64,000 nucleotides of DNA from Bolinopsis microptera (Eukaryota > Ctenophora > Tentaculata > Lobata > Bolinopsidae), in assembly GCF_026151205.1 (NCBI RefSeq), contig NC_087079.1, positions 4,297,230 to 4,361,229 of the forward strand, in the 5' to 3' direction. The position numbers and the translations under genes were made by a program. Every line of letters starts with the position of its first letter. Within the stretch, counting starts at the first letter, position 1. Below, in pieces: positions 1 through 64,000 of this stretch. The notes beneath the pieces were generated by a model. The model was given only the letters and a program-made list of their open reading frames with translations, did not search any database and had not been told where the DNA came from.

Positions 1-2
1 CA

Positions 3-410
3 GACAGCCTTAGAATTGGGTCCAGCACTCTGTGTGGAGCGGAGTGTGTTACTGAGTTTAACACGGAGATTGAGATGATAATCGGTCCTACCGATCAAGT
101 TGAGCAGATATACAAACTGCTGGATGCTAGAGAAATCCCTGGAGTCACCATCAGGAGTGTGGAATGCGCTAAAGTTGATAGTTTTCCGGATCTTACTTTC
201 TCCGTGAAAGGACACCAGTTGACGATAACCTCTGAGGACTATGTAGAAAGATCTGAAGTAGTCCACAAGGTTGAGCTGTGTTTCCTCATGATAACCGCGG
301 TAGAAGAAGAGGTGGATGATCGGTGGATCATGGGAACTTTAGCACACAAGGCTGTGTATGTGGTTTACGATTTCGGGAGAAACCAAGTTGGCCTGGCTGA
401 GGCTGCTTAA
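3..410 (+). CDS. Pepsin/cathepsin D-like aspartic protease homologue, C-terminal exon (partial, probably inactive)
   Basis: The open frame enters from the left edge and ends at TAA 408-410. The translation follows the C-terminal lobe of A1-family proteases: a Cys pair (LCGAEC), then GPTDQVEQIYKLL, then FPDLTFSVKG, SEDYV, the WIMG block (family W-I-L-G-D) and VYDFGRNQVGLAEA at the end. The order and spacing fit cathepsin D. In active enzymes the residues after the second Cys read [IV]-D-T-G-T-S; here the aligned residues are FNTEIE. The second catalytic Asp is therefore Asn and the Gly is Glu. On family knowledge this lobe cannot complete the two-Asp active site, so the product is a predicted non-catalytic homologue, or the gene is decaying. 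No stop or frameshift interrupts the visible part. The N-terminal lobe with the first DTG lies outside the window. Confidence 0.82.
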   Translation, partial: DSLRIGSSTLCGAECVTEFNTEIEMIIGPTDQVEQIYKLLDAREIPGVTIRSVECAKVDSFPDLTFSVKGHQLTITSEDYVERSEVVHKVELCFLMITAVEEEVDDRWIMGTLAHKAVYVVYDFGRNQVGLAEAA

Positions 411-1358
411 ACGCTTCAAATTAGGATATTTCGAATAAGTTGGATCAATTTTGTTCATAATTTCCCATGCTATATTTTCATTAATTCTAAATCTATTCTT
501 AATGGTGTGTTTGCAACTTTACTGGTGTTAATCTGTAAACTTATTTCAAAACAAAACTCTTAGAGTTTCATTACTTTGACGCATATCATACTTCATAGTG
601 GATACATCTTGCACAAACGAACGCTTCTTCAAGTTAATATGGCACTTGTACGAATCGATAAAGTCTGCACTAAATTATCAAATTGTAGATGAGAGCCGGG
701 AGTCTTGTCTCTAATTCTTCCTCGTGTCTGTGATCAAGCCGCACAGCTGCCTCAACAATTCAGGGCACTTATAGTCTGAGTAGATAATCGGGCCGCATAC
801 TATAAGTGTCACTTATTATATCACTTATTTGTGATACGCAAATATGCAGCTACTCAATTGCAAGCACGCATCTTCTTATCTCCATCCTGATTTATGATAC
901 GGCCAACGTGCCAAGTAATGTAACCACCGATTATCTTTTTATGTCCACCTCGAGACGGAAAAGTCACTATGGAGCTTCTGGACTTCTGGAGCTGATGATC
1001 ATTTGCGTACTTGCGATTTTCAATTCATCACTGCAGTTTCAGGAGACCCCCAGGATAGAGCCCAATCAGTGCTGATGATTTAACGTTACTTATAGCTTTA
1101 TAGCGTGACTTGAAAGCGAATAAACTTACAGATATCAGATCAATCTAGTTTCGGAGAATTAGTAAAAATAATTATGTTGGTGGTAGTTCTTGGCTCGCGT
1201 GATGACCCGCGCATTTCAACAGTTTCGACAGTTTGATTTCCATCCGTTGAGTGCTATTTTTTATTGATAAGCCACTTACTGACTTACATATCATATTGAT
1301 TGGTTGGATTGATTTATTCAACAATCTTTACAATTTTTTGTTGTTCTATAGACATTAG
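411..1358. other. Intergenic stretch, no supported gene
   Basis: AT-rich sequence between the protease exon and the retrotransposon. It contains one 89-codon open frame at 806-1075 with no recognisable motif and ordinary AT-rich composition, which I do not accept as a gene. No tandem repeat is visible. Confidence 0.6.
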
Positions 1359-2882
1359 ACACAGTCACGTGATTTTCTTAATTTCTGCAGCATAAAGGAA
1401 GGGAAAGCATGGGGTGACGACAACATAGCCCCAGAAGTCTTAAAACGATGCGACCTTGATCAAATTGTCTTAGACTTCTGTAACAATGCTCTATTGAAAG
1501 GTGAGAAACCAGACCAATGGTCAACTGCCAACATCATACCAATTCCAAAGAAGGGCGACCTTAGCGAACCAATGAACTATCGGGGAATAAGCTTGTCATC
1601 CCTAGTTGCCAAGTCTCTAAACAAGATGGTTCTAAACCGGTTGAAGCCAGAAATCGAGACAATTCTGCGTAGAAACCAGAATGGATTCAGACCAGGAAGG
1701 TCAACAACTCAACAGATATTGGTACTGAGACGTCTTATAGAGGGTGTCAAGAGTCGGAAACTGCCAGCTGTTCTGACATTTATAGACTTTAAGAAGGCTT
1801 TCGACAGTGTACATCGTGGGAAAATGCTAAAGATTCTAGAAGCTTACGGCATTCCAGTCAAAATCGTGCAGCTTATACGGCTCATGTACGAGAAGACAAT
1901 GGCCAAAGTCCTAACTCCAGACGGAGAAACTGAATTGTTCGAGATACTTGCAGGTGTGTTACAGGGTGATACCTTAGCACCTTACCTCTTTGCAATAGTC
2001 ATCGACTACTGTATGAGGCAAGCCATAGGCGATGATGCGGAGCGACTTGGACTCACCCTCGAACGTAGAAAAAGCAGAAGAGTGGGGCCCAAGATCATCA
2101 CCGATGTGGACTTTGCAGATGATATAGCACTTATATCTGAGGACATGGACAAGGCTAACGAGTTCCTGCTCAGAGTAGAATCGGCGGCAGCAAGCGTGGG
2201 ACTACACATAAACGAAGGCAAGACCAAGGTCATGACACTGAATATGGAGGATCGATCTAGCGACCTACAAAGTCGATCCGGGGAAGCCATAGAAAATGTA
2301 GATGATTTCATCTACTTAGGCTCCTGGATTGAGAGCACAGATAGGGAGATAAGGGTTAGAAAGGGAAAAGCGTGGGGTGCCCTACATAGACTGAAGGATA
2401 TCTGGAAATCCAAACTCTCAAAGAGCCTAAAGATTAGATTGTTCATAGCGGCTTGTGAATCAGTACTGCTCTACGGATCAGAAACCTGGACACTGACAAA
2501 GGCTCAAGAGAAAAGTTTGGACGGGACATACACAAAGATGTTGCGTATGGTGCTGGGTATCTCATGGAAGGACAAGGTCAGCAATATAACTTTGTATGGT
2601 AGCCTCCCAAGGCTGTCAAACAAGTTACGAAGCAGGAGATTAAAAATGGCGGGACACTGCATCCGACATCCTGAGCTACTTGCCAGTGATTTAGTCTTAT
2701 GGGAACCTACGCACGGTAGAGCACAGCAAGGCCGACCAAGACAAAGCTACTTGTCTATGTTACTGAAGGAAGTTGGGACAAACTCTAAAGAGGAACTGCG
2801 AACCCTGATGCGGGACAGGGATATATGGAGGGGGTTTTCTGGCGTAGATCGGACTTAGCTCCGACATAGTAGTAGTAGTTAA
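1359..2882 (+). mobile_element. 5'-truncated non-LTR (LINE-type) retrotransposon
   Basis: The insertion carries a reverse-transcriptase domain and the LINE C-terminal region but no upstream endonuclease domain, so it is 5' truncated, as usual for this class. The frame is uninterrupted, which suggests recent insertion. The 3' end closes with a short TAGTAGTAG run and TTAA at 2869-2882, resembling the simple-repeat tails of some LINE clades. I see no target-site duplication. The start at 1359 is only the beginning of the open frame. A splice-acceptor-like TTTCTGCAG ends at 1390, exactly where RT homology begins, so a host transcript could also be joined here. The clade (RTE-, CR1- or Jockey-like) is not decided. 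Confidence 0.8.
1392..2858 (+). CDS. Reverse transcriptase, non-LTR retrotransposon ORF2 fragment
   Basis: This polymerase would copy the element's RNA at a nicked chromosomal target. Homology begins with IKEGKAWGDDNIAPEVLKR, the usual N-terminal edge of a LINE RT (family form K-x-x-K-A-x-G-x-D). The RT blocks follow in order: fingers motif NYRGISL, GFRPGRST, motif A FIDFKKAFDSV, motif B GVLQGDTLAPYLFAIV and catalytic motif C FADDIALI. The metal-binding aspartates (motif A Asp and the ADD pair) are present. The C-terminal part has the AGHCIRHPE and LVLWEPTHG...GRPRQSY blocks found in LINE RTs of many marine invertebrates. The apurinic endonuclease domain is missing. The frame is open from 1359; I start at the first homologous codon because no convincing ATG is present. 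It ends at TAG 2856-2858. Confidence 0.88.
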   Translation: MKEGKAWGDDNIAPEVLKRCDLDQIVLDFCNNALLKGEKPDQWSTANIIPIPKKGDLSEPMNYRGISLSSLVAKSLNKMVLNRLKPEIETILRRNQNGFRPGRSTTQQILVLRRLIEGVKSRKLPAVLTFIDFKKAFDSVHRGKMLKILEAYGIPVKIVQLIRLMYEKTMAKVLTPDGETELFEILAGVLQGDTLAPYLFAIVIDYCMRQAIGDDAERLGLTLERRKSRRVGPKIITDVDFADDIALISEDMDKANEFLLRVESAAASVGLHINEGKTKVMTLNMEDRSSDLQSRSGEAIENVDDFIYLGSWIESTDREIRVRKGKAWGALHRLKDIWKSKLSKSLKIRLFIAACESVLLYGSETWTLTKAQEKSLDGTYTKMLRMVLGISWKDKVSNITLYGSLPRLSNKLRSRRLKMAGHCIRHPELLASDLVLWEPTHGRAQQGRPRQSYLSMLLKEVGTNSKEELRTLMRDRDIWRGFSGVDRT

Positions 2883-2885
2883 TTT

Positions 2886-4420
2886 CTGTACTTTTATTAT
2901 TGACAACTTGCTAAATTTAGAAGCTGGCAGCCTCCTTATCCACGAGATGATAAGACAAAACATTATCTACTATCCCAATAATGTTATTTGTGTGACTGCA
3001 GCTCCAATATTGGTGTACATGACAAATGTGTTTTTTAGTCTTACTTACCTATAAAAACACGAACAGTGTCTTTAAATAGATTATATCAAATAAAAACAGG
3101 TACTCTGACAGATTATTATTCAGATTACGATTTATTAAACTACTCACGAGGTAACAATACAAATATGTTATATTGTTCTAGAAAATCTTTTGTAGAAACC
3201 AATTAAAATCTACATACATGTATACATTTTATTTGCTTTTCATTATTCATTACCTAGCAAACTGACGCGTGATCTCAACTGACCAGGACGTATTACACTT
3301 TCTCAGTCACTGAGATGCGTTTTTGACTTCAGGGTTGGTCAAAATAGTGCATGATAAACACTGCTAAATAAGCACTCGACAATTTCAATTCATTGCAATG
3401 TCACAGTGGTATTCACAATTGGTGTGAAGCAAAACACGCGGTTTTACGACAGACGTATACTAGTAAGCAAGGCAAAGTATTCTGTGTGATTTAAACTGCC
3501 ACTAGATCAGAAATAGAAATGGATTTTCGTTCTGTTCTTAAATCTTTCCCTTTATTTCCTTTCTGTTTGTAGGCTCAATAACTTAATCTAAGCTAAATTC
3601 AGTATACGCGTACGATAAAGTATTACAATATAATAAAAACATAACTTGACAATGAGCTTTATTACATGTCACCAAATACAGACCACAATTTTGTTGGAAC
3701 AACTGACTATTCTGTTGTTTGAATACTTAATACTTGGCCATGAATTTGTAATATACCACGCTAAAACATAGGACATTCTTTCTAACTGATTGGGATCTGA
3801 CACATGTAATTTTGTAATGATCTTTCTAATTTCTAATTTCTAATTTCTTCCAGACATTCAGAAAGTTACGAAAATTGTTTCGGTTCCGTCATTCAAGTTG
3901 CTTAGAACATTGTTTGATGCCAAATTTAATCGGGAAATTCCTTTCATCTGTATCAGAAGTCTTCACAAGCAAATAAATATTTCAGCCTTAATTTCCTTTT
4001 CTACCCGACAAATTGTTGAGTTGGAGACATTTTAAAACAGAATGTAAAACCCAAACTTGTGCCAGCCTGCGTATCTGGAGACAGATTGACTGACTTTTTG
4101 CAACTTCTTAAATCATAGTCCATTTTTAGTAAGCGTTTAACAATCAGGTGGCACTATTGCTTTCAAGTCGGTTTATCTCGTTTTACTTATTTAATATGGT
4201 CACATTGTTTTCTCTTTTCTTAATATGGTCACGATGTTTTCTCTTTAGCATAAACGGTGGTCAAGACGGCTTTCAAAGAGCATTTCCGAATCTTTGTTAA
4301 AGGCTGATTAGTTTTGTTGACCGAGGTTTTGTTGAACAAATCATGGTCATGCTTAACTGTGTGGATTATGTTGAGCTTTGGAACCTGAATCCCAAGGTAC
4401 GTTCTTATATTGCGTTGTGT
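2886..4420. other. Intergenic stretch, no supported gene
   Basis: AT-rich, with no coding signal on either strand, no tandem repeat above a few units and no recognisable element. It separates the retrotransposon from the upstream region of the 17-exon gene. Confidence 0.55.
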
Positions 4421-4490
4421 CACGTGGTGTGACGTCATGTCACGTGGTGTGACGTCCTGTCACGTGGTGTGACGTCATGTCACTAGGTGT
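4421..4490. promoter_or_regulatory. 20-bp tandem repeat carrying E-box plus CRE-like sites
   Basis: Three copies of CACGTGGTGTGACGTCATGT (the middle copy reads TGACGTCC) and a decayed fourth. Each full unit pairs a CACGTG E-box (bHLH-ZIP site) with a TGACGTCA cAMP-response-type palindrome (bZIP site) at fixed spacing. It lies about 350 bp upstream of the first coding exon of the 17-exon gene, so a cis-regulatory role for that gene is plausible, but this is inferred from position and motifs only. Confidence 0.5.
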
Positions 4491-4840
4491 GTCTTGTGAA
4501 CCTGCTCTTATCGTTTTCTAAGCACAGTAATTATTGATCCTTTGATCGGTTTTATTATTAAAGTATTTTTATATTAAATCGGTTTTAATTGCATGAATTA
4601 AACGGAATGAGAGGAATATCTTTGATTTGTGATCTGTGAAGCAGTGATTGTGTCCATCTTGTAAACTCTATCAGTGCTGTTATATAAGTGAACAATTATT
4701 GTAATTGGTAATCATTTTTAATAATTAACATACGATTTTAGTTTTGACCAATGGCCAAAATCATAATGGATCATCATGGACTATGAACAGTTTATCGTAA
4801 ATTAGCCACAATAAATAGTGACACACCCTTTTAATGACAG

Positions 4841-7800
4841 ATGAACGCCGTAAGACAGATGGTACAATGGATTGATGGGTCTCTTGGGAATCTGTTACAG
4901 TGCCAAAGTCTCGATGTGCCTCAAACGGTAAGGATCAGTAATTGCCTCCATAGCAGGGACATGTCATTAACATGGGAGGGGGGGGGGGGTCACTGAATGT
5001 CAGATTGAAATACTTCTTTCCGGTCAAATACTCAGCGGTACGGCCAAAAAGTAACCTAATTTTTACCATTTTGCCAAACGTTGACTTAAAATTATTTTAA
5101 ATGCACGCACAAACGCCCTAAACCAACTTATAAACCCCGCAGATGATAAAGTACGGGGGTTGCAGAACATAAACAGCGCCCTAAACCAACTTATAAACCC
5201 CACAACTATGATTAAGTACGGGGGTTGCAGAACATAAACAGCGCCCTAAACCAACTTATAAACCCCGCAGATGATAAAGTACGGGGGTTGCAGAACATAA
5301 ACAGCGCCCTAAACCAACTTATAAACCCCGCAGATGATTAAGTACGGGGGTTGCAGAACATAAACAGCGCCCTAAACCAACTTATAAACCCCGCAGATGA
5401 TTAAGTACGGGGGTTGCAGAACATAAACAGCGCCCTAAACCAACTTATAAACCCCGCAGATGATTAAGTACGGGGGTTGCAGAACATAAACAGCGCCCTA
5501 AACCAACTTATAAACCCCGCAGATGATTAAGTACGGGGGTTGCACAACATAAACAGCGCCCTAAACCAACTTATAAACCCCGCAGATGATAAAGTACGGG
5601 GGTTGCAGAACATAAACAGCGCCCTAAACCAACTTATAAACCCCGCAGATGATTAAGTACGGGGGTTGCATGACCGGAGGATACTTCATCCTGTTATGGG
5701 AACGAGGCATGTCTTTGTAAACGATGCACCAACCATTGGGAAAAGTAAGTTGGACGTTTTCCTTCATAAGAAGCTCCGTTTTTTTGCCAAAAATCTACGG
5801 ATCCTCAAAGATTTGTTATATCTTACCAGCTAAACCATGATGACCTGAAAAATCTCATGACACTTGACAGTGCAGAGAATTTCAGAATTACATCACGAGC
5901 CTAATACTAATGATGATATGATGAAACACAAGTGTTTAATGTGCCCACCAATCCCTACACTCCTCTGATTCCAACGAATGAACCTAATACTAATGATGAT
6001 ATGATGAAAGACAAGCGTTTGCCCACCAATCCCTACAGTCCTCTGCTGATTAATGAGTGCCAATAAATCAGTGTTGTTATTAAAGTGTTTCTATTGACCA
6101 GGGCCCAGCCAATCCCAGGCTCACTTCGTAAATCACAGCATGTAGGGGGTACTCCAGTAAATTGCTTGCTTCATTACATTACACGGATCATCACAACACT
6201 TGATGATTTGGCAGGCAGTCACGTGACCAGCACAGTTGCTCCAGTTCAGGTACAATTTCTGGTTTTGTGTAGATGAGCTGGTGATAGCGTGACAGATCTG
6301 CACGACCAACTGTGATGATTGCGTCTGGTGTGTGACATTTTACTTTTAGTTGTGATATTTATAACTCAACTTATCGAGCTCTGTCCGTCTCTTGTGTCCA
6401 GATGTCAGGTTGTTTGTGATCGATCATGCGCAACTTTGGGGAGTTTGAAATGTTCGAAGCCCCTCTTACTCTGCAATCAAGAAACTATCCATTTAAAAGG
6501 TGCTTCTCAGATCTAAAGGGCCAGGGGCTGTTGTAAAATTTAATAATAAATCAAACATATACTCTTCTAGCTGAGGAAAGCGGAAGATCTTTTGTGCAAA
6601 AGTCTGTGTAATTTCACTTCTGCAATCAACATACCTTGTTTTGACTTCCGGATGCAGTAAATGTAATATTGATCTCCACACCATCACAGGTACATAAAGC
6701 TGACCCTACAGTGTCCCCACAAGGGTACGGGGACGTTAGCAACCTGCGAACACTTTCCCATCGTACCCAGATCTACTCCTCGAGACTACCCTCCCCCCAG
6801 AGTGAATCAACCTCCTCCTGATAATACTGCTCGGTCAGTTACAAAATAGAGTATTTGTTAATTAACCTCCTCTTGATAATACTGCACGGTCAGTTACAAA
6901 ATAGAGTATTTGTTAATTAACCTCCTCTTGATAATACTGCTCGGTCAGTTACAAAATAGAGTATTTGTTAATTAACCTCCTCCTGATAATACTGCTCGGT
7001 CAGTTACTAAATAGAGTATTTGTTAATTAACCTCCTCCTGATAATACTGCTCGGTCAGTTACAAAATAGAGTATTTGTTAATTAACCTCCTCCTGATAAT
7101 ACTGCTCGGTCAGTTACAAAATAGAGTATTTTTTAATCAACCTCCTCTTGATAATACTGCTCGGTCAGTTACAAAATAGAGTATTTGTTAATTAACCTCC
7201 TCCTGATAATACTGCTCGGTCAGTTACAAAATAGCGTGTTTGTTAATTAACCTCCTCCTGATAATACTGCTCGGTCAGTTACTAAATAGAGTATTTTTTA
7301 ATCAACCTCCTCTTGATAATACTGCTCGGTCAGTTACAAAATAGAGTATTTGTTAATTAACCTCCTCCTGATAATACTGCTCGGTCAGTTACAAAATAGC
7401 GTGTTTGTTAATTAACCTCCTCCTGATAATACTGCTCGGTCAGTTACAAAATAGCGTGTTTGTTAATTAACCTCCTCCTGATAATACTGCTCGGTCAGTT
7501 ACAAAATAGAGTATTTGTTAATTAACCTCCTCCTGATAATACTGCTCGGTCAGTTACAAAATATAGTATTTATTAATCAACCTCCTCTTGATAATACTGC
7601 TCGGTCAGTTACAAAATAGAGTATTTGTTACTTCTATATACTATTTTTTCTGAAAACGCTTATTTATTTCCTATCCTTTCAATTTTAGCATCTTATATAA
7701 CATCAGTTAGTATACCATAGAACAGTAGAAAATGTACATAATGTAAGTGTAAGAGCATCTCAACGAACAGTTTCGCAGGGTACAAGTTATAGAGACCAAA

Positions 7801-10800
7801 GCACGACAAGCTGTATCCAAACAGGAGCTTTCAACCAGAATATCTAGGGAGCCTCTCAAATTAGATCCTAAAGATTCAAAAGACTCAAAACACAAGGAAA
7901 TAATCCTAGAAGAAGCAGGGAATGTTGTCGATTCCGGTAAGGTGAAAAAACTGAAACCACGAAAAATGTTTCAGTTCTGTAATCTAATATAATATAAATA
8001 AGTAAAATATAATATAAATAAGTATAATATATGATATTTAAGATATAATATTATCTTGAATATCATATATTTTACTTTAGACTTTACCATTCGAAAACTT
8101 ACCAGGTGAGGAGAATAAAGACAATAAACGAAAAAAGAAGAAATCCACAATTCACACAGTACCATTACCACCAGATCCTGTTGAAAGCAGCAAGGTCAGT
8201 TCTCTGTATATGTATCACGTAACATCCATCTTTCTTACTTCCATCTTTCTAACGCCAATCTTTCTAACGTCCGTCTTTCTAACGCCCATATTTCTAACGT
8301 CCATCTTTCTAACGCCTATCTTTCTTACGCCCATCTTTCTAACGCCTATCTTTCTTACGCACATCTTTCTAACGCCCATCTTTCTAACGCCCATATTTCT
8401 AACGCCCATATTTCTAACGCCTATCTTTCTTACGCCCATCTTTCTAACGCCTATTTTTCTAACATTTATCTTTCTAACCTTTATGTTTCTAATTCGAACG
8501 CCCATCTTTCTAACGCCCATCTTTCTAACGCCCATATTTCTAACGCCCATATTTCTAACGCCCATCTTTCTAACGCCCATTTTTCTAACATTTATCTTTC
8601 TAACATTTATGTTTCTAATTCTAACGCCCATCTTTCTAACGCCCATCTTTCTAACGTCCATCTTTCTAACGCCCATCTTTCTAACGCCCATCTTTCTAAC
8701 GCCTATCTTTCTAACGCCCAATGCCCATCTTTCTAACGCCCATATTTCTAACATTTATCTTTCTAACCTTTATCTTTCTAATTCTAACGCCCATCTTTCT
8801 AAATTCTAACGTTCATCTTTCTAACGCCCATCTTTCTAACGCCCATCTTTCTAACGCCCATATTTCTAACATTTATCTTTCTATAAACCTTTATTTTTCT
8901 AATTCTAACACCCATCTTTCTAACGCTCATTTTTCTAACGTCGATTTTTTAACGTTCGTCTTTCAACCAATCCAGGAGATAGTCGAAGAGCCAGAAAAGA
9001 AACCAGACCACAAGACATTACCAAACACTACAAGTTTAACACGATCACCAGAGTCTCTAGCTAAACACCAACTCAGAGAGAAGTTACAGCTCCACAGGAG
9101 GTCTCATGATCAGGAGCGGATCAGGAGCCACAAGAAAACTGGCTCCGACAAGGATAAGAAGGTTATTAAGAAACGTCTGAAAGATTCCGATAATTACGTT
9201 CTTGAACAGGGTAAGTTGGTTACTCAGAGCTCTTTTGTAATTTGTTGTGTTTAAAATACAAATTGCAGCTTTTTCTGTCTACATTTGTTAAAATTATAAG
9301 TGAAACAGTGATGATATTGTGGTAATTTTGTGGTTACAATGTTTAAACGGAATTGCACACTGGATGTGGAACTTGATATAACATATTGATTATCGTGGGT
9401 TGTAGAATAAACAAAGTAAAGTGATTATCTGTGCACAGAGCATGATAACTCATCACACAACCAAAATGACAGACTAGCTACTGTCCCTCCAGGAAAGATT
9501 ATCAAGAGAAAAGCGAGTTTTAGCTCTTCCTTCAGTGCTCTTCCAACTGGATCTCTGTTCGAAATGCCGGTTAGTTGTAATATGTGATCATTGTGATTCT
9601 TCCAACTGGATTTCTGTTCGAAATGCCGGTTAGTTATAGTATGTGATCATTGTGATTCTTCCAACTGGATCTCTGTTCGAAATGCCGGTTAGTTGTAATA
9701 TGTGATCATTGTGATTCTTCCAACTGGATATCTGTTCGAAATGCCGGTTAGTTGTAGTATGTGATAATTGTGATTCTTCCAACTGGATCTCTGTTCGAAA
9801 TGCCGGTTAGTTGTAGTATGTGATCATTGTGATTCTTCCAACTGGATCTCTGTTCGAAATGCCGGTTAGTTGTAGTATGTGATCATTGTGACTCTTCCAA
9901 TTGGATCTCTGTTCGAAATGCCGGTTAGTTGTATGTGATCATTGTGATCATTGTGACTCTTCCAACTGGATCTCTGTTCGAAATGCCGGTTAGTTGTAGT
10001 ATGTGATGGAAATGTTTTGCTATAATTTTAAAGACGCGGTACATCATCCTGGCTACAAGCCTGTTCAGTTTTGAGTAACTGTGATCTTAAATTTAATTAT
10101 CTACCATTTCCTGATTTCCATGATGTATAATTGTCTTTATGTTTTGAATTGATGAAGTAATTTTCGAGCTTTCTAACTTAATAAATCTCGTGTCAATTCA
10201 TTGCCGACACTGCATCACAAGTTCAGCAGATTATCATGCAGTTCCTTAGAAAATATTCAATGAGTCAGCTTTATTGAATTGGATCAGATTAAGGAGGTAA
10301 GCTAGACGATTAGATCCATGACAAAAGCGCTGCAAAGTTTCCTCAGCGACGTCTCCTCAAGCACTTTGTTGCTGTTTTTGCCTCATGTTTGTTTGATTAC
10401 TGTACCCTGACTCCCTGACTTGTCCGGCTTTTCTTTGAAGATTTTAATTATATTTAATCAAAGAATTTCCGGTATTGACTTTGCAATTGGGGGCGGTGGT
10501 CCTATGTCTGTTTTTGAAAGGGCATGCCACCATAATGGTCTCTATCTACACGATCATGAACAAGAAATTGAGAAAATCGCCAGTCTGATCACTACTATTA
10601 TCATAGATCGGGTAAAGAACTTCTGAACTAAGTATTTCCACGAAGCCTATGTGACCATCCTTTATAATATGGACTAGGAGCATCTGAATGTAGACGACAA
10701 ACAATAATGATCAAAGTAATAAGTACCATAAATCCAGGTATTTGCTCACGATGATGATGTCTTTGAAAAGATTGTGGCTGAAGGAAGAAGAGCTGAGTTC

Positions 10801-13585
10801 TTTGGATCTTCAGAAGAAATGTGGCCCGGTGACATAAGAGATGGGGAGTTTGACAACGATTTGCTAAACAGAAAGTAAGGGAATAAATATTCTCACGTCT
10901 CACAGATCATGATCTTTTAAGCATGAAAATAATTCACCCCATTTCAATAATCCCATACATGTTGTTAAACTTCACAGAAAGAAAGACAGTGTGGAGAGAG
11001 ACCTGTGTCTTCAGCTGAGTCAGAGGAGTAGTGTCTGGGAAAAGGACGACGACAAAACCAGCAAGATATTCGTCTCGGGTAACAGCAACCTCAAACATAC
11101 GTCCTCAGGTGAGCTGTCGTAGTTTGCTTTTTCTCTTATACAAATATTCTCCCAACTTTATTCGCACTTCACCTGTCCTTCGCAGTACCCTCATAATACA
11201 TTTCAGGATAATAACTTAATTTGTTTATAAATGATATACGACTAATAGTTATTCATAAACTGATTTCTACCAATACGTTGCAGAAGAATCTTCTCGAATA
11301 AAAACCTCAAACCTGAGCTTGGGTTCGAAGGAGTTCTTGTCATTGAAGAAAAACAGACGGATCAGTAAAACAAGCAAGACAATTAGATCTTACAGCCTCT
11401 CTAAAGCCAAGGACTATCACAAGAAACGAGCGTATGTGATAACTACATGTTTAGATGATGCTATCTTGTAATTCCTAGTCGTTATCTTCTAACTGTTACA
11501 CTCTTGACAAGTCCTCGTTTTATATTGCATATGAGTATTGCTGAAAGCCTTATATGCAATATAATGTTCATTTTCCATTCTTAATTATAATTTTTGGAAC
11601 ATCAGTTCGTTTTGCCTTTATGCGTGTTATCTCCTACACATCTGAAGTTTAAACGATATAACTATCGTATATATATAATATATACAATAGTAAAAGATAC
11701 TATACATAGTCCCCAAGCATAGCAAACCTGTGTTTTATTTGTTGATGTTTTTAAAATCCTACAGCTAAGACTAACTTTATAGGAAGAGAACGAAGTTTGC
11801 CACAACTAGTGAGAGTGAGGAAGTGGGTTGCTACAGTGAGATAGATTGTTTGGGTAACGATATAACCACCTCGCTTATCAATGCAGGTACAGTGCAGTTA
11901 CAGTGCAAGTACAATTCGAGTACAATTATAGAATTACAACTTATATGATAGGAACCATGCATCAGTTTCGAATAAAGTTTTAAAATTACTGAGCAGCCCC
12001 TAGCGGCCTAGCCGGCTTTTGATCATGGTGAATAAAATATACAGCTCGAGGAAGCTGAAATTTATCATGCCGACAACTTAACTGCTGCTTGGTTATAATT
12101 TATTCCGTGGTTATACCCAGCAGATGTAACGGATGCCAAGAAGAAGAGAAAAGGTAAAAAGACTCCCATGGAGTTTGAGAAACGCCTGATAGCCGGAACC
12201 AAGCGATACTATATGACTAAATTAGAAAAGATGAAGTCTAAGGTCAACTTAGAAAGCAACCAGATGTAAGTGATATTTTTTTATGTTGAAAATGTTGTAA
12301 CTCAACCATGTGCATCATATACTTCACATGAGGTTTCAATACATTCTCCACAGTCCCCAAATTTCAGATCATCCGAAACCGAGCTCCGAAGATCAGTACA
12401 AGGATCGGGCCGAGAGCTGACTGAAGCATCTAACCCTCTATCGTTGGTGAGCATCCCGTCCCAGACCTGTCGCAGTCCTCTTGTGGACGGAAGAGACCAA
12501 GATGGGTCCGGTCACCTTCATCAAGGTCACAGCCCGGGGTCCCATGGCTCTAAGAAACCTACTCCTGTGTCTCTGTGTCATGGAGGAAGTGAAGATTCTG
12601 TTCTTTCGCCCATTAAGTAAGTACAGTAAACAGTGACAATTTTGTACACTGTTGATTTGTCAATGTCATGATTATAATGGAAATCAAGTTTAAAACATTT
12701 GGAAATTGGTCAAGAGTCAAATATCACTCGTGGCTCAATTTAATGATTTTGGCCTGGTAATGATATTGCAAATGTGATAGTCAGTGCAGGACGAGAAGTT
12801 CAAGTTCCACCCCAGTCTACTCACACTGTGGCAGGTCCAGCTCCAGACCAACCTCCTGTGTTATCTCCATATCCAGACTTAAAAACGTCAGAGTTGGCCC
12901 TTCCATTAAAGGTAATGGAACTCGGAGAGCTTTTTTCCACAAAAACTAAATGCCTGTTTTTCGATGGATGGATCTTCTACTTCTATATAGTTTATCAACC
13001 TAAATATCGTATCTTCGATAAATTCCATGATATTGTTAGCCCAGATAGTAAATCACTACTACATTAATCGCTAACCCAAATAACATCTTCTCCAGAACGG
13101 TTTTGCAACTCGTTAGTTTTCATAGAGAAGCCCAGTAAACCAGAAAGATCACGGTTCTTAAACGTCAACGACGAATACACCACGTCCTCTTTCAACGACG
13201 GTTTTGCTGCTCAACTTAAAGCTTCGAAAATCAAGTGAGCTCATTTTCAGTGTAACTGATCGTGCCCGATATTAACATGAAAATAACTACGTTTATCGGA
13301 TTCTTATTGAACTATAAGAGTATAAGATAAGCTGGTCCGGACTCCGGAACAGATCAGTGGTCGTGTTATAATAATATAACACGATATAATATTATAGCTG
13401 AATTGTTGAGCCATATATTTATTAGAAATCTCTCTATTTACCCAATAACTTTCAGATTACACCGAGAATTAGCGCTAGAAGAACGACTGACTCCAAACCT
13501 CACTCCAGCCTGGACCTTCTCATACATGCCGCCCACCTCGCCCTCCTACACTGACTACATCAACAGTGTCGACATCCAGACATGA
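4841..13585 (+). CDS. Unrecognised 17-exon gene, basic Ser/Lys-rich protein of about 787 aa
   Basis: I do not recognise the family. Exons: 4841-4927, 5680-5744, 6102-6249, 6690-6801, 7754-7936, 8106-8194, 8976-9210, 9439-9569, 10738-10874, 10978-11108, 11284-11431, 11783-11886, 12121-12265, 12368-12616, 12781-12911, 13096-13234 and 13456-13585 (TGA). All junctions are GT-AG and reading phase carries through every one, which is the main evidence. The ATG at 4841 has an in-frame stop just upstream. Exons 2 and 5 and the exon 4 donor are the weakest; exon 9 onward is strong. Visible features: a Cys cluster C-x5-C-x-C-x2-C in exon 2; basic, nuclear-localisation-like runs near residues 206-211 (KRKKKK), 288-298 and 529-536; a Ser/Arg-rich middle; and a Pro/Tyr-rich end (MPPTSPSYTDY). 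No membrane segment. Possible polyadenylation signals AATAAA lie at 13901 and 13993. Confidence 0.75.
5115..5670. repeat. 63-bp minisatellite, about 8.8 copies (intron 1)
   Basis: Near-identical units begin GCCCTAAACC and end CATAAACAGC. One unit is 65 bp (CCCCACAACTATG variant). Each unit holds an inverted pair AACCCC...GGGGTT about 16 nt apart that could form a hairpin. The array stops about 10 bp before the proposed exon 2 at 5680, so its last unit occupies the region where the acceptor tract should be. Confidence 0.93.
5899..6046. repeat. 83-bp direct duplication
   Basis: Two diverged copies of a segment starting CCTAATACTAATGATGATAT, at 5900 and 5983, with a few deletions in the second. 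It lies in intron 2 of the 17-exon gene and has no visible function. Confidence 0.75.
6807..7630. repeat. 55-bp minisatellite, about 15 copies (intron 4)
   Basis: Units read CTGATAATACTGCTCGGTCA, then GTTACAAAATAGAGTATTTG and TTAATTAACCTCCTC, with point variants (TCTTG, TTTTTTAATC, AGCGTGTTT). The first unit overlaps the region just after the proposed donor of exon 4, whose sequence AGAGTGAATCAACCTCC resembles the repeat's AGAGTATTTG...AACCTCC. The array may therefore have grown from that splice-site neighbourhood. Confidence 0.95.
8026..8071. repeat. AT-rich inverted repeat (hairpin)
   Basis: Two 19-nt arms, 8026-8044 and 8053-8071, pair with one mismatch around an 8-nt loop (ATAATATT). It lies in intron 5 just upstream of exon 6. 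Alternating AT sequence makes chance pairing easy, so significance is low. Confidence 0.55.
8222..8965. repeat. 15-bp minisatellite filling intron 6
   Basis: About 45-50 units of ATCTTTCTAACGCCC with variants (ATATTTCTAACGCCC, TTATCTTTCTAACAT, CTAATTCTAACGCCC) form a higher-order pattern. The array fills nearly the whole intron between the donor at 8195 and the acceptor at 8974-8975. Because the unit is a multiple of three, both strands show long open frames (IFLTP and VRKMG repeats), which are artefacts. The unit contains TTTCTAAC, which matches the metazoan branch-point pattern. Confidence 0.95.
9532..10005. repeat. 59-bp minisatellite, about 8 copies, containing the exon 8 end and its splice donor
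   Basis: The unit starts at CTTCCAACTGGATCTCTGTT, continues CGAAATGCCG, then GTTAGT, and ends in TGTGATCATTGTGATT. The first copy is the real end of exon 8 (coding to 9569, donor GTTAGT at 9570). All later copies repeat the last 30 coding bases and the donor. Because 59 is not divisible by 3, use of successive donors would change frame. Confidence 0.93.
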
Positions 13586-14903
13586 GACATTGTGGTATCC
13601 AATTTTAAGCCTCTTAAAGGATTTGAGATATCGATGATGACATTCTGAAAATATGGGAACTTTTCAAGAATCATGGTGATTGGTGATTGAGAAGGTTTCG
13701 GCAGCTTATAGAATATAGATGGGTGGTCCTGCTGACACATCACCATTGTATAAGACGTCCTCGACCATCTTGGAGGGTGTCACATTCATTCAGCGATCTC
13801 AAATCGCTAAACATTAATGCTGGAACATTCTGGAACCTAATTATTTCATAACCTGATGCTTACGAAACCTAATTCTTACGATTTGATTAACAAAAAAGAA
13901 AATAAATAGTTAGCTTAAACTAGTAGCACTAACAGTTCGTATATTTTATCATTTCCTGCGTATTAGATTGTCTACGACAATATCCTGGCTTTAATAAAGA
14001 TTAAAAAACAATTTTGCAAATGATACGAATAAATTGATTATCTTTATACCACAGCTTAACACTAGATTAAATAAATTGCATTTTTTAAGAGGCAAATAAG
14101 CATTTAAAAACTATTTTTAGTGTTTTCAATTTTTGTTTTAGGACCCGGCCGGCACTCGTCTGGTTTTTTTAAGTAGTTGCTGATTGAATTGTAAGATACT
14201 AAGTCGCCATCAAGGTTTTGGACTAAGATCGAGCAGAAAGCCTCATCACCAGCTCCCCAGAGCCCAACTTAAATTCATTGCACTATTAGTACTACTAGCA
14301 GGAACCCGTCTAACCCTAAAGTGGCGTCAGGAGACAGCAATATTTATTTATTTATCTAGTGATTTTGACACCATTTGTGGGTCCAAATTTTGGGACCTAA
14401 AGTTCTTATTCCTTTGCCAATTTTTAATTTCTTCGTACTGGTCAAAAGGCAATAAAAGCATTTACTGCATTTGACCTAGTCAAAAAGGTTTCAATAGTAT
14501 ATCTCTCACAGTTTTGCGGAAAGTTTACAAGGTTTACAAGGTTTACAAGGTTTACAAGGTTTACAAGGTTTACAAGGTTTAAAAAAACAAATCTATATTA
14601 CTATACATTGAAATAATGTCAGATCAGCGTTGCTGAAAAAGTCAAAGTCCGAAATCCAAGTAGAAATCCGTTACCATTAAAGTGTTTAAACCAAAAAATC
14701 ATCATGTCGTTCTAGAGGCGAGTGCATATCGTTCAAGCTAATAGCTAACAAAGAGATAGAAAAGCACGCAGACCCTTACAGAAAATGTGAAGATGCTTGA
14801 GATATGTCCGTGTGGGTGTGGCAAAGAAGTCAGAGATGTGATTGTGATGGTGATCAAATGTAGGGTGCAAATGAAGGGGCTGTGTCTCGCTTTATTATAT
14901 ATA
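13586..14903. other. Intergenic stretch, no supported gene
   Basis: Probable 3' untranslated region of the 17-exon gene (AATAAA at 13901 and 13993), then AT-rich DNA with one short 10-bp tandem repeat. The open frames here are short and show no motif. Confidence 0.5.
14519..14581. repeat. 10-bp tandem repeat (AAGGTTTACA)n
   Basis: About six perfect units of AAGGTTTACA ending in a poly-A stretch. It lies in gene-free DNA downstream of the 17-exon gene. Confidence 0.9.
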
Positions 14904-17136
14904 TATGGACACGTTCATTTGAGTTTGAGGATATTGGTAAATATAAGTGACCCTATTAAAAGGCACAGTGTAGTTGACTTTGTCACACTATGAAATTACA
15001 CAAACCCTTGATGGTTAGGATAATCGTCTCATCCTTTAGGCTAACTTAGTCACATAACGAAAACTTAATCAGGTGATAAGATATCTCTTAAATACGGCCG
15101 GCACGGAAATGGTTACATTGTCACACTATAAACATGTGACAGAGTAAATATGGACCCCTTGCTGCTGTTTTTGACCAAAATTTTGAGTTTCCAGTTGATT
15201 GGATGGGTACATATGACCATTTCCTACATATTTGACGACTTTTTTCGTTAGATGGTGCACTCAGGTTTCCTCTGTCACACATTTAAGAAAATATGTGAAT
15301 AATGTTTAGGGAACCCTGATAAGCAATGCTGAGTAGTGTAGGTTTATTTAATGGCATGGAAGTGCTAGGAATTGTTATTATATCATATAGTCGTAAGGAA
15401 TTAAAACACAGAAGGCACAAACAAGTTTACTTTGTCACATAATCTTGATGATATCTGAACATGTGTGAAATTGAACAAATAATGATATACCAGCTTAAAC
15501 CCCTTATATTACGTACTATGGATCAAACAACACTGCTAGTACCATGCACCAGTCACATTAATCATTATCGGGTGGTAATATGTTAACAAATAACAGTGTC
15601 ACAATTAAACTACCGCAACATGATGGTCAAAAATAGGGTAATTTTGTCACAAAAAATTATTATAACTCTGTTAGCTCCTTGCTGGCAAAATAACTAGTTT
15701 ATCGAAATTTTTTTGATGATAAAGTCACATAGTATTCTAATAGAGGAATAGTTCTTCAAAATAGGGGCAAGACATGTTTACTTTGTCACATCAGTTATTA
15801 TAAGAGTTAGGTAATCGTCATCAGATTAACCGATCTTTTTCGTAGTATGGATCGATTAATATAGGCAATAAAGCATCCTAATTCCTATGCCAATTTTAAC
15901 ACACTATCTTGATATTATTGGGGCAGGAAAAGTTAATTTTGTCACATTTTCAGTGTCTTTGACAAATTGATCTAAAATTGTTAAACTTGAGCTCTGATGT
16001 TCTGAACAATATTCTACCAATCGTTTCTGAAAGAATGTTGAATTCTAATAGAGTTATAGATCTTCAAAATAGGGGCAAGACATGTTTACTTTGTCACATC
16101 AGTTATTATTAGAGTTAGGTAATCGTCATCACATTAACAAATTTTTTTGTAGTTTGGATTGATTTATTTAGGTAATAAAGCAGCCTATGCTAATTTTTAC
16201 ACACTATCTTGAAATTGTTGGGGCAGGAAAAGTTAATTTTGTCACATTTTTAGTGACTTTGACAAATTTAACCTGAAATTGTTAAACTTGAGCTCTGATG
16301 TTCTGGACAATATTCTACCAATCGATTCTGAAAGAATGTTGAATTCTAATACAGTTATAGATCTTCAAAATAGGGGCAAGACATGTTTACTTTGTCACAT
16401 CAGTTATTATAAGAGTTATTATAAGAGACTATTTCATTCTATAATCATTGTTTTTAACCTATTTACGATTTTGTACAATTTTTTGTGACAATGTAAACAT
16501 CAACTGATCTTAACTTGCATCAACTACATTGTCATCATGTAAAGTTTTCCCGCCTTTCAAACCAAAATCAGATATAAATAATTCGCCCAAAATTTTAAAT
16601 TCCATATATTGTGACAGAATTAACCTCATTTCCCAATAACCAAGTGCCTGTATTAGCTAACTATTCAAAGCAACATATTTTAGGGCTATGATTGGTACTC
16701 CGTACTTGGTAGATCAACCATCATTTAATGAGTAAAAAGGGTTTTGAGGACACCTCACAGTAGAATAGAGGTATGGTATTCTGAGTGTGACAAAGTTACC
16801 TAAATATTGCCTCGTAACCGTTCGATCCGTGCCCTTTAACCAATGTTGTATCATAATTGTTAGATTGACCTAATCTACTATGTTTCAGACCAAGGAATGA
16901 TAATTAGACAACTGCAGTTAACTAAGTCACACAAAATTTGACATTTGAAACATTATAGTGCCTAACAACAACAGATTTTCTTTCTGAGCAGTGCATATGG
17001 GAGTGTGGGTTACGTGGCTAATGTTCAGAACTTCTGAACGTGCTAGGTTAATAGATGTCAAAATTAAGCCACTATCGTCAAAAACGCTATTATTTTTGTT
17101 TACCAATATCCTCAAACTCAAATGAACGTGTCCATA
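14904..17136. mobile_element. Uncharacterised 2.2-kb element with 38-bp terminal inverted repeats
   Basis: The sequence at 14904-14941 (TATGGACACGTTCATTTGAG and on) recurs as a perfect reverse complement at 17099-17136; similarity continues weakly outward (CGCTTTATTA versus CGTTTTATCT). Between the ends there is no transposase-sized open frame, so the element is non-autonomous. The interior is studded with a heptamer [TA]GTCACA, often preceded by ACTTTG or AATTTT, and contains a roughly 300-bp internal tandem repeat. This looks like a foldback or MITE-like DNA transposon whose subterminal repeats could be protein-binding sites. The family is unknown. Confidence 0.65.
15740..16420. repeat. About 300-bp tandem repeat, 2.2 copies, inside the inverted-repeat element
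   Basis: CTTCAAAATAGGGGCAAGAC occurs at 15754, 16062 and 16363 (spacings 308 and 301), with diverged but clearly homologous sequence between, including the TTTACTTTGTCACATCAG and GGGGCAGGAAAAGTTAATTT blocks in each copy. Confidence 0.88.
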
Positions 17137-17507
17137 TAGTAAGATAAAACGAATTTAGATTAATCTGCAATAAGCGCCACATTGTTTCAATGTTCGTCAA
17201 AAATAGATTAGAAAAAAGAATTGGATCACAAACATATCAAGTATGATTTATTCATGAAGTAAACTAATCAAACTGAACATCAAAAAAATTGTTAATTCTT
17301 TAAATTATCCCTATTCGTGCCTATAAATAATATTATAAGTAGAAATCGATCATTGAACATAATATCTTGTTGGCCGAATGATTGTTGACCCTAAGTGTTC
17401 AGTTATTGAGAGAAAGAACGGTGGGGGCAGATAACAGATACAAAATTGAGTTTTTCGAATCAAAAACATTAATTACTTTACAGCAATCATATTATTTTTA
17501 TGTGAGT

Positions 17508-20500
17508 TCAGCATATGGTAATTGCAGTTTTTTTCGCGACATGCAAAGCAGATTCCCTTCCAAGGGAATATACATCGTCATATGAAGCTTCCTTACTATC
17601 CTTAACACAATCCGAACAGATCAGTACTTTAGATCTCCACTGCTTGATTTGATATTGGTGACCTTCTCCGGTCTTTATTTTCTTGTCGCATCCTGGGCAT
17701 CTTCGACCATTTAGCAGCACCATGGGCAACTTTTCACGAAGGTCCCTAAAAGTGAAATCAGTCATCATCCAGATTAGGTTTGTAAAGTGTAAACGTTATC
17801 AGCTTAGATTAAAATAAAGTGAAGATTTTTAATAGACTGTCTGTACAGGCATTAGGTGTACTTTGCTGCATAGAGAATAGATACACGTTGTATAACTATA
17901 CCGCGGCCTGCGGAAAGGGGTTTAGAACGTTTATCAAGTATTAACCTAAAGGCGGCACCACACTCCTACAGTTTAAGAAGAATACTCACTTAAAGGCGGC
18001 ACCACACTCCTACAGTTTAAGAAGAATACTCACTTAAAGGCGGCACCACAATCCTACAGTTAAAGAAGAATACTCACTGAAAGGCGGCACCACAATCCTA
18101 CAGTTAAAGAAGAATACTCACCTAAAGGTGGCACCACAATCCTACAGTTAAAGAAGAATACTCACCTAAAGGTGGCACCACAATCCTACAGTTAAATAAG
18201 AATACACACCTAAAGGCGGCACCACAATCCTACATAGGGCCTGTCGTGATATCATGGATCGCTTAGGTTCCACCAGGATCTGGTAGTCCTCATAATTCTG
18301 CGGCTTCTATGTGTCGTCATCTCGCACAACTCCGAAAAACCGTTGTGAGTTTGGCATGTGAAAATTTGCAGCCCTCCAGAGTCCAGACATCGATTGGGTT
18401 AACGAGTTGTCGTACGTCACCGGTCACCTCAAGATCGAGTGACAGGGGGCTGAACAGGCCAGAACCCAATTGATTGGGTCTGAGGTCACGTGATTATGAG
18501 CCTGAGGTCACGTGACTATGACGTCACCAGAGCTCGTTCTCCGTTTCCCGCTCTTTGGACCAGGTGAGCTTGCATGCTTGTGAAAGTGGGTGTAAGTACA
18601 GCTGTACTGTAGTTACATCCAATTACCCCTAATAGAATGAAAATTTATTTTCTGACAGAAAGCTAGAAATTTACCAAAATATCGACTTAGTTCAAAATTT
18701 ATTTTGATGAGCACTCCTGACCTAAAATTGCACGAGAAATCGATTAAACTTGGTTTCAGAACTCAACAATGCTTCCTTATGCCTTAAAATCCATTTTTAT
18801 CGATACAATAAACATGTTGATCCTGTGGATTAATTAGTAACAGGTAACAAATGCACACAAAAAACCATCGCACTTACATTGCATTCTTAACGGGTCGATT
18901 TCGAGTGACCAATAATCGTCGTGATGATATTTATCATTTGTTTATAGGTCATGCGTTCCTGATCATCATCAGCAATCAAGAGACAGGAGCGGCGATTGCT
19001 TTAAATCAACGGTTTACGTTATTTTGTGAATTCGACCCCTGTTTTAACGGTTATCACACTTTGTCATTGAATGTATTGAGGATAGCTTTACAAATAAGAG
19101 GACCAGTAAATAAAATTGTCACAAGTGTTTCTCTCATTCACTTTCGATAAGACACAATGAAAATTCTTACTTAACCATAAGATTCGGAATTTTTCAACCT
19201 TTGAAGAATATCGGAATTTTATAAAATGTAAGTTCAATTTTTACAAAAAATCAACGAATCGTATGAAATTCCATCAGCAGTTAGTTCCAGAGTAGGGATC
19301 AGAGCAAAACGAAGGAATATAATTTCTTGCGGGAATCATTCCTGAAATATTGTCGACAGGTTCAAGTCTACTAGCAGGACGAACCCGTCTAACCCATTTT
19401 GACAGGTCACGGGACCACCACGAATTGAATTATAAAGATCTATCCAAATTCCACGAAGACTACGGACCAAGTTTAAATACTTCATTATAGTTGGATTCGG
19501 GAAGCAGTTCAATTGTGCTTTGCACGGAACAACTTATATCACGAGACCGCCATTTCTGTTGAACCGAGAGATTGCAAATCAAACTAGTTTCAATTTCAGA
19601 TCACCTTTTATGTGTTCATTTGTGGTGGACTGGTCAGTATACAAACGTGGCACGTGCGGGCATATTTCTCAGTTTGAGTTACGAATTGCTTCATGCTTGA
19701 GTTAATTAATTCTTTGTGGTCGACTTGCTTTCGATCAAAACTTCATTAAATGAAATCGCTTTAGGGACATGTGTCAAAACTTCATTACTACCAACGCGCA
19801 CCAATTAGACACCACCCTTGCAGTTGCTCTATGTAGTCGAGTTTTTCTTAGTCAGATTTGGTTGACTGTTATTTCTTTTTGAGGTCTTGACAAACAGCTG
19901 ATCATACGGTAGGCGTATGCGCGCTATATCTACGCCTTTGGCAAGATCATAGGACATAGAAGTTCAAGGAAATTTAACAACCATAACTTTAAACTTACTT
20001 GCTGGACAACAAACGCAGCCACGTCGTAATTCTCCCAATAACTGCTGTGTAGAAGAGCTGGCAGGATGAGAGAAGGAAAAGAGCGCAGAGCTTCAGGATA
20101 GCTTTACAAATATGAGGACCAGTAAATAAAATTGTCACAAGTGTTTCTCTCATTCACTTTCGATAAGACACAATGAAAATTCTTACTTAACCATAAGATT
20201 CGGAATTTTTCAACCGTTGAAGAATATCGGGCATTTTTCAGAATTTGGCCGCCAAATTTTTTTAAAGGCCTAACTCAAAATTCTAATACAAAACTTAAGG
20301 TCATGAGGCGATTCTACGTCGATTCTGAAAATTTCATGAAAAAATATTGAAACCCTATTGAGTTCTATTGTTTTGAGCGAAGTCAGTTTTGCAAATATCG
20401 CGAACTGATATATGGGCGATTTTGTTCATTTTGTGCAACTATTTGAACACAGAATCCACAGTTAGGTAGATATTGAGCTGATAATCATAGAGAATGTGTA

Positions 20501-23500
20501 GTATAGGCTTACCTTCCATATAAAGTTGGTTTCATTCAAAAATATTGATATTTGACCAATTTATGGGCCAAAATCGATCAAATTTGGTGCGTATGCCCAA
20601 ATACGGTCATATGGTTTTTGGCTCATAACTCAGTCATTTTTTGTCCAAGGTCCCTAAAAGTGAAATCAGTCATCATCCAGATTAGGTTTGTAAAGTGTAA
20701 ACGTTATCAGCTTAGATTAAAATAAAGTGAAGATTTTTAATAGACTGTCTGTACAGGCATTAGGTGTACTTTGCTGCATAGAGAATAGATACACGTTGTA
20801 TAACTATACCGCGGCCTGCGGAAAGGGGTTTAGAACGTTTATCAAGTATTAACCTAAAGGCGGCACCACACTCCTACAGTTAAAGAAGAATACTCACTAA
20901 AAGGCGGCACCATACTCCTACAGTTTAAGAAGAATACTCACTTAAAGGCGGCACCACAATCCTACAGTTAAAGAGGAATACTCACTGAAAGGCGGCACCA
21001 CAATCCTACAGTTAAAGAAGAATACTCACCTAAAGGTGGCACCACAATCCTACAGTTAAAGAAAAATACTCACCTAAAGGTGGCACCACAATCCTACAGT
21101 TAAATAAGAATACACACCTAAAGGCGGCACCACAATCCTACATAGGGCCTGTCGTGATATCATGGATCGCTTAGGTTCCACCAGGATCTGGTAGTCCTCA
21201 TAATTCTGCGGCTTCTATGTGTCGTCATCTCGCACAACTCCGAAAAACCGTTGTGAGTTTGGCATGTGAAAATTTGCAGCCCTCCAGAGTCCAGACATCG
21301 ATTGGGTTAACGAGTTGTCGTACGTCACCGGTCACCTCAAGATCGAGTGACAGGGGGCTGAACAGGCCAGAACCCAATTGATTGGGTCTGAGGTCACGTG
21401 ATTATGAGCCTGAGGTCACGTGACTATGACGTCACCAGAGCTCGTTCTCCGTTTCCCGCTCTTTGGACCAGGTGAGCTTGCATGCTTGTGAAAGTGGGTG
21501 TAAGTACAGCTGTACTGTAGTTACATCCAATTACCCCTAATAGAATGAAAATTTATTTTCTGACAGAAAGCTAGAAATTTACCAAAATATCGACTTAGTT
21601 CAAAATTTATTTTGATGAGCACTCCTGACCTAAAATTGCACGAGAAATCGATTAAACTTGGTTTCAGAACTCAACAATGCTTCCTTATGCCTTAAAATCC
21701 ATTTTTATCGATACAATAAACATGTTGATCCTGTGGATTAATTAGTAACAGGTAACAAATGCACACAAAAAACCATCGCACTTACATTGCATTCTTAACG
21801 GGTCGATTTCGAGTGACCAATAATCGTCGTGATGATATTTATCATTTGTTTATAGGTCATGCGTTCCTGATCATCATCAGCAATCAAGAGACAGGAGCGG
21901 CGATTGCTTTAAATCAACGGTTTACGTTATTTTGTGAATTCGACCCCTGTTTTAACGGTTATCACACTTTGTCATTGAATGTATTGAGGATAGCTTTACA
22001 AATAAGAGGACCAGCAAATAAAATTGTCACAAGTGTTTCTCTCATTCACTTTCGATAAGACACAATGAAAATTCTTACTTAACCATAAGATTCGGAATTT
22101 TTCAACCTTTGAAGAATATCGGAATTTTATAAAATGTAAGTTCAATTTTTACAAAAAATCAACGAATCGTATGAAATTCCATCAGCAGTTAGTTCCAGAG
22201 TAGGGATCAGAGCAAAACGAAGGAATATAATTTCTTGCGGGAATCATTCCTGAAATATTGTCGACAGGTTCAAGTCTACTAGCAGGACGAACCCGTCTAA
22301 CCCATTTTGACAGGTCACGGGACCACCACGAATTGAATTATAAAGATCTATCCAAATTCCACGAAGACTACGGACCAAGTTTAAATACTTCATTATAGTT
22401 GGATTCGGGAAGCAGTTCAATTGTGCTTTGCACGGAACAACTTATATCACGAGACCGCCATTTCTGTTGAACCGAGAGATTGCAAATCAAACTAGTTTCA
22501 ATTTCAGATCACCTTTTATGTGTTCATTTGTGGTGGACTGGTCAGTATACAAACGTGGCACGTGCGGGCATATTTCTCAGTTTGAGTTACGAATTGCTTC
22601 ATGCTTGAGTTAATTAATTCTTTGTGGTCGACTTGCTTTCGATCAAAACTTCATTAAATGAAATCGCTTTAGGGACATGTGTCAAAACTTCATTACTACC
22701 AACGCGCACCAATTAGACACCACCCTTGCAGTTGCTCTATGTAGTCGAGTTTTTCTTAGTCAGATTTGGTTGACTGTTATTTCTTTTTGAGGTCTTGACA
22801 AACAGCTGATCATACGGTAGGCGTATGCGCGCTATATCTACGCCTTTGGCAAGATCATAGGACATAGAAGTTCAAGGAAATTTAACAACCATAACTTTAA
22901 ACTTACTTGCTGGACAACAAACGCAGCCACGTCGTAATTCTCCCAATAACTGCTGTGTAGAAGAGCTGGCAGGATGAGAGAAGGAAAAGAGCGCAGAGCT
23001 TCAGGATAGCTTTACAAATATGAGGACCAGTAAATAAAATTGTCACAAGTGTTTCTCTCATTCACTTTCGATAAGACACAATGAAAATTCTTACTTAACC
23101 ATAAGATTCGGAATTTTTCAACCGTTGAAGAATATCGGGCATTTTTCAGAATTTGGCCGCCAAATTTTTTTAAAGGCCTAACTCAAAATTCTAATACAAA
23201 ACTTAAGGTCATGAGGCGATTCTACGTCGATTCTGAAAATTTCATGAAAAAATATTGAAACCCTATTGAGTTCTATTGTTTTGAGCGAAGTCAGTTTTGC
23301 AAATATCGCGAACTGATATATGGGCGATTTTGTTCATTTTGTGCAACTATTTGAACACAGAATCCACAGTTAGGTAGATATTGAGCTGATAATCATAGAG
23401 AATGTGTAGTATAGGCTTACCTTCCATATAAAGTTGGTTTCATTCAAAAATATTGATATTTGACCAATTTATGGGCCAAAATCGATCAAATTTGGTGCGT

Positions 23501-23801
23501 ATGCCCAAATACGGTCATATGGTTTTTGGCTCATAACTCAGTCATTTTTTGTCCAATCTTGATGAAAATTCATATACGAGTTCAGGGGACCACTAGCTAC
23601 AAAAAGAGCACCTAAAATTTGGGTTTTGGGCATGTTCAGGGTATTTGGCTAAATTGGGCCTGATTCGGACCAAATATGGGCGTGGCTGCCCCGCGGGCAC
23701 CGTTTGGCGGTTGGGGTCCAGGACCCCCTCAAAAGTTCGGTCACCGGTCCTAGTTTGTTGGTTACTATCTCGAAACTAAGTTTCACAAAAAAATCAGGGT
23801 G

Positions 23802-23837
<36 letters not shown>

Positions 23838-24638
23838 TTAAGGCATAAGGAAGCATTGTTGAGTTCTGAAACTAAGTTTAATCGATTTCTCGTGCAATTT
23901 TAGGTTAGGAGTGATCATCAAAATAAATTTTGAACAAAGTCGATATTTTGGTAAATTTCTAGCTTTCTGTCAGAAAATAAATCTTCATTCTATTAGGGGT
24001 AATTGGATGTAACTACAGTACAGCTGTACTTACACCCACTTTCACAAGCATGCAAGCTCACCTGGTCCAAAGAGCGGGAAACGGAGAACGAGCTCTGGTG
24101 ACGTCATAGTCACGTGACCTCAGGCTCATAATCACGTGACCTCAGACCCAATCAATTGGGGTCTGGCCTGTTCAGCCCCCTGTCACCCGATCTTGAGGTG
24201 ACGTACGACAACTCGTTAACCCAATCGATGTCTGCATGGAGGGCTGCAAATTTTCACATGCCAAACTCACAACGGTTTTTCGGAGTTGTGCGAGATGACG
24301 ACACATAGAGGCCGCAGAATTATGAGGACTACCAGATCCTGGTGGAACCTAAGCGATCCATGATATCACGACAGGCCCTAAATCCTACAGTTAAAGAAGA
24401 ATACACACCTAAAGGCGGCACCACAATCCTACAGTTTAAGAAGAATACTCACTTAAAGGCGGCACCACACTCCTACGGTTTAAGAAGAATACTCACTTAA
24501 AGGCGGCACCACACCCCTACAGTTAAAGTAGACTACTCACCTAAGAGCGTTGGGGCAGATGCTGTTTTTCTCGTACGCGATCTTGTTCTTCAGAATCTTG
24601 TCTAATCGATCCGCTCGTGAAACTCTTCCTGTAAACAT
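17508..24638 (-). CDS. Two-exon zinc-binding segment, probably the C-terminal tail of the DC-STAMP-domain gene
   Basis: Exons 24628-24541 (or from the ATG at 24638) and 17745-17508 join in phase across a 6.8-kb GT-AG intron (donor CTTAG|GTGAGTAG, acceptor CACTTTTAG|GG). The translation runs VSRADRLDKILKNKIAYEK, ICPNALRDLREKLPMVLL, NGRRCPGCDKKIKTGEGHQY, then LICSDCVKD and a short tail to the stop. The two CxxC pairs resemble the zinc-binding end of DCST proteins, and the acceptor ACAG at 24629-24630 is in phase with a possible donor in the main exon, giving a protein of about 826 aa. That link rests on a weak donor. The alternative is a separate small gene starting at 24638. Confidence 0.6.
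17739..20646. repeat. First copy of a 2,908-bp tandem duplication
   Basis: 17739-20646 and 20647-23554 are near-identical (for example GTAAATAAA versus GCAAATAAA, and small differences in the 44-bp arrays). The unit begins seven bases inside the last exon of the minus-strand gene and so carries its 3' splice acceptor. It also holds one 44-bp array and the left 2.4 kb of a transposon. Confidence 0.97.
17942..18236. repeat. 44-bp minisatellite, array 1 (about 6.7 copies)
   Basis: Unit AAAGGCGGCACCACAATCCT followed by ACAGTTAAAGAAGAATACTC and ACCT, with variants. Read on the minus strand each unit contains GTGAGTATTC, a strong splice-donor sequence close to the true donor of the neighbouring exon (GTGAGTAGTC at 24540). 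Confidence 0.95.
20647..23554. repeat. Second copy of the 2,908-bp tandem duplication
   Basis: Direct copy at an offset of exactly 2,908 bp. The junction at 20647 reads TTTGTCCAAGGTCCC: transposon interior fused to the duplicated exon edge. This copy continues past 23554 into the unduplicated right part of the transposon, so it is the original arrangement and the first copy is a partial duplication. Confidence 0.97.
20850..21144. repeat. 44-bp minisatellite, array 2
   Basis: The copy of array 1 carried by the 2.9-kb duplication, with scattered substitutions (CATACTCC, AAGAGGAATAC, AAGAAAAATAC) showing some divergence since duplication. Confidence 0.95.
21144..24380. mobile_element. Non-autonomous DNA transposon with about 540-bp terminal inverted repeats
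   Basis: The left end GGGCCTGTCGTGATATCATG at 21145 is mirrored at the right end (GATATCACGACAGGCCC, to about 24379). The inverted match runs about 540 bp (21145-21695 versus 23838-24379). Both ends are flanked by TA and the element splits a 44-bp array, as expected for an insertion with TA target duplication. The 2.2-kb interior has no open frame above about 100 codons, so no transposase is encoded. A 34-base C run (23804-23837) abuts the inner edge of the right arm. The left 2.4 kb appears again at 18237-20646 through the 2.9-kb duplication. Confidence 0.78.
23804..23837. repeat. Homopolymer run of 34 C
   Basis: Uninterrupted C run at the inner border of the right inverted arm of the transposon. 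Its length is unreliable in any sequencing technology, and an assembly join here is possible. Confidence 0.95.
24375..24540. repeat. 44-bp minisatellite, array 3 (about 4 copies)
   Basis: Same unit and same orientation as the arrays on the other side of the transposon. It ends directly on the donor of the exon at 24541: the last unit, TAAAGTAGACTACTCACCTAAG, is a variant of TAAAGAAGAATACTCACCTAAA. The array therefore merges into the real exon-intron junction. Confidence 0.92.
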
Positions 24639-24723
24639 CGTTACTTTAATGATAAAGAACACAGATTGTAACAAGGCTCACCATTTCATAATGATTAAAT
24701 ATGATCAATGATAGGCTACGAAT

Positions 24724-26886
24724 TCAATCACGATTTAAATATTCAATGTTGATGCTTTGATAAAAGCGTTTAATTGTACGTTTTAAAACCATAAAAGACT
24801 GACCTGTTTGAATAGCTTGATATAAAAACCGTGCTCGCTCTTCGGCCCGGTCTTTAAAGAACAGATTACAGATCTTCGAGTTAAGCCTTACGGTGTATGC
24901 ATCCAAAAGGGCTGAAACGAATACAGCGACTTTGGTAAAGACCAGCTTTATTAAGTAAATGCTATCCGATTTCGAAGCTCTAGGTAAACACTCGGCAGTC
25001 GACAAATTGAATCCGCGAATATTCATGGTGGAGCTGCTGCTTTTGTTAAAGTTTCCAAAAGCTACATCGAACCCCACCCCTGCTTCCATTCCATCGTAGG
25101 TTATCCCGTACTCCGCGTTCTCACTGACTACCTGCATGGTCCGGACTAAGAAAAAATCCAGTGTGACTGCAGTCACCGCCACCAGGGTGAATATGAGAGC
25201 AGGTAAACTTTTCGCTAGAAGCTCTTTTCTTTCCAGCTCTGACAACTTTTTGTCAAATGTACTCCGGTATTTTTGTCTTTTTTCCCAATTTCGGATCGGA
25301 GTGAGTTTGTTCATCGTACGGCATCTTTTTGCGGTTTCCTTTCGCCAGAGTCTTTTCACGTTGGTGTCCACCAGAAAATTGTCAAAGGAATCTTTGAGGA
25401 AATAGTTCTTGATGTAGTGCCTTGCGTCTATTATGCAAAGGAGGACCAGTAAATACAAAAGCTTTTCAAAAATAACAATGAGCCTATGAAATACTTGAAA
25501 AGAAAGACGCAGTATGTTTTTCAAATTTTCCTTGATCTCCTCGATATTGTGACCCTTAAGTTCACCCATCAAATTGTCGGTGTTGATGTCAACAATATCG
25601 ACACCGTTCTTTATGTCGTTTATGGTATTGTTTAAAGTCCCTTTTATGCTTTCACTAATAGTATCTATCACTCCAAAATCAGGGGCAGAGCAATCTGTTA
25701 ACCCAAAAGTAAAAGAGCCAACAACTTTATCACACGCCTTTCCAAATGCTTGCCCTGCTTCTTTGATGTCCTTGAGCTTCTCCAAGGATGCAGTTACTTT
25801 TTCTTGAAGTCCCGTATGTTGCTCCGCCATCTCTTCTTGCATCTCAGTCAATATGTTCTCGAACTCTTCAATCATTTCCTCAAGATCATCATCGATAGTG
25901 GTCATCTGCTCAGTATAGTTGAGAGCTAGCTCCTCCATTTGTTCGTACATACAGACAAGGGACCTAACACCCTCCTCAACATTAGCTTCTATATTTCCTA
26001 TTGGACCTTTCACGAGAAGCCCAAAACCGATAGAGAGAAGAACTGCTCTTCCGCGTCCTGCTAGGAGTGGTGGAACCATCAACAAGAAAGTTGTTTTAAG
26101 GTTGAGGCTTAGGAAACTGCCCATGGAAACTGCCATTGCAGTTGCAGCTCCAACAGCAGCTTCAATACTCAACGTATGTTCTTTGGAGACTGAGAAGTTT
26201 GTCAAATTGTACGATCTAGTCTCATTTAGCTGAGAGCGTGAGTATTCCTCGGTCTCCAAGATCAGATTACAGATTACGAAGAATATGAATCCATATAGTA
26301 GGCCCAGTGGCACATCACTCAAATTTGACGTCACAAACTTCTCCATTTTCTTTTGAAGTGATAGTTTCTTAGCCTTTCTCTTACGCTTCCTGTACATGTC
26401 GATAGACTCGATAGAGCCAAAAAGATCGCTGCCGTCAGAGCTACTGTCAAGATCTTGACTTAGTGAGATGCGGTTAGGAGAAAGGTTCATCTGCCGTCTT
26501 ACTTGAGAAGGGGATGGTGGAACATCCAACCTTGGACGGCTAACTGCAGTTATTTTCTCTAACGTTACATTTCTTTTCTTCTTTATAGCAGTTGCAGACC
26601 CACTACTGGCCGAACTGGAGGAATTAGCATCGCTATCATTAGATTTTGTGAAATAGACTGATTTTTCAGCCTGCTTTGCGATCATTTGAGAGGATGGTCT
26701 AGCAGGAACAGGACTACTAGCAGGAACGCAGCTACTGACCGAGTTCACGGAACTTGCATCCGAATCTTTAGATGTTGACTTATGATGGGGCTTACATTTC
26801 CGTTGCTGTCTTGTCTGAGTACTAGTAGGAGAAGTCTTTCTCTCCAAAAAAGGACTTTTGACTTTTCCCGGCGTTTTGTTGACCAT
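24724..26886 (-). CDS. DC-STAMP-domain multipass membrane protein (DCST1/DCST2-like), main exon
   Basis: This exon resembles DCST1/DCST2, membrane proteins needed for sperm-egg fusion; human DCST1 also has a C-terminal RING-type region. About 190 N-terminal residues are polar, Ser/Lys-rich and presumably cytosolic. The first membrane segment is VPLGLLYGFIFFVICNLIL near 193-211. Alanine/glycine-rich helices follow, with the family-like GFGLLVKGPIGNIEANVEEG block. After an extracellular coiled-coil-like region comes the DC-STAMP domain: helix LLYLLVLLCIIDARHYIKNY, the basic RNWEKRQKY stretch, helix LPALIFTLVAVTAVTLDFFL and a final hydrophobic helix before ERARFLYQ. Read through, it stops at TGA 24724-24726. 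The exon could instead end at 24732 on a weak donor (AATC|GTGATT) and join, in phase, the zinc-binding exons at 24628-24541 and 17745-17508. Confidence 0.85.
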   Translation of the reverse strand: MVNKTPGKVKSPFLERKTSPTSTQTRQQRKCKPHHKSTSKDSDASSVNSVSSCVPASSPVPARPSSQMIAKQAEKSVYFTKSNDSDANSSSSASSGSATAIKKKRNVTLEKITAVSRPRLDVPPSPSQVRRQMNLSPNRISLSQDLDSSSDGSDLFGSIESIDMYRKRKRKAKKLSLQKKMEKFVTSNLSDVPLGLLYGFIFFVICNLILETEEYSRSQLNETRSYNLTNFSVSKEHTLSIEAAVGAATAMAVSMGSFLSLNLKTTFLLMVPPLLAGRGRAVLLSIGFGLLVKGPIGNIEANVEEGVRSLVCMYEQMEELALNYTEQMTTIDDDLEEMIEEFENILTEMQEEMAEQHTGLQEKVTASLEKLKDIKEAGQAFGKACDKVVGSFTFGLTDCSAPDFGVIDTISESIKGTLNNTINDIKNGVDIVDINTDNLMGELKGHNIEEIKENLKNILRLSFQVFHRLIVIFEKLLYLLVLLCIIDARHYIKNYFLKDSFDNFLVDTNVKRLWRKETAKRCRTMNKLTPIRNWEKRQKYRSTFDKKLSELERKELLAKSLPALIFTLVAVTAVTLDFFLVRTMQVVSENAEYGITYDGMEAGVGFDVAFGNFNKSSSSTMNIRGFNLSTAECLPRASKSDSIYLIKLVFTKVAVFVSALLDAYTVRLNSKICNLFFKDRAEERARFLYQAIQTGQSFMVLKRTIKRFYQSINIEYLNRD

Positions 26887-28135
26887 TACTTTGTGGCCTG
26901 CTCTCTTTGTGGGTCACTAAATGTTTAAAAGGTATCTTATGCTCGAACCTAGTAAGATGTGGTGGATAATTAATAAATGTTCACAGCTCGTACTCTCTGA
27001 GATTCGTGAAAATTAACATTTTACCGATAGTACAATTTGTACTACAAACTAAAGTTGCTGTTTGAACAATAATTGCACCGGTTAGCGGACGCTAAATTGT
27101 AGATTCCCATCAATCGTTGGCATTGCCCTTTAAAATTTAAAATTATAATTAATGATCGTTTTATGTTGGTCAAAATATCAAATAATGGTTCTTTATTCAT
27201 TGCATCCTTGGAGCGCTACAAAAATCATCAAGGGGTTGCTATTGTCAATTATTCAAATTTAAAAATTTAAATGACCGGACACCGTAGCCTGCGCCTGTGC
27301 AGCAGTGGTGATATGCAGCTAAAAGTTTGAAGAACAAAAGTCAAAAACGATGTTCGAAGACTGAAGGAATGGTTATTTACAAGTTAACATAAGTTGTTAG
27401 ATTAAATAAAATGGTGGTCGTGAAATCCGTGGTAGGTAATGTAACTCATGATAACATTTATCATGGTCCATTTCGTATAACAAATCAATCACTCGACAAT
27501 CATGTTCAACATAACATCAGCATCATAATTTGTTCAACGATTACTAATATCGGGAGCCAACTGCCAAGTCGGTGGTTGCAGTTGCACCATGCACTCACAA
27601 CAAAACGAGAAGTTTGTATGTTGTAAATGTAGCGCATCAATGATCAAGTAAATTGTAAAGCTAAAGAAAATCTTGAACTACTTAATGCTTAATTCAAATT
27701 GTATGCCTGGTGCCGCGCATTTGAAAGTGTAATTCAGTCAATCGTCAAATCGTGCAAACGTATGCCTAATCTCTATTCGGTTAATCATAATGAACATGAT
27801 AGCCTGAGGTCCCCAGGTATTGGTAAACCACTTCTAACCATTTTATACTTTTTTAGAAAAAGAAAGAGTTGATGAAAAAAATCGAATATCTTTGCCGTTA
27901 CGAAAGCATCTCATTTGAGATTCTTTAATCTTTATTGACACTATATAATATATTATTGAGCTATAATAATAATATTATTAAGCTCGTGCAGCTAATGTAA
28001 ACTTAAAATTTATTGATAGCGTATGGACAGCAAATTGCAGAACACGATATTATCGTACCTTTTAGAAAATCAGTGCGATTATAGTTTTGTAGTCAATTAA
28101 CTTGGACCGTGGACGGTAAACAGACAGAATTAATT
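26887..28135. other. Upstream region of the DC-STAMP-domain gene; no gene seen
   Basis: AT-rich, with only short open frames. A dispersed-repeat copy lies at 27764-27817. Any promoter for the minus-strand gene should lie just above 26887, but I see no clear TATA or initiator motif. Confidence 0.5.
27764..27817. repeat. Dispersed repeat, copy 1 (diverged)
   Basis: Contains CTAATCTCTATTCGG followed by GATAGCCTGAGGTCCCCAGG, shared with copies at 29082 and 29580. This is the most diverged of the three. Confidence 0.6.
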
Positions 28136-28225
28136 GATGACGACACGTAGAGACTAGTACTTCCAAATCCCGGTGGAACTACTTTGATCCAATATATAAC
28201 TATATCACGACTAGACATGCCCTAA
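28136..28225. repeat. Diverged relic of the long-inverted-repeat transposon end
   Basis: The order GATGACGACACGTAGAG, CCCGGTGGAACTA, GATCCA, ATATCACGAC, ATGCCCTAA matches the right end of the transposon at about 24290-24380 (GATGACGACACATAGAGG ... CTGGTGGAACCTAAGCGATC ... ATATCACGACAGGCCCTAA). An older family member therefore inserted nearby. Confidence 0.65.
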
Positions 28226-29081
28226 CAGTAGTAGTAGTGGAAGGTGGATTATACTTTGTAGACAACACAGTCACACAAAATAATGTACGGAATATCCTGC
28301 TAGGTATTCAACTTAAGGGCAGGCAATCATGTGCTTATCATAACTCTCTTGTGAGCTGTGTGTTGTGGGTTGCCAAGACCAAGCCCTCTCATATAAAGAA
28401 ATCGAGTAAGTATCGCAGCAAATAATTAACTTTACACTTACAGTAACTATAAATACTCGGGTACGTCGCGTAGTACGCGTTTTAGTATGAAACATTTACG
28501 TTGAGGTGCGAGCCTGTCGAGATAGACTGACAGAGCCTGAGAAAGGAGAAATTACAAAAGTAAAAAGTAAGCTTAATTTAATAATCCTCACTCCAAGTCC
28601 ATCACCACTCAATATCACGTGATACAATTCCAGTTCTGCCCTCCCACTAGCTGCTCAACAAACAATTATCTCAAGCGTAAGTTGATGGGTGTGAGACTGA
28701 CACTATCTTTGAGAAGTTCATAGGACTAAATCTACTCTCTCAGAAGTTCACAGGGCTTGTTAAAATATTGCCATTGAATTATATACTTTCTACCTTTGAG
28801 CAGTTCTTTCTAAATTATAACTTTACAATTTAGTGTCACTGTCATATGGCTTTGAAGGAACTAAAATTACGTACATGTACGCGAGCAGATCTTGAGTCAA
28901 TCTGCACTCACTTGTCCCATGCATTCTACAACGGACAACCGAACGTGCTAAATCACTTCTCACTTGAATCGATGCATTTTTCAACTCTCGCTAATTTCGC
29001 GCGGAATCACCCAACATGACATAAAATTTAAATGCTCCCTTTATCGACGAAAAACTCTTTCGATCACGTGATATGATCTTA

Positions 29082-29154
29082 CTGGACGGTGCTCAGCCTG
29101 TCATTCTGCCGAATCTCTAATGTTTATGAACAGTATATAGCCTGGGGTCCCCAG
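29082..29154. repeat. Dispersed repeat, copy 2
   Basis: GGACGGTGCTCAGCCTGTCA, then TTCTGCCGAATCTCTAATG, TTTATGAACAG and CCTGGGGTCCCCAGG, homologous to the 29580 copy. The end GGGGTCCCC is a palindrome. Confidence 0.75.
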
Positions 29155-29579
29155 GTTGAGGTAAGACGTGATCATATAACTTATAGCGAGAAATTAGTCT
29201 TTCCGTTAAAGCATATGCTTCAGTTAGGGATTTCGGTAATATATATTTAAGGATTAGGATTAGGGTCAGAGTAGAGGGCTGTTAAGGTTTTGAATAGTCT
29301 CTCAGGTCCATCTGGACAAGGTGTTTATGTAGATCACGTAATATAGACATAGTCGAGTGAAGAGTGATTAATCAACATCCTTCCACAACTTAAGCTTCTT
29401 TTGATCAATTTGACAACAAACAATAAGATTTAATTTCCGGGTTGTGTGTGCAGGTACGTATGTACGTGTTTAGAGCTTTACTGGCGCAAGTTCTACTGAT
29501 AAGACGGTATAGACGACAAAAAACTGATTTAATTGTAAAAAGGATAATCAATTGGAAATAAGAGCTTATGTTTTTTTTA

Positions 29580-29663
29580 CTGGGCGGCGCTCAGCCTGTC
29601 ATTCCGCCGAATCTCTATTCGGTGGTTCGTATGTTTATGAACAGATAGCCTGTGGTCCCCAGG
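29580..29663. repeat. Dispersed repeat, copy 3 (most complete)
   Basis: GGGCGGCGCTCAGCCTGTCA, TTCCGCCGAATCTCTATTCG, GTGGTTCGTATGTTTATGAA and CAGATAGCCTGTGGTCCCCAGG. It contains the hairpin CCGAAT-CTCT-ATTCGG. With copies at 27764 and 29082 it forms a small dispersed family, probably a short non-autonomous element. Confidence 0.75.
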
Positions 29664-30404
29664 AAATGTTGTTGTGATTACTGCTTATGTTAGGTAACTT
29701 ACTTCCCAAAAATTTGTGTGCCAAAACTTTGGGCGGGAGATATGGACTTGTTTGTTTGCCATTAATTTAATTTTCCATTAATTTTATTCATTTGCCATTA
29801 ATTTGAATAGAAAAAATTTGGGCGAGAGGATCGCTAACATGTTTGGGAACCAAGGTTTATCAATAACTGCATTGATATACCACAAACATTGATATTTCAG
29901 CATCATCATGTTTTATATTGTCCGCGAGTTTGTATTAAGTTTGATCGTAGATAAGTCATACCAAATCCATGCACCGAGCTGAGACATGGATCAGACTTCT
30001 AGCAGTAGCTAGCCAAGGTATACTAGCGGCCTCTAAATTATCTCTTCGTCAAGTAGAAGTGTGAATGTCAGCATCCGGTTTCTCATCCGACCCTCAAATA
30101 TAATGCACCTAATAAGTTAATCTCATTATGTTTTAGAGGGAATCAACCGATCGGATAACTTAAACGATCCCAAGGTGTATCCGTTCAGCTGCAGTTTGTA
30201 TTTTGAATCTAGGTTTCCGTTACTGAGTATTTGTTTCCTGTTTGTGGAATTAATAAAATGATAACAACCTCTGATTTGAACTTTATTTCGATGTGGTTTA
30301 TTTAAAATTCGTTGATCATGGGACTTATTTATTTAGAACCTTATTCTTCAATTGAAATTTTGGCCATCAGCTTGTTATTAATAACAATGTGGTTATGATA
30401 ACAC

Positions 30405-31000
30405 TAGTGTAACCCGGCCTTCGGCCGGGATTTCACTGCCGCAGTTAAAAAGGGTAGGAGCATTTACCCGTTGAGTCAGAACCCGCATTAGGTGAGCAAT
30501 TCTATTCGGAGTGCCCTCACGTATCCAATGGTATCTTAAACAATAGTAATAGTATCTTAAACAATAATCAATAGAAATTAACCCTTAACACCACACCCGC
30601 CTATCATATTTGTGAACACGCATAACATTGTCGTATGGAAGTGTGAACTCTCTCTCTGCAGTCCAAACAGTGCCCCCTCCCCTAATGAGATTATAGTATA
30701 GACAGCGAATCTTACCCGGGTAACTCAATTACACTAATTATGCAGCTACATATATATATGCGAGCCCCGTAACTCTTACCGTTCTGCTCAAGCCATATTA
30801 TGTAACATTTGTGGTACAAAACCATCAATTAAACCACCTACCAACGACCGATTTAAAAAACCTTTATCATTTAACTTCGTCAGAGTATTGTCGGCACTTT
30901 ACCGAAAAAATCAGTCCCGCAACTCTTACCGTTTTCTTGATTAAGCCGCTCGGAAATTACAAACAGACAGACAGACACACATTCTGGGATTATAAGTTAG
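30405..31000. mobile_element. Possible degenerate transposable element
   Basis: Begins near a GC-only hairpin at 30413-30429 (CCCGGCC-TTC-GGCCGGG) in otherwise AT-rich DNA. It contains two diverged copies of AACTCTTACCGTT followed by AAGCC (30771 and 30922) and ends near GAAATTACAAACAGACAGACAGACACAC, a simple-repeat end of the sort seen on LINE-like insertions. No protein homology is visible, so this is a weak call from composition and layout. Confidence 0.35.
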
Positions 31001-33279
31001 ATAACAATACCTGCGGTGTCGTTATTAACTACTGAAGCATAGTGTTATAGTAGCCATATCTTTTTGATTTATTTACGTCCCTTATTTGAAAAAGTTGGTG
31101 CAATTGTGCCCCCTTTTGCTCAGAATTACAGGGCTGTTCACTATCCCGGCTCAAGGTCAAAAGGAAATCGCGGCAAGTGCGGAATCGCGATATTCCCATT
31201 CTCCGCGACAAATTTGTTATTAGTGAGATTTGGAACAATGAGAACATTGATCAATTGTTAAGACAATTAATCTATATTATAACTTTATAACATACCTTGC
31301 GAACACAATATGGACAAAAACTCATGAGGGAATTTCTACGAACATAGTGATAGTGAAAAACTTATACAAAGGATGCCATAATGCTGGCAACATGCCGCAA
31401 CCTCTAAATAGCCACCTCTAACTCTAAGTCGTACACACAAACCAACTAGCAAGTTATTACCCTACGAACCAGTCTACCCCTAATTCATAATTCTATTCGT
31501 GCAAATATATTATTTTTCGTTGCGATTTTCGAGATTCTCGCCACGATTTTGCCTAGTTTGGCTTGTTGCGGCGCCGCGATTTTTGGCCTAAATAATCGCG
31601 ATTTTCTTTCGTCCTTGTCCCGGCTGCTCATTGTTTTCAATATTCAAATAGCTGCATAGACAACGACGAAAGGAAAATAATTTCAGTCTTTAAAATTAGA
31701 GTTTAACTTACAGTTTGATTGAAACTTTAATTAAAACTTTAAGGACAAACAAATATGTACTTGTGTAATTGTATATTCAATAAGTCAATTTTACTCTGGA
31801 TCTATAATGATACCGTCTTTAGCAAACTCATGACCTCAAACACTATACAAATCCAAAATGGAGTTTTTCGTTAATTCTAGAGGCGTTAGTGTTATTCAAC
31901 TTTTACAGTTGTTCGAGACACGTTTAATTTGCTATTGTATTACTATATTATGCTTAATACAACCAGCAAACTTTTAATGCCAATGGTGGCATTCGTCCTT
32001 TTAGTTAAAGGCATAAATTTATAAATGTATGAACTTCTTTCATTCAAATTTCTTATTGTTTCTGAATAGACTCAGTAAAGACAAATTCTAATGGAAATAA
32101 ATAGCTGAATAACGTATCGACATTTCTACGTCATACTCATATTCTCAAATCATTTGTTATATAGTAGTGTTGAAAGTATTATAAATGTATGAACTTCTTT
32201 AAGGATTGCTAAAATGAGACCTTTTAGCGGAACCCCTTAGTAGCCCTTAAAGTTAACTAAACTGAAACAAATGTCTCTTCTCCGCTTATAATTAAGATCA
32301 CAGATTGATCCCTCCTAAAAACAATCAATAAGATATGCTGGGACCAACTAATTCTAAAGAAATTTCACTTTGTACATACTGATCGTGTACGTACCGCGTG
32401 ACATTCGCCCATTGTTATTATTACAGTTCTGCCCGTATTTTAACAAATATTTGTTAAAATACCGGGAGACAGTCACTATTTTTGCTTGATCTTTGAATGA
32501 TGACGTTTGACAGACTGAATACGATTTTTGTTTTAAACACATTCTTACTTTGTAAGAAAATGTTTCTGAGTATGTGCAAAGGTAGTCGCTACGTTTATGT
32601 ACATGTCGTTTATTTAGGACCATACTGATGGTGATTTTGCAAACTAATGTAGTTTAACGCATCAAATAACTTACAAGGTTAATGTGTTACTATTATACCG
32701 AGTTTCTTAATTGCATCGGTTAAGAATCAACTATTATTATTATTAACAATAATCAGCTATATTATCACTTTCGACCGTTTTCAATTCTTCATTCTGCTTT
32801 ACTACACCGTTGGCGTTTTAAATGATTCCTAAATATATTCTACCCTCGTTGAAAGTTTAGTGTCATCTGGCTAAGGGAAAATCAACTGCAAAGAGCAATG
32901 GACAATATAATCTGATTGGGCCAATCGTTTTCCGTAACCTCAACTGTGCCTTTCATTTGTTAATGTATTCAGTATTATCGAGTTTTTAACCAAAACTCAA
33001 AATTGGGTAGAGTGGAATGAGGCCCTTGTCTCCTTTTTCAAACAAAAGAAAATTATGACAAGTTAAATTACTGTTACCGTACCGAAACACAAAATCATAC
33101 CGAGAATGAAATCGGTCGATCGCTTTTCTCGTTCATAAATCATAATTGGAAATTTTGTAAGAATCTCACCATGATTAATTTGTATTCCTGTCATCTATAA
33201 CATCGAATTAGAATATTGTGAACTAAAACTAAACCTACTAAAGTTAAACGACTTTTGATGAGTCTTAAAAAAATTAAAA
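31001..33279. other. Gene-free AT-rich stretch
   Basis: No supported exon, RNA or array. The short open frames here lack motifs and splice-consistent partners. Confidence 0.5.
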
Positions 33280-33995
33280 ATGAGTAAAAGGAGTAGAAGG
33301 GGTAGAAGGGGTAGAAGGGGTAGAAGGGGTAGAAGGGGTAGAAGGGGTAGAAGGGGTAGAAGGGGTAGAAGGGTAGAAGGGGTAGAAGGGGTAGAAGGGT
33401 TAGAAAGGGTAGAAGGGGTAGAAGGGGTAGAAGGGGTAGAAGGGGTAGAAGGGGTAGAAGGGGTAGAAGGGGTAGAAGGGTAGAAGGGGTAGAAGGGGTA
33501 GAAGTAGAAGGGGTAGAAGGGGTAGAAGGGGTAGAAGGGGTAGAAGGGGTTAGAAGGGGTAGAAGGGTAGAAGGGGTAGAAGGGGTAGAAGGGTAGAAGG
33601 GGTAGAAGGGTAGAAGGGGTAAGAAGGGTAGAAGGGGTAGAAGGGGTAGAAGGGGTAAAGGGTAGAATGGTAGAAGGGGTAGAAGGGTTAGAAGGGTAGA
33701 AGGGGTAGAAGGGGTAGAATGGTAGAAGGGGTAGAAGGGGTAGAAGGGGTAAAAGGGGTAGAAGGGGTAGAAGGGTAGAAGGGGTAAAAAAGGCAAAAGG
33801 GGTAGAAGGGGTAAAAAAGGTAAAAAAGGTAAAAGGGGTAGAAGGGGTAAAAAAGGTAAAGGGGGTAGAAGGGGTTAAAAAGGTAAAAGGGGTAGAAGCG
33901 GTAAAAAAGGTAAAAGGGGTAAAAGGGGTAAAAGGGGTAGAAGGGGTAAAAAAATAAAAAAGGTAAAAAAGGTAAAAAAGGTAGAATGGGTAACG
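33280..33995. repeat. 9-bp purine-rich minisatellite (GGTAGAAGG)n
   Basis: About 80 units of AGAAGGGGT/GTAGAAGGG with single-base indels. It shifts near 33780 into an AAAAAGGTAAAAGG variety. The top strand is almost pure purine apart from one T per unit. Long open frames on both strands (FYP, TPS and RRG repeats) come from the 9-bp period and are not genes. Confidence 0.97.
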
Positions 33996-34440
33996 GTTAT
34001 TCTTGCCAGCACTGTGATACTCTAATCGTGCTGATAAGTTAATTTGTTCAGGTTTATCCACTGCTAATGTTGCTCATAAATGTAATCGAACACGAGGTTG
34101 CGACCTTCTTCAATTTTTCTTTAATCGTCTGTGTTTGTAAATAACTATAAAGCGATATATTGAATCCATCAAATTCATTTCATGCCGTTTATAACAATCT
34201 TCTTTGCTGCTTAGATTACAAATGTTAATGATTTTGAGATCAAATGCTTGGTCAAAATTTGTATTTTCTAAGAATCGCCTTATCAGGATTGAACATTGAA
34301 AGACTGATCTCATTCGGATAACAGTACTACTTTATTTCTAGAAGCGCTATCAGATCATCAAATAGATTCCTCACCATCGCGCAGGAAATCCTTTATTGTG
34401 GGAAGCATGTGTCAAAACTAAACTAAGAAATTAGACAAAC

Positions 34441-37400
34441 ATGTCGAATATCACGGTGGTTGTCCTCATATTCCTTTTCCAAACATGCCTCACTGCTTCA
34501 ACCGCTCTCCGGCCACACATCTTGTTCATCATGGCAGACGATATCGGCTACCAGGACGCGGGTTTCAGAGGCAGCTTCATTGCCACCCCCAATATAGACG
34601 CGTTGGCCACTGAAGGGGTAATCCTGAATCACCATTACGTCATGCCCCAGTGTTCTCCCACCAGATCGGCCTTCATGACCGGTAGAAATGGTATTAAAAC
34701 TGGATCCTGGTACGGCAACATGAAGCCAGGACAGATAGGTGGCCTGGAGGATAGGACAATAGGGGAGATGATGCAGGAACATCAGTACAAGACCCATTTG
34801 GTGGGGAAGTGGCATCTTGGCATGTCCAGTCCAGATTATACCCCTGTCAACAGGGGGTTTGATACCTTCCTGGGCATGTACCTAGGCTCCGGCGACTACT
34901 TCAAACATCAGAACGGACGGGGTTTTGATATGAGGTTCAACTACCGGCAACCAGAAAACGGGCTCATAGTTGATAAGATTTTAAAAAGCTATGCAAATGT
35001 TCATAGCACGGAGATTTACACGAACAGAACGATTGACATTTTAGAACAGCATGTTAACCAATATGGCACGGGCAGTGAGGAACCTTTGTTTTTATTTTTA
35101 TCCTACCAAGCACCGCACGGACCTTACCAAGTCCCCGAAAGATATAGAGCCAACCTACCGCCATTTTTCGCAGACAAATCCAGCCAACTTAGAACATATG
35201 CAGGCATGGTAAACTTCATGGACGAAAGTATAGGGAGGATACACTCAACCCTGAACCAACTGAACCTGCTGGACAACACATTGATCGTGTTTACCAGTGA
35301 TAATGGAGCTATTTTAGACGGACCCGGTAGTAATTTCCCCCTCAGGGGTGGTAAGAAGGATTACTACGAGGGGGGCGTCAGGGCTCTGGCTTGGGTTAAT
35401 AGTCCTCTGTTGGATAAAACCGGATATATCAACAAACAGCTCCATCACATCTCTGATTGGTACCCAACGTTTGAGTTCTTAGCCACTGGAGTGGATAATA
35501 ATCCGGCAAGTGGCAGGCGGAAGAAAAAGAACAGAAATTCCTATTCCGCTATTGATGGGGTGAACATATGGGATTCAATTTCTGACAATTGGGCTTGCAG
35601 AGAAACAGTGAGTATAGAATTTGAAGATCTTTTTTCTTTTAATGATGATAACTGATGATTATTGTCGTTATTTGCAGCCATTCGGTTAATTATTATAATA
35701 TGGTAATTTTATTTTCCCTGGTTCGATTTTGGAAACCATTTTATTAAATTATTCGTTATGAGTTACCGCCGCCGGTTACCGCCGGTTACCGCGGCCCTGG
35801 TTATTCTTTAATTGTAACCCAATAATGCAACATGCTCCCTCGACTAGTGGCTACCATCAATATTCATTATCGGACCTAACAGTGAGAAATGTAAACAGCT
35901 CATGGTTGTTGACCGGTACTTACATAAGGGAACCTGTTAACCTGTTAAGAAACTTGGTGTAAGGTGCATGTGTATGTGTGTTGTGTGCGTCAGCATATTT
36001 GACGAAAATATGTCCTTATCTTGGTTCTATTTTAGAATTCTCAGAGGATTTCGAGGGCGAGGGGACCAGGAAGGATTTACAAAAAAACTTTGATCTCCAC
36101 TGTGTATTGCGCATCAGCAATTAGCATGGACATTTTCAACTTTGACTCATGTCAACTTTGCAACATGCACCAAGCGTTTTATTGTGCCTGCGGAACTGGA
36201 TAAAACCGGAGTGACCTAATGCATATTTTCGTGGTTTTTTATCTCTTTGATCTCTGAATATTTATAATATAACCGGCACCAATCAATCTCTACTCATTCA
36301 ATTTGCCACTCGCCCTCCTTCATCTTCTATTTCCCCATATCCTCTTCTCTAAGGGTCGCCACACCTCAGAGTCAGGGTCGCCACACCTCAGAGTTAGGGT
36401 CGCCACACCTCAGAGTTAGGGTCGCCACACCTCAGAGTCAGGGTCGCCACACCTCAGAGTTAGGGTCGCCACACCTCAGAGTCAGGGTCGCCACACCTCA
36501 GAGTCAGGGTCGCCACACCTCAGAGTCAGGATCGCCACACCTCAGAATCAGGGTCGCCACACCTCAGAGTTAGGGTCGTCACACCTCAGAGTTAGGGTCG
36601 CCACACCTCAGAGTTAGGGTCGTCACACCTCAGAGTCAGGGTCGCCACACCTCAGAGTTAGGGTCGCCACACCTCAGAGTTAGGGTCGCCACACCTCAGA
36701 GTTAGGGTCGTCACACCTCAGAGTCAGGGTCGCCACACCTCAGAGTTAGGGTCGCCACACCTCAGAGTTAGGGTCACCACACCTCAGAGTTAGGGTCGCC
36801 ACAACTCAGAGTTAGGGTCGCCACACCTCAGAGTTAGGGTCGTCACACCTCAGAGTTAGGGTCGCCACACTTCAGAGTTAGGGTCGCCACACCTCAGAGT
36901 TAGGGTCGCCACACCTCAGAGTTAGGGTCGCCACACCTCAGAGTTAGGGTCGCCACACCTCAGAGTTAGGGTCGCCACACCTCAGAGTTAGGGTCGCCAC
37001 ACCTCAGAGTTAGGGTCGCCACACCTCAGAGTTAGGGTCGCCACACCTCAGAGTTAGAGTCGCCACACCTCAGAGTTAGGGTCGCCACACCTCAGAGTTA
37101 GGGTCGCCACACCTCAGAGTTAGGGTCGCCACACCTCAGAGTTAGGGTCGCCACACCTCAGAGTTAGGGTCGCCACACCTCAGAGTTAGGGTCTCCACAC
37201 CTCAGAGTTAGAGTCACCTAACCTCAGAGTTAGGCCAAGTATCTACACAGTATCCTTTTTTGGACCACGCAGGTAAAGCCTCTGTAAAAAAGGAAACTGT
37301 TTGTATCGGACACATATCAGCTCATTTTTCTGTATATTCGATTCCTCGATTTTCCCCAAATTTACGGTAACATTTCAGGTGTTAATAAATATACAGCGAA

Positions 37401-40400
37401 CAGACATGTACAACTCGAACGCAAGGAGTACTAAACGTGATAAGATGACAGTACACAAAGAGGGGAGTAATCTGGCGAGACCTGAGAACGGCACGGAAAT
37501 AATAGCTGATAACACGGATGATGATGTCAATATTACGGAGGAGTCCGGAGATGGAGCCCGTGATACTTCTACAAGTGATACTGGAGAAGAGGCAAATGGT
37601 GGCAAGATGAGGGGGTCAGGGAAAGTGCCCCCTTTTAAAGATTTGGTGGTCTACATATGGAAATCATGGAAAATGATCATTGGTAAGTCGATAAATAATT
37701 TGTATCCCTTGTTTTTATGTTGGCAACTTAGTTATTTTCTCTTTTTTGTAAATCAAAATCTTTTAAATGATTAATATCTTTCGGTTAATCTTTATTGGCT
37801 TCAACAATACCTATGCAATTCAATAGTACCAACGATCATCACTGGCTACCTCACAATATAAGATAAGGTTCTGTGACACAATACAGTCCTTCTCAGATCT
37901 GATCGTTCTGCCGTTTAGTGACACAATACAGTCCCTTCTCAGATCTGATCGTTCTGCCGAGAGATTTTTGATTCAGTGGAAAAATTAAAAATGTGGAAAT
38001 TATGCAACTGTGACTGTGCTCAGCCAGTCATGAGATTTTAAGATTCTTGGAATACTTCATCATCCTAAAAATAAGTGCAGTAACTGTTACAAAGCAGTTA
38101 ACCGTTGACCAGTTATTGTTAGCGTCAACAGTAAATACGGGATACGGTAAATAGCATAAGCAAATTAAATTCTGAACAAATTAAGCAAACAAGATCAGTT
38201 CGTGTTGATGCGTTACTACAGTCCTTAATCTCCAACCCTTAATTAACGGGAACCCTTCATACTCCCACAATTATTGATAACTACCGGCCTGCTAGTATTA
38301 AGACAAATCGTTTGGCGTTGGTACAACTAAAACCCTGACTCAAGTCCAACCAGTGCAACCCTCTTACTTCAAAACTACGAGTTGATTACTTTGTGCCTCA
38401 TTTACCGCCCTATAGTTACCGCCCTAGTTACCACATAGAACGATCGTATCTCATAAACCAATAAGGCTGGTCATTGATTTTCAAACACTGAAATGGTGAC
38501 CGATCGTCTTCGGTCCCATGCATACTGCATAGCTCAGCAACCTGGTCAGATATTGTTATTAAAAAGGAACAAAATGATCCCTCAATTCCTACTGAATATG
38601 TGACTAGTACTAAAAATGTTAAATCTACTACACGTATTATTATCACATTTTTCCTTTATTCAATTGAAAACTTATCAGGAAACGAAAAATCAATCTACGC
38701 TGGCTGGAAGAACAAAAACGAGTGGACAATCTGGAACTCGGAGGGATACCGGAATGACTCCCTAGACGACACTGACAACAGAGTCATACTTTATGAACTT
38801 AGGACAGATCCCAGGGAAAAGAGGAATATAGCTTACAAATACCCTGGAATGGTCGATGAGATGATCAGCAGGTGAAATTCAAATATATTTCGTTATTATG
38901 AGAAACCTCAAAATGAGCTTATGTTATACATTATACATTATACATTATACATTATACACTATACATTATACATTATACATTATATGCTATATAGAATACG
39001 CCATTGTACGTGGGTCTATCTCCATAAATTTTAGCTGAACCTCAATTTCCCCAGGATCAACCGGAATCACTGGGCCGATGTGAAGCCAATATCCAAGTTC
39101 AAGTACAGCGGTCGAGGTATTTCCCAACAGTCGGTCTGGAGACCTTGGTTAAAATCAACAGATGGCAACGTCATGTACCGCCTTTATGACGAAATTATTA
39201 CTAAAACTGATGACGATGATACTGATTCAGGAAATACTGAAACTGATTCAGAAGATACTGAGTCAGGTGACACTGATGCAGGAGATGCTGAAATTGATTC
39301 AGAGGATGCTGAAATTGATTCAGAGGATGCTGAAATTGATTCAGAAGATACTGAAACTGATTCAGAAGATACTGAAATTGATTCAGAAGATGCTGAAATT
39401 GATTCAGAAGATACTGAAACTGATTCAGAAGATACTGAAATTGATTCAGGTTACACTGATTCAGGTGACACTGATTCAGGAAATACTGTTTCGGGTGACA
39501 CTTATTCGGCTGATAGTGAAATTGATTCAGAAGATGCTAAAATTTATTCAGAAGATGCTGAAATTTGTTCAGAAGATACTGAAATTGATTCAGGTAACAC
39601 TGATTCAGGTGATACTGATTCAGGAGATACTGTTTCAGGAGATACTGATGCAGGAGATGCTGAAATTGATTCAGAAGATGCTGAAATTGGTTCAGGAGAT
39701 ACTGAAACTGATTCAGAAGATACTGATTCAGGTGACACTTATGCAGGAGATGCTGAAATTGATTCAGAAGTTGCTGAAATTGATTCAGAAGATGCCGAAA
39801 TTGATTCAGAAGATACTGAAATTGATTCAGGTGACACTGATTCAGAAGCTGCTGAAATTGATTCAGGTGACACTGATTCAGGTGACACTGATTCAGGAAA
39901 TACTGTTTCGGGTGACACTTATTCGGCTGATAGTGAAATTGATTCAGAAGATGCTAAAATTTATTCAGAAGATGCTGAAATTTATTCAGAAGATACTGAA
40001 ATTGATTCAGGTAACACTGATTCAGGTGATACTGATTCAGGAGATACTGTTTCAGGAGATACTGATGCAGGAGATGCTGAAATTGATTCAGAAGATGCTG
40101 AAATTGGTTCAGGAGATACTGAAACTGATTCAGAAGATACTGATTCAGGTGACACTTATGCAGGAGATGCTGAAATTGATTCAGAAGTTGCTGAAATTGA
40201 TTCAGAAGATGCCGAAATTGATTCAGAAGATGCTGAAATTAATTCAGGAGATACTGTTTCGGGTGACACCCATTCGGGTGATAGTGAAACTGATTTAGAA
40301 GATACTGATTCAGGTGACACTGATGCAGGAGATGCTGAAATTGATTTAGAAGATGCTGAAATTGGTTCAGGAGATACCGAAACTGATTCAGAAGTTACTG

Positions 40401-42577
40401 ATTCAGGTGACACTGATGCAGGAGATGCTGAAATTGATTCAGAAGATGCTGAAATTGGTTCAGGAGATACTGAAACTGATTCAGAAGATACTGATTCAGG
40501 TGACACTTATGCAGGAGATGCTGAAATTGATTCAGAAGTTGCTGAAATTGATTCAGAAGTTGCTGAAATTGATTCAGAAGATACTGAAATTGATTCAGGT
40601 GACACTGATTCAGAAGCTGCTGAAATTGATTCAGGTGACACTGATTCAGAAGATGCTGAAATTAATTCAGGAGATACTGTTTCGGGTGACACCCATTCAG
40701 GTGATAGTGAAACTGATTTAGAAGATACTGATTCAGGTGACACTGATGCAGGAGATGCTGAAATTGATTTAGAAGATGCTGAAATTGGTTCAGGAGATAC
40801 CGAAACTGATTCAGAAGTTACTGATTCAGGTGACACTGATGCAGGAGATGCTGATTCAGGTGACACTGATGCAGGAGATGCTGAAATTAATTCAGAATAT
40901 ACTGTTTCGGGTGACACTGATGCAGGTGATAGTGAAACTGATTTAGAAGATACTGATTCAGGTGAAATTGATTTAAAAGATGCTGAAATTGATTCAGGAG
41001 ATACTGTTTCGGGTGACACTCATTCAGGTGATAGTGAAACTGATTTAGAAGATACTGATTCAGGTGAAATTGATTCAGAGGATGCTGAAATTGATTCAGA
41101 AGATGCTGAAATTGATTCAGAAGATGCTGAAATTAATTCAGGAGATACTGTTTCGGGTGACACCCATTCAGGTGATAGTGAAACTGATTCAGAAGATACT
41201 GATTCAGGTGACACTGATGCAGGAGATGCTGAAATTGATTTAAAAGATGCTGAAATGGGTTCAGGAGATACCGAAACTGATTCAGAAGTTACTGATTCAG
41301 GTGACACTGATGCAGGAGATGCTGATTCAGGTGACACTGATGCAGGATATGCTGATTCAGGTGACACTGATGCAGAAGATGCTGAAATTGATTCAGAGGA
41401 TGTTGAAATTGATTCAGAAGATGCTGAAATTGATTCAGAAGATACTGAAATTGATTCAGGTAACACTGATTCAGGTGACACTGATTCAGGAGATACTGTT
41501 TCAAGTGACAATTATTCAGGTGATAGTGACACTGATGCAGGAGATGCTGATCCAGGTGACACTGATGCAGGAGATGCTGAAATTGATTCAGAAGATGCTG
41601 AAATTGATTCAGAAGATGCTGAAATTTATTCAGAAGATACTGATTCAGGTGACACTGATGCAGGAGATGCGGAAATTTATTCAGAAGATGCTGAAATTGA
41701 TTCAGAAGATGCTGAAATTTATTCAGAAGATATTGAAATTGATTCAGGTGACACTGATTCAGGAGATGCTGAAATTGATTCAGAAGATGCTGAAATTTAT
41801 TCAGAAGATACTGATTCAGGTGACACTGATGCAGGAGATGCGGAAATTTATTCAGAAGATGTTGAAATTGATTCAGAAGATGCTGAAATTGATTCAGAAG
41901 ATACTGAAATTGATTCAGGTAACACTGATTCAGGTGACACTGATTCAGGAGATACTGTTTCAAGTGACAATTATTCAGGTGATAGTGACACTGATGCAGG
42001 AGATGCTGATCCAGGTGACACTGATGCAGGAGATGCTGAAATTGATTCAGAAGATGCTGAAATTGATTCAGAAGATGCTGAAATTTATTCAGAAGATACT
42101 GATTCAGGTGACACTGATGCAGGAGATGCGGAAATTTATTCAGAAGATGCTGAAATTGATTCAGAAGATGCTGAAATTTATTCAGAAGATATTGAAATTG
42201 ATTCAGGTGACACTGATTCAGGAGATGCTGAAATTGATTCAGAAGATGCTGAAATTTATTCAGAAGATACTGATTCAGGTGACACTGATGCAGGAGATGC
42301 GGAAATTTATTCAGAAGATGCTGAAATTGATTCAGAAGATGCTGAAATTTATTCAGAAGATATTGAAATTGATTCAGGTGACACTGATTCAGGAGATACT
42401 GTTTCGGGTGACACTTATTTTGGTGATAGTGAAACTGATTCAGGAGATTCTGTAACTGATGCAGGAGATACTGATTCAGGAGATATTCATTCAGATGGAA
42501 TATCTGATTTAGCACTAGGTGATATCGATACAGATAAAGATGAAACTGAAATGCATGAAACTATGCAAAGTTCATAG
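34441..42577 (+). CDS. Secreted arylsulfatase B-like sulfatase with giant acidic repeat tail (about 1,728 aa)
   Basis: Exons 34441-35607, 37379-37682, 38679-38871 and 39055-42577 (TAG) join in phase with GT-AG introns. Sulfatases hydrolyse sulfate esters; arylsulfatase B relatives act on sulfated glycans in lysosomes or outside the cell. Residues 1-20 form a signal peptide (VVVLIFLFQTCL core). The metal site MADDIGYQD, the formylglycine motif C-S-P-T-R in PQCSPTRSAFMTGR, GKWHLG, TSDNGA and PLRGG...YYEGGVRA are present, so the enzyme is probably active. Exon 2 has IWKSWKMIIG, matching the family's R-H-G-x-W-K-L block, after an acidic insertion. Exon 3 carries LYELRTDPREKRNIA (family L-F-D-I-x-x-D-P-x-E). 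The last exon runs NHWADVKPIS...WRPWL, the normal sulfatase end, then about 1,115 residues of D/E/S/T/G repeats. Typical family length is about 530 aa. Confidence 0.9.
36353..37235. repeat. 22-bp minisatellite, about 40 copies (sulfatase intron 1)
   Basis: Unit GGGTCGCCACACCTCAGAGT plus TA or CA, with few variants. Most units contain the telomere-like hexamer TTAGGG, and each contains CACACCTCAG, which resembles a 3' splice acceptor. The array ends about 140 bp before the true acceptor of exon 2 (37377-37378). Confidence 0.97.
38924..38985. repeat. 9-bp repeat (ATTATACAT)n in sulfatase intron 3
   Basis: About seven short AT-rich units in the 183-bp intron between exons 3 and 4. Confidence 0.85.
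39226..42480 (+). repeat. Coding tandem repeats of the sulfatase tail (21-bp and 15-bp units)
   Basis: Units encode EIDSEDA-type heptads and DSGDT-type pentads, organised into longer repeated blocks; for example a 459-bp block starting at 41402 recurs at 41861, and a 417-bp block at 39484 recurs at 39901. All unit lengths are multiples of three and no stop occurs over more than 3.2 kb, unlike the intronic arrays in this window, which drift in length. That constraint supports translation. The other open frames over this stretch are by-products of the period. Confidence 0.93.
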
Positions 42578-42842
42578 ATGAGAATCGAAACTGGATTTTA
42601 CTAGGGTTTTATTACTTTCTAGACAATGTTTCATTGTCAAATGTCAATATAATATACAATTTAATTGGGAATTATAATTCAGACTGTTTAGTGTTATCTT
42701 ATAAGATAGTAAGGTAAAAAAACATTGTTTCGATGAAATGAACGTTTCAATATTACTTGATCTGTATTAAGGGGAAACCGTGCGCAAGTTTCATACACAA
42801 GTTAGGTAAAATTAAATTAATTACCTTATTAAGTTAATTAAT

Positions 42843-43207
42843 TTAGGAGATACTGATTTAGGAGATACTGATTCAGGAGATACTCATTCAGATGGAATAT
42901 CTGATTTAGCACTAGGTGATATCGATACAGATAAAGATGAAACTGAAATGCATGAAACTATGCAAAGTTCATAGATGAGAATTGAAACTGGATTTTACTA
43001 GGGTTTTATTACTTTCTAGACAATGTTTAATTGTCAATAATATACAATTTAATTGGGAACTATAATTCAGACTGTTTAGTGTTATTTTATTAGATAGTAA
43101 GGGAAAAACCATTGTTTTGATGAAATGAACGTTTCAATATTACTTGATCTGTATTAAGGGGAAACCATGCGCAAGTTTCATGCACAAGTTAGGTAAAATT
43201 AAATTAA
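42843..43207. repeat. Duplicate of the sulfatase gene 3' end and 3' untranslated region
   Basis: The last coding stretch and stop (from GATGGAATATCTGATTTAGC at 42494) recur at 42891, an offset of 397 bp, followed by the same downstream sequence (GGATTTTACTAGGG ... TTAAGGGGAAACC). The copy has diverged by substitutions and small deletions and lies beyond the real stop, so it is presently non-coding. Confidence 0.9.
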
Positions 43208-43955
43208 TTACCTTAACAAAATAAATAAAAATTATTTATCATTCAAAATTATTAAATATTCTAAAAACCTATTTTGTCCTGTTTTCTGCTAAGTCTAGCA
43301 GTTAGTTTTTTAGTCAATTCTACTGCTTTAACACAATGCAGCTAGAATTAACGTATATACGACGAGAATTGCAAATGTTCATCTACCTCTGCCTTCTAAC
43401 GCTACCAGTACCTATTAGTTATGTTACTAGTTAAGTTACTAGTTAATTTATTCGAATATTGTTTAATACGGCACCTGCAAAACCCGACTTTACATTAAAT
43501 CTAGCTGGTAAGCATATTCTGAATCTGCTCTAGAATAGTAATTTCAGTTCGTTCGTTTTAGTCGTGGTGATTTTAGGATCCGTAGAAGGTAATTTGGATA
43601 CGATGAAAGCGCTCGGCATCAACTTCAACGTGAGCAGTGGACACTTTACATTGTTGGAATTTAGCCAAATACTTGTCGTCAGTAGTATCCTCGAGGTTGT
43701 ATTGTTTTGCAGCAAGTCCACACATTCAGGCCTTTCTGAAGTTACAATTTTATTATTGTCAACACAACAACAAAACAACAAAAAAAGAGGACAAATAAAC
43801 ATCGGCCTCTTTGCGGTAAAATATTTTTAACGCATAAAATATCTACAACAGTTTGGTAAGCGGACCCTATCCTTATAACTACTTGAAGAGATACTATCCC
43901 TACTAGTAGTAGTAGTTATGACTTATGAAGTGGTAAGGGTTAGTCCCGGTTAGGA

Positions 43956-43973
43956 TTAGGGTTAGGGTTAGGG
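43956..43973. repeat. Short interstitial telomere-like repeat (TTAGGG)3
   Basis: Three perfect TTAGGG units within a looser GGTTAGGATTAGGG context. Too short to indicate a chromosome end. Confidence 0.8.
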
Positions 43974-44047
43974 TAAGCGGTAGGGATTCAGTCAGTTAGA
44001 GATTCGGTCCGCCTACCAAACAGTATTTCAGGTCACTTCAAGTTATT

Positions 44048-46392
44048 TTAGGAATGCAAGTTACAAACCGGTTTGGTAGAAGGCTGCGGACTGTCGTGGG
44101 TGGGTTTGTAGTTGTCATAACACAGGTCCCTATCATTCACAGTCACGTTCCGTGCTTTCAACGTCTGAAATATTTGCAAACTTTAACTTTTAGGTTAACA
44201 ACTTTCCAAGACGCGTGCCAAGTTGGACGAGTCGACGGTCTTTACTTGGAACAAATATTTTACAAGTATCACCCGTTAAACATTAACACAGGTGCACAAA
44301 CACGTTGTCCAAATATTTAAATCTAAGTTTTGGCTCAAACTCAGTATCGATGTTATAATAAGAGTTGAGCGTCATATTATTTTGTCAGAAACTATAACTG
44401 TCTTCTTTTGGAAAGTCAAAATCGATTCGTAGGGAAGTTATTGAATAATTCGTACCTGGTAGCAATGTTGTCGAGCTCTGATCATGCTCATTGCATCAGG
44501 GTCCACTGATCCTGTCACAATCTCGATATCGATCCGCCTTATTGGACCATACTGAAATTGTGATTGATAATCTCCTTTTATATTTCAAGTATAGATAAAC
44601 CCCAATAATTTCCTTTTATTTTCACGCATGAAATTAATTTATATCGCATCAGAATGCAGATCAAGGCGAAAAAAATCGGAAATGGGTTTTCAAAGGCAAT
44701 AATATCTAGTTAGAACCCAAAGCTGGCCGACTGCATGAATAATGAATATGACGGAGGCGGGAAATAACGGCTACCATTCCCTTATACCCAGAGGTTGTAT
44801 CTTAAAATATAGCTGATTTATGATTTGCGACATTCTGCCATTTAATCGAACCAAGTATGAAATGTTACATCTCACAGCATTATTTACTGCACTCAGGATT
44901 TTATAGTGTTCAATATGGCTTTTTACCGTGGGCATGTTTTTGCTGCTGTAAGTCTGTGATACGGTGACTGTTCGGTGTCTACAGTAGTGGAAACATCTTT
45001 TTGCTTGTTCGTTGCTGTACAGCCCCATTTGCAGTAGATCCTAAATCGGAATTCTTGGTGAGATCAAATAATCATTATGATATTAATTTTTAAAACAGTA
45101 TTGAAGGACACTTATGAGTGATAATTTCTGAATACACAATAAGGGAAATCGTATTTTTTAACGTCTCTACAGAAACAAAATGTTTGATTTGAATAACTGT
45201 TACTGATCACTGTATCACTAACCAGTCTACGATAGTAAGGAATAGAATCGTATCCGTTGTTATCAGCATCAACCAAGATGCTGTAAAGTTTATCAGGTTC
45301 TATAAATGCACATTGACATTTAGAGTAGTCCGGAGTTGTGGATGTGGCTTGCTCTGATATTGCTGTTCCTGCTTGGAGAGGGTTTCTTGTTTAATGTTTC
45401 ATTTCTGTGTTCATTGGGACATAAAATGGCGGAATTTTGAGTCAAAGGAGGCCAGCGATATTTTACTGCTTTCTAGCTTAAGATGTGCCAGGCAGGGAAA
45501 AAGTTTTAACGAAATAAAAATAAGCATATCATTCGTACTGTAAGCTGAGAGGTCTGAGAGTTCTGCCCAAATTTCCATGTCATCATGACCTCCGATGTTG
45601 TTATTCTTGAGACTGTGTTCCGGTTTCTGCGGGTCGAGAAGGTCGATAAATTGCTGATGCCAGGGAGGGGTTGTGCTGATAGCTCTGGTGCTCTTTGTAT
45701 AGTACTCGGAAGTGGTGCTCTCCACGCGCTGAACAGGTCGGTGGGTTACTGGCACGATGTGTTGCGAGCCTTCTTTTGTTTCACCTACTGATCAGGTTTC
45801 GATTATTGTCGAATATTTGTCGGACTAAAAGTTAAGACGAGTGTCAAAGTTTCAAATCCCAAACGGGGTGGTAGTGAAAACGTCTTCGGGGAATAATTGT
45901 TTAAACTTTTATATAAATTTTAGAAGTTAAAAGAATTTATAAGGTACATACTTTTATAAGGAATTTGATAATGGCCGTTTTCTTCCTCTGTTGTTTGGTT
46001 ATCATCGGGCCTCTTATCTGGGTAAAGTATAGATTAAATCAAAATAGAAATAATAAATATGGGAAAATATTCTTTTTGTTCCATTTTCGGTATAAAACAA
46101 CCTTTTAACATAAAATCTTGAAGTTGGATAATAGCCATTTTAATTTTAAATCGGTGACAATTACATGGATTTAAATAAAATCTTTGGAAAAGAATTTGAT
46201 GAAAATGTAACTTAATTCTAAATTCAGTGCAACGTTTTTTTTGTTAAAAACATTTAAAATTCAAACCTGATATGTAATTGGGCCGAGTCTGAAACTTGAT
46301 TTTACCACCACTGATTTTGGTTTTGGGAGGTTTGATTTCTTCCTGATCGTCTGGCTGTACTGCTGATGGGGGCTTGGCAAATTCTTTTATTT
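44048..46392 (-). CDS. Unrecognised six-exon gene (N-terminus not located), 266 aa visible
   Basis: Exons on the minus strand: 46392-46267, 46017-45952, 45787-45539, 45371-45223, 44551-44456 and 44164-44048 (TAA). All junctions are GT-AG and phase is kept through all six. Upstream exons are not resolved; a possible one near 46697-46650 does not fit in phase. The protein begins Lys/Pro-rich (EIKPPKTKISGGKIKF), passes through an acidic Asn/Thr-rich segment, then STTPPWHQQFIDLLDP and MEIWAELSDLSAY. Exon 4 has a Cys pair (KCQC) and VDADNNGYDSI, a D-x-D-x-N-G loop of the kind that binds calcium, and exon 5 reads RRIDIEIVTGSVDPDAMSMI. The exon 4 acceptor is a tandem AAGCAG site that would add or drop one codon. 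The composition suggests a secreted or extracellular protein, but the family is unknown to me. Confidence 0.66.
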
Positions 46393-46699
46393 CTGAAAAT
46401 GTTATAACTCTTTAGTACTTATCAATTTTGAACTTCTGTGATATGATAAAAACTGCATCGTTGCACCATTCTAATTATAATATTAATATATTTTGAAGCA
46501 TTATGCAGTTTTTGTGGATCAACGATCAAAAGATGCGGCAATTTACAAACCTATATCTTTTATGATTTATGATAGGGGACCTTATCAAGCAATCAAACTT
46601 TAATGAATAAATTTGATTTTTTTCCTCGGTATTATCAAAGTCTATTACCGTGTGGAGATAATATCCTTTTAGAATGTCTTCTGGGTCTACTGGTTGCTG

Positions 46700-47820
46700 G
46701 TCCAAGAAGAGAGCAAGTGATAACGAGGCTTAGATATCCAACTAGAGTCATATTATCATCACACTGCGAGTTTGTTCGTTAGTCTTAATTAATCTTAGCA
46801 ACGTGGAAATGAGGGCGGTTCACTTACATTTCAGCCCTTCTACAATATTCCAACGAAAAGAGCGGGAACAATGGATTATTGTCTTATAAACATGAAATTA
46901 AATCGACGGAACTGAGGCTGAGCAAAGAATCAAAAATTATTCGATGTAAATGCAATAAGTTTAAAAATAAAATAAAATAAATCCATGTGCGGTTGTCTCG
47001 CGAAAGCAAACACTGAATGGTGATTATAACACCATAAAATCATAAATGCACAAGTAAAGGGAGCCTAACGCAATGCAATTTCACATTGCAAACAATCGAA
47101 AAATCAAATTAAATAAAAAATAATTCATTTTCTGTTAAATGTGATAAGGGAGGTCCTATTTCGGAAATGAAGGTAGAGCCGCGTAGGTTTGCACGCCTGC
47201 ACAAAAGGCACAAGTTATGAACAATCCCCTCTCCACCCCTCAAGAGTTACCAACCTCCCACCATGACATTACTCCCACTTCTCCAACTGCAACCGGACTT
47301 CCGGGCTGACAATGACATGACATTGGCTACTGAAGAGCCGCGGCGTGAGTTGCTGTGCCTGTTAGTCGGTCAGGTAGCCCTTAATGGGGCAAGTTACCGG
47401 CACGCTGGGAGTATCTGGAAAATTAAGTAAAACCAGATGCTGGAACGATTGGGGAATGGGACTAATGATGGAAGGAGGAGGTATGAGGTCTAATGAGGAG
47501 GAGAATTTGGGGGTGGATCTTTCGAAACTCAATTAGCGAAGGATTTGTAATGAGAACAATTTATTTAGGTCGTTAAAGTAGGTAGCGTTACCGAAACTTG
47601 CTGGTAAAGCAGACGTTCCCAGATCCCCAGCCTGGAAATATCTATAAGAAAATGAATTACATGGGCCAGGTCGGGGCCACGTCCCTCTGCTTCCTAGTAG
47701 GATTCCGGTAACATTGTTTATGTCAGGGTATGATTTTCAGACGAAATCTAGTGGGCTGCCATTACCAAGCACATACGGATCCGAACTAGTATGTGACCTT
47801 TCTTCTGGTACTTGGTTTAT
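46700..47820. other. No supported gene
   Basis: AT-rich with a slightly more GC-rich patch around 47200-47480. No exon with matching splice sites and no repeat was seen. Confidence 0.45.
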
Positions 47821-48161
47821 TCAACAGTCAACAGTCAACAGTCAACAGTCAACAGTCAACAGTCAACAGTCAACAGTCAACAGTCAACAGTCAACAGTCA
47901 ACAGTCAACAGTCAACAGTCAACAGTCAACAGTCAACAGTCAACAGTCAACAGTCAACAGTCAACAGTCAACAGTCAACAGTCAACAGTCAACAGTCAAC
48001 AGTCAACAGTCAACAGTCAACAGTCAACAGTCAACAGTCAACAGTCAACAGTCAACAGTCAACAGTCAACAGTCAACAGTCAACAGTCAACAGTCAACAG
48101 TCAACAGTCAACAGTCAACAGTCAACAGTCAACAGTCAACAGTCAACAGTCAACAGTCAAC
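47821..48161. repeat. 7-bp microsatellite (CAACAGT)n, about 49 perfect units
   Basis: Virtually invariant CAACAGT units. The 7-bp period leaves all three forward frames open (QQSTVNS repeats), so the overlapping 131-166 codon frames are artefacts. Confidence 0.97.
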
Positions 48162-48239
48162 AAAGCGGCCCCTCATTTACAACGGTCAACAGTCCAACAT
48201 TTTTTGACACGTGACTTGAAACTTTGTTCTTAACAGACA

Positions 48240-49979
48240 GTAAGTATTATAGAAGGTTACATTTTAGGAATCCAAATTATGATTATAATCGTTACGATCT
48301 GTAAGTAGGATCTAGTTACGAATCGAATCACAACCAGCCACCTTCAGGTAGTGATCTCCACGATCACTGCGAATTTGTAATCATAACGATATGTAAATGT
48401 TGACGAGCCGATTCGTTAATATGATATTAACTATGGTAAGTTTTTATTAATCAATGCTCCTAAGTAAATCTAGATGAGTACTCAAACGCCGCCGCCAAGT
48501 ACTTCGAAGACAATGACCATTGCTTGATCACAAGTCTGGTTAGTTTGCCGTATATAATAATAGACACACTAAAGTTAACCACTGATCCCTGAGGCTAGAA
48601 CCTTCGAAACTTAAAGTCCTTTATCGTTCGCTGCCATCAGATCTATAGTCCATAAACAACGAAATAATCCGGTGAATAAACACTTGCTCAACACGAATTT
48701 GTGTTTTAACATACTTTAACAAGTCCCGAGGGCGTATCCACATTCCACAATCTGACCCAATGCCAGCAGGTAGTAAACATACCTTATATACCTCAATAAA
48801 TACAACCTCTGAAGAGAGCGTGCTCCTCCGAACCCTCTGCTAAGAAGTACACCAAATGTCCTCTCCAAGATAATTAGATCACTTCTCACCCTGTATGATA
48901 AGATGAATCTGATACACTATGAATAATACACGCATTCGCACAGAATTAGGAAGTCTTTTGCCCGCGAACCTTCAAGTTGGTTGTAGCTTTGTTTCACGTT
49001 GGTAGTAACTTTCTTTCGCCGCTTCTCTTTATCATTCTCTTTATGCTGAGTCTGATTCTTTAGAATTCGATCAACAAGTTTAACAGAAACGTGATAAAGG
49101 TGCATAAAGGTTTCCCGGGGTCGATCATTAGTCAAAATCTTTATTATCTCTTTAAATTCATAGTTGTTGATGATTATGGCAGTAATTTTTCGTATATTTA
49201 TATTCTTATTTATTAACACTTCGATATAAATATGTGACACATAAACTGTTTGGGAAACGTGTGACAGCCTTGCAATTATGAACTATTTTTAGTTATAAAT
49301 ACCTTCCACAATGAACATAATATTTAGGAAATATATCCGCCATCACAATGAGGGTTAAGGTCCCTCAGGAATCACTCCATGAGCTTCGTACCAAAGTCCG
49401 ACTGGTCCGACGCGTTATTAGGTTTATTGGACTGTGGTCACCTCGCTGAACCTCCAATTAAAGGTCTCGGTGGTCGGTGATGCAAACAACACACTCGTTA
49501 AAAATACCTCCATCAAGGAAAATTTGCGGAGTTCTTAAATATTTTTTACCCTTCGGAATTATGAATCACAATGTGTAGGTCACTGATCGGGTTGACGTTT
49601 CGAAAGAATAGGAATTTGTACGATTTTCATTGGTGCCAAGTGGTATCGGGGAAATTTTCCTCTTAGTCTCAGAAAGGAAGGTCTTGATTGCTCTCGTCAG
49701 CGATCATGCTCAATACTCGACTTACTCGACTTAGGGCGGCTTATGCTCAATAGTAATTTGTAATTGTAAGAATCTTGATGACGAAACATGAAAGCGTAAG
49801 ATCTGTAGATCAAGTTTGTAACTCGTTATCCGTGTTTTGTAACCTTAGTTTTACGTCGCGAGATATAGGTATAAATGTCCCTTATTTACTAGCTACTTAT
49901 TTTTACCTTAATTTGTTATATTCCTGTACAAAAAATAAATTTTCAAATGTATGTGTATCGTGTAATAAGTCGAGTAAAT
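48240..49979. other. Mostly non-coding; a possible minus-strand exon
   Basis: A charged open frame on the minus strand at about 49240-48917 (FKEIIKILTNDRPRETFMHL, then KENDKEKRRKKVTTN) is somewhat protein-like, and a sequence with a good acceptor and donor occurs at about 48840-48778. I could not chain them in phase, so no gene is claimed. Confidence 0.3.
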
Positions 49980-50990
49980 AGTACAACATTTACACAGACC
50001 CCAAAAAGTACAACATTTACACAGACCCCAAAAAGCACAACATTTACACAGACCTCAAAAAGTACAACATTTACACAGACCCCAAAAAGTACAAAATTAC
50101 ACAGACCTCAAAAAGTACAACATTTACACAGACCCCAAAAAGTACAACATTTACACAGACCTCAAAAAGTACAACTTTTACACAGACCCCAAAAAGCACA
50201 ACATTTACACAGACCTCAAAAAGTACAACATTTGCACAGACCCCAAAAAGTACAACATTTACACAGACCTCAAAAAGTACAACATTTACACAGACCCCAA
50301 AAAGCATAACATTTACACAGACCTCAAAAATTACAACATTTACACAGACCCCAAAAAGTACAACATTTACACAGACCCCAAAAAGTACAACATTTACACA
50401 GACCCCAAAAAGTACAACATTACACAGACCCCAAAAAGTACAACATTTACAGTTTACACAGACCCCAAAAAGTACAACATTTACACAGACCCCAAAAAGT
50501 ACAACATTTACAGTTTACACAGACCCCAAAAAGTACAACATTTACACAGACCCCAAAAAGTACAACATTTACACAGACCCCAAAAAGTACAACATTTTCA
50601 CAGACCCCAAAAAGTACAACATTTACACACACCTCAAAAAGTACAACATTTACACAGACCCCAAAAAATACAACATTTACACAGACCCCAAAAAAAGAAA
50701 ACATTTACACAGACCCCAAAAAGTACAACATTTACACAGACCCCAAAAAGTACAACATTACACAGACCCCAAAAAGTACAACATTACACAGACCCCAAAA
50801 AGTACAACATTTACACAGACCCCAAAAAGTACAACATTTACACAGACCCCAAAAAGTACAACATTTACACAGACCCCAAAAAGCACAACATTTACACAGA
50901 CCTCAAAAAGTACAACATTTACACAGACCCCAAAAAGTACAAAATTACACAGACCTCAAAAAGTACAACATTTACACAGACCTCCTACCT
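49980..50990. repeat. 27-bp minisatellite, about 37 copies
   Basis: Unit ACAACATTTACACAGACCCC followed by AAAAAGT, with frequent one-base deletions (ACATTACACAG) and a CCCC/CCTC alternation that forms a dimeric higher-order repeat in the left part and at the right end. Some units carry an extra AGTTTACA. The indels break frame, so the overlapping open frames are not genes. Confidence 0.96.
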
Positions 50991-51328
50991 GCTACTGACA
51001 TAGAGTTGAGAGGTCAAATAAGGTAAAGAAATGGCGAAATATTCTGCGATGGATCCATATGACAACCACTAAAAGTGATTGCAGTATATGAATATCCACC
51101 AGAAGTATATTGGTTTTATTAAATCAATAATAAGAAAATCCATTGCTTCCATTGGAATTTGGAAGGTTTGACAAAAACAGAAATTGAATTCATTCTCTGA
51201 ATGGAAGGCAAAGGTTTTAGCTTTATATTTAATTGTAATTTATATTATATTAATCTATTTTAGGCATTTATTTATGTTATTTCTTTACTACATAGTATAA
51301 ATTGTTACATAACATAAAATCTGCAGCC

Positions 51329-54300
51329 ATGTCCGACACGGTGACCTCGCAACTACCAGATGATGTCCAGTTGCACGTGCAGACTCCCCTTATCTTCAGT
51401 GCTCCACTATCTAAAGTAGCTAACAGACCAGTCTTTCTGAAACTCGAGAACACGCAACCTAGTGGATCTTTCAAACTTAGAGGTAAAGCTATCTTAAGTA
51501 TTCTTCTTGAGTCAAATACGTCACAATACCCTATTAACCCGCTTTTTTGTTCACGACCGTTACTTTATAGCGACCTTTACTTTTGAGCGCCTCTAACTTT
51601 TATGCAGCTCTAATAATTTAATTTAAACTAGACTTACCGACAATTCATATAATTTACAGATTTTTCGGTATAAATTTACTATGAGATGGGTCTTGATCCA
51701 GAGTTTTTCCATGAAAATGTAATTTTTATGTTATGGACGGGGCTAAAGACACGTTTGCTTAATTATGTATGAGTGGGTGTAGCACATGCCGTAAAAATAA
51801 CTCATAAAAAATGAATGTTTATTTTTAGTGATTTTAAATTTTTATAAGAAAACTTTGGAATTATTAAATTGATAATCAGCGATCAAAGCGAGCATGAAAT
51901 ACAAAAATATAGTTTAATACTCGGCCGAATCGTGCCCAAAAACATGTGCTTACCTACCATTCAGACTGAAGAATAATGTCACCAAGGATCTGGTTTAAAA
52001 AAACTAAATGTGTAGGGTAACGCTCGAGGGGTACCACCTAATCGACCCTAATTTTGTGCAAGAAAACGTATTCAGACAAATACTCTGTCGATTTCCCGGC
52101 CCCTCTTTCAAGTAAAGACAAAAATGAAGAAGAAAGAGCGAAGGCCTGGCAAAATATAACTGATGTTGTGGTTTCTTTTATTGAAACTCAACAGATTTTT
52201 AATGCGAATTAAACTAAAAATAGCTGATAATGGCTTGAAATCGTGACCACAACAAGCAGAATAAACTATAAAGGCAGGGCTTAGTAAGTGTTCGCTGCTG
52301 AGAAAAAATGAGCTTGATAATTTTTTATCTTTTTTCCGACGTCAAGTTTGTCCACACAAGACTAATTGTGCCGGAACAATAAAGCCAAAGTCTGATAAGG
52401 TTTTATAATCAAACGATTCTTTAATCATTAGACCTAACAAAGAAAAAAGGAATGATAGCTTGAAAGACGGTTAGTTTTTATATTAAACGATGCCAAAACT
52501 CGAGGGCTTTGTAAAAATACATGAGCCGTCCAAATGACGGCATTTTGTAAAAAACTGATTGTACCTTAGACCCTTAATAAAATAGTTTATGTGACTTGAA
52601 TTATCTGATTATTTTACAAAAACGATTATAATGGCCTAGACCATGGAAAATTGAAATGATAGCTGTTATCTGTCTACTGCAAAGGTCAGACAGAGGTGTA
52701 CAAATAAAAATTCGATGAAGCGTGAACAAATGGAACATGGACACACCTGAGTGCTCTTAATGCATTTAAAATGCCATTACGGTGGAACCATTTGGAGCAA
52801 TTCGGTCATGAATCTTTAATCTGACCACTATATAGATATACTATAACGCAAATAACACTGTAAATTGTAAAAGTGAGTATAAATAGAGATATCTATCTTG
52901 GAAAGGAATTTTTATTACGCAAATAACCACTAATTCCGTGATATCAACTGAGACTAGGAATGATAATCAATATGAGAATTGACAGGAAGTCGTAAGGAAA
53001 ACTTCTTAGGTCAATGCTCGACTTGGTAAATAACGTCAGGTATCATTAATACAGATTCCTTTGAGTCTAAGCTCTTCAGACATATCTTTTGAAAAACGTC
53101 TGGAAATTCGAAGCCGAAAGAAAGGTCGGCAAAGTTAATGAGTAACCATGAAAGGAAATCAATTCGTGTCAAGCAAAACGTGGGAATTACAATTTTTGGC
53201 CGCGAAAACTGTGCCCGTTTGCCACATTCGGATATTAGCATTTTGCGTGGGACGGGTAAGCAAGTCAAACTTAATATAAAAAGTAGAACTTATTTAGGTT
53301 CGTGGCTAATCCTGACAAATTTGGAGGGGCGCCCCAGACAAAAACGAAGGAGTCATAGTAAAATGGATCAAAAATATTGGAGGCGTTAGTCTTTGAACCA
53401 GGTTATGGGTGGAGGATGACTCAGACGATTGAACGTTTGCTGAGACAAAATCAATTTTGCGGGCTGGATCGCTCACGGAACTGCCGCCAGATTAGAAGCC
53501 AGCGCCTGGTGTGGATCGTTACCATAGCAACTATCAGCCAGAAACTAACTAAACAAATCAGACTGAAGATGCAACACATGACAACTAACGGACCGTCTGA
53601 TTGGTCGCTCAGCACTGTCTGTCGGGAAAAGAGGGTCTAACCTGGCGTCACTAGCTACAGAACTACTTCCCAAGAAAAAGCAGACTACATCTTCACCTAG
53701 ATTTACGGGGAAAGATGTGCAAGGCAGTAAATTGAATATAATAGCTATTTGTCGCAACCCCCAAATGAACTGTAATTCCAAGATATATCTAGACAGGGTG
53801 CTTTGGGTACGGTCCCTGCTCGTGCAACGTACCCTTCACCTCCCACCTCGACCATCAAGACTCACCACACCCGGCAAATTAGTAGGAACTAGCACCTACA
53901 GCAGAGGTCTGGGAGTTCAAGTTTATGGAAACTATTTTAATTTCCTGTAGAAGACTGCGCAAAAGTTACATTAATATAAATAATATAATTATTATAATTA
54001 TGTAGAAGACTGTGTAAAAGTTACATTAAGGTATCAAATAAAATCTGGTTCAAGGATCGAGCCCATTCTAATCATGGCCATGCATTTTCTATGATTATGA
54101 ATATTCATATATTTTTGGTCGACATTACAAGCATGTCGCAGGCATATATCAAATTAGATTTAGAAATAGAAGAATTAAACTTAAAGCATTAAATGTTCAA
54201 GGCCTTATAAGCATTACTAAAAACACGAACAAGGGTCAAGGACTAGTAACATTTTGTATCGAAACAAATTGTGCAACTGTAAGAAAATAGGAAGCATATA

Positions 54301-57300
54301 TCAAATTAATGTTTTTTCAAACTTTTTCAGGACTTAAACAATATACTTTCTAAATTACCTGCATCTCCAAACTCCTGACAAAGACGAACTAACCTTTACA
54401 AAATCTTTAATATCTTATCAAAAATTATTCTACCGGACATTGCGTGAACGGACATTATTTTGAAGGGACATTAACATGAACGCTATAGTGCCTCCAGCGT
54501 CAAATTAATGTCCGTTCAAATAAAGTCTGATAAGGCAGCTGTCGTTTCAATTCTAAACTCATTTCGGCTGTAAAAGGGAGAAAAACTGAATATGTTAACA
54601 AACTAAATATCTAAATAAAACACGTTCTCATTATTAAATTCAGTCAGCACTCAGCAGGCCTCTGCATATATACGTTTATTTTTTGAGTGATTCAATCAAA
54701 ATTTAGAAGTTTGCCATGCAGTGCAATGGTACATAAGGTTTAAAAATAAAGAATGAAGACATCATTTCCGGTTTCGAAATGAATGTAGCCATACAATTGC
54801 ATATGGTCAGAAGAACAATCAACAAAACGATTGCGTTAAAATTCGTTCAATAGTAAGATTCTTCTACTTGTAGGATCTTTAATTGATTCATAACGATTAC
54901 AATTAGAATTGTGACCACTTATATGGGTACAACACTCGGGTGTTCCAGGCCAAAAATGGAGAAAAACTGAAATATCGGCCCTCCCATGCAATATGTCGAT
55001 CATATCATGGCTTCAAACGAAGGCCCTAGATCAAATAGGGTATCTTTTCGTCTGGGATGAGAGTGATGATAATTACGCTAGTTTAGCGAAAAGAGCAGAC
55101 AGGCAAGAAAATTGGATTTCTGGGTGGAACTGAGGTAACACGAACTTTGTTCCAGGAATCGGACACAGCTGTAAGTTGGCGGTGAAGAACGGGGCTTCCC
55201 ACCTTGTCTGTAGTTCAGGTGGGAACGCTGGCATGGCAACTGCCTACTCTGCAAACCGCCTTGGGGTCAAGTAGGTGTCTTTAAACGCTTTATTTCAATT
55301 AAAACTTAGGCGCTATTGTTCCGCGCCGTTCGGTGGAACTCTGTTTTGACGGAGTTGCGAACTGTTTGGTACCGGTGACCAGGTTTATGCCACCCCAGTT
55401 CTAGACGGAAAGGTATTAAGATCATTGAATAATGAATTGCTGTAACTGCAGAGAGGGGTGAAAATAGACTTTTTCATGAGCCCGTTGTCTGATTCCGGTG
55501 CAAACGAGTATCCAGCTTCTATCAATCGAGTATCAAAACTCAACAATAATAACTGTTGATCTAGTTTCGGATCTAATTTTCACAGTAATGACTATTGATC
55601 TCGTTACCGAGATTGGAGCTAAAACCTCAGTTCGAACAGCCATAAGTAAATTATGGGATCTCAATAGAAACATTGTAGGAATTTAAATTTTACTTGCCCC
55701 GTATATCTTAACTGGGTCACGAATAATAATACAAATAAAATACTAAAAAAGACGAAAGTCACAAATCGTGCATCTTTAATTCTGACAAGTATAAAATCTG
55801 GAATCTATACTAAAATTATCACGTACCAAAAGCAACAAGTTAACTAAAATCACGTCGGCAGTAAGATTTACAGTTACATAAACAGTATACACCTTCTAGT
55901 TCTAAAATATTAACAAATTCACAGGGCAACTGTTTTCACCATGGACGGACTACCTCAGCCAGTTCTGAAAAAGTTCAGCGACCTCGGCAGCGACATTCAC
56001 ATCGGGGGTCCCATCTGGGATATTTGTGATGCAACGGCCAAAAAATACATACAGAAAATGAAGGACGAAGGGAAAACGTGCCATTATATCCATCCTTTTG
56101 ATAGCCCGGTGGTATGGGATGGACACTCGACCCTGATCCATGAGGTAATGCTATATTGGGTAATTTGTTGGAGTATAATCTGTACTAGGAGCCCTTTTTG
56201 GTGAGATCTTCTTCCGGGAAAACTAAATCATTACAGTTGATATGATTTTGAGATATCTTTTGAATCATTAAGTAATCGGTTACGTTGGAGTTTTAAAAAT
56301 TATTTCGTCACAGTCTGCGACACACTTTATGACTTCACGATCTCGACCCAATAACTTTGATATCATCAATCATGACGCAAAAGTTATTAGTGATTGTTAT
56401 AAGTTGTGACGAATCCTATAACACAATTCGATTTCATATGTTTAAAAACGGAAACGTAGCACTTCTAGGCTTATGACCCACTTAATGCTGATGATGTCAA
56501 TGTCAAATATGTGCGATTTTTTTCCGCAGATTCCCGGATTACGATTAATATCAAGAATCAAGATTTGGGGCTTTATAATCGTGGTGTTCAAAAAGGACAA
56601 CGCGTTTAAAGGAATTTTAATTTTATCGTGGCAGTCTAATCCTATCACGGCGGGCTGAAAAACCTCAAAACATCATCTCTCTGAATGAGAATCAACAAAA
56701 ACTCACCCCGAATCAAGGTGGATTGGATCAACCTGGATAAACCAATCAGACAACCTCATTTATTTTTAAATCACGTGACTTTGATCCCTGTACGGGATTG
56801 GCTAAATCTTCATCTCTCGCATCAAGGTGGTGGGACAGTTGGCGAGTGCGGGGTACGAAGAACCAGGAGCTGTGGTAACATGTGTGGGTGGTGGTGGTCT
56901 GCTAGCCGGCATTGCTCACGGCATGAAACACGTTCACTGGGACCACGTACCTATCGTTGCCATGGAAACGTACGGAGCGGACTCGTTCAATAAAGCGGTT
57001 AAAGCAGGAAAGGTGGTGAAGCTGGACGAGATCACGAGTTGTGCTAAAACCCTCGGTAAGAATTATGATATGGGTTTTTAACTAAATCAAGTAAAAGAGA
57101 TTATTGCAGACTGTCCTGAAAAGCCATATTCACCTTAAAATATGAAACATAACCTGAGAAAAATGATCGTTTCCCGTTTAAAAAGACAAACAGCCACTAA
57201 ATTAAAGCACTGTCAGGTGCACTTGCAGTTTGCCAAGAAGTAGTGGACTTGTCTCAAAAGAGGAAAATAACCAGCCATCTTGTGGACGACAAGACAGCAG

Positions 57301-59092
57301 TGGAGTGCTGTGTACTCTTTTTAAGAGATCACCAGTTCCTAGTGGAACCAGCCTGTGGAGCCACACTTGCTGCAGTTTACACAGGTAAGGTGAAAGTGAA
57401 CGCAGCGTAAGGTGAAAGGGAATGTTTAAATACGGAACAGATAACAGTAACAGTAACAGTAACAGTAACACTAACACTAACAGTAACAGTAACAGTAACA
57501 AAATATTACGTTTTCGCGACTCGATTCCTCAATCTTTTTATTTATTTTTCATAATATTGCAGCGTATACCATAAACTTTGATCAAGTTATCAACAAATGA
57601 AACCGAAAGTGAAACATGAACAAAACCTGCAACTGATGATGATAGATTGCATGTGCGCGGCTTACCTATTCGGCGTTTGTCACTGGTGCTGCTATTACTA
57701 CTGTACTACTAGTACTACTAATAATACCTACAAAATATAATTGGGTAAACTGAAAATAAAAGTTAGTGAGCTAAAAACAGGTACGCGCTGAAAATATTTT
57801 CCGAAGAATCTAAATGCCAAAATATGTTAATATAACTCAATAAATATAACTATATTTATAGTGCTAATTGTGCCCGTGTCATGTGTCGGTCCTACCAATA
57901 ATGGTGTTAATGATAAAGTTTACCGGAAGATGTTGAGGGAGAGGGCGGAGCTCGTGCCACTACCTGACTAAAAGGACATGAAGCAATTGTTTGGAGTGTG
58001 CTCGAGCTAGGGTGTGAGCTTTGCCTTGCGCACTGGAAAACGGAATTTTTGATGAAGGAACAAAGTTGCACACAATCCTTATTTGTCTAGACACACGCCA
58101 ACGTGTTTCAAAATATTCTACAAATGACACCTGTCAAGCGAGCCTTACTCCACCCACCGTAAGGTTTCCTTTTACAGTTTATAGGTATAACTGCGATTTG
58201 AGATGGAGAAGCAAAAATTGAGGATCAAAGAAGAGACTTTGACCTGAAGAACGACGAATGGATTTAGTGTTAGAAAGTAGCTAAACGCAAGCGTTAATGG
58301 AAAAGCCACTGGATACATTTAAGCTAAGTTGGACGTGTTAAAACCAAAGCGTCTAGGAATGCATGCCTGATTGCCAAGAGCCCGATTCGACAAGTTCCGT
58401 TGCCGTCAACCAATAGCTGGGATGTCGCAGACACGTGCGCGCGGCGTCCACCAGTCCACAGCTACTGGCTCAGCCGACGTGAATCCGAACATGCCTTTTT
58501 TTAAAGAACTTTTACATGATGTGCGATTGAAGCCGTGGAATTCGATAATAGTTCAAAGTTAAACGTCGATGCGATTTAAACATTATAAAGACCGAAATGA
58601 TGGCAATTAGAATTGGCTTCTAGCAATAATTATAAAACCCCATGATATGGTGAGACGTTGGGAGACAGGACGTTTGATACTGTGAGCCGACACATAGAAC
58701 CCAGTAATTGGAAGCTTACTGTTTAGCATGTCAAATGACACTTAGTAATAGTTCCCTTTAAATTAAGGTTCACAAATTCAAAGGCAACCAACAACCGTTA
58801 TCTATATCAAAGGCGGCGATAATTAAGATAAGGTGAGCGTATGAACCTTTCACACTTCATAACCTCCTCTGATTTCCAAGAAATACCAGTAAAACCTCCA
58901 ATTAACATAACTCTATTCCCAGGTAAGATAAGGGAGTACCTTGAAGAACAGAGTCCCGGCACCAGTCCTATAGTTGTGGTGATCTGTGGTGGCGCTACCG
59001 TCGATATTGATACTCTTAACGGTCTAGCGGCTAAATTTGACATTGACACGAAACTGGAGAAGTATTATCCTTTGGAACAAATGCGATTATAA
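51329..59092 (+). CDS. SDS: L-serine dehydratase / L-threonine deaminase (PLP enzyme), complete, 351 aa
   Basis: This cytosolic enzyme deaminates L-serine to pyruvate (and threonine to 2-oxobutyrate) using pyridoxal phosphate. Exons 51329-51482, 55156-55270, 55925-56144, 56827-57055, 57217-57384 and 58923-59092 (TAA) join in phase. Exon 1 carries PSGSFKLRG, with Lys49 as the PLP Schiff-base lysine. Exon 2 has SSGGNAGMATAYSA, exon 3 HPFDSPVVWDGHSTLIHE, exon 4 the phosphate-binding GGGGLLAG and AMETYGADSF, exon 5 VEPACGATLAA, and exon 6 IVVVICGGATVDIDTL, in family order. Human SDS is 328 aa, so the length is normal. The ATG at 51329 sits one residue block before the conserved L-x-V-x-T-P-L start. 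Intron 1 is large (3.7 kb) and holds an RFX-type motif. The sequence alone does not separate SDS from its paralogue SDSL. Confidence 0.92.
51483..55155. other. Large first intron of the serine dehydratase gene
   Basis: Mostly AT-rich, with a more GC-rich island at about 53330-53930. The island has an RFX-type motif and an inverted CCAAT box but no exon that fits the surrounding phases. Several short open frames here show no homology. Confidence 0.55.
53518..53531. promoter_or_regulatory. Palindromic X-box (RFX-type site)
   Basis: GTTACCATAGCAAC fits the consensus for RFX factors (GTNRCC, spacer, RGYAAC) with both half sites intact. It lies in the GC-richer island of intron 1; an inverted CCAAT box (GATTGG) follows at about 53600. 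RFX sites often control ciliary genes in animals. Whether an internal promoter or enhancer exists here is inference. Confidence 0.5.
57434..57502. repeat. 6-bp repeat (AACAGT)n in dehydratase intron 5
   Basis: About eleven AACAGT/AACACT units soon after the exon 5 donor. Confidence 0.9.
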
Positions 59093-61540
59093 CTATTTAG
59101 AAGAATTTATATCGAAAACTGCAGTCTGTATATGGAAATTTTTGACGTTTTGATTCCATTATAGATGTGATTTTTACCATTTCTTTTTCAACATAGATGA
59201 ATCAGTTATTATTGTCCTGGAGATGTCTATGAACGAAATTAAGAAATGATTATGATCATGAAAACCGGAAGTTACTTCCGAATTCTCGAATATTATAATA
59301 TTTATATGTCAATTATTTCCGTTTTAAAACAAATGAAAGTCGAAAATTTCCCATCGTTGCCAAAAGCAGCAACCAAAAAGAAATTTAATTTTATAACAAT
59401 AGGTAGCATTACAAATAAAGTTTTACAAGAACCGCGGCACCGTCTATCCTACTCTACCGTCCTCCGGGGACGAGGTCTGAGTTTCCCTCAGTGCAACTAT
59501 CATTTTATCATCTATCAACATTTTAAAGGAGGCACCGGTCCTCTCACAAAGAAGTAGAAACTGATAGTGAGGTGGTACGAACAGGGAGTTGGGAGTATTC
59601 TGCGAGCTGAGCTGCTGACTTTGGAGCTGGACTCAATCCGCCTCTCTCTCTTGCTAAAGGGATAGGTACAGGTAGGAGGGTAAGTGCCGGTTGATGAACG
59701 CATGTTACCTAACGAGTTGCGGGGAAGGAACCCCGAAAAAACAGAGGTATAGTTATGAGGAGATGCGGGCTCGGTACCGCTCGGTACCCTGAAGTTGTCG
59801 TTTAGGGAAGGTACCAGAGGACAGCACAGTTAGATGGTTATCACCCGGCTCAGTTTCTGGATTCTGTTCAGTAGAAGGTCGCCCTGCTTTATCACCGCCT
59901 GGGTCGAAAGGGGTTTTTGAGTAATGATCGTGATTTACAAAATTAGCAGATATGTCAGGGAAGTGACTGGCACGTGGCTCCGGCGCGCTATTATAAAAAG
60001 TTGGTGACAGTGACGCCGCGCGCACGTGCCAGTCACAGTTTCACTGTGACAACTACCCTCCTCACAATATCACTGATGAGTTTTGAGGCAAGGCATTGGG
60101 CAGGCAGGTGCGCAGTACTTTGGTAAAAATGCGACCAATTTTGCACCAACACCGCGCACTTCCCTCCGGGTAATGCTTAGATCTTTAGATCACAGTGAGA
60201 GTGACACAACAAATAATTTCAAGTTAAGTAACACCAAACAACAAACACATTGACGCTTTGGTCTGTTCGCTGTTGTACGAGTCAGTTCGGAAATCAAATT
60301 CAAGTTAGAATATCCGGGTTTAACAGATCTCAGTATACGATCGAGACACGGTAGAAGATTATGACGACTATGTGTGAGACGAGTCGCCAGCAGGATATAG
60401 GATTCAATGGAAGTTACTCTAATAGTAATTATAAGCTCCACAAAGTGGTCAATTTTAAATTAAACTTCGGTTACTTCTCTCAGTAAAAAACACGATGGTT
60501 ACAACACTACATCAAAACTGGTTTTGCACCGGCCAAGATTTCGCATTACATTTTTGGAATTCCAGAGCACTTTTTTAGTTGAAAGAATAACTATAACTGC
60601 TGCTGTTATAGTCTGATGCAGATGAGTTTTAGAGGGTGCTGAGTTTACTGATGACCTCTATATAGAAATAATTTATTATCGGCTTAAACACGGCCAAGTT
60701 ATTGGTCCCTTTATGAGGCTTTCAGAGGCCTCATAAATTTTAAGGGCCTGTCATAAGACCATTTTACGGTCAATTAAGCTCATTTTTTAGCTGAATGCGG
60801 ATTGTTATTTTTAGCTGATGTTTAGGATTTCAGATTCCCAAACCAACTATTTTGGAGGTCTAGAGGTTTTAAGACCTCTGAAAGCCGTACAAGTTAGCCA
60901 ATTAAACTTGATTATCTTTGGCCGATTTTAATTCCTTCTAAATGGAAATTGGTCATAACCAAAAGTCAGTGCCCTGGAAAATCTGAATTGGACGAAAATG
61001 ACAGCAATTGTGAATGTTTTTAAAAAACGTGCTCTGCAATTTAAAGAATTTAATAAATTGCACCGGATTTCCCTGCCGTGCATGCCAATCTAATTCTTAT
61101 ATCGCGTTAAAACTGCGATTAATATTTTGGGGTAGAATTTAAGTCTAATTTGCGATTCTCACTGCAAGAGTGCAGTGAAACATATTGGCCATTTAGTGTC
61201 TTTTCAATGTCTTTTCATTCGACGACTTTTATGCAAAGAATGTGCAAACCCTCTTAGATTTAAAAAGTTGTGGACTGTGGTACCGGCTTTGAGCTTTAGC
61301 CAAATAAACCGCGTATTAAAGAAGTCTGACTGGCCCTTAATTCATTGGGAGCATTTTGGGGTGGTGTCAAAATCGAAAAGGATTTGGACAGAATTTCGAA
61401 CAAAAATAGTAGATGCTAAGGGCGAGGGGGTTTAATGAGGGTTTCAATGAGGGTTTCAATGAGGGGTTCAATAAGGGGACATCATTTGTAATGACACACA
61501 TCTGGTCCCTTAGTCTCGGGTATTGGTCGCTTGCACAAAC
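59093..61540. other. Region between convergent genes, with a GC-richer, promoter-like patch
   Basis: No gene is claimed. 59500-60100 is richer in GC. On the minus strand a Pro/Ser/Thr-rich open frame at 60025-59753 and a sequence with a good acceptor (CCTATCCCTTTAG, ending near 59655) could be exons of an unidentified gene, but I could not link them in phase. The last exon of PSMD6 should also lie here and was not found. A short 14-bp repeat (GAGGGTTTCAATGA) occurs at 61427-61470. Confidence 0.4.
59963..60036. promoter_or_regulatory. Perfect 14-bp inverted repeat with E-boxes around a TATA-like sequence
   Basis: GTGACTGGCACGTG at 59963-59976 is repeated in inverse at 60023-60036. Each arm contains CACGTG. 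The 46-bp spacer holds TTATAAAAAG and two GC-rich patches. The layout fits a symmetric regulatory element or cruciform upstream of a minus-strand transcript, but no transcript was confirmed. Confidence 0.42.
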
Positions 61541-63952
61541 CTGATACTGCCAGTTTTTCTTGTCTGGTCTGTTTGTCTGAATTATCCCACCCACTTTGTC
61601 GATTTTAGCGTTCAGTGCTCCCGTTGTGATAAACCGAGACAGCTCCCTGCGTGAGAATTAATTAAGTTTATGATATCAGATTATGACGTCACTATATCTT
61701 GCATGAAGACATCACGACACAAAGAAAGAAACTGTTTGGCCATGTTCAATCCTTATATGGGAAATATATCAGTAAGACCAGAAATGATACACATAAAATG
61801 TTTAATGATTTCGATTTCAAGAAGCACTATCAAATTTTGAAAACTTTAAATAGACGAAGAAAATCTGACTAGATAGAACGATCTCGAACAAGTGAAGGCG
61901 CAAAAATTTGTACAGTAAAACATAATAAACATTCTGCGCCATCTCAAACCCTAACCGAAATCCTAAGGATCAGATTTCTTAAGTTTTAACATACCAGTCT
62001 TGCTAAATAAACTAGACAGGTCAAATAATTCCATCATGTCAAAAAGTCGGGCAGCTTTCCTAAAAACAAAATATTGGCGTAGTGCCAAAACAAGGTACAT
62101 ACCTGTCGATGAATTTCTCAGAGACGCCGAAGCTATTGGCCATGTAGTTGACAGTGAGAGAACTGTAGGACTCCAGAAGCTGCGCGTAAGATCTGATCCT
62201 CATTTCCCTGACGTAGTAGTTTGTATGTGGTGCCAAAATGCTGTCGGACTTCAGGAATCCTTCGATCTCACCTGCGGGAAGTCGTTAGTGTGTCTCTTAC
62301 TGTTTCTACCTAAATCTGAGTTTCATATTTGCCTGAACTGTTTGATAGCGTGTGCCTTTCAAAACCTTTAATTTTGGAACTTCCCACGCACTCAATACCA
62401 CATATTATAATCTTTTAGTGTTTTTTCGCATAAACTTTAAGAACTGATCCGGGGGTATTGTCTCACGAGGCTTCGTCCGAATAAAATAGTCTAGAAGAAT
62501 CTAGCTCCAAATAACTGACATAGGCCCCCCCCCACCCCCCTGCAATTTATGACTTTATGATAAATATGATGCTGAGAATAAGCGGATATGGACTATGTGT
62601 TTATCTTCCACATCAAACGAACTCTGGTGTTCTACAATAACAAGGATACGCATTTATTTCTGCGGGTCTGAGCACTGTCAAAAACGTTAAACCGTGCACA
62701 CGACATCTTACATGACGCACATTGTAGTTTTAAGGTCAAAGGTGGGATAATTCCATGGTGGGCTTACATCCGCACACCGGGCAACCAGCTTTCTTACGAG
62801 ATTTTCTTTCCTACTTGCATAGTATGAGCAACATTTACTTGAGAGAAGAGATGGTTATTATAACACAGGTTTTCAATTTTTAAGTTTAATCATGTGTCAA
62901 CCCTCAAATATCAGTTTAAATATTCACTTACCAAGGGCTTCAAAGAAGTCAGCATATTGTGCGTTGTACAGGGAATATATGTAACTCTTGAAGAGGGGCA
63001 AATCGTGTAGAACTTCGTTAATGTCAGCACCCTCGACAACCTAATAACATTTGATAATGAATTGCGTTTTTTATTTTGTCTGCACGTTGATTAAAAGATG
63101 CAACTACTAGAGCTGGGATTGAAGGTGTAAAAGCAGTAAAGATTTTGCGCTTTAACGCGCGCCTATTACTCGTTGCTACTGCTGAAAAAGGTCCTTTGTA
63201 ATACAAAGTTTGATTTGCTGTTCGCGCGTAGCGTCATAAGCTCTTACTTTCCGGTTTAGAAAAAATCGTGGGCACATGCATACAAAGCGAAACATGTCAC
63301 AACTCACATGACATACTATAATTCACACAAGGAAAACCATGTCCTTAGAAATATATTTTTAAACATACCTTCTTGGTCAGATCCTTCCTATCAAGAGCAA
63401 GCATGGACGATATGATGGCATATTTGATGAAAGTTAAATAATCCATAAGTTCGTACGATGTAAACGTAGATACAGTGTCAAGGAAATTGTCAGCAGCTTC
63501 TTGGAAATTTCTAACTGACATAGCATACAATCCTGAGTAAACTTTCAATCGGTTTCTTCTATCCCAATCTCCTCCCAATTCAATCAGCCTGGAATTAAAT
63601 ATGGGGGATGAACAACTTTCAAAATGAGAGATTTTCCACTGTGGAACCTGCCTATTTTCGTGGCATATAAAATAAGCTACCATCTGGAAAATATTTCGCT
63701 TAAAAACTTACTCTTTAGCTTTATCTAAGTTTGTTGTGATAATCTTGTTGTCGTTGAAGAAGAATCCTAGTCTGATGAGATGGAAATGAAGATCCAGCTT
63801 GTGCCCAGTAGTGTTGGTTTTGTCGAGGGTTACCTTCAACATTTTCAGTGATTCTTCTTTACTGCCAATCAGTGTCAGGTATTCGCATTTCTTTACCATA
63901 GCTTCCCTTACCTCACTTTCTCCCTCATTTTTCTCTGCATTCTCGATTGACT
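61541..63952 (-). CDS. PSMD6: 26S proteasome regulatory subunit Rpn7 (PSMD6), partial
   Basis: Rpn7 is a PCI-domain subunit of the proteasome lid, which docks and deubiquitinates substrates in nucleus and cytosol. Five minus-strand exons join in phase: 63952-63712, 63588-63369, 63040-62932, 62271-62103 and 61646-61541. Markers in order: [39 protein letters not shown], the near-invariant [19 protein letters not shown], then [38 protein letters not shown], the PCI winged-helix part [20 protein letters not shown] and [12 protein letters not shown]. About 281 residues are visible of a usual 389. The N-terminal exons lie beyond the right edge. The last exon (family sequence around L-L-N-R-x-Q-K-L-S-R) was not found below 61541, although the donor after WQYQ is intact. 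The longer open frame on the opposite strand at 62000-62371 is its antisense shadow. Confidence 0.92.
62272..62931. other. Intron of PSMD6
   Basis: Non-coding, with a C-rich run around 62527-62540; otherwise unremarkable. Confidence 0.7.
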
Positions 63953-64000
63953 CTGTTTAATTATGATCTGATTACTGGCCGATAAATAAGATTACAAAGC

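What the first reader, a model, noticed from the sequence alone, without database searches (positions are those of the whole stretch)
39055..42577. Arylsulfatase fused in frame to a roughly 1,100-residue Asp/Glu/Ser/Thr repeat tail
The last sulfatase exon continues without a stop from the normal family C-terminus into more than 3.2 kb of heptad (EIDSEDA-like) and pentad (DSGDT-like) coding repeats. The protein has a signal peptide and intact catalytic motifs, so it would be a secreted or lysosomal enzyme carrying a huge polyanion. The repeats recall acidic secreted proteins that bind calcium or mineral, and Ser-Glu pairs could be phosphorylated. I know of no described sulfatase with such a tail. 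Unit lengths stay multiples of three over the whole exon, which argues for translation.
Basis: partly seen in the sequence, partly recalled or inferred. Interest (0 to 1): 0.87.

Follow-up and report, generated by a model that had tools for sequence, protein, structure and literature searches.

The report
Comb-jelly sulfatase with huge acidic tail
A comb-jelly gene for a sulphate-removing enzyme runs on, in one unbroken reading frame, into about 1,100 extra acidic amino acids built from a DNA repeat; the gene model holds up, but the tail's exact sequence shows no sign of being preserved by selection and its use is untested.

Summary
Four exons (34441-35607, 37379-37682, 38679-38871, 39055-42577) join into a 1,728-residue frame: a signal-peptide-like start, an arylsulfatase-B-type domain with the ten catalytic residues I checked, and a 1,123-residue tail (468 D/E, 5 K, 0 R) of 15- and 21-base coding units. 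The genome is a ctenophore's, probably Bolinopsis microptera. None of 16 sulfatase paralogues fetched from it has a tail; all 16 stop 3-49 residues after the W-x-P-W block. Orthologues in other ctenophores and transcripts could not be searched.

The frame is kept: no stop and no frame break, unlike other open frames and noncoding arrays nearby. But changes between units look neutral (11 synonymous of 50, 13.2 expected; charge not preserved). I read the tail as a translated minisatellite, like dentin phosphoprotein's repeat: a disordered polyanion whose length and charge may matter but whose sequence does not. Fam20C-type phosphorylation is unlikely (2 S-x-E sites); a glycosaminoglycan-carrying tail is not supported (enzyme families not found, weak controls). 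Splicing inside the tail is a live rival: 44 donor-like sites, all in one phase, and a duplicated 3' end that reads on in that phase.

The parts
34441..35607 (+). Exon 1: signal-peptide-like start (no predictor run) and catalytic sulfatase domain, aa 1-389 (D33, D34, C71, R75, K123, H125, H226, D287, N288, K305 present)
   Evidence: Pfam Sulfatase E 1.9e-50; best PDB sequence match 1fsu, N-acetylgalactosamine-4-sulfatase, E 2.8e-81; positions; that these ten are catalytic is recalled from ARSB
36352..37234 (+). Noncoding 22-bp x 40 minisatellite inside intron 1
37379..37682 (+). Exon 2: continues the C-terminal subdomain; holds an acidic insert (from 37511) longer than the variable region of the nine paralogues printed
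38679..38871 (+). Exon 3: C-terminal subdomain
   Evidence: weak second 1fsu stretch; Pfam Sulfatase_C only E 0.058, under its cut-off
39055..39205 (+). Exon 4, 5' part: end of the sulfatase fold, including the WRPWL block from 39137
39206..42487 (+). Acidic tail; repeat units of 15 and 21 bases at 39224-42487, with longer duplications inside (459-base period at 41352-42405, 98%)
42488..42577 (+). Non-repeat C-terminal 29 residues and stop codon TAG
42852..43215 (+). Tandem 94% copy of the gene's 3' end (original 42455-42828), open in the same C-terminal peptide; an acceptor-like TTTAG|G lies just before it at 42846/42847

Best explanation
A ctenophore gene for a secretory-pathway, ARSB-type sulfatase whose last exon contains a coding minisatellite. 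A short acidic stretch after the normal C-terminus (...TKTDDDDTDSG...) was multiplied by slippage and unequal exchange in steps of 15 and 21 bases, all multiples of three, so the frame and the C-terminal peptide survived. The product would be a normal sulfatase domain trailing a disordered polyanion of about 116 kDa and roughly -460 charges. I think the tail acts by bulk physics: it holds Ca2+/Mg2+ counter-ions, swells and repels, and so affects packing in granules, diffusion or retention in jelly or mucus, without a defined sequence. SHOWN: gene model, catalytic residues, repeat anatomy, frame upkeep, neutral-looking unit substitutions, no tail in the 16 paralogues fetched. INFERRED: the route of expansion, transcription, translation through the tail, secretion, disorder, cation binding, any benefit.
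For: One open CDS with GT-AG introns. Sulfatase domain by Pfam and PDB sequence comparison. The genome holds FGE-family matches, the family that activates sulfatases. 0 stops in 1,091 codons (558 one-step-to-stop changes available) against 9, 24 and 9 stops in the three other frames that the unit leaves open (451, 734, 450 available). The tail parses into 176 units without a frame break (0 of 175 steps), against 19 of 243 steps in eight other arrays of the window and 18 of 129 in the three more diverged ones. The C-terminal peptide shows 0 of 90 differences between the two tandem copies against 10 of 241 in the 3' UTR, Fisher p 0.067. Tail charge and hydropathy lie far on the disordered side of the Uversky boundary; AlphaFold2 without an alignment gave mean pLDDT 47 on 300 tail residues, consistent with disorder but no proof.
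Against: No transcript or peptide evidence. No excess of synonymous change among units: 11 of 50 against 13.2 expected; 0 stops against 1.9 expected is not significant on its own. Charge is not preserved (16 charge-lowering changes against 14.4 expected). The tail units were parsed in the translation, whereas the control arrays were measured on DNA, so the two counts are not made alike; indels copied with units are not independent and the arrays differ in age, so the p-values are too small. Counting stops as separate events (about ten by my reading) instead of 17 contexts weakens that test to about p 0.03 (my arithmetic). With all aligned coding bases included, coding against UTR divergence of the two 3' copies is 3 of 123 against 10 of 241, p 0.56. 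44 donor-like sites in the tail.
Confidence: 0.55

Rival explanations
1. The repeat is largely removed by splicing, or is not translated. The tail holds many CAG|GTRA donor-like sites, and the duplicated 3' end begins after TTTAG|G in the phase that restores the same C-terminal peptide, so mature protein may carry only a short acidic tail.
For: 44 CAG|GTRA sites in the tail, 7 of 9 consensus matches like the three modelled donors, all 44 in one phase, and copy 2 read in that phase gives the same C-terminal peptide and stop; only 12 such sites in the other 60,628 bases of the window's + strand. The copy keeps the C-terminal coding stretch without a difference (0 of 90) while the UTR differs at 10 of 241 sites. 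Unit substitutions look neutral.
Against: The donor-like sequence is part of the repeat unit, so its number and phase are no independent evidence. The acceptor-like AG is itself unit sequence, and no splice predictor was run. The absence of stops and frame breaks over 3.2 kb would need another reason.
Confidence: 0.22
2. The tail is a selected functional polyanion, for example a calcium- or mineral-binding module that places the sulfatase in matrix, in mucus or on the calcareous concretions of ctenophore lithocytes.
For: Composition (468 D/E of 1,123) and length. Ctenophore lithocytes hold membrane-bound calcareous concretions (PMC10954788, passages seen). Dentin phosphoprotein is a precedent for an acidic coding repeat in a mineralised tissue (PMC2803795, abstract start and passages seen).
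Against: No sign that amino-acid identity or charge is preserved among units. No Pfam family on exon 4 and no PDB sequence match of the tail at E 0.1. Nothing ties this gene to lithocytes.
Confidence: 0.17
3. The tail is a glycosaminoglycan carrier: its 75 Ser-Gly pairs in an acidic setting are xylosylated, making a sulfatase-proteoglycan that goes beyond SULF2.
For: 75 SG, 39 DSGD. SULF2, a sulfatase, carries chondroitin sulfate at a Ser-Gly preceded by an acidic cluster (PMC13405426 abstract and section 4; PMC10721642 abstract).
Against: No match in this genome to Xylo_C, Branch, CHGN or Glyco_transf_64, although no control rang for three of the four and only a bacterium for Branch, and matches come exon by exon. 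None of the 75 sites has five acidic residues in the upstream seven as SULF2's cluster has; 59 have 3 or 4. In SULF2 added SG repeats lowered occupancy (PMC13405426 section 4).
Confidence: 0.03
4. Assembly artefact or pseudogene: repeat length or the joint to the sulfatase is wrong, or the gene is dead.
For: The array holds long, nearly identical duplications (459-base period 98%, 171-base period 99%), which assemblers can miscount. The C-terminal part is only 21-30% identical to paralogues.
Against: Ten of ten catalytic residues checked, 389 open codons in exon 1 at 37-50% identity to paralogues, GT-AG borders in phase.
Confidence: 0.03

Closest known systems
Arylsulfatase B (N-acetylgalactosamine-4-sulfatase; PDB 1fsu)
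   Same: Best PDB sequence match over the catalytic domain (E 2.8e-81) and a weak second stretch (10.7 bits) ending at the same W-x-P-W block
   Different: The 1fsu chain ends at that block; here 1,141 more residues follow, and exon 2 carries an acidic insert
Dentin phosphoprotein repeat of DSPP (SIBLING family)
   Same: Acidic Ser/Asp coding tandem repeat that expands in frame by slippage and exchange, varies in length, and ends 25-35 residues before the stop there and 29 here (PMC2803795 passages)
   Different: Unit SSD (9 bp) against D-S-G/E-D-T/A (15/21 bp); not attached to an enzyme (recalled); no homology claimed
SULF1/SULF2 endosulfatases
   Same: Sulfatases with a large hydrophilic region; SULF2 carries a chondroitin sulfate chain there (PMC13405426 section 4; PMC10721642 abstract)
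   Different: In SULF2 that region is cut by furin-type proteases and is not described in the section read as a tandem repeat; here a C-terminal tandem-repeat tail on an ARSB-type enzyme
ARSB-like sulfatase paralogues of the same genome (16 loci fetched)
   Same: 37-50% identity over the aligned part of aa 25-389; all 16 have a W/Y/F-x-P-W block
   Different: No tail in any of the 16. Ten of the eleven best-scoring (L001-L010) run in one frame to their C-terminus (L009 with one stop inside), whereas this gene has three introns there

Membership tests
Type I sulfatase, ARSB-like | Sulfatase domain (PF00884) | tested here: met
   E 1.9e-50, 172.3 bits against a cut-off of 25
Type I sulfatase, ARSB-like | Formylglycine motif C-x-P-S/T-R and metal/sulfate-binding residues (roles recalled) | tested here: met
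   C71-S-P-T-R75, D33, D34, K123, H125, H226, D287, N288, K305
Type I sulfatase, ARSB-like | C-terminal subdomain ending in W-x-P-W | tested here: met
   WRPWL at aa 583-587, aligned with the paralogues' block; Pfam Sulfatase_C under its cut-off
Type I sulfatase, ARSB-like | Sulfatase activity and substrate | not testable with these tools
   needs an enzyme assay; FGE family present in the genome
SIBLING / dentin phosphoprotein | SSD repeat next to RGD and BMP1 motifs in the SIBLING gene cluster (passages of PMC2803795) | tested here: not met
   unit is D-S-G/E-D-T/A on a sulfatase gene; it may work like one, it is not one
Fam20C-phosphorylated acidic secretory protein | Many S-x-E sites (motif recalled) | tested here: not met
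   2 S-x-E in the tail
Fam20C-phosphorylated acidic secretory protein | A Fam20C kinase in the genome | tested here: inconclusive
   no match, but no control rang
Glycosaminoglycan-bearing sulfatase (SULF2-like) | Ser-Gly with an upstream acidic cluster | tested here: inconclusive
   75 SG; 59 of 75 have 3 or 4 acidic residues among the seven at -11 to -5, none five as in SULF2
Glycosaminoglycan-bearing sulfatase (SULF2-like) | Xylosyltransferase and chain-making enzymes in the genome | tested here: inconclusive
   no match to 4 of 4 families, with weak controls
Folded calcium-binding repeat (RTX and the like) | Known repeat family or predicted fold | tested here: inconclusive
   no Pfam match on exon 4; no PDB sequence match of the tail; AF2 without alignment mean pLDDT 47

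The most novel reading that the evidence does not exclude
A secreted ctenophore sulfatase is expressed with its complete 1,100-residue polyanion, and the tail itself is functional: an entropic, cation-loaded brush (about -460 charges) that anchors or buffers the enzyme in jelly, mucus, secretory granules or lithocyte concretions, selected for length and charge rather than sequence; an enzyme that evolved its own polyelectrolyte within one lineage.
Probability: 0.2. Interest if true: 0.72.

Novelty: new variant of a known kind. Interest (0 to 1): 0.45.

Why it matters
If translated in full, it is a clear natural case of an enzyme acquiring a very large disordered polyanion by repeat expansion, in the phylum placed as sister to other animals (PMC10232365, title and passages seen). 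It allows a direct test of how much an added acidic tail changes a secreted enzyme, and of whether coding minisatellites are kept for bulk properties or merely tolerated. The result that frame is kept while unit changes look neutral separates these two questions.

Tried and rejected
Fam20C phosphorylation and a glycosaminoglycan tail: see rivals and membership test. Folded calcium-binding repeat: no support. Ferlin_C hit on exon 2 (E 0.033, 14.5 bits against a cut-off of 29.4): taken as chance, since the same residues align with the paralogues' ...RW..WKLL.G block. Copies of the tail elsewhere in the genome: the protein search listed 25 matches, 16 inside this tail and 9 elsewhere at 27-44% identity (150 of 278 candidates scored), read as other acidic low-complexity sequence and not looked at further. 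The 3' end was found at 2 places only, both here. The unit-substitution test was run with a narrower unit definition (175 units, 51 changes, 11 synonymous; also on the 21-base units alone, 27 changes, 5 synonymous, 7.3 expected) and a wider one (176 units, 50 changes). Edges of more than two changes were dropped (1; not counted), and the wider run left out two unparsed 7-residue units and two 3-residue partial units. COX1 search to identify the animal: no match. The 18S search failed. Of the 81 sulfatase match rows (one gene can give several rows) I fetched 16 loci; the others, including an open frame of 745 codons at C13:9390076 (33% match), were not examined for tails.
Full report
WHAT IS THERE. 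The frame 39035-42577 (+) has 1,180 codons. It joins three upstream exons with GT-AG borders and matching phases: 34441-35607, 37379-37682, 38679-38871, then 39055-42577. The CDS has 5,187 bases and one stop, giving 1,728 residues. The start (MSNITVVVLIFLFQTCLTAST) reads like a signal peptide; no predictor was run. Exon 1 is a sulfatase by Pfam (E 1.9e-50), and the best PDB sequence match of the core is 1fsu, N-acetylgalactosamine-4-sulfatase, that is arylsulfatase B (E 2.8e-81). Ten residues that I recall as catalytic in ARSB are present. The core ends in the WRPWL block at aa 583-587; the acidic tail runs from aa 606 to 1728.

THE TAIL. 1,123 residues: 301 D, 167 E, 161 S, 116 T, 110 G, 96 A, 83 I, 5 K, 0 R; computed charge about -462, mass about 116 kDa. 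The repeat at 39224-42487 was read in the translation as 176 units: 82 of 15 bases (mostly GAT TCA GGA/T GAT/C ACT) and 94 of 21 bases, the same kind with a two-codon prefix, usually GAA ATT; two 7-residue units and two 3-residue partial units were not parsed. It contains higher-order duplications, for example a 459-base period at 98% and a 171-base one at 99%. The last 29 residues are not repeat. Tail composition lies on the disordered side of the charge-hydropathy boundary (0.369 against 0.561). AlphaFold2 without an alignment gave mean pLDDT 47 on 300 tail residues and DSSP gave nothing, which is consistent with disorder but does not prove it.

WHICH ANIMAL. The genome held as G000 has 264.65 Mb in 232 contigs; the sulfatase matches lie on C1-C3, C5-C8, C10-C13 and C115, the glutamate-receptor matches on C1-C9 and C12. 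A glutamate-receptor frame from it (L018) has as best PDB matches the ML032222a receptor (I recall: of the ctenophore Mnemiopsis leidyi), ahead of kainate receptors; another (L017) gave no such match among the 60 shown. A paper's Table 1 gives Bolinopsis microptera 265 Mb, 13 chromosomes, 346 scaffolds, N50 20.8 Mb, and Mnemiopsis leidyi 248 Mb, 13 chromosomes (PMC11797021, passages seen); the Bolinopsis assembly with 13 chromosome-scale scaffolds is from PMC10232365 (passages seen). So: a ctenophore, probably B. microptera by size; the scaffold number (346 against 232) does not match, and no ribosomal or mitochondrial marker was obtained.

IS THE FRAME KEPT? (a) Stops. The coding frame has 0 stops in 1,091 codons with 558 single changes that would make one. 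Three other frames are also open in the consensus unit; they carry 9, 24 and 9 stops (4, 9 and 4 distinct contexts) with 451, 734 and 450 possible changes. The last two frames are closed by the unit itself (290 and 141 stops). At the other frames' rate one expects about 5.8 contexts in the coding frame; merging related contexts into about ten events lowers this to about 3.4 (my arithmetic). (b) Indels. 0 of 175 unit steps break the frame; in eight other arrays of the window 19 of 243 spacings differ from the unit by a number of bases that is no multiple of three (spacings; Fisher 4e-5), in the three more diverged ones 18 of 129 (Fisher 1e-7). The tail was parsed in translation and the others on DNA, indels are copied with the units, and the arrays differ in age, so these p-values are too small. 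(c) C-terminus. The gene's 3' end is tandemly duplicated (94%). Between the copies the non-repeat coding stretch differs at 0 of 90 sites and the UTR at 10 of 241 (p 0.067); if the repeat part is included, coding is 3 of 123 and the difference vanishes (p 0.56).

IS THE SEQUENCE KEPT? No sign of it. A minimum spanning tree of the unit types gave 50 changes: 11 synonymous (13.2 expected), 19 charge-neutral replacements (18.6), 16 that lower acidity (14.4), 4 that raise it (1.9), 0 stops (1.9); none departs significantly (the narrower unit set agrees, 11 of 51). Codon positions 1 and 2 changed more often than position 3 (19, 19, 12).

RELATIVES. 81 match rows to the core were listed in the genome. 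I fetched 16 loci. All 16 have a W/Y/F-x-P-W block and a stop 3-49 residues after it; L009 has one further stop inside its frame. None of the 16 has a tail. L001-L010, ten of the eleven best-scoring paralogous matches, run in one frame through the positions where this gene has three introns. Identity to the target is 37-50% over the aligned part of aa 25-389 and, L009 apart (6 aligned residues), 21-30% in the C-terminal part.

HOW IT MAY WORK. Activation by FGE is plausible (FGE-family matches). Fam20C-type phosphorylation is unlikely: 2 S-x-E sites, no Fam20C match (no control rang). A glycosaminoglycan tail is attractive because SULF2 is a sulfatase with a chondroitin chain at an acidic Ser-Gly site (PMC13405426 abstract and section 4; PMC10721642 abstract), but it is not supported: Xylo_C, Branch, CHGN and Glyco_transf_64 gave no match, and none of the 75 Ser-Gly sites has five acidic residues in the upstream seven as SULF2 has. 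In three of those four searches no control rang, so absence is not shown. What remains is bulk electrostatics: a cation-binding, swelling chain. This is inference. The best evolutionary parallel is the dentin phosphoprotein repeat, which expands in frame, varies in length, and ends 25-35 residues before the stop codon (PMC2803795, passages seen).

THE RIVAL TO TAKE SERIOUSLY. The unit contains CAG|GTRA; 44 such sites lie in the tail and score 7 of 9 like the gene's own modelled donors. All 44 are in one phase, and the duplicated 3' end, read in that phase from just after TTTAG at 42846, gives the same C-terminal peptide and stop. The rest of the window's + strand has 12 such sites in 60,628 bases. 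Splicing inside the tail would shorten the protein without losing its end. All of this follows from the unit's own letters, so it shows a possibility, not a use; only transcripts can decide.

LITERATURE. Searches for ctenophor* with arylsulfatase (4 papers listed), Mnemiopsis with sulfatase (4 papers), and at least four of arylsulfatase, acidic, repeat, C-terminal extension, aspartate-rich (5 papers) listed no paper whose title or abstract start describes such a protein; for these I saw listings only. The library lacks most subscription journals.

VERDICT. A real gene model and an unusual architecture, best filed as an ARSB-type sulfatase with a coding minisatellite tail. Interest is moderate: the strange part rests on one genome, without transcripts or orthologues, and the unit-level test finds no selection on the peptide.

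Noticed in passing
window 36352-37234: Intron 1 of the sulfatase gene holds a 22-bp x 40 noncoding minisatellite (95% matches); the window is rich in such arrays.
   Followed up: partly
window 42455-42828 and 42852-43215: Tandem duplication of the gene's 3' end; the downstream copy keeps the C-terminal reading frame without a difference in 90 bases.
   Followed up: yes
L001-L010 against window 34441-42577: Ten of the eleven best-scoring paralogues run in one frame where this gene has three introns: intron gain here or retrocopies there.
   Followed up: no
L009: One sulfatase paralogue has a stop codon inside an otherwise continuing frame, so it may be a decaying copy.
   Followed up: no
window 1359-2855: Reverse-transcriptase frame (PF00078, E 7.9e-34), from a retroelement.
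   Followed up: no
window 24727-26913, - strand: Frame of 729 aa with a DC-STAMP-like domain (PF07782, E 1.9e-22).
   Followed up: no
G000 (search over the whole genome): No match to Xylo_C, Branch, CHGN, Glyco_transf_64 or Fam20C; if real, much of the glycosaminoglycan toolkit is missing although ARSB-like sulfatases are many. Controls were weak.
   Followed up: partly
window 33195-34073 and 49978-51003: Minisatellites without a gene around them also give long open frames (292 and 341 aa), a caution for reading repeat ORFs as genes.
   Followed up: partly
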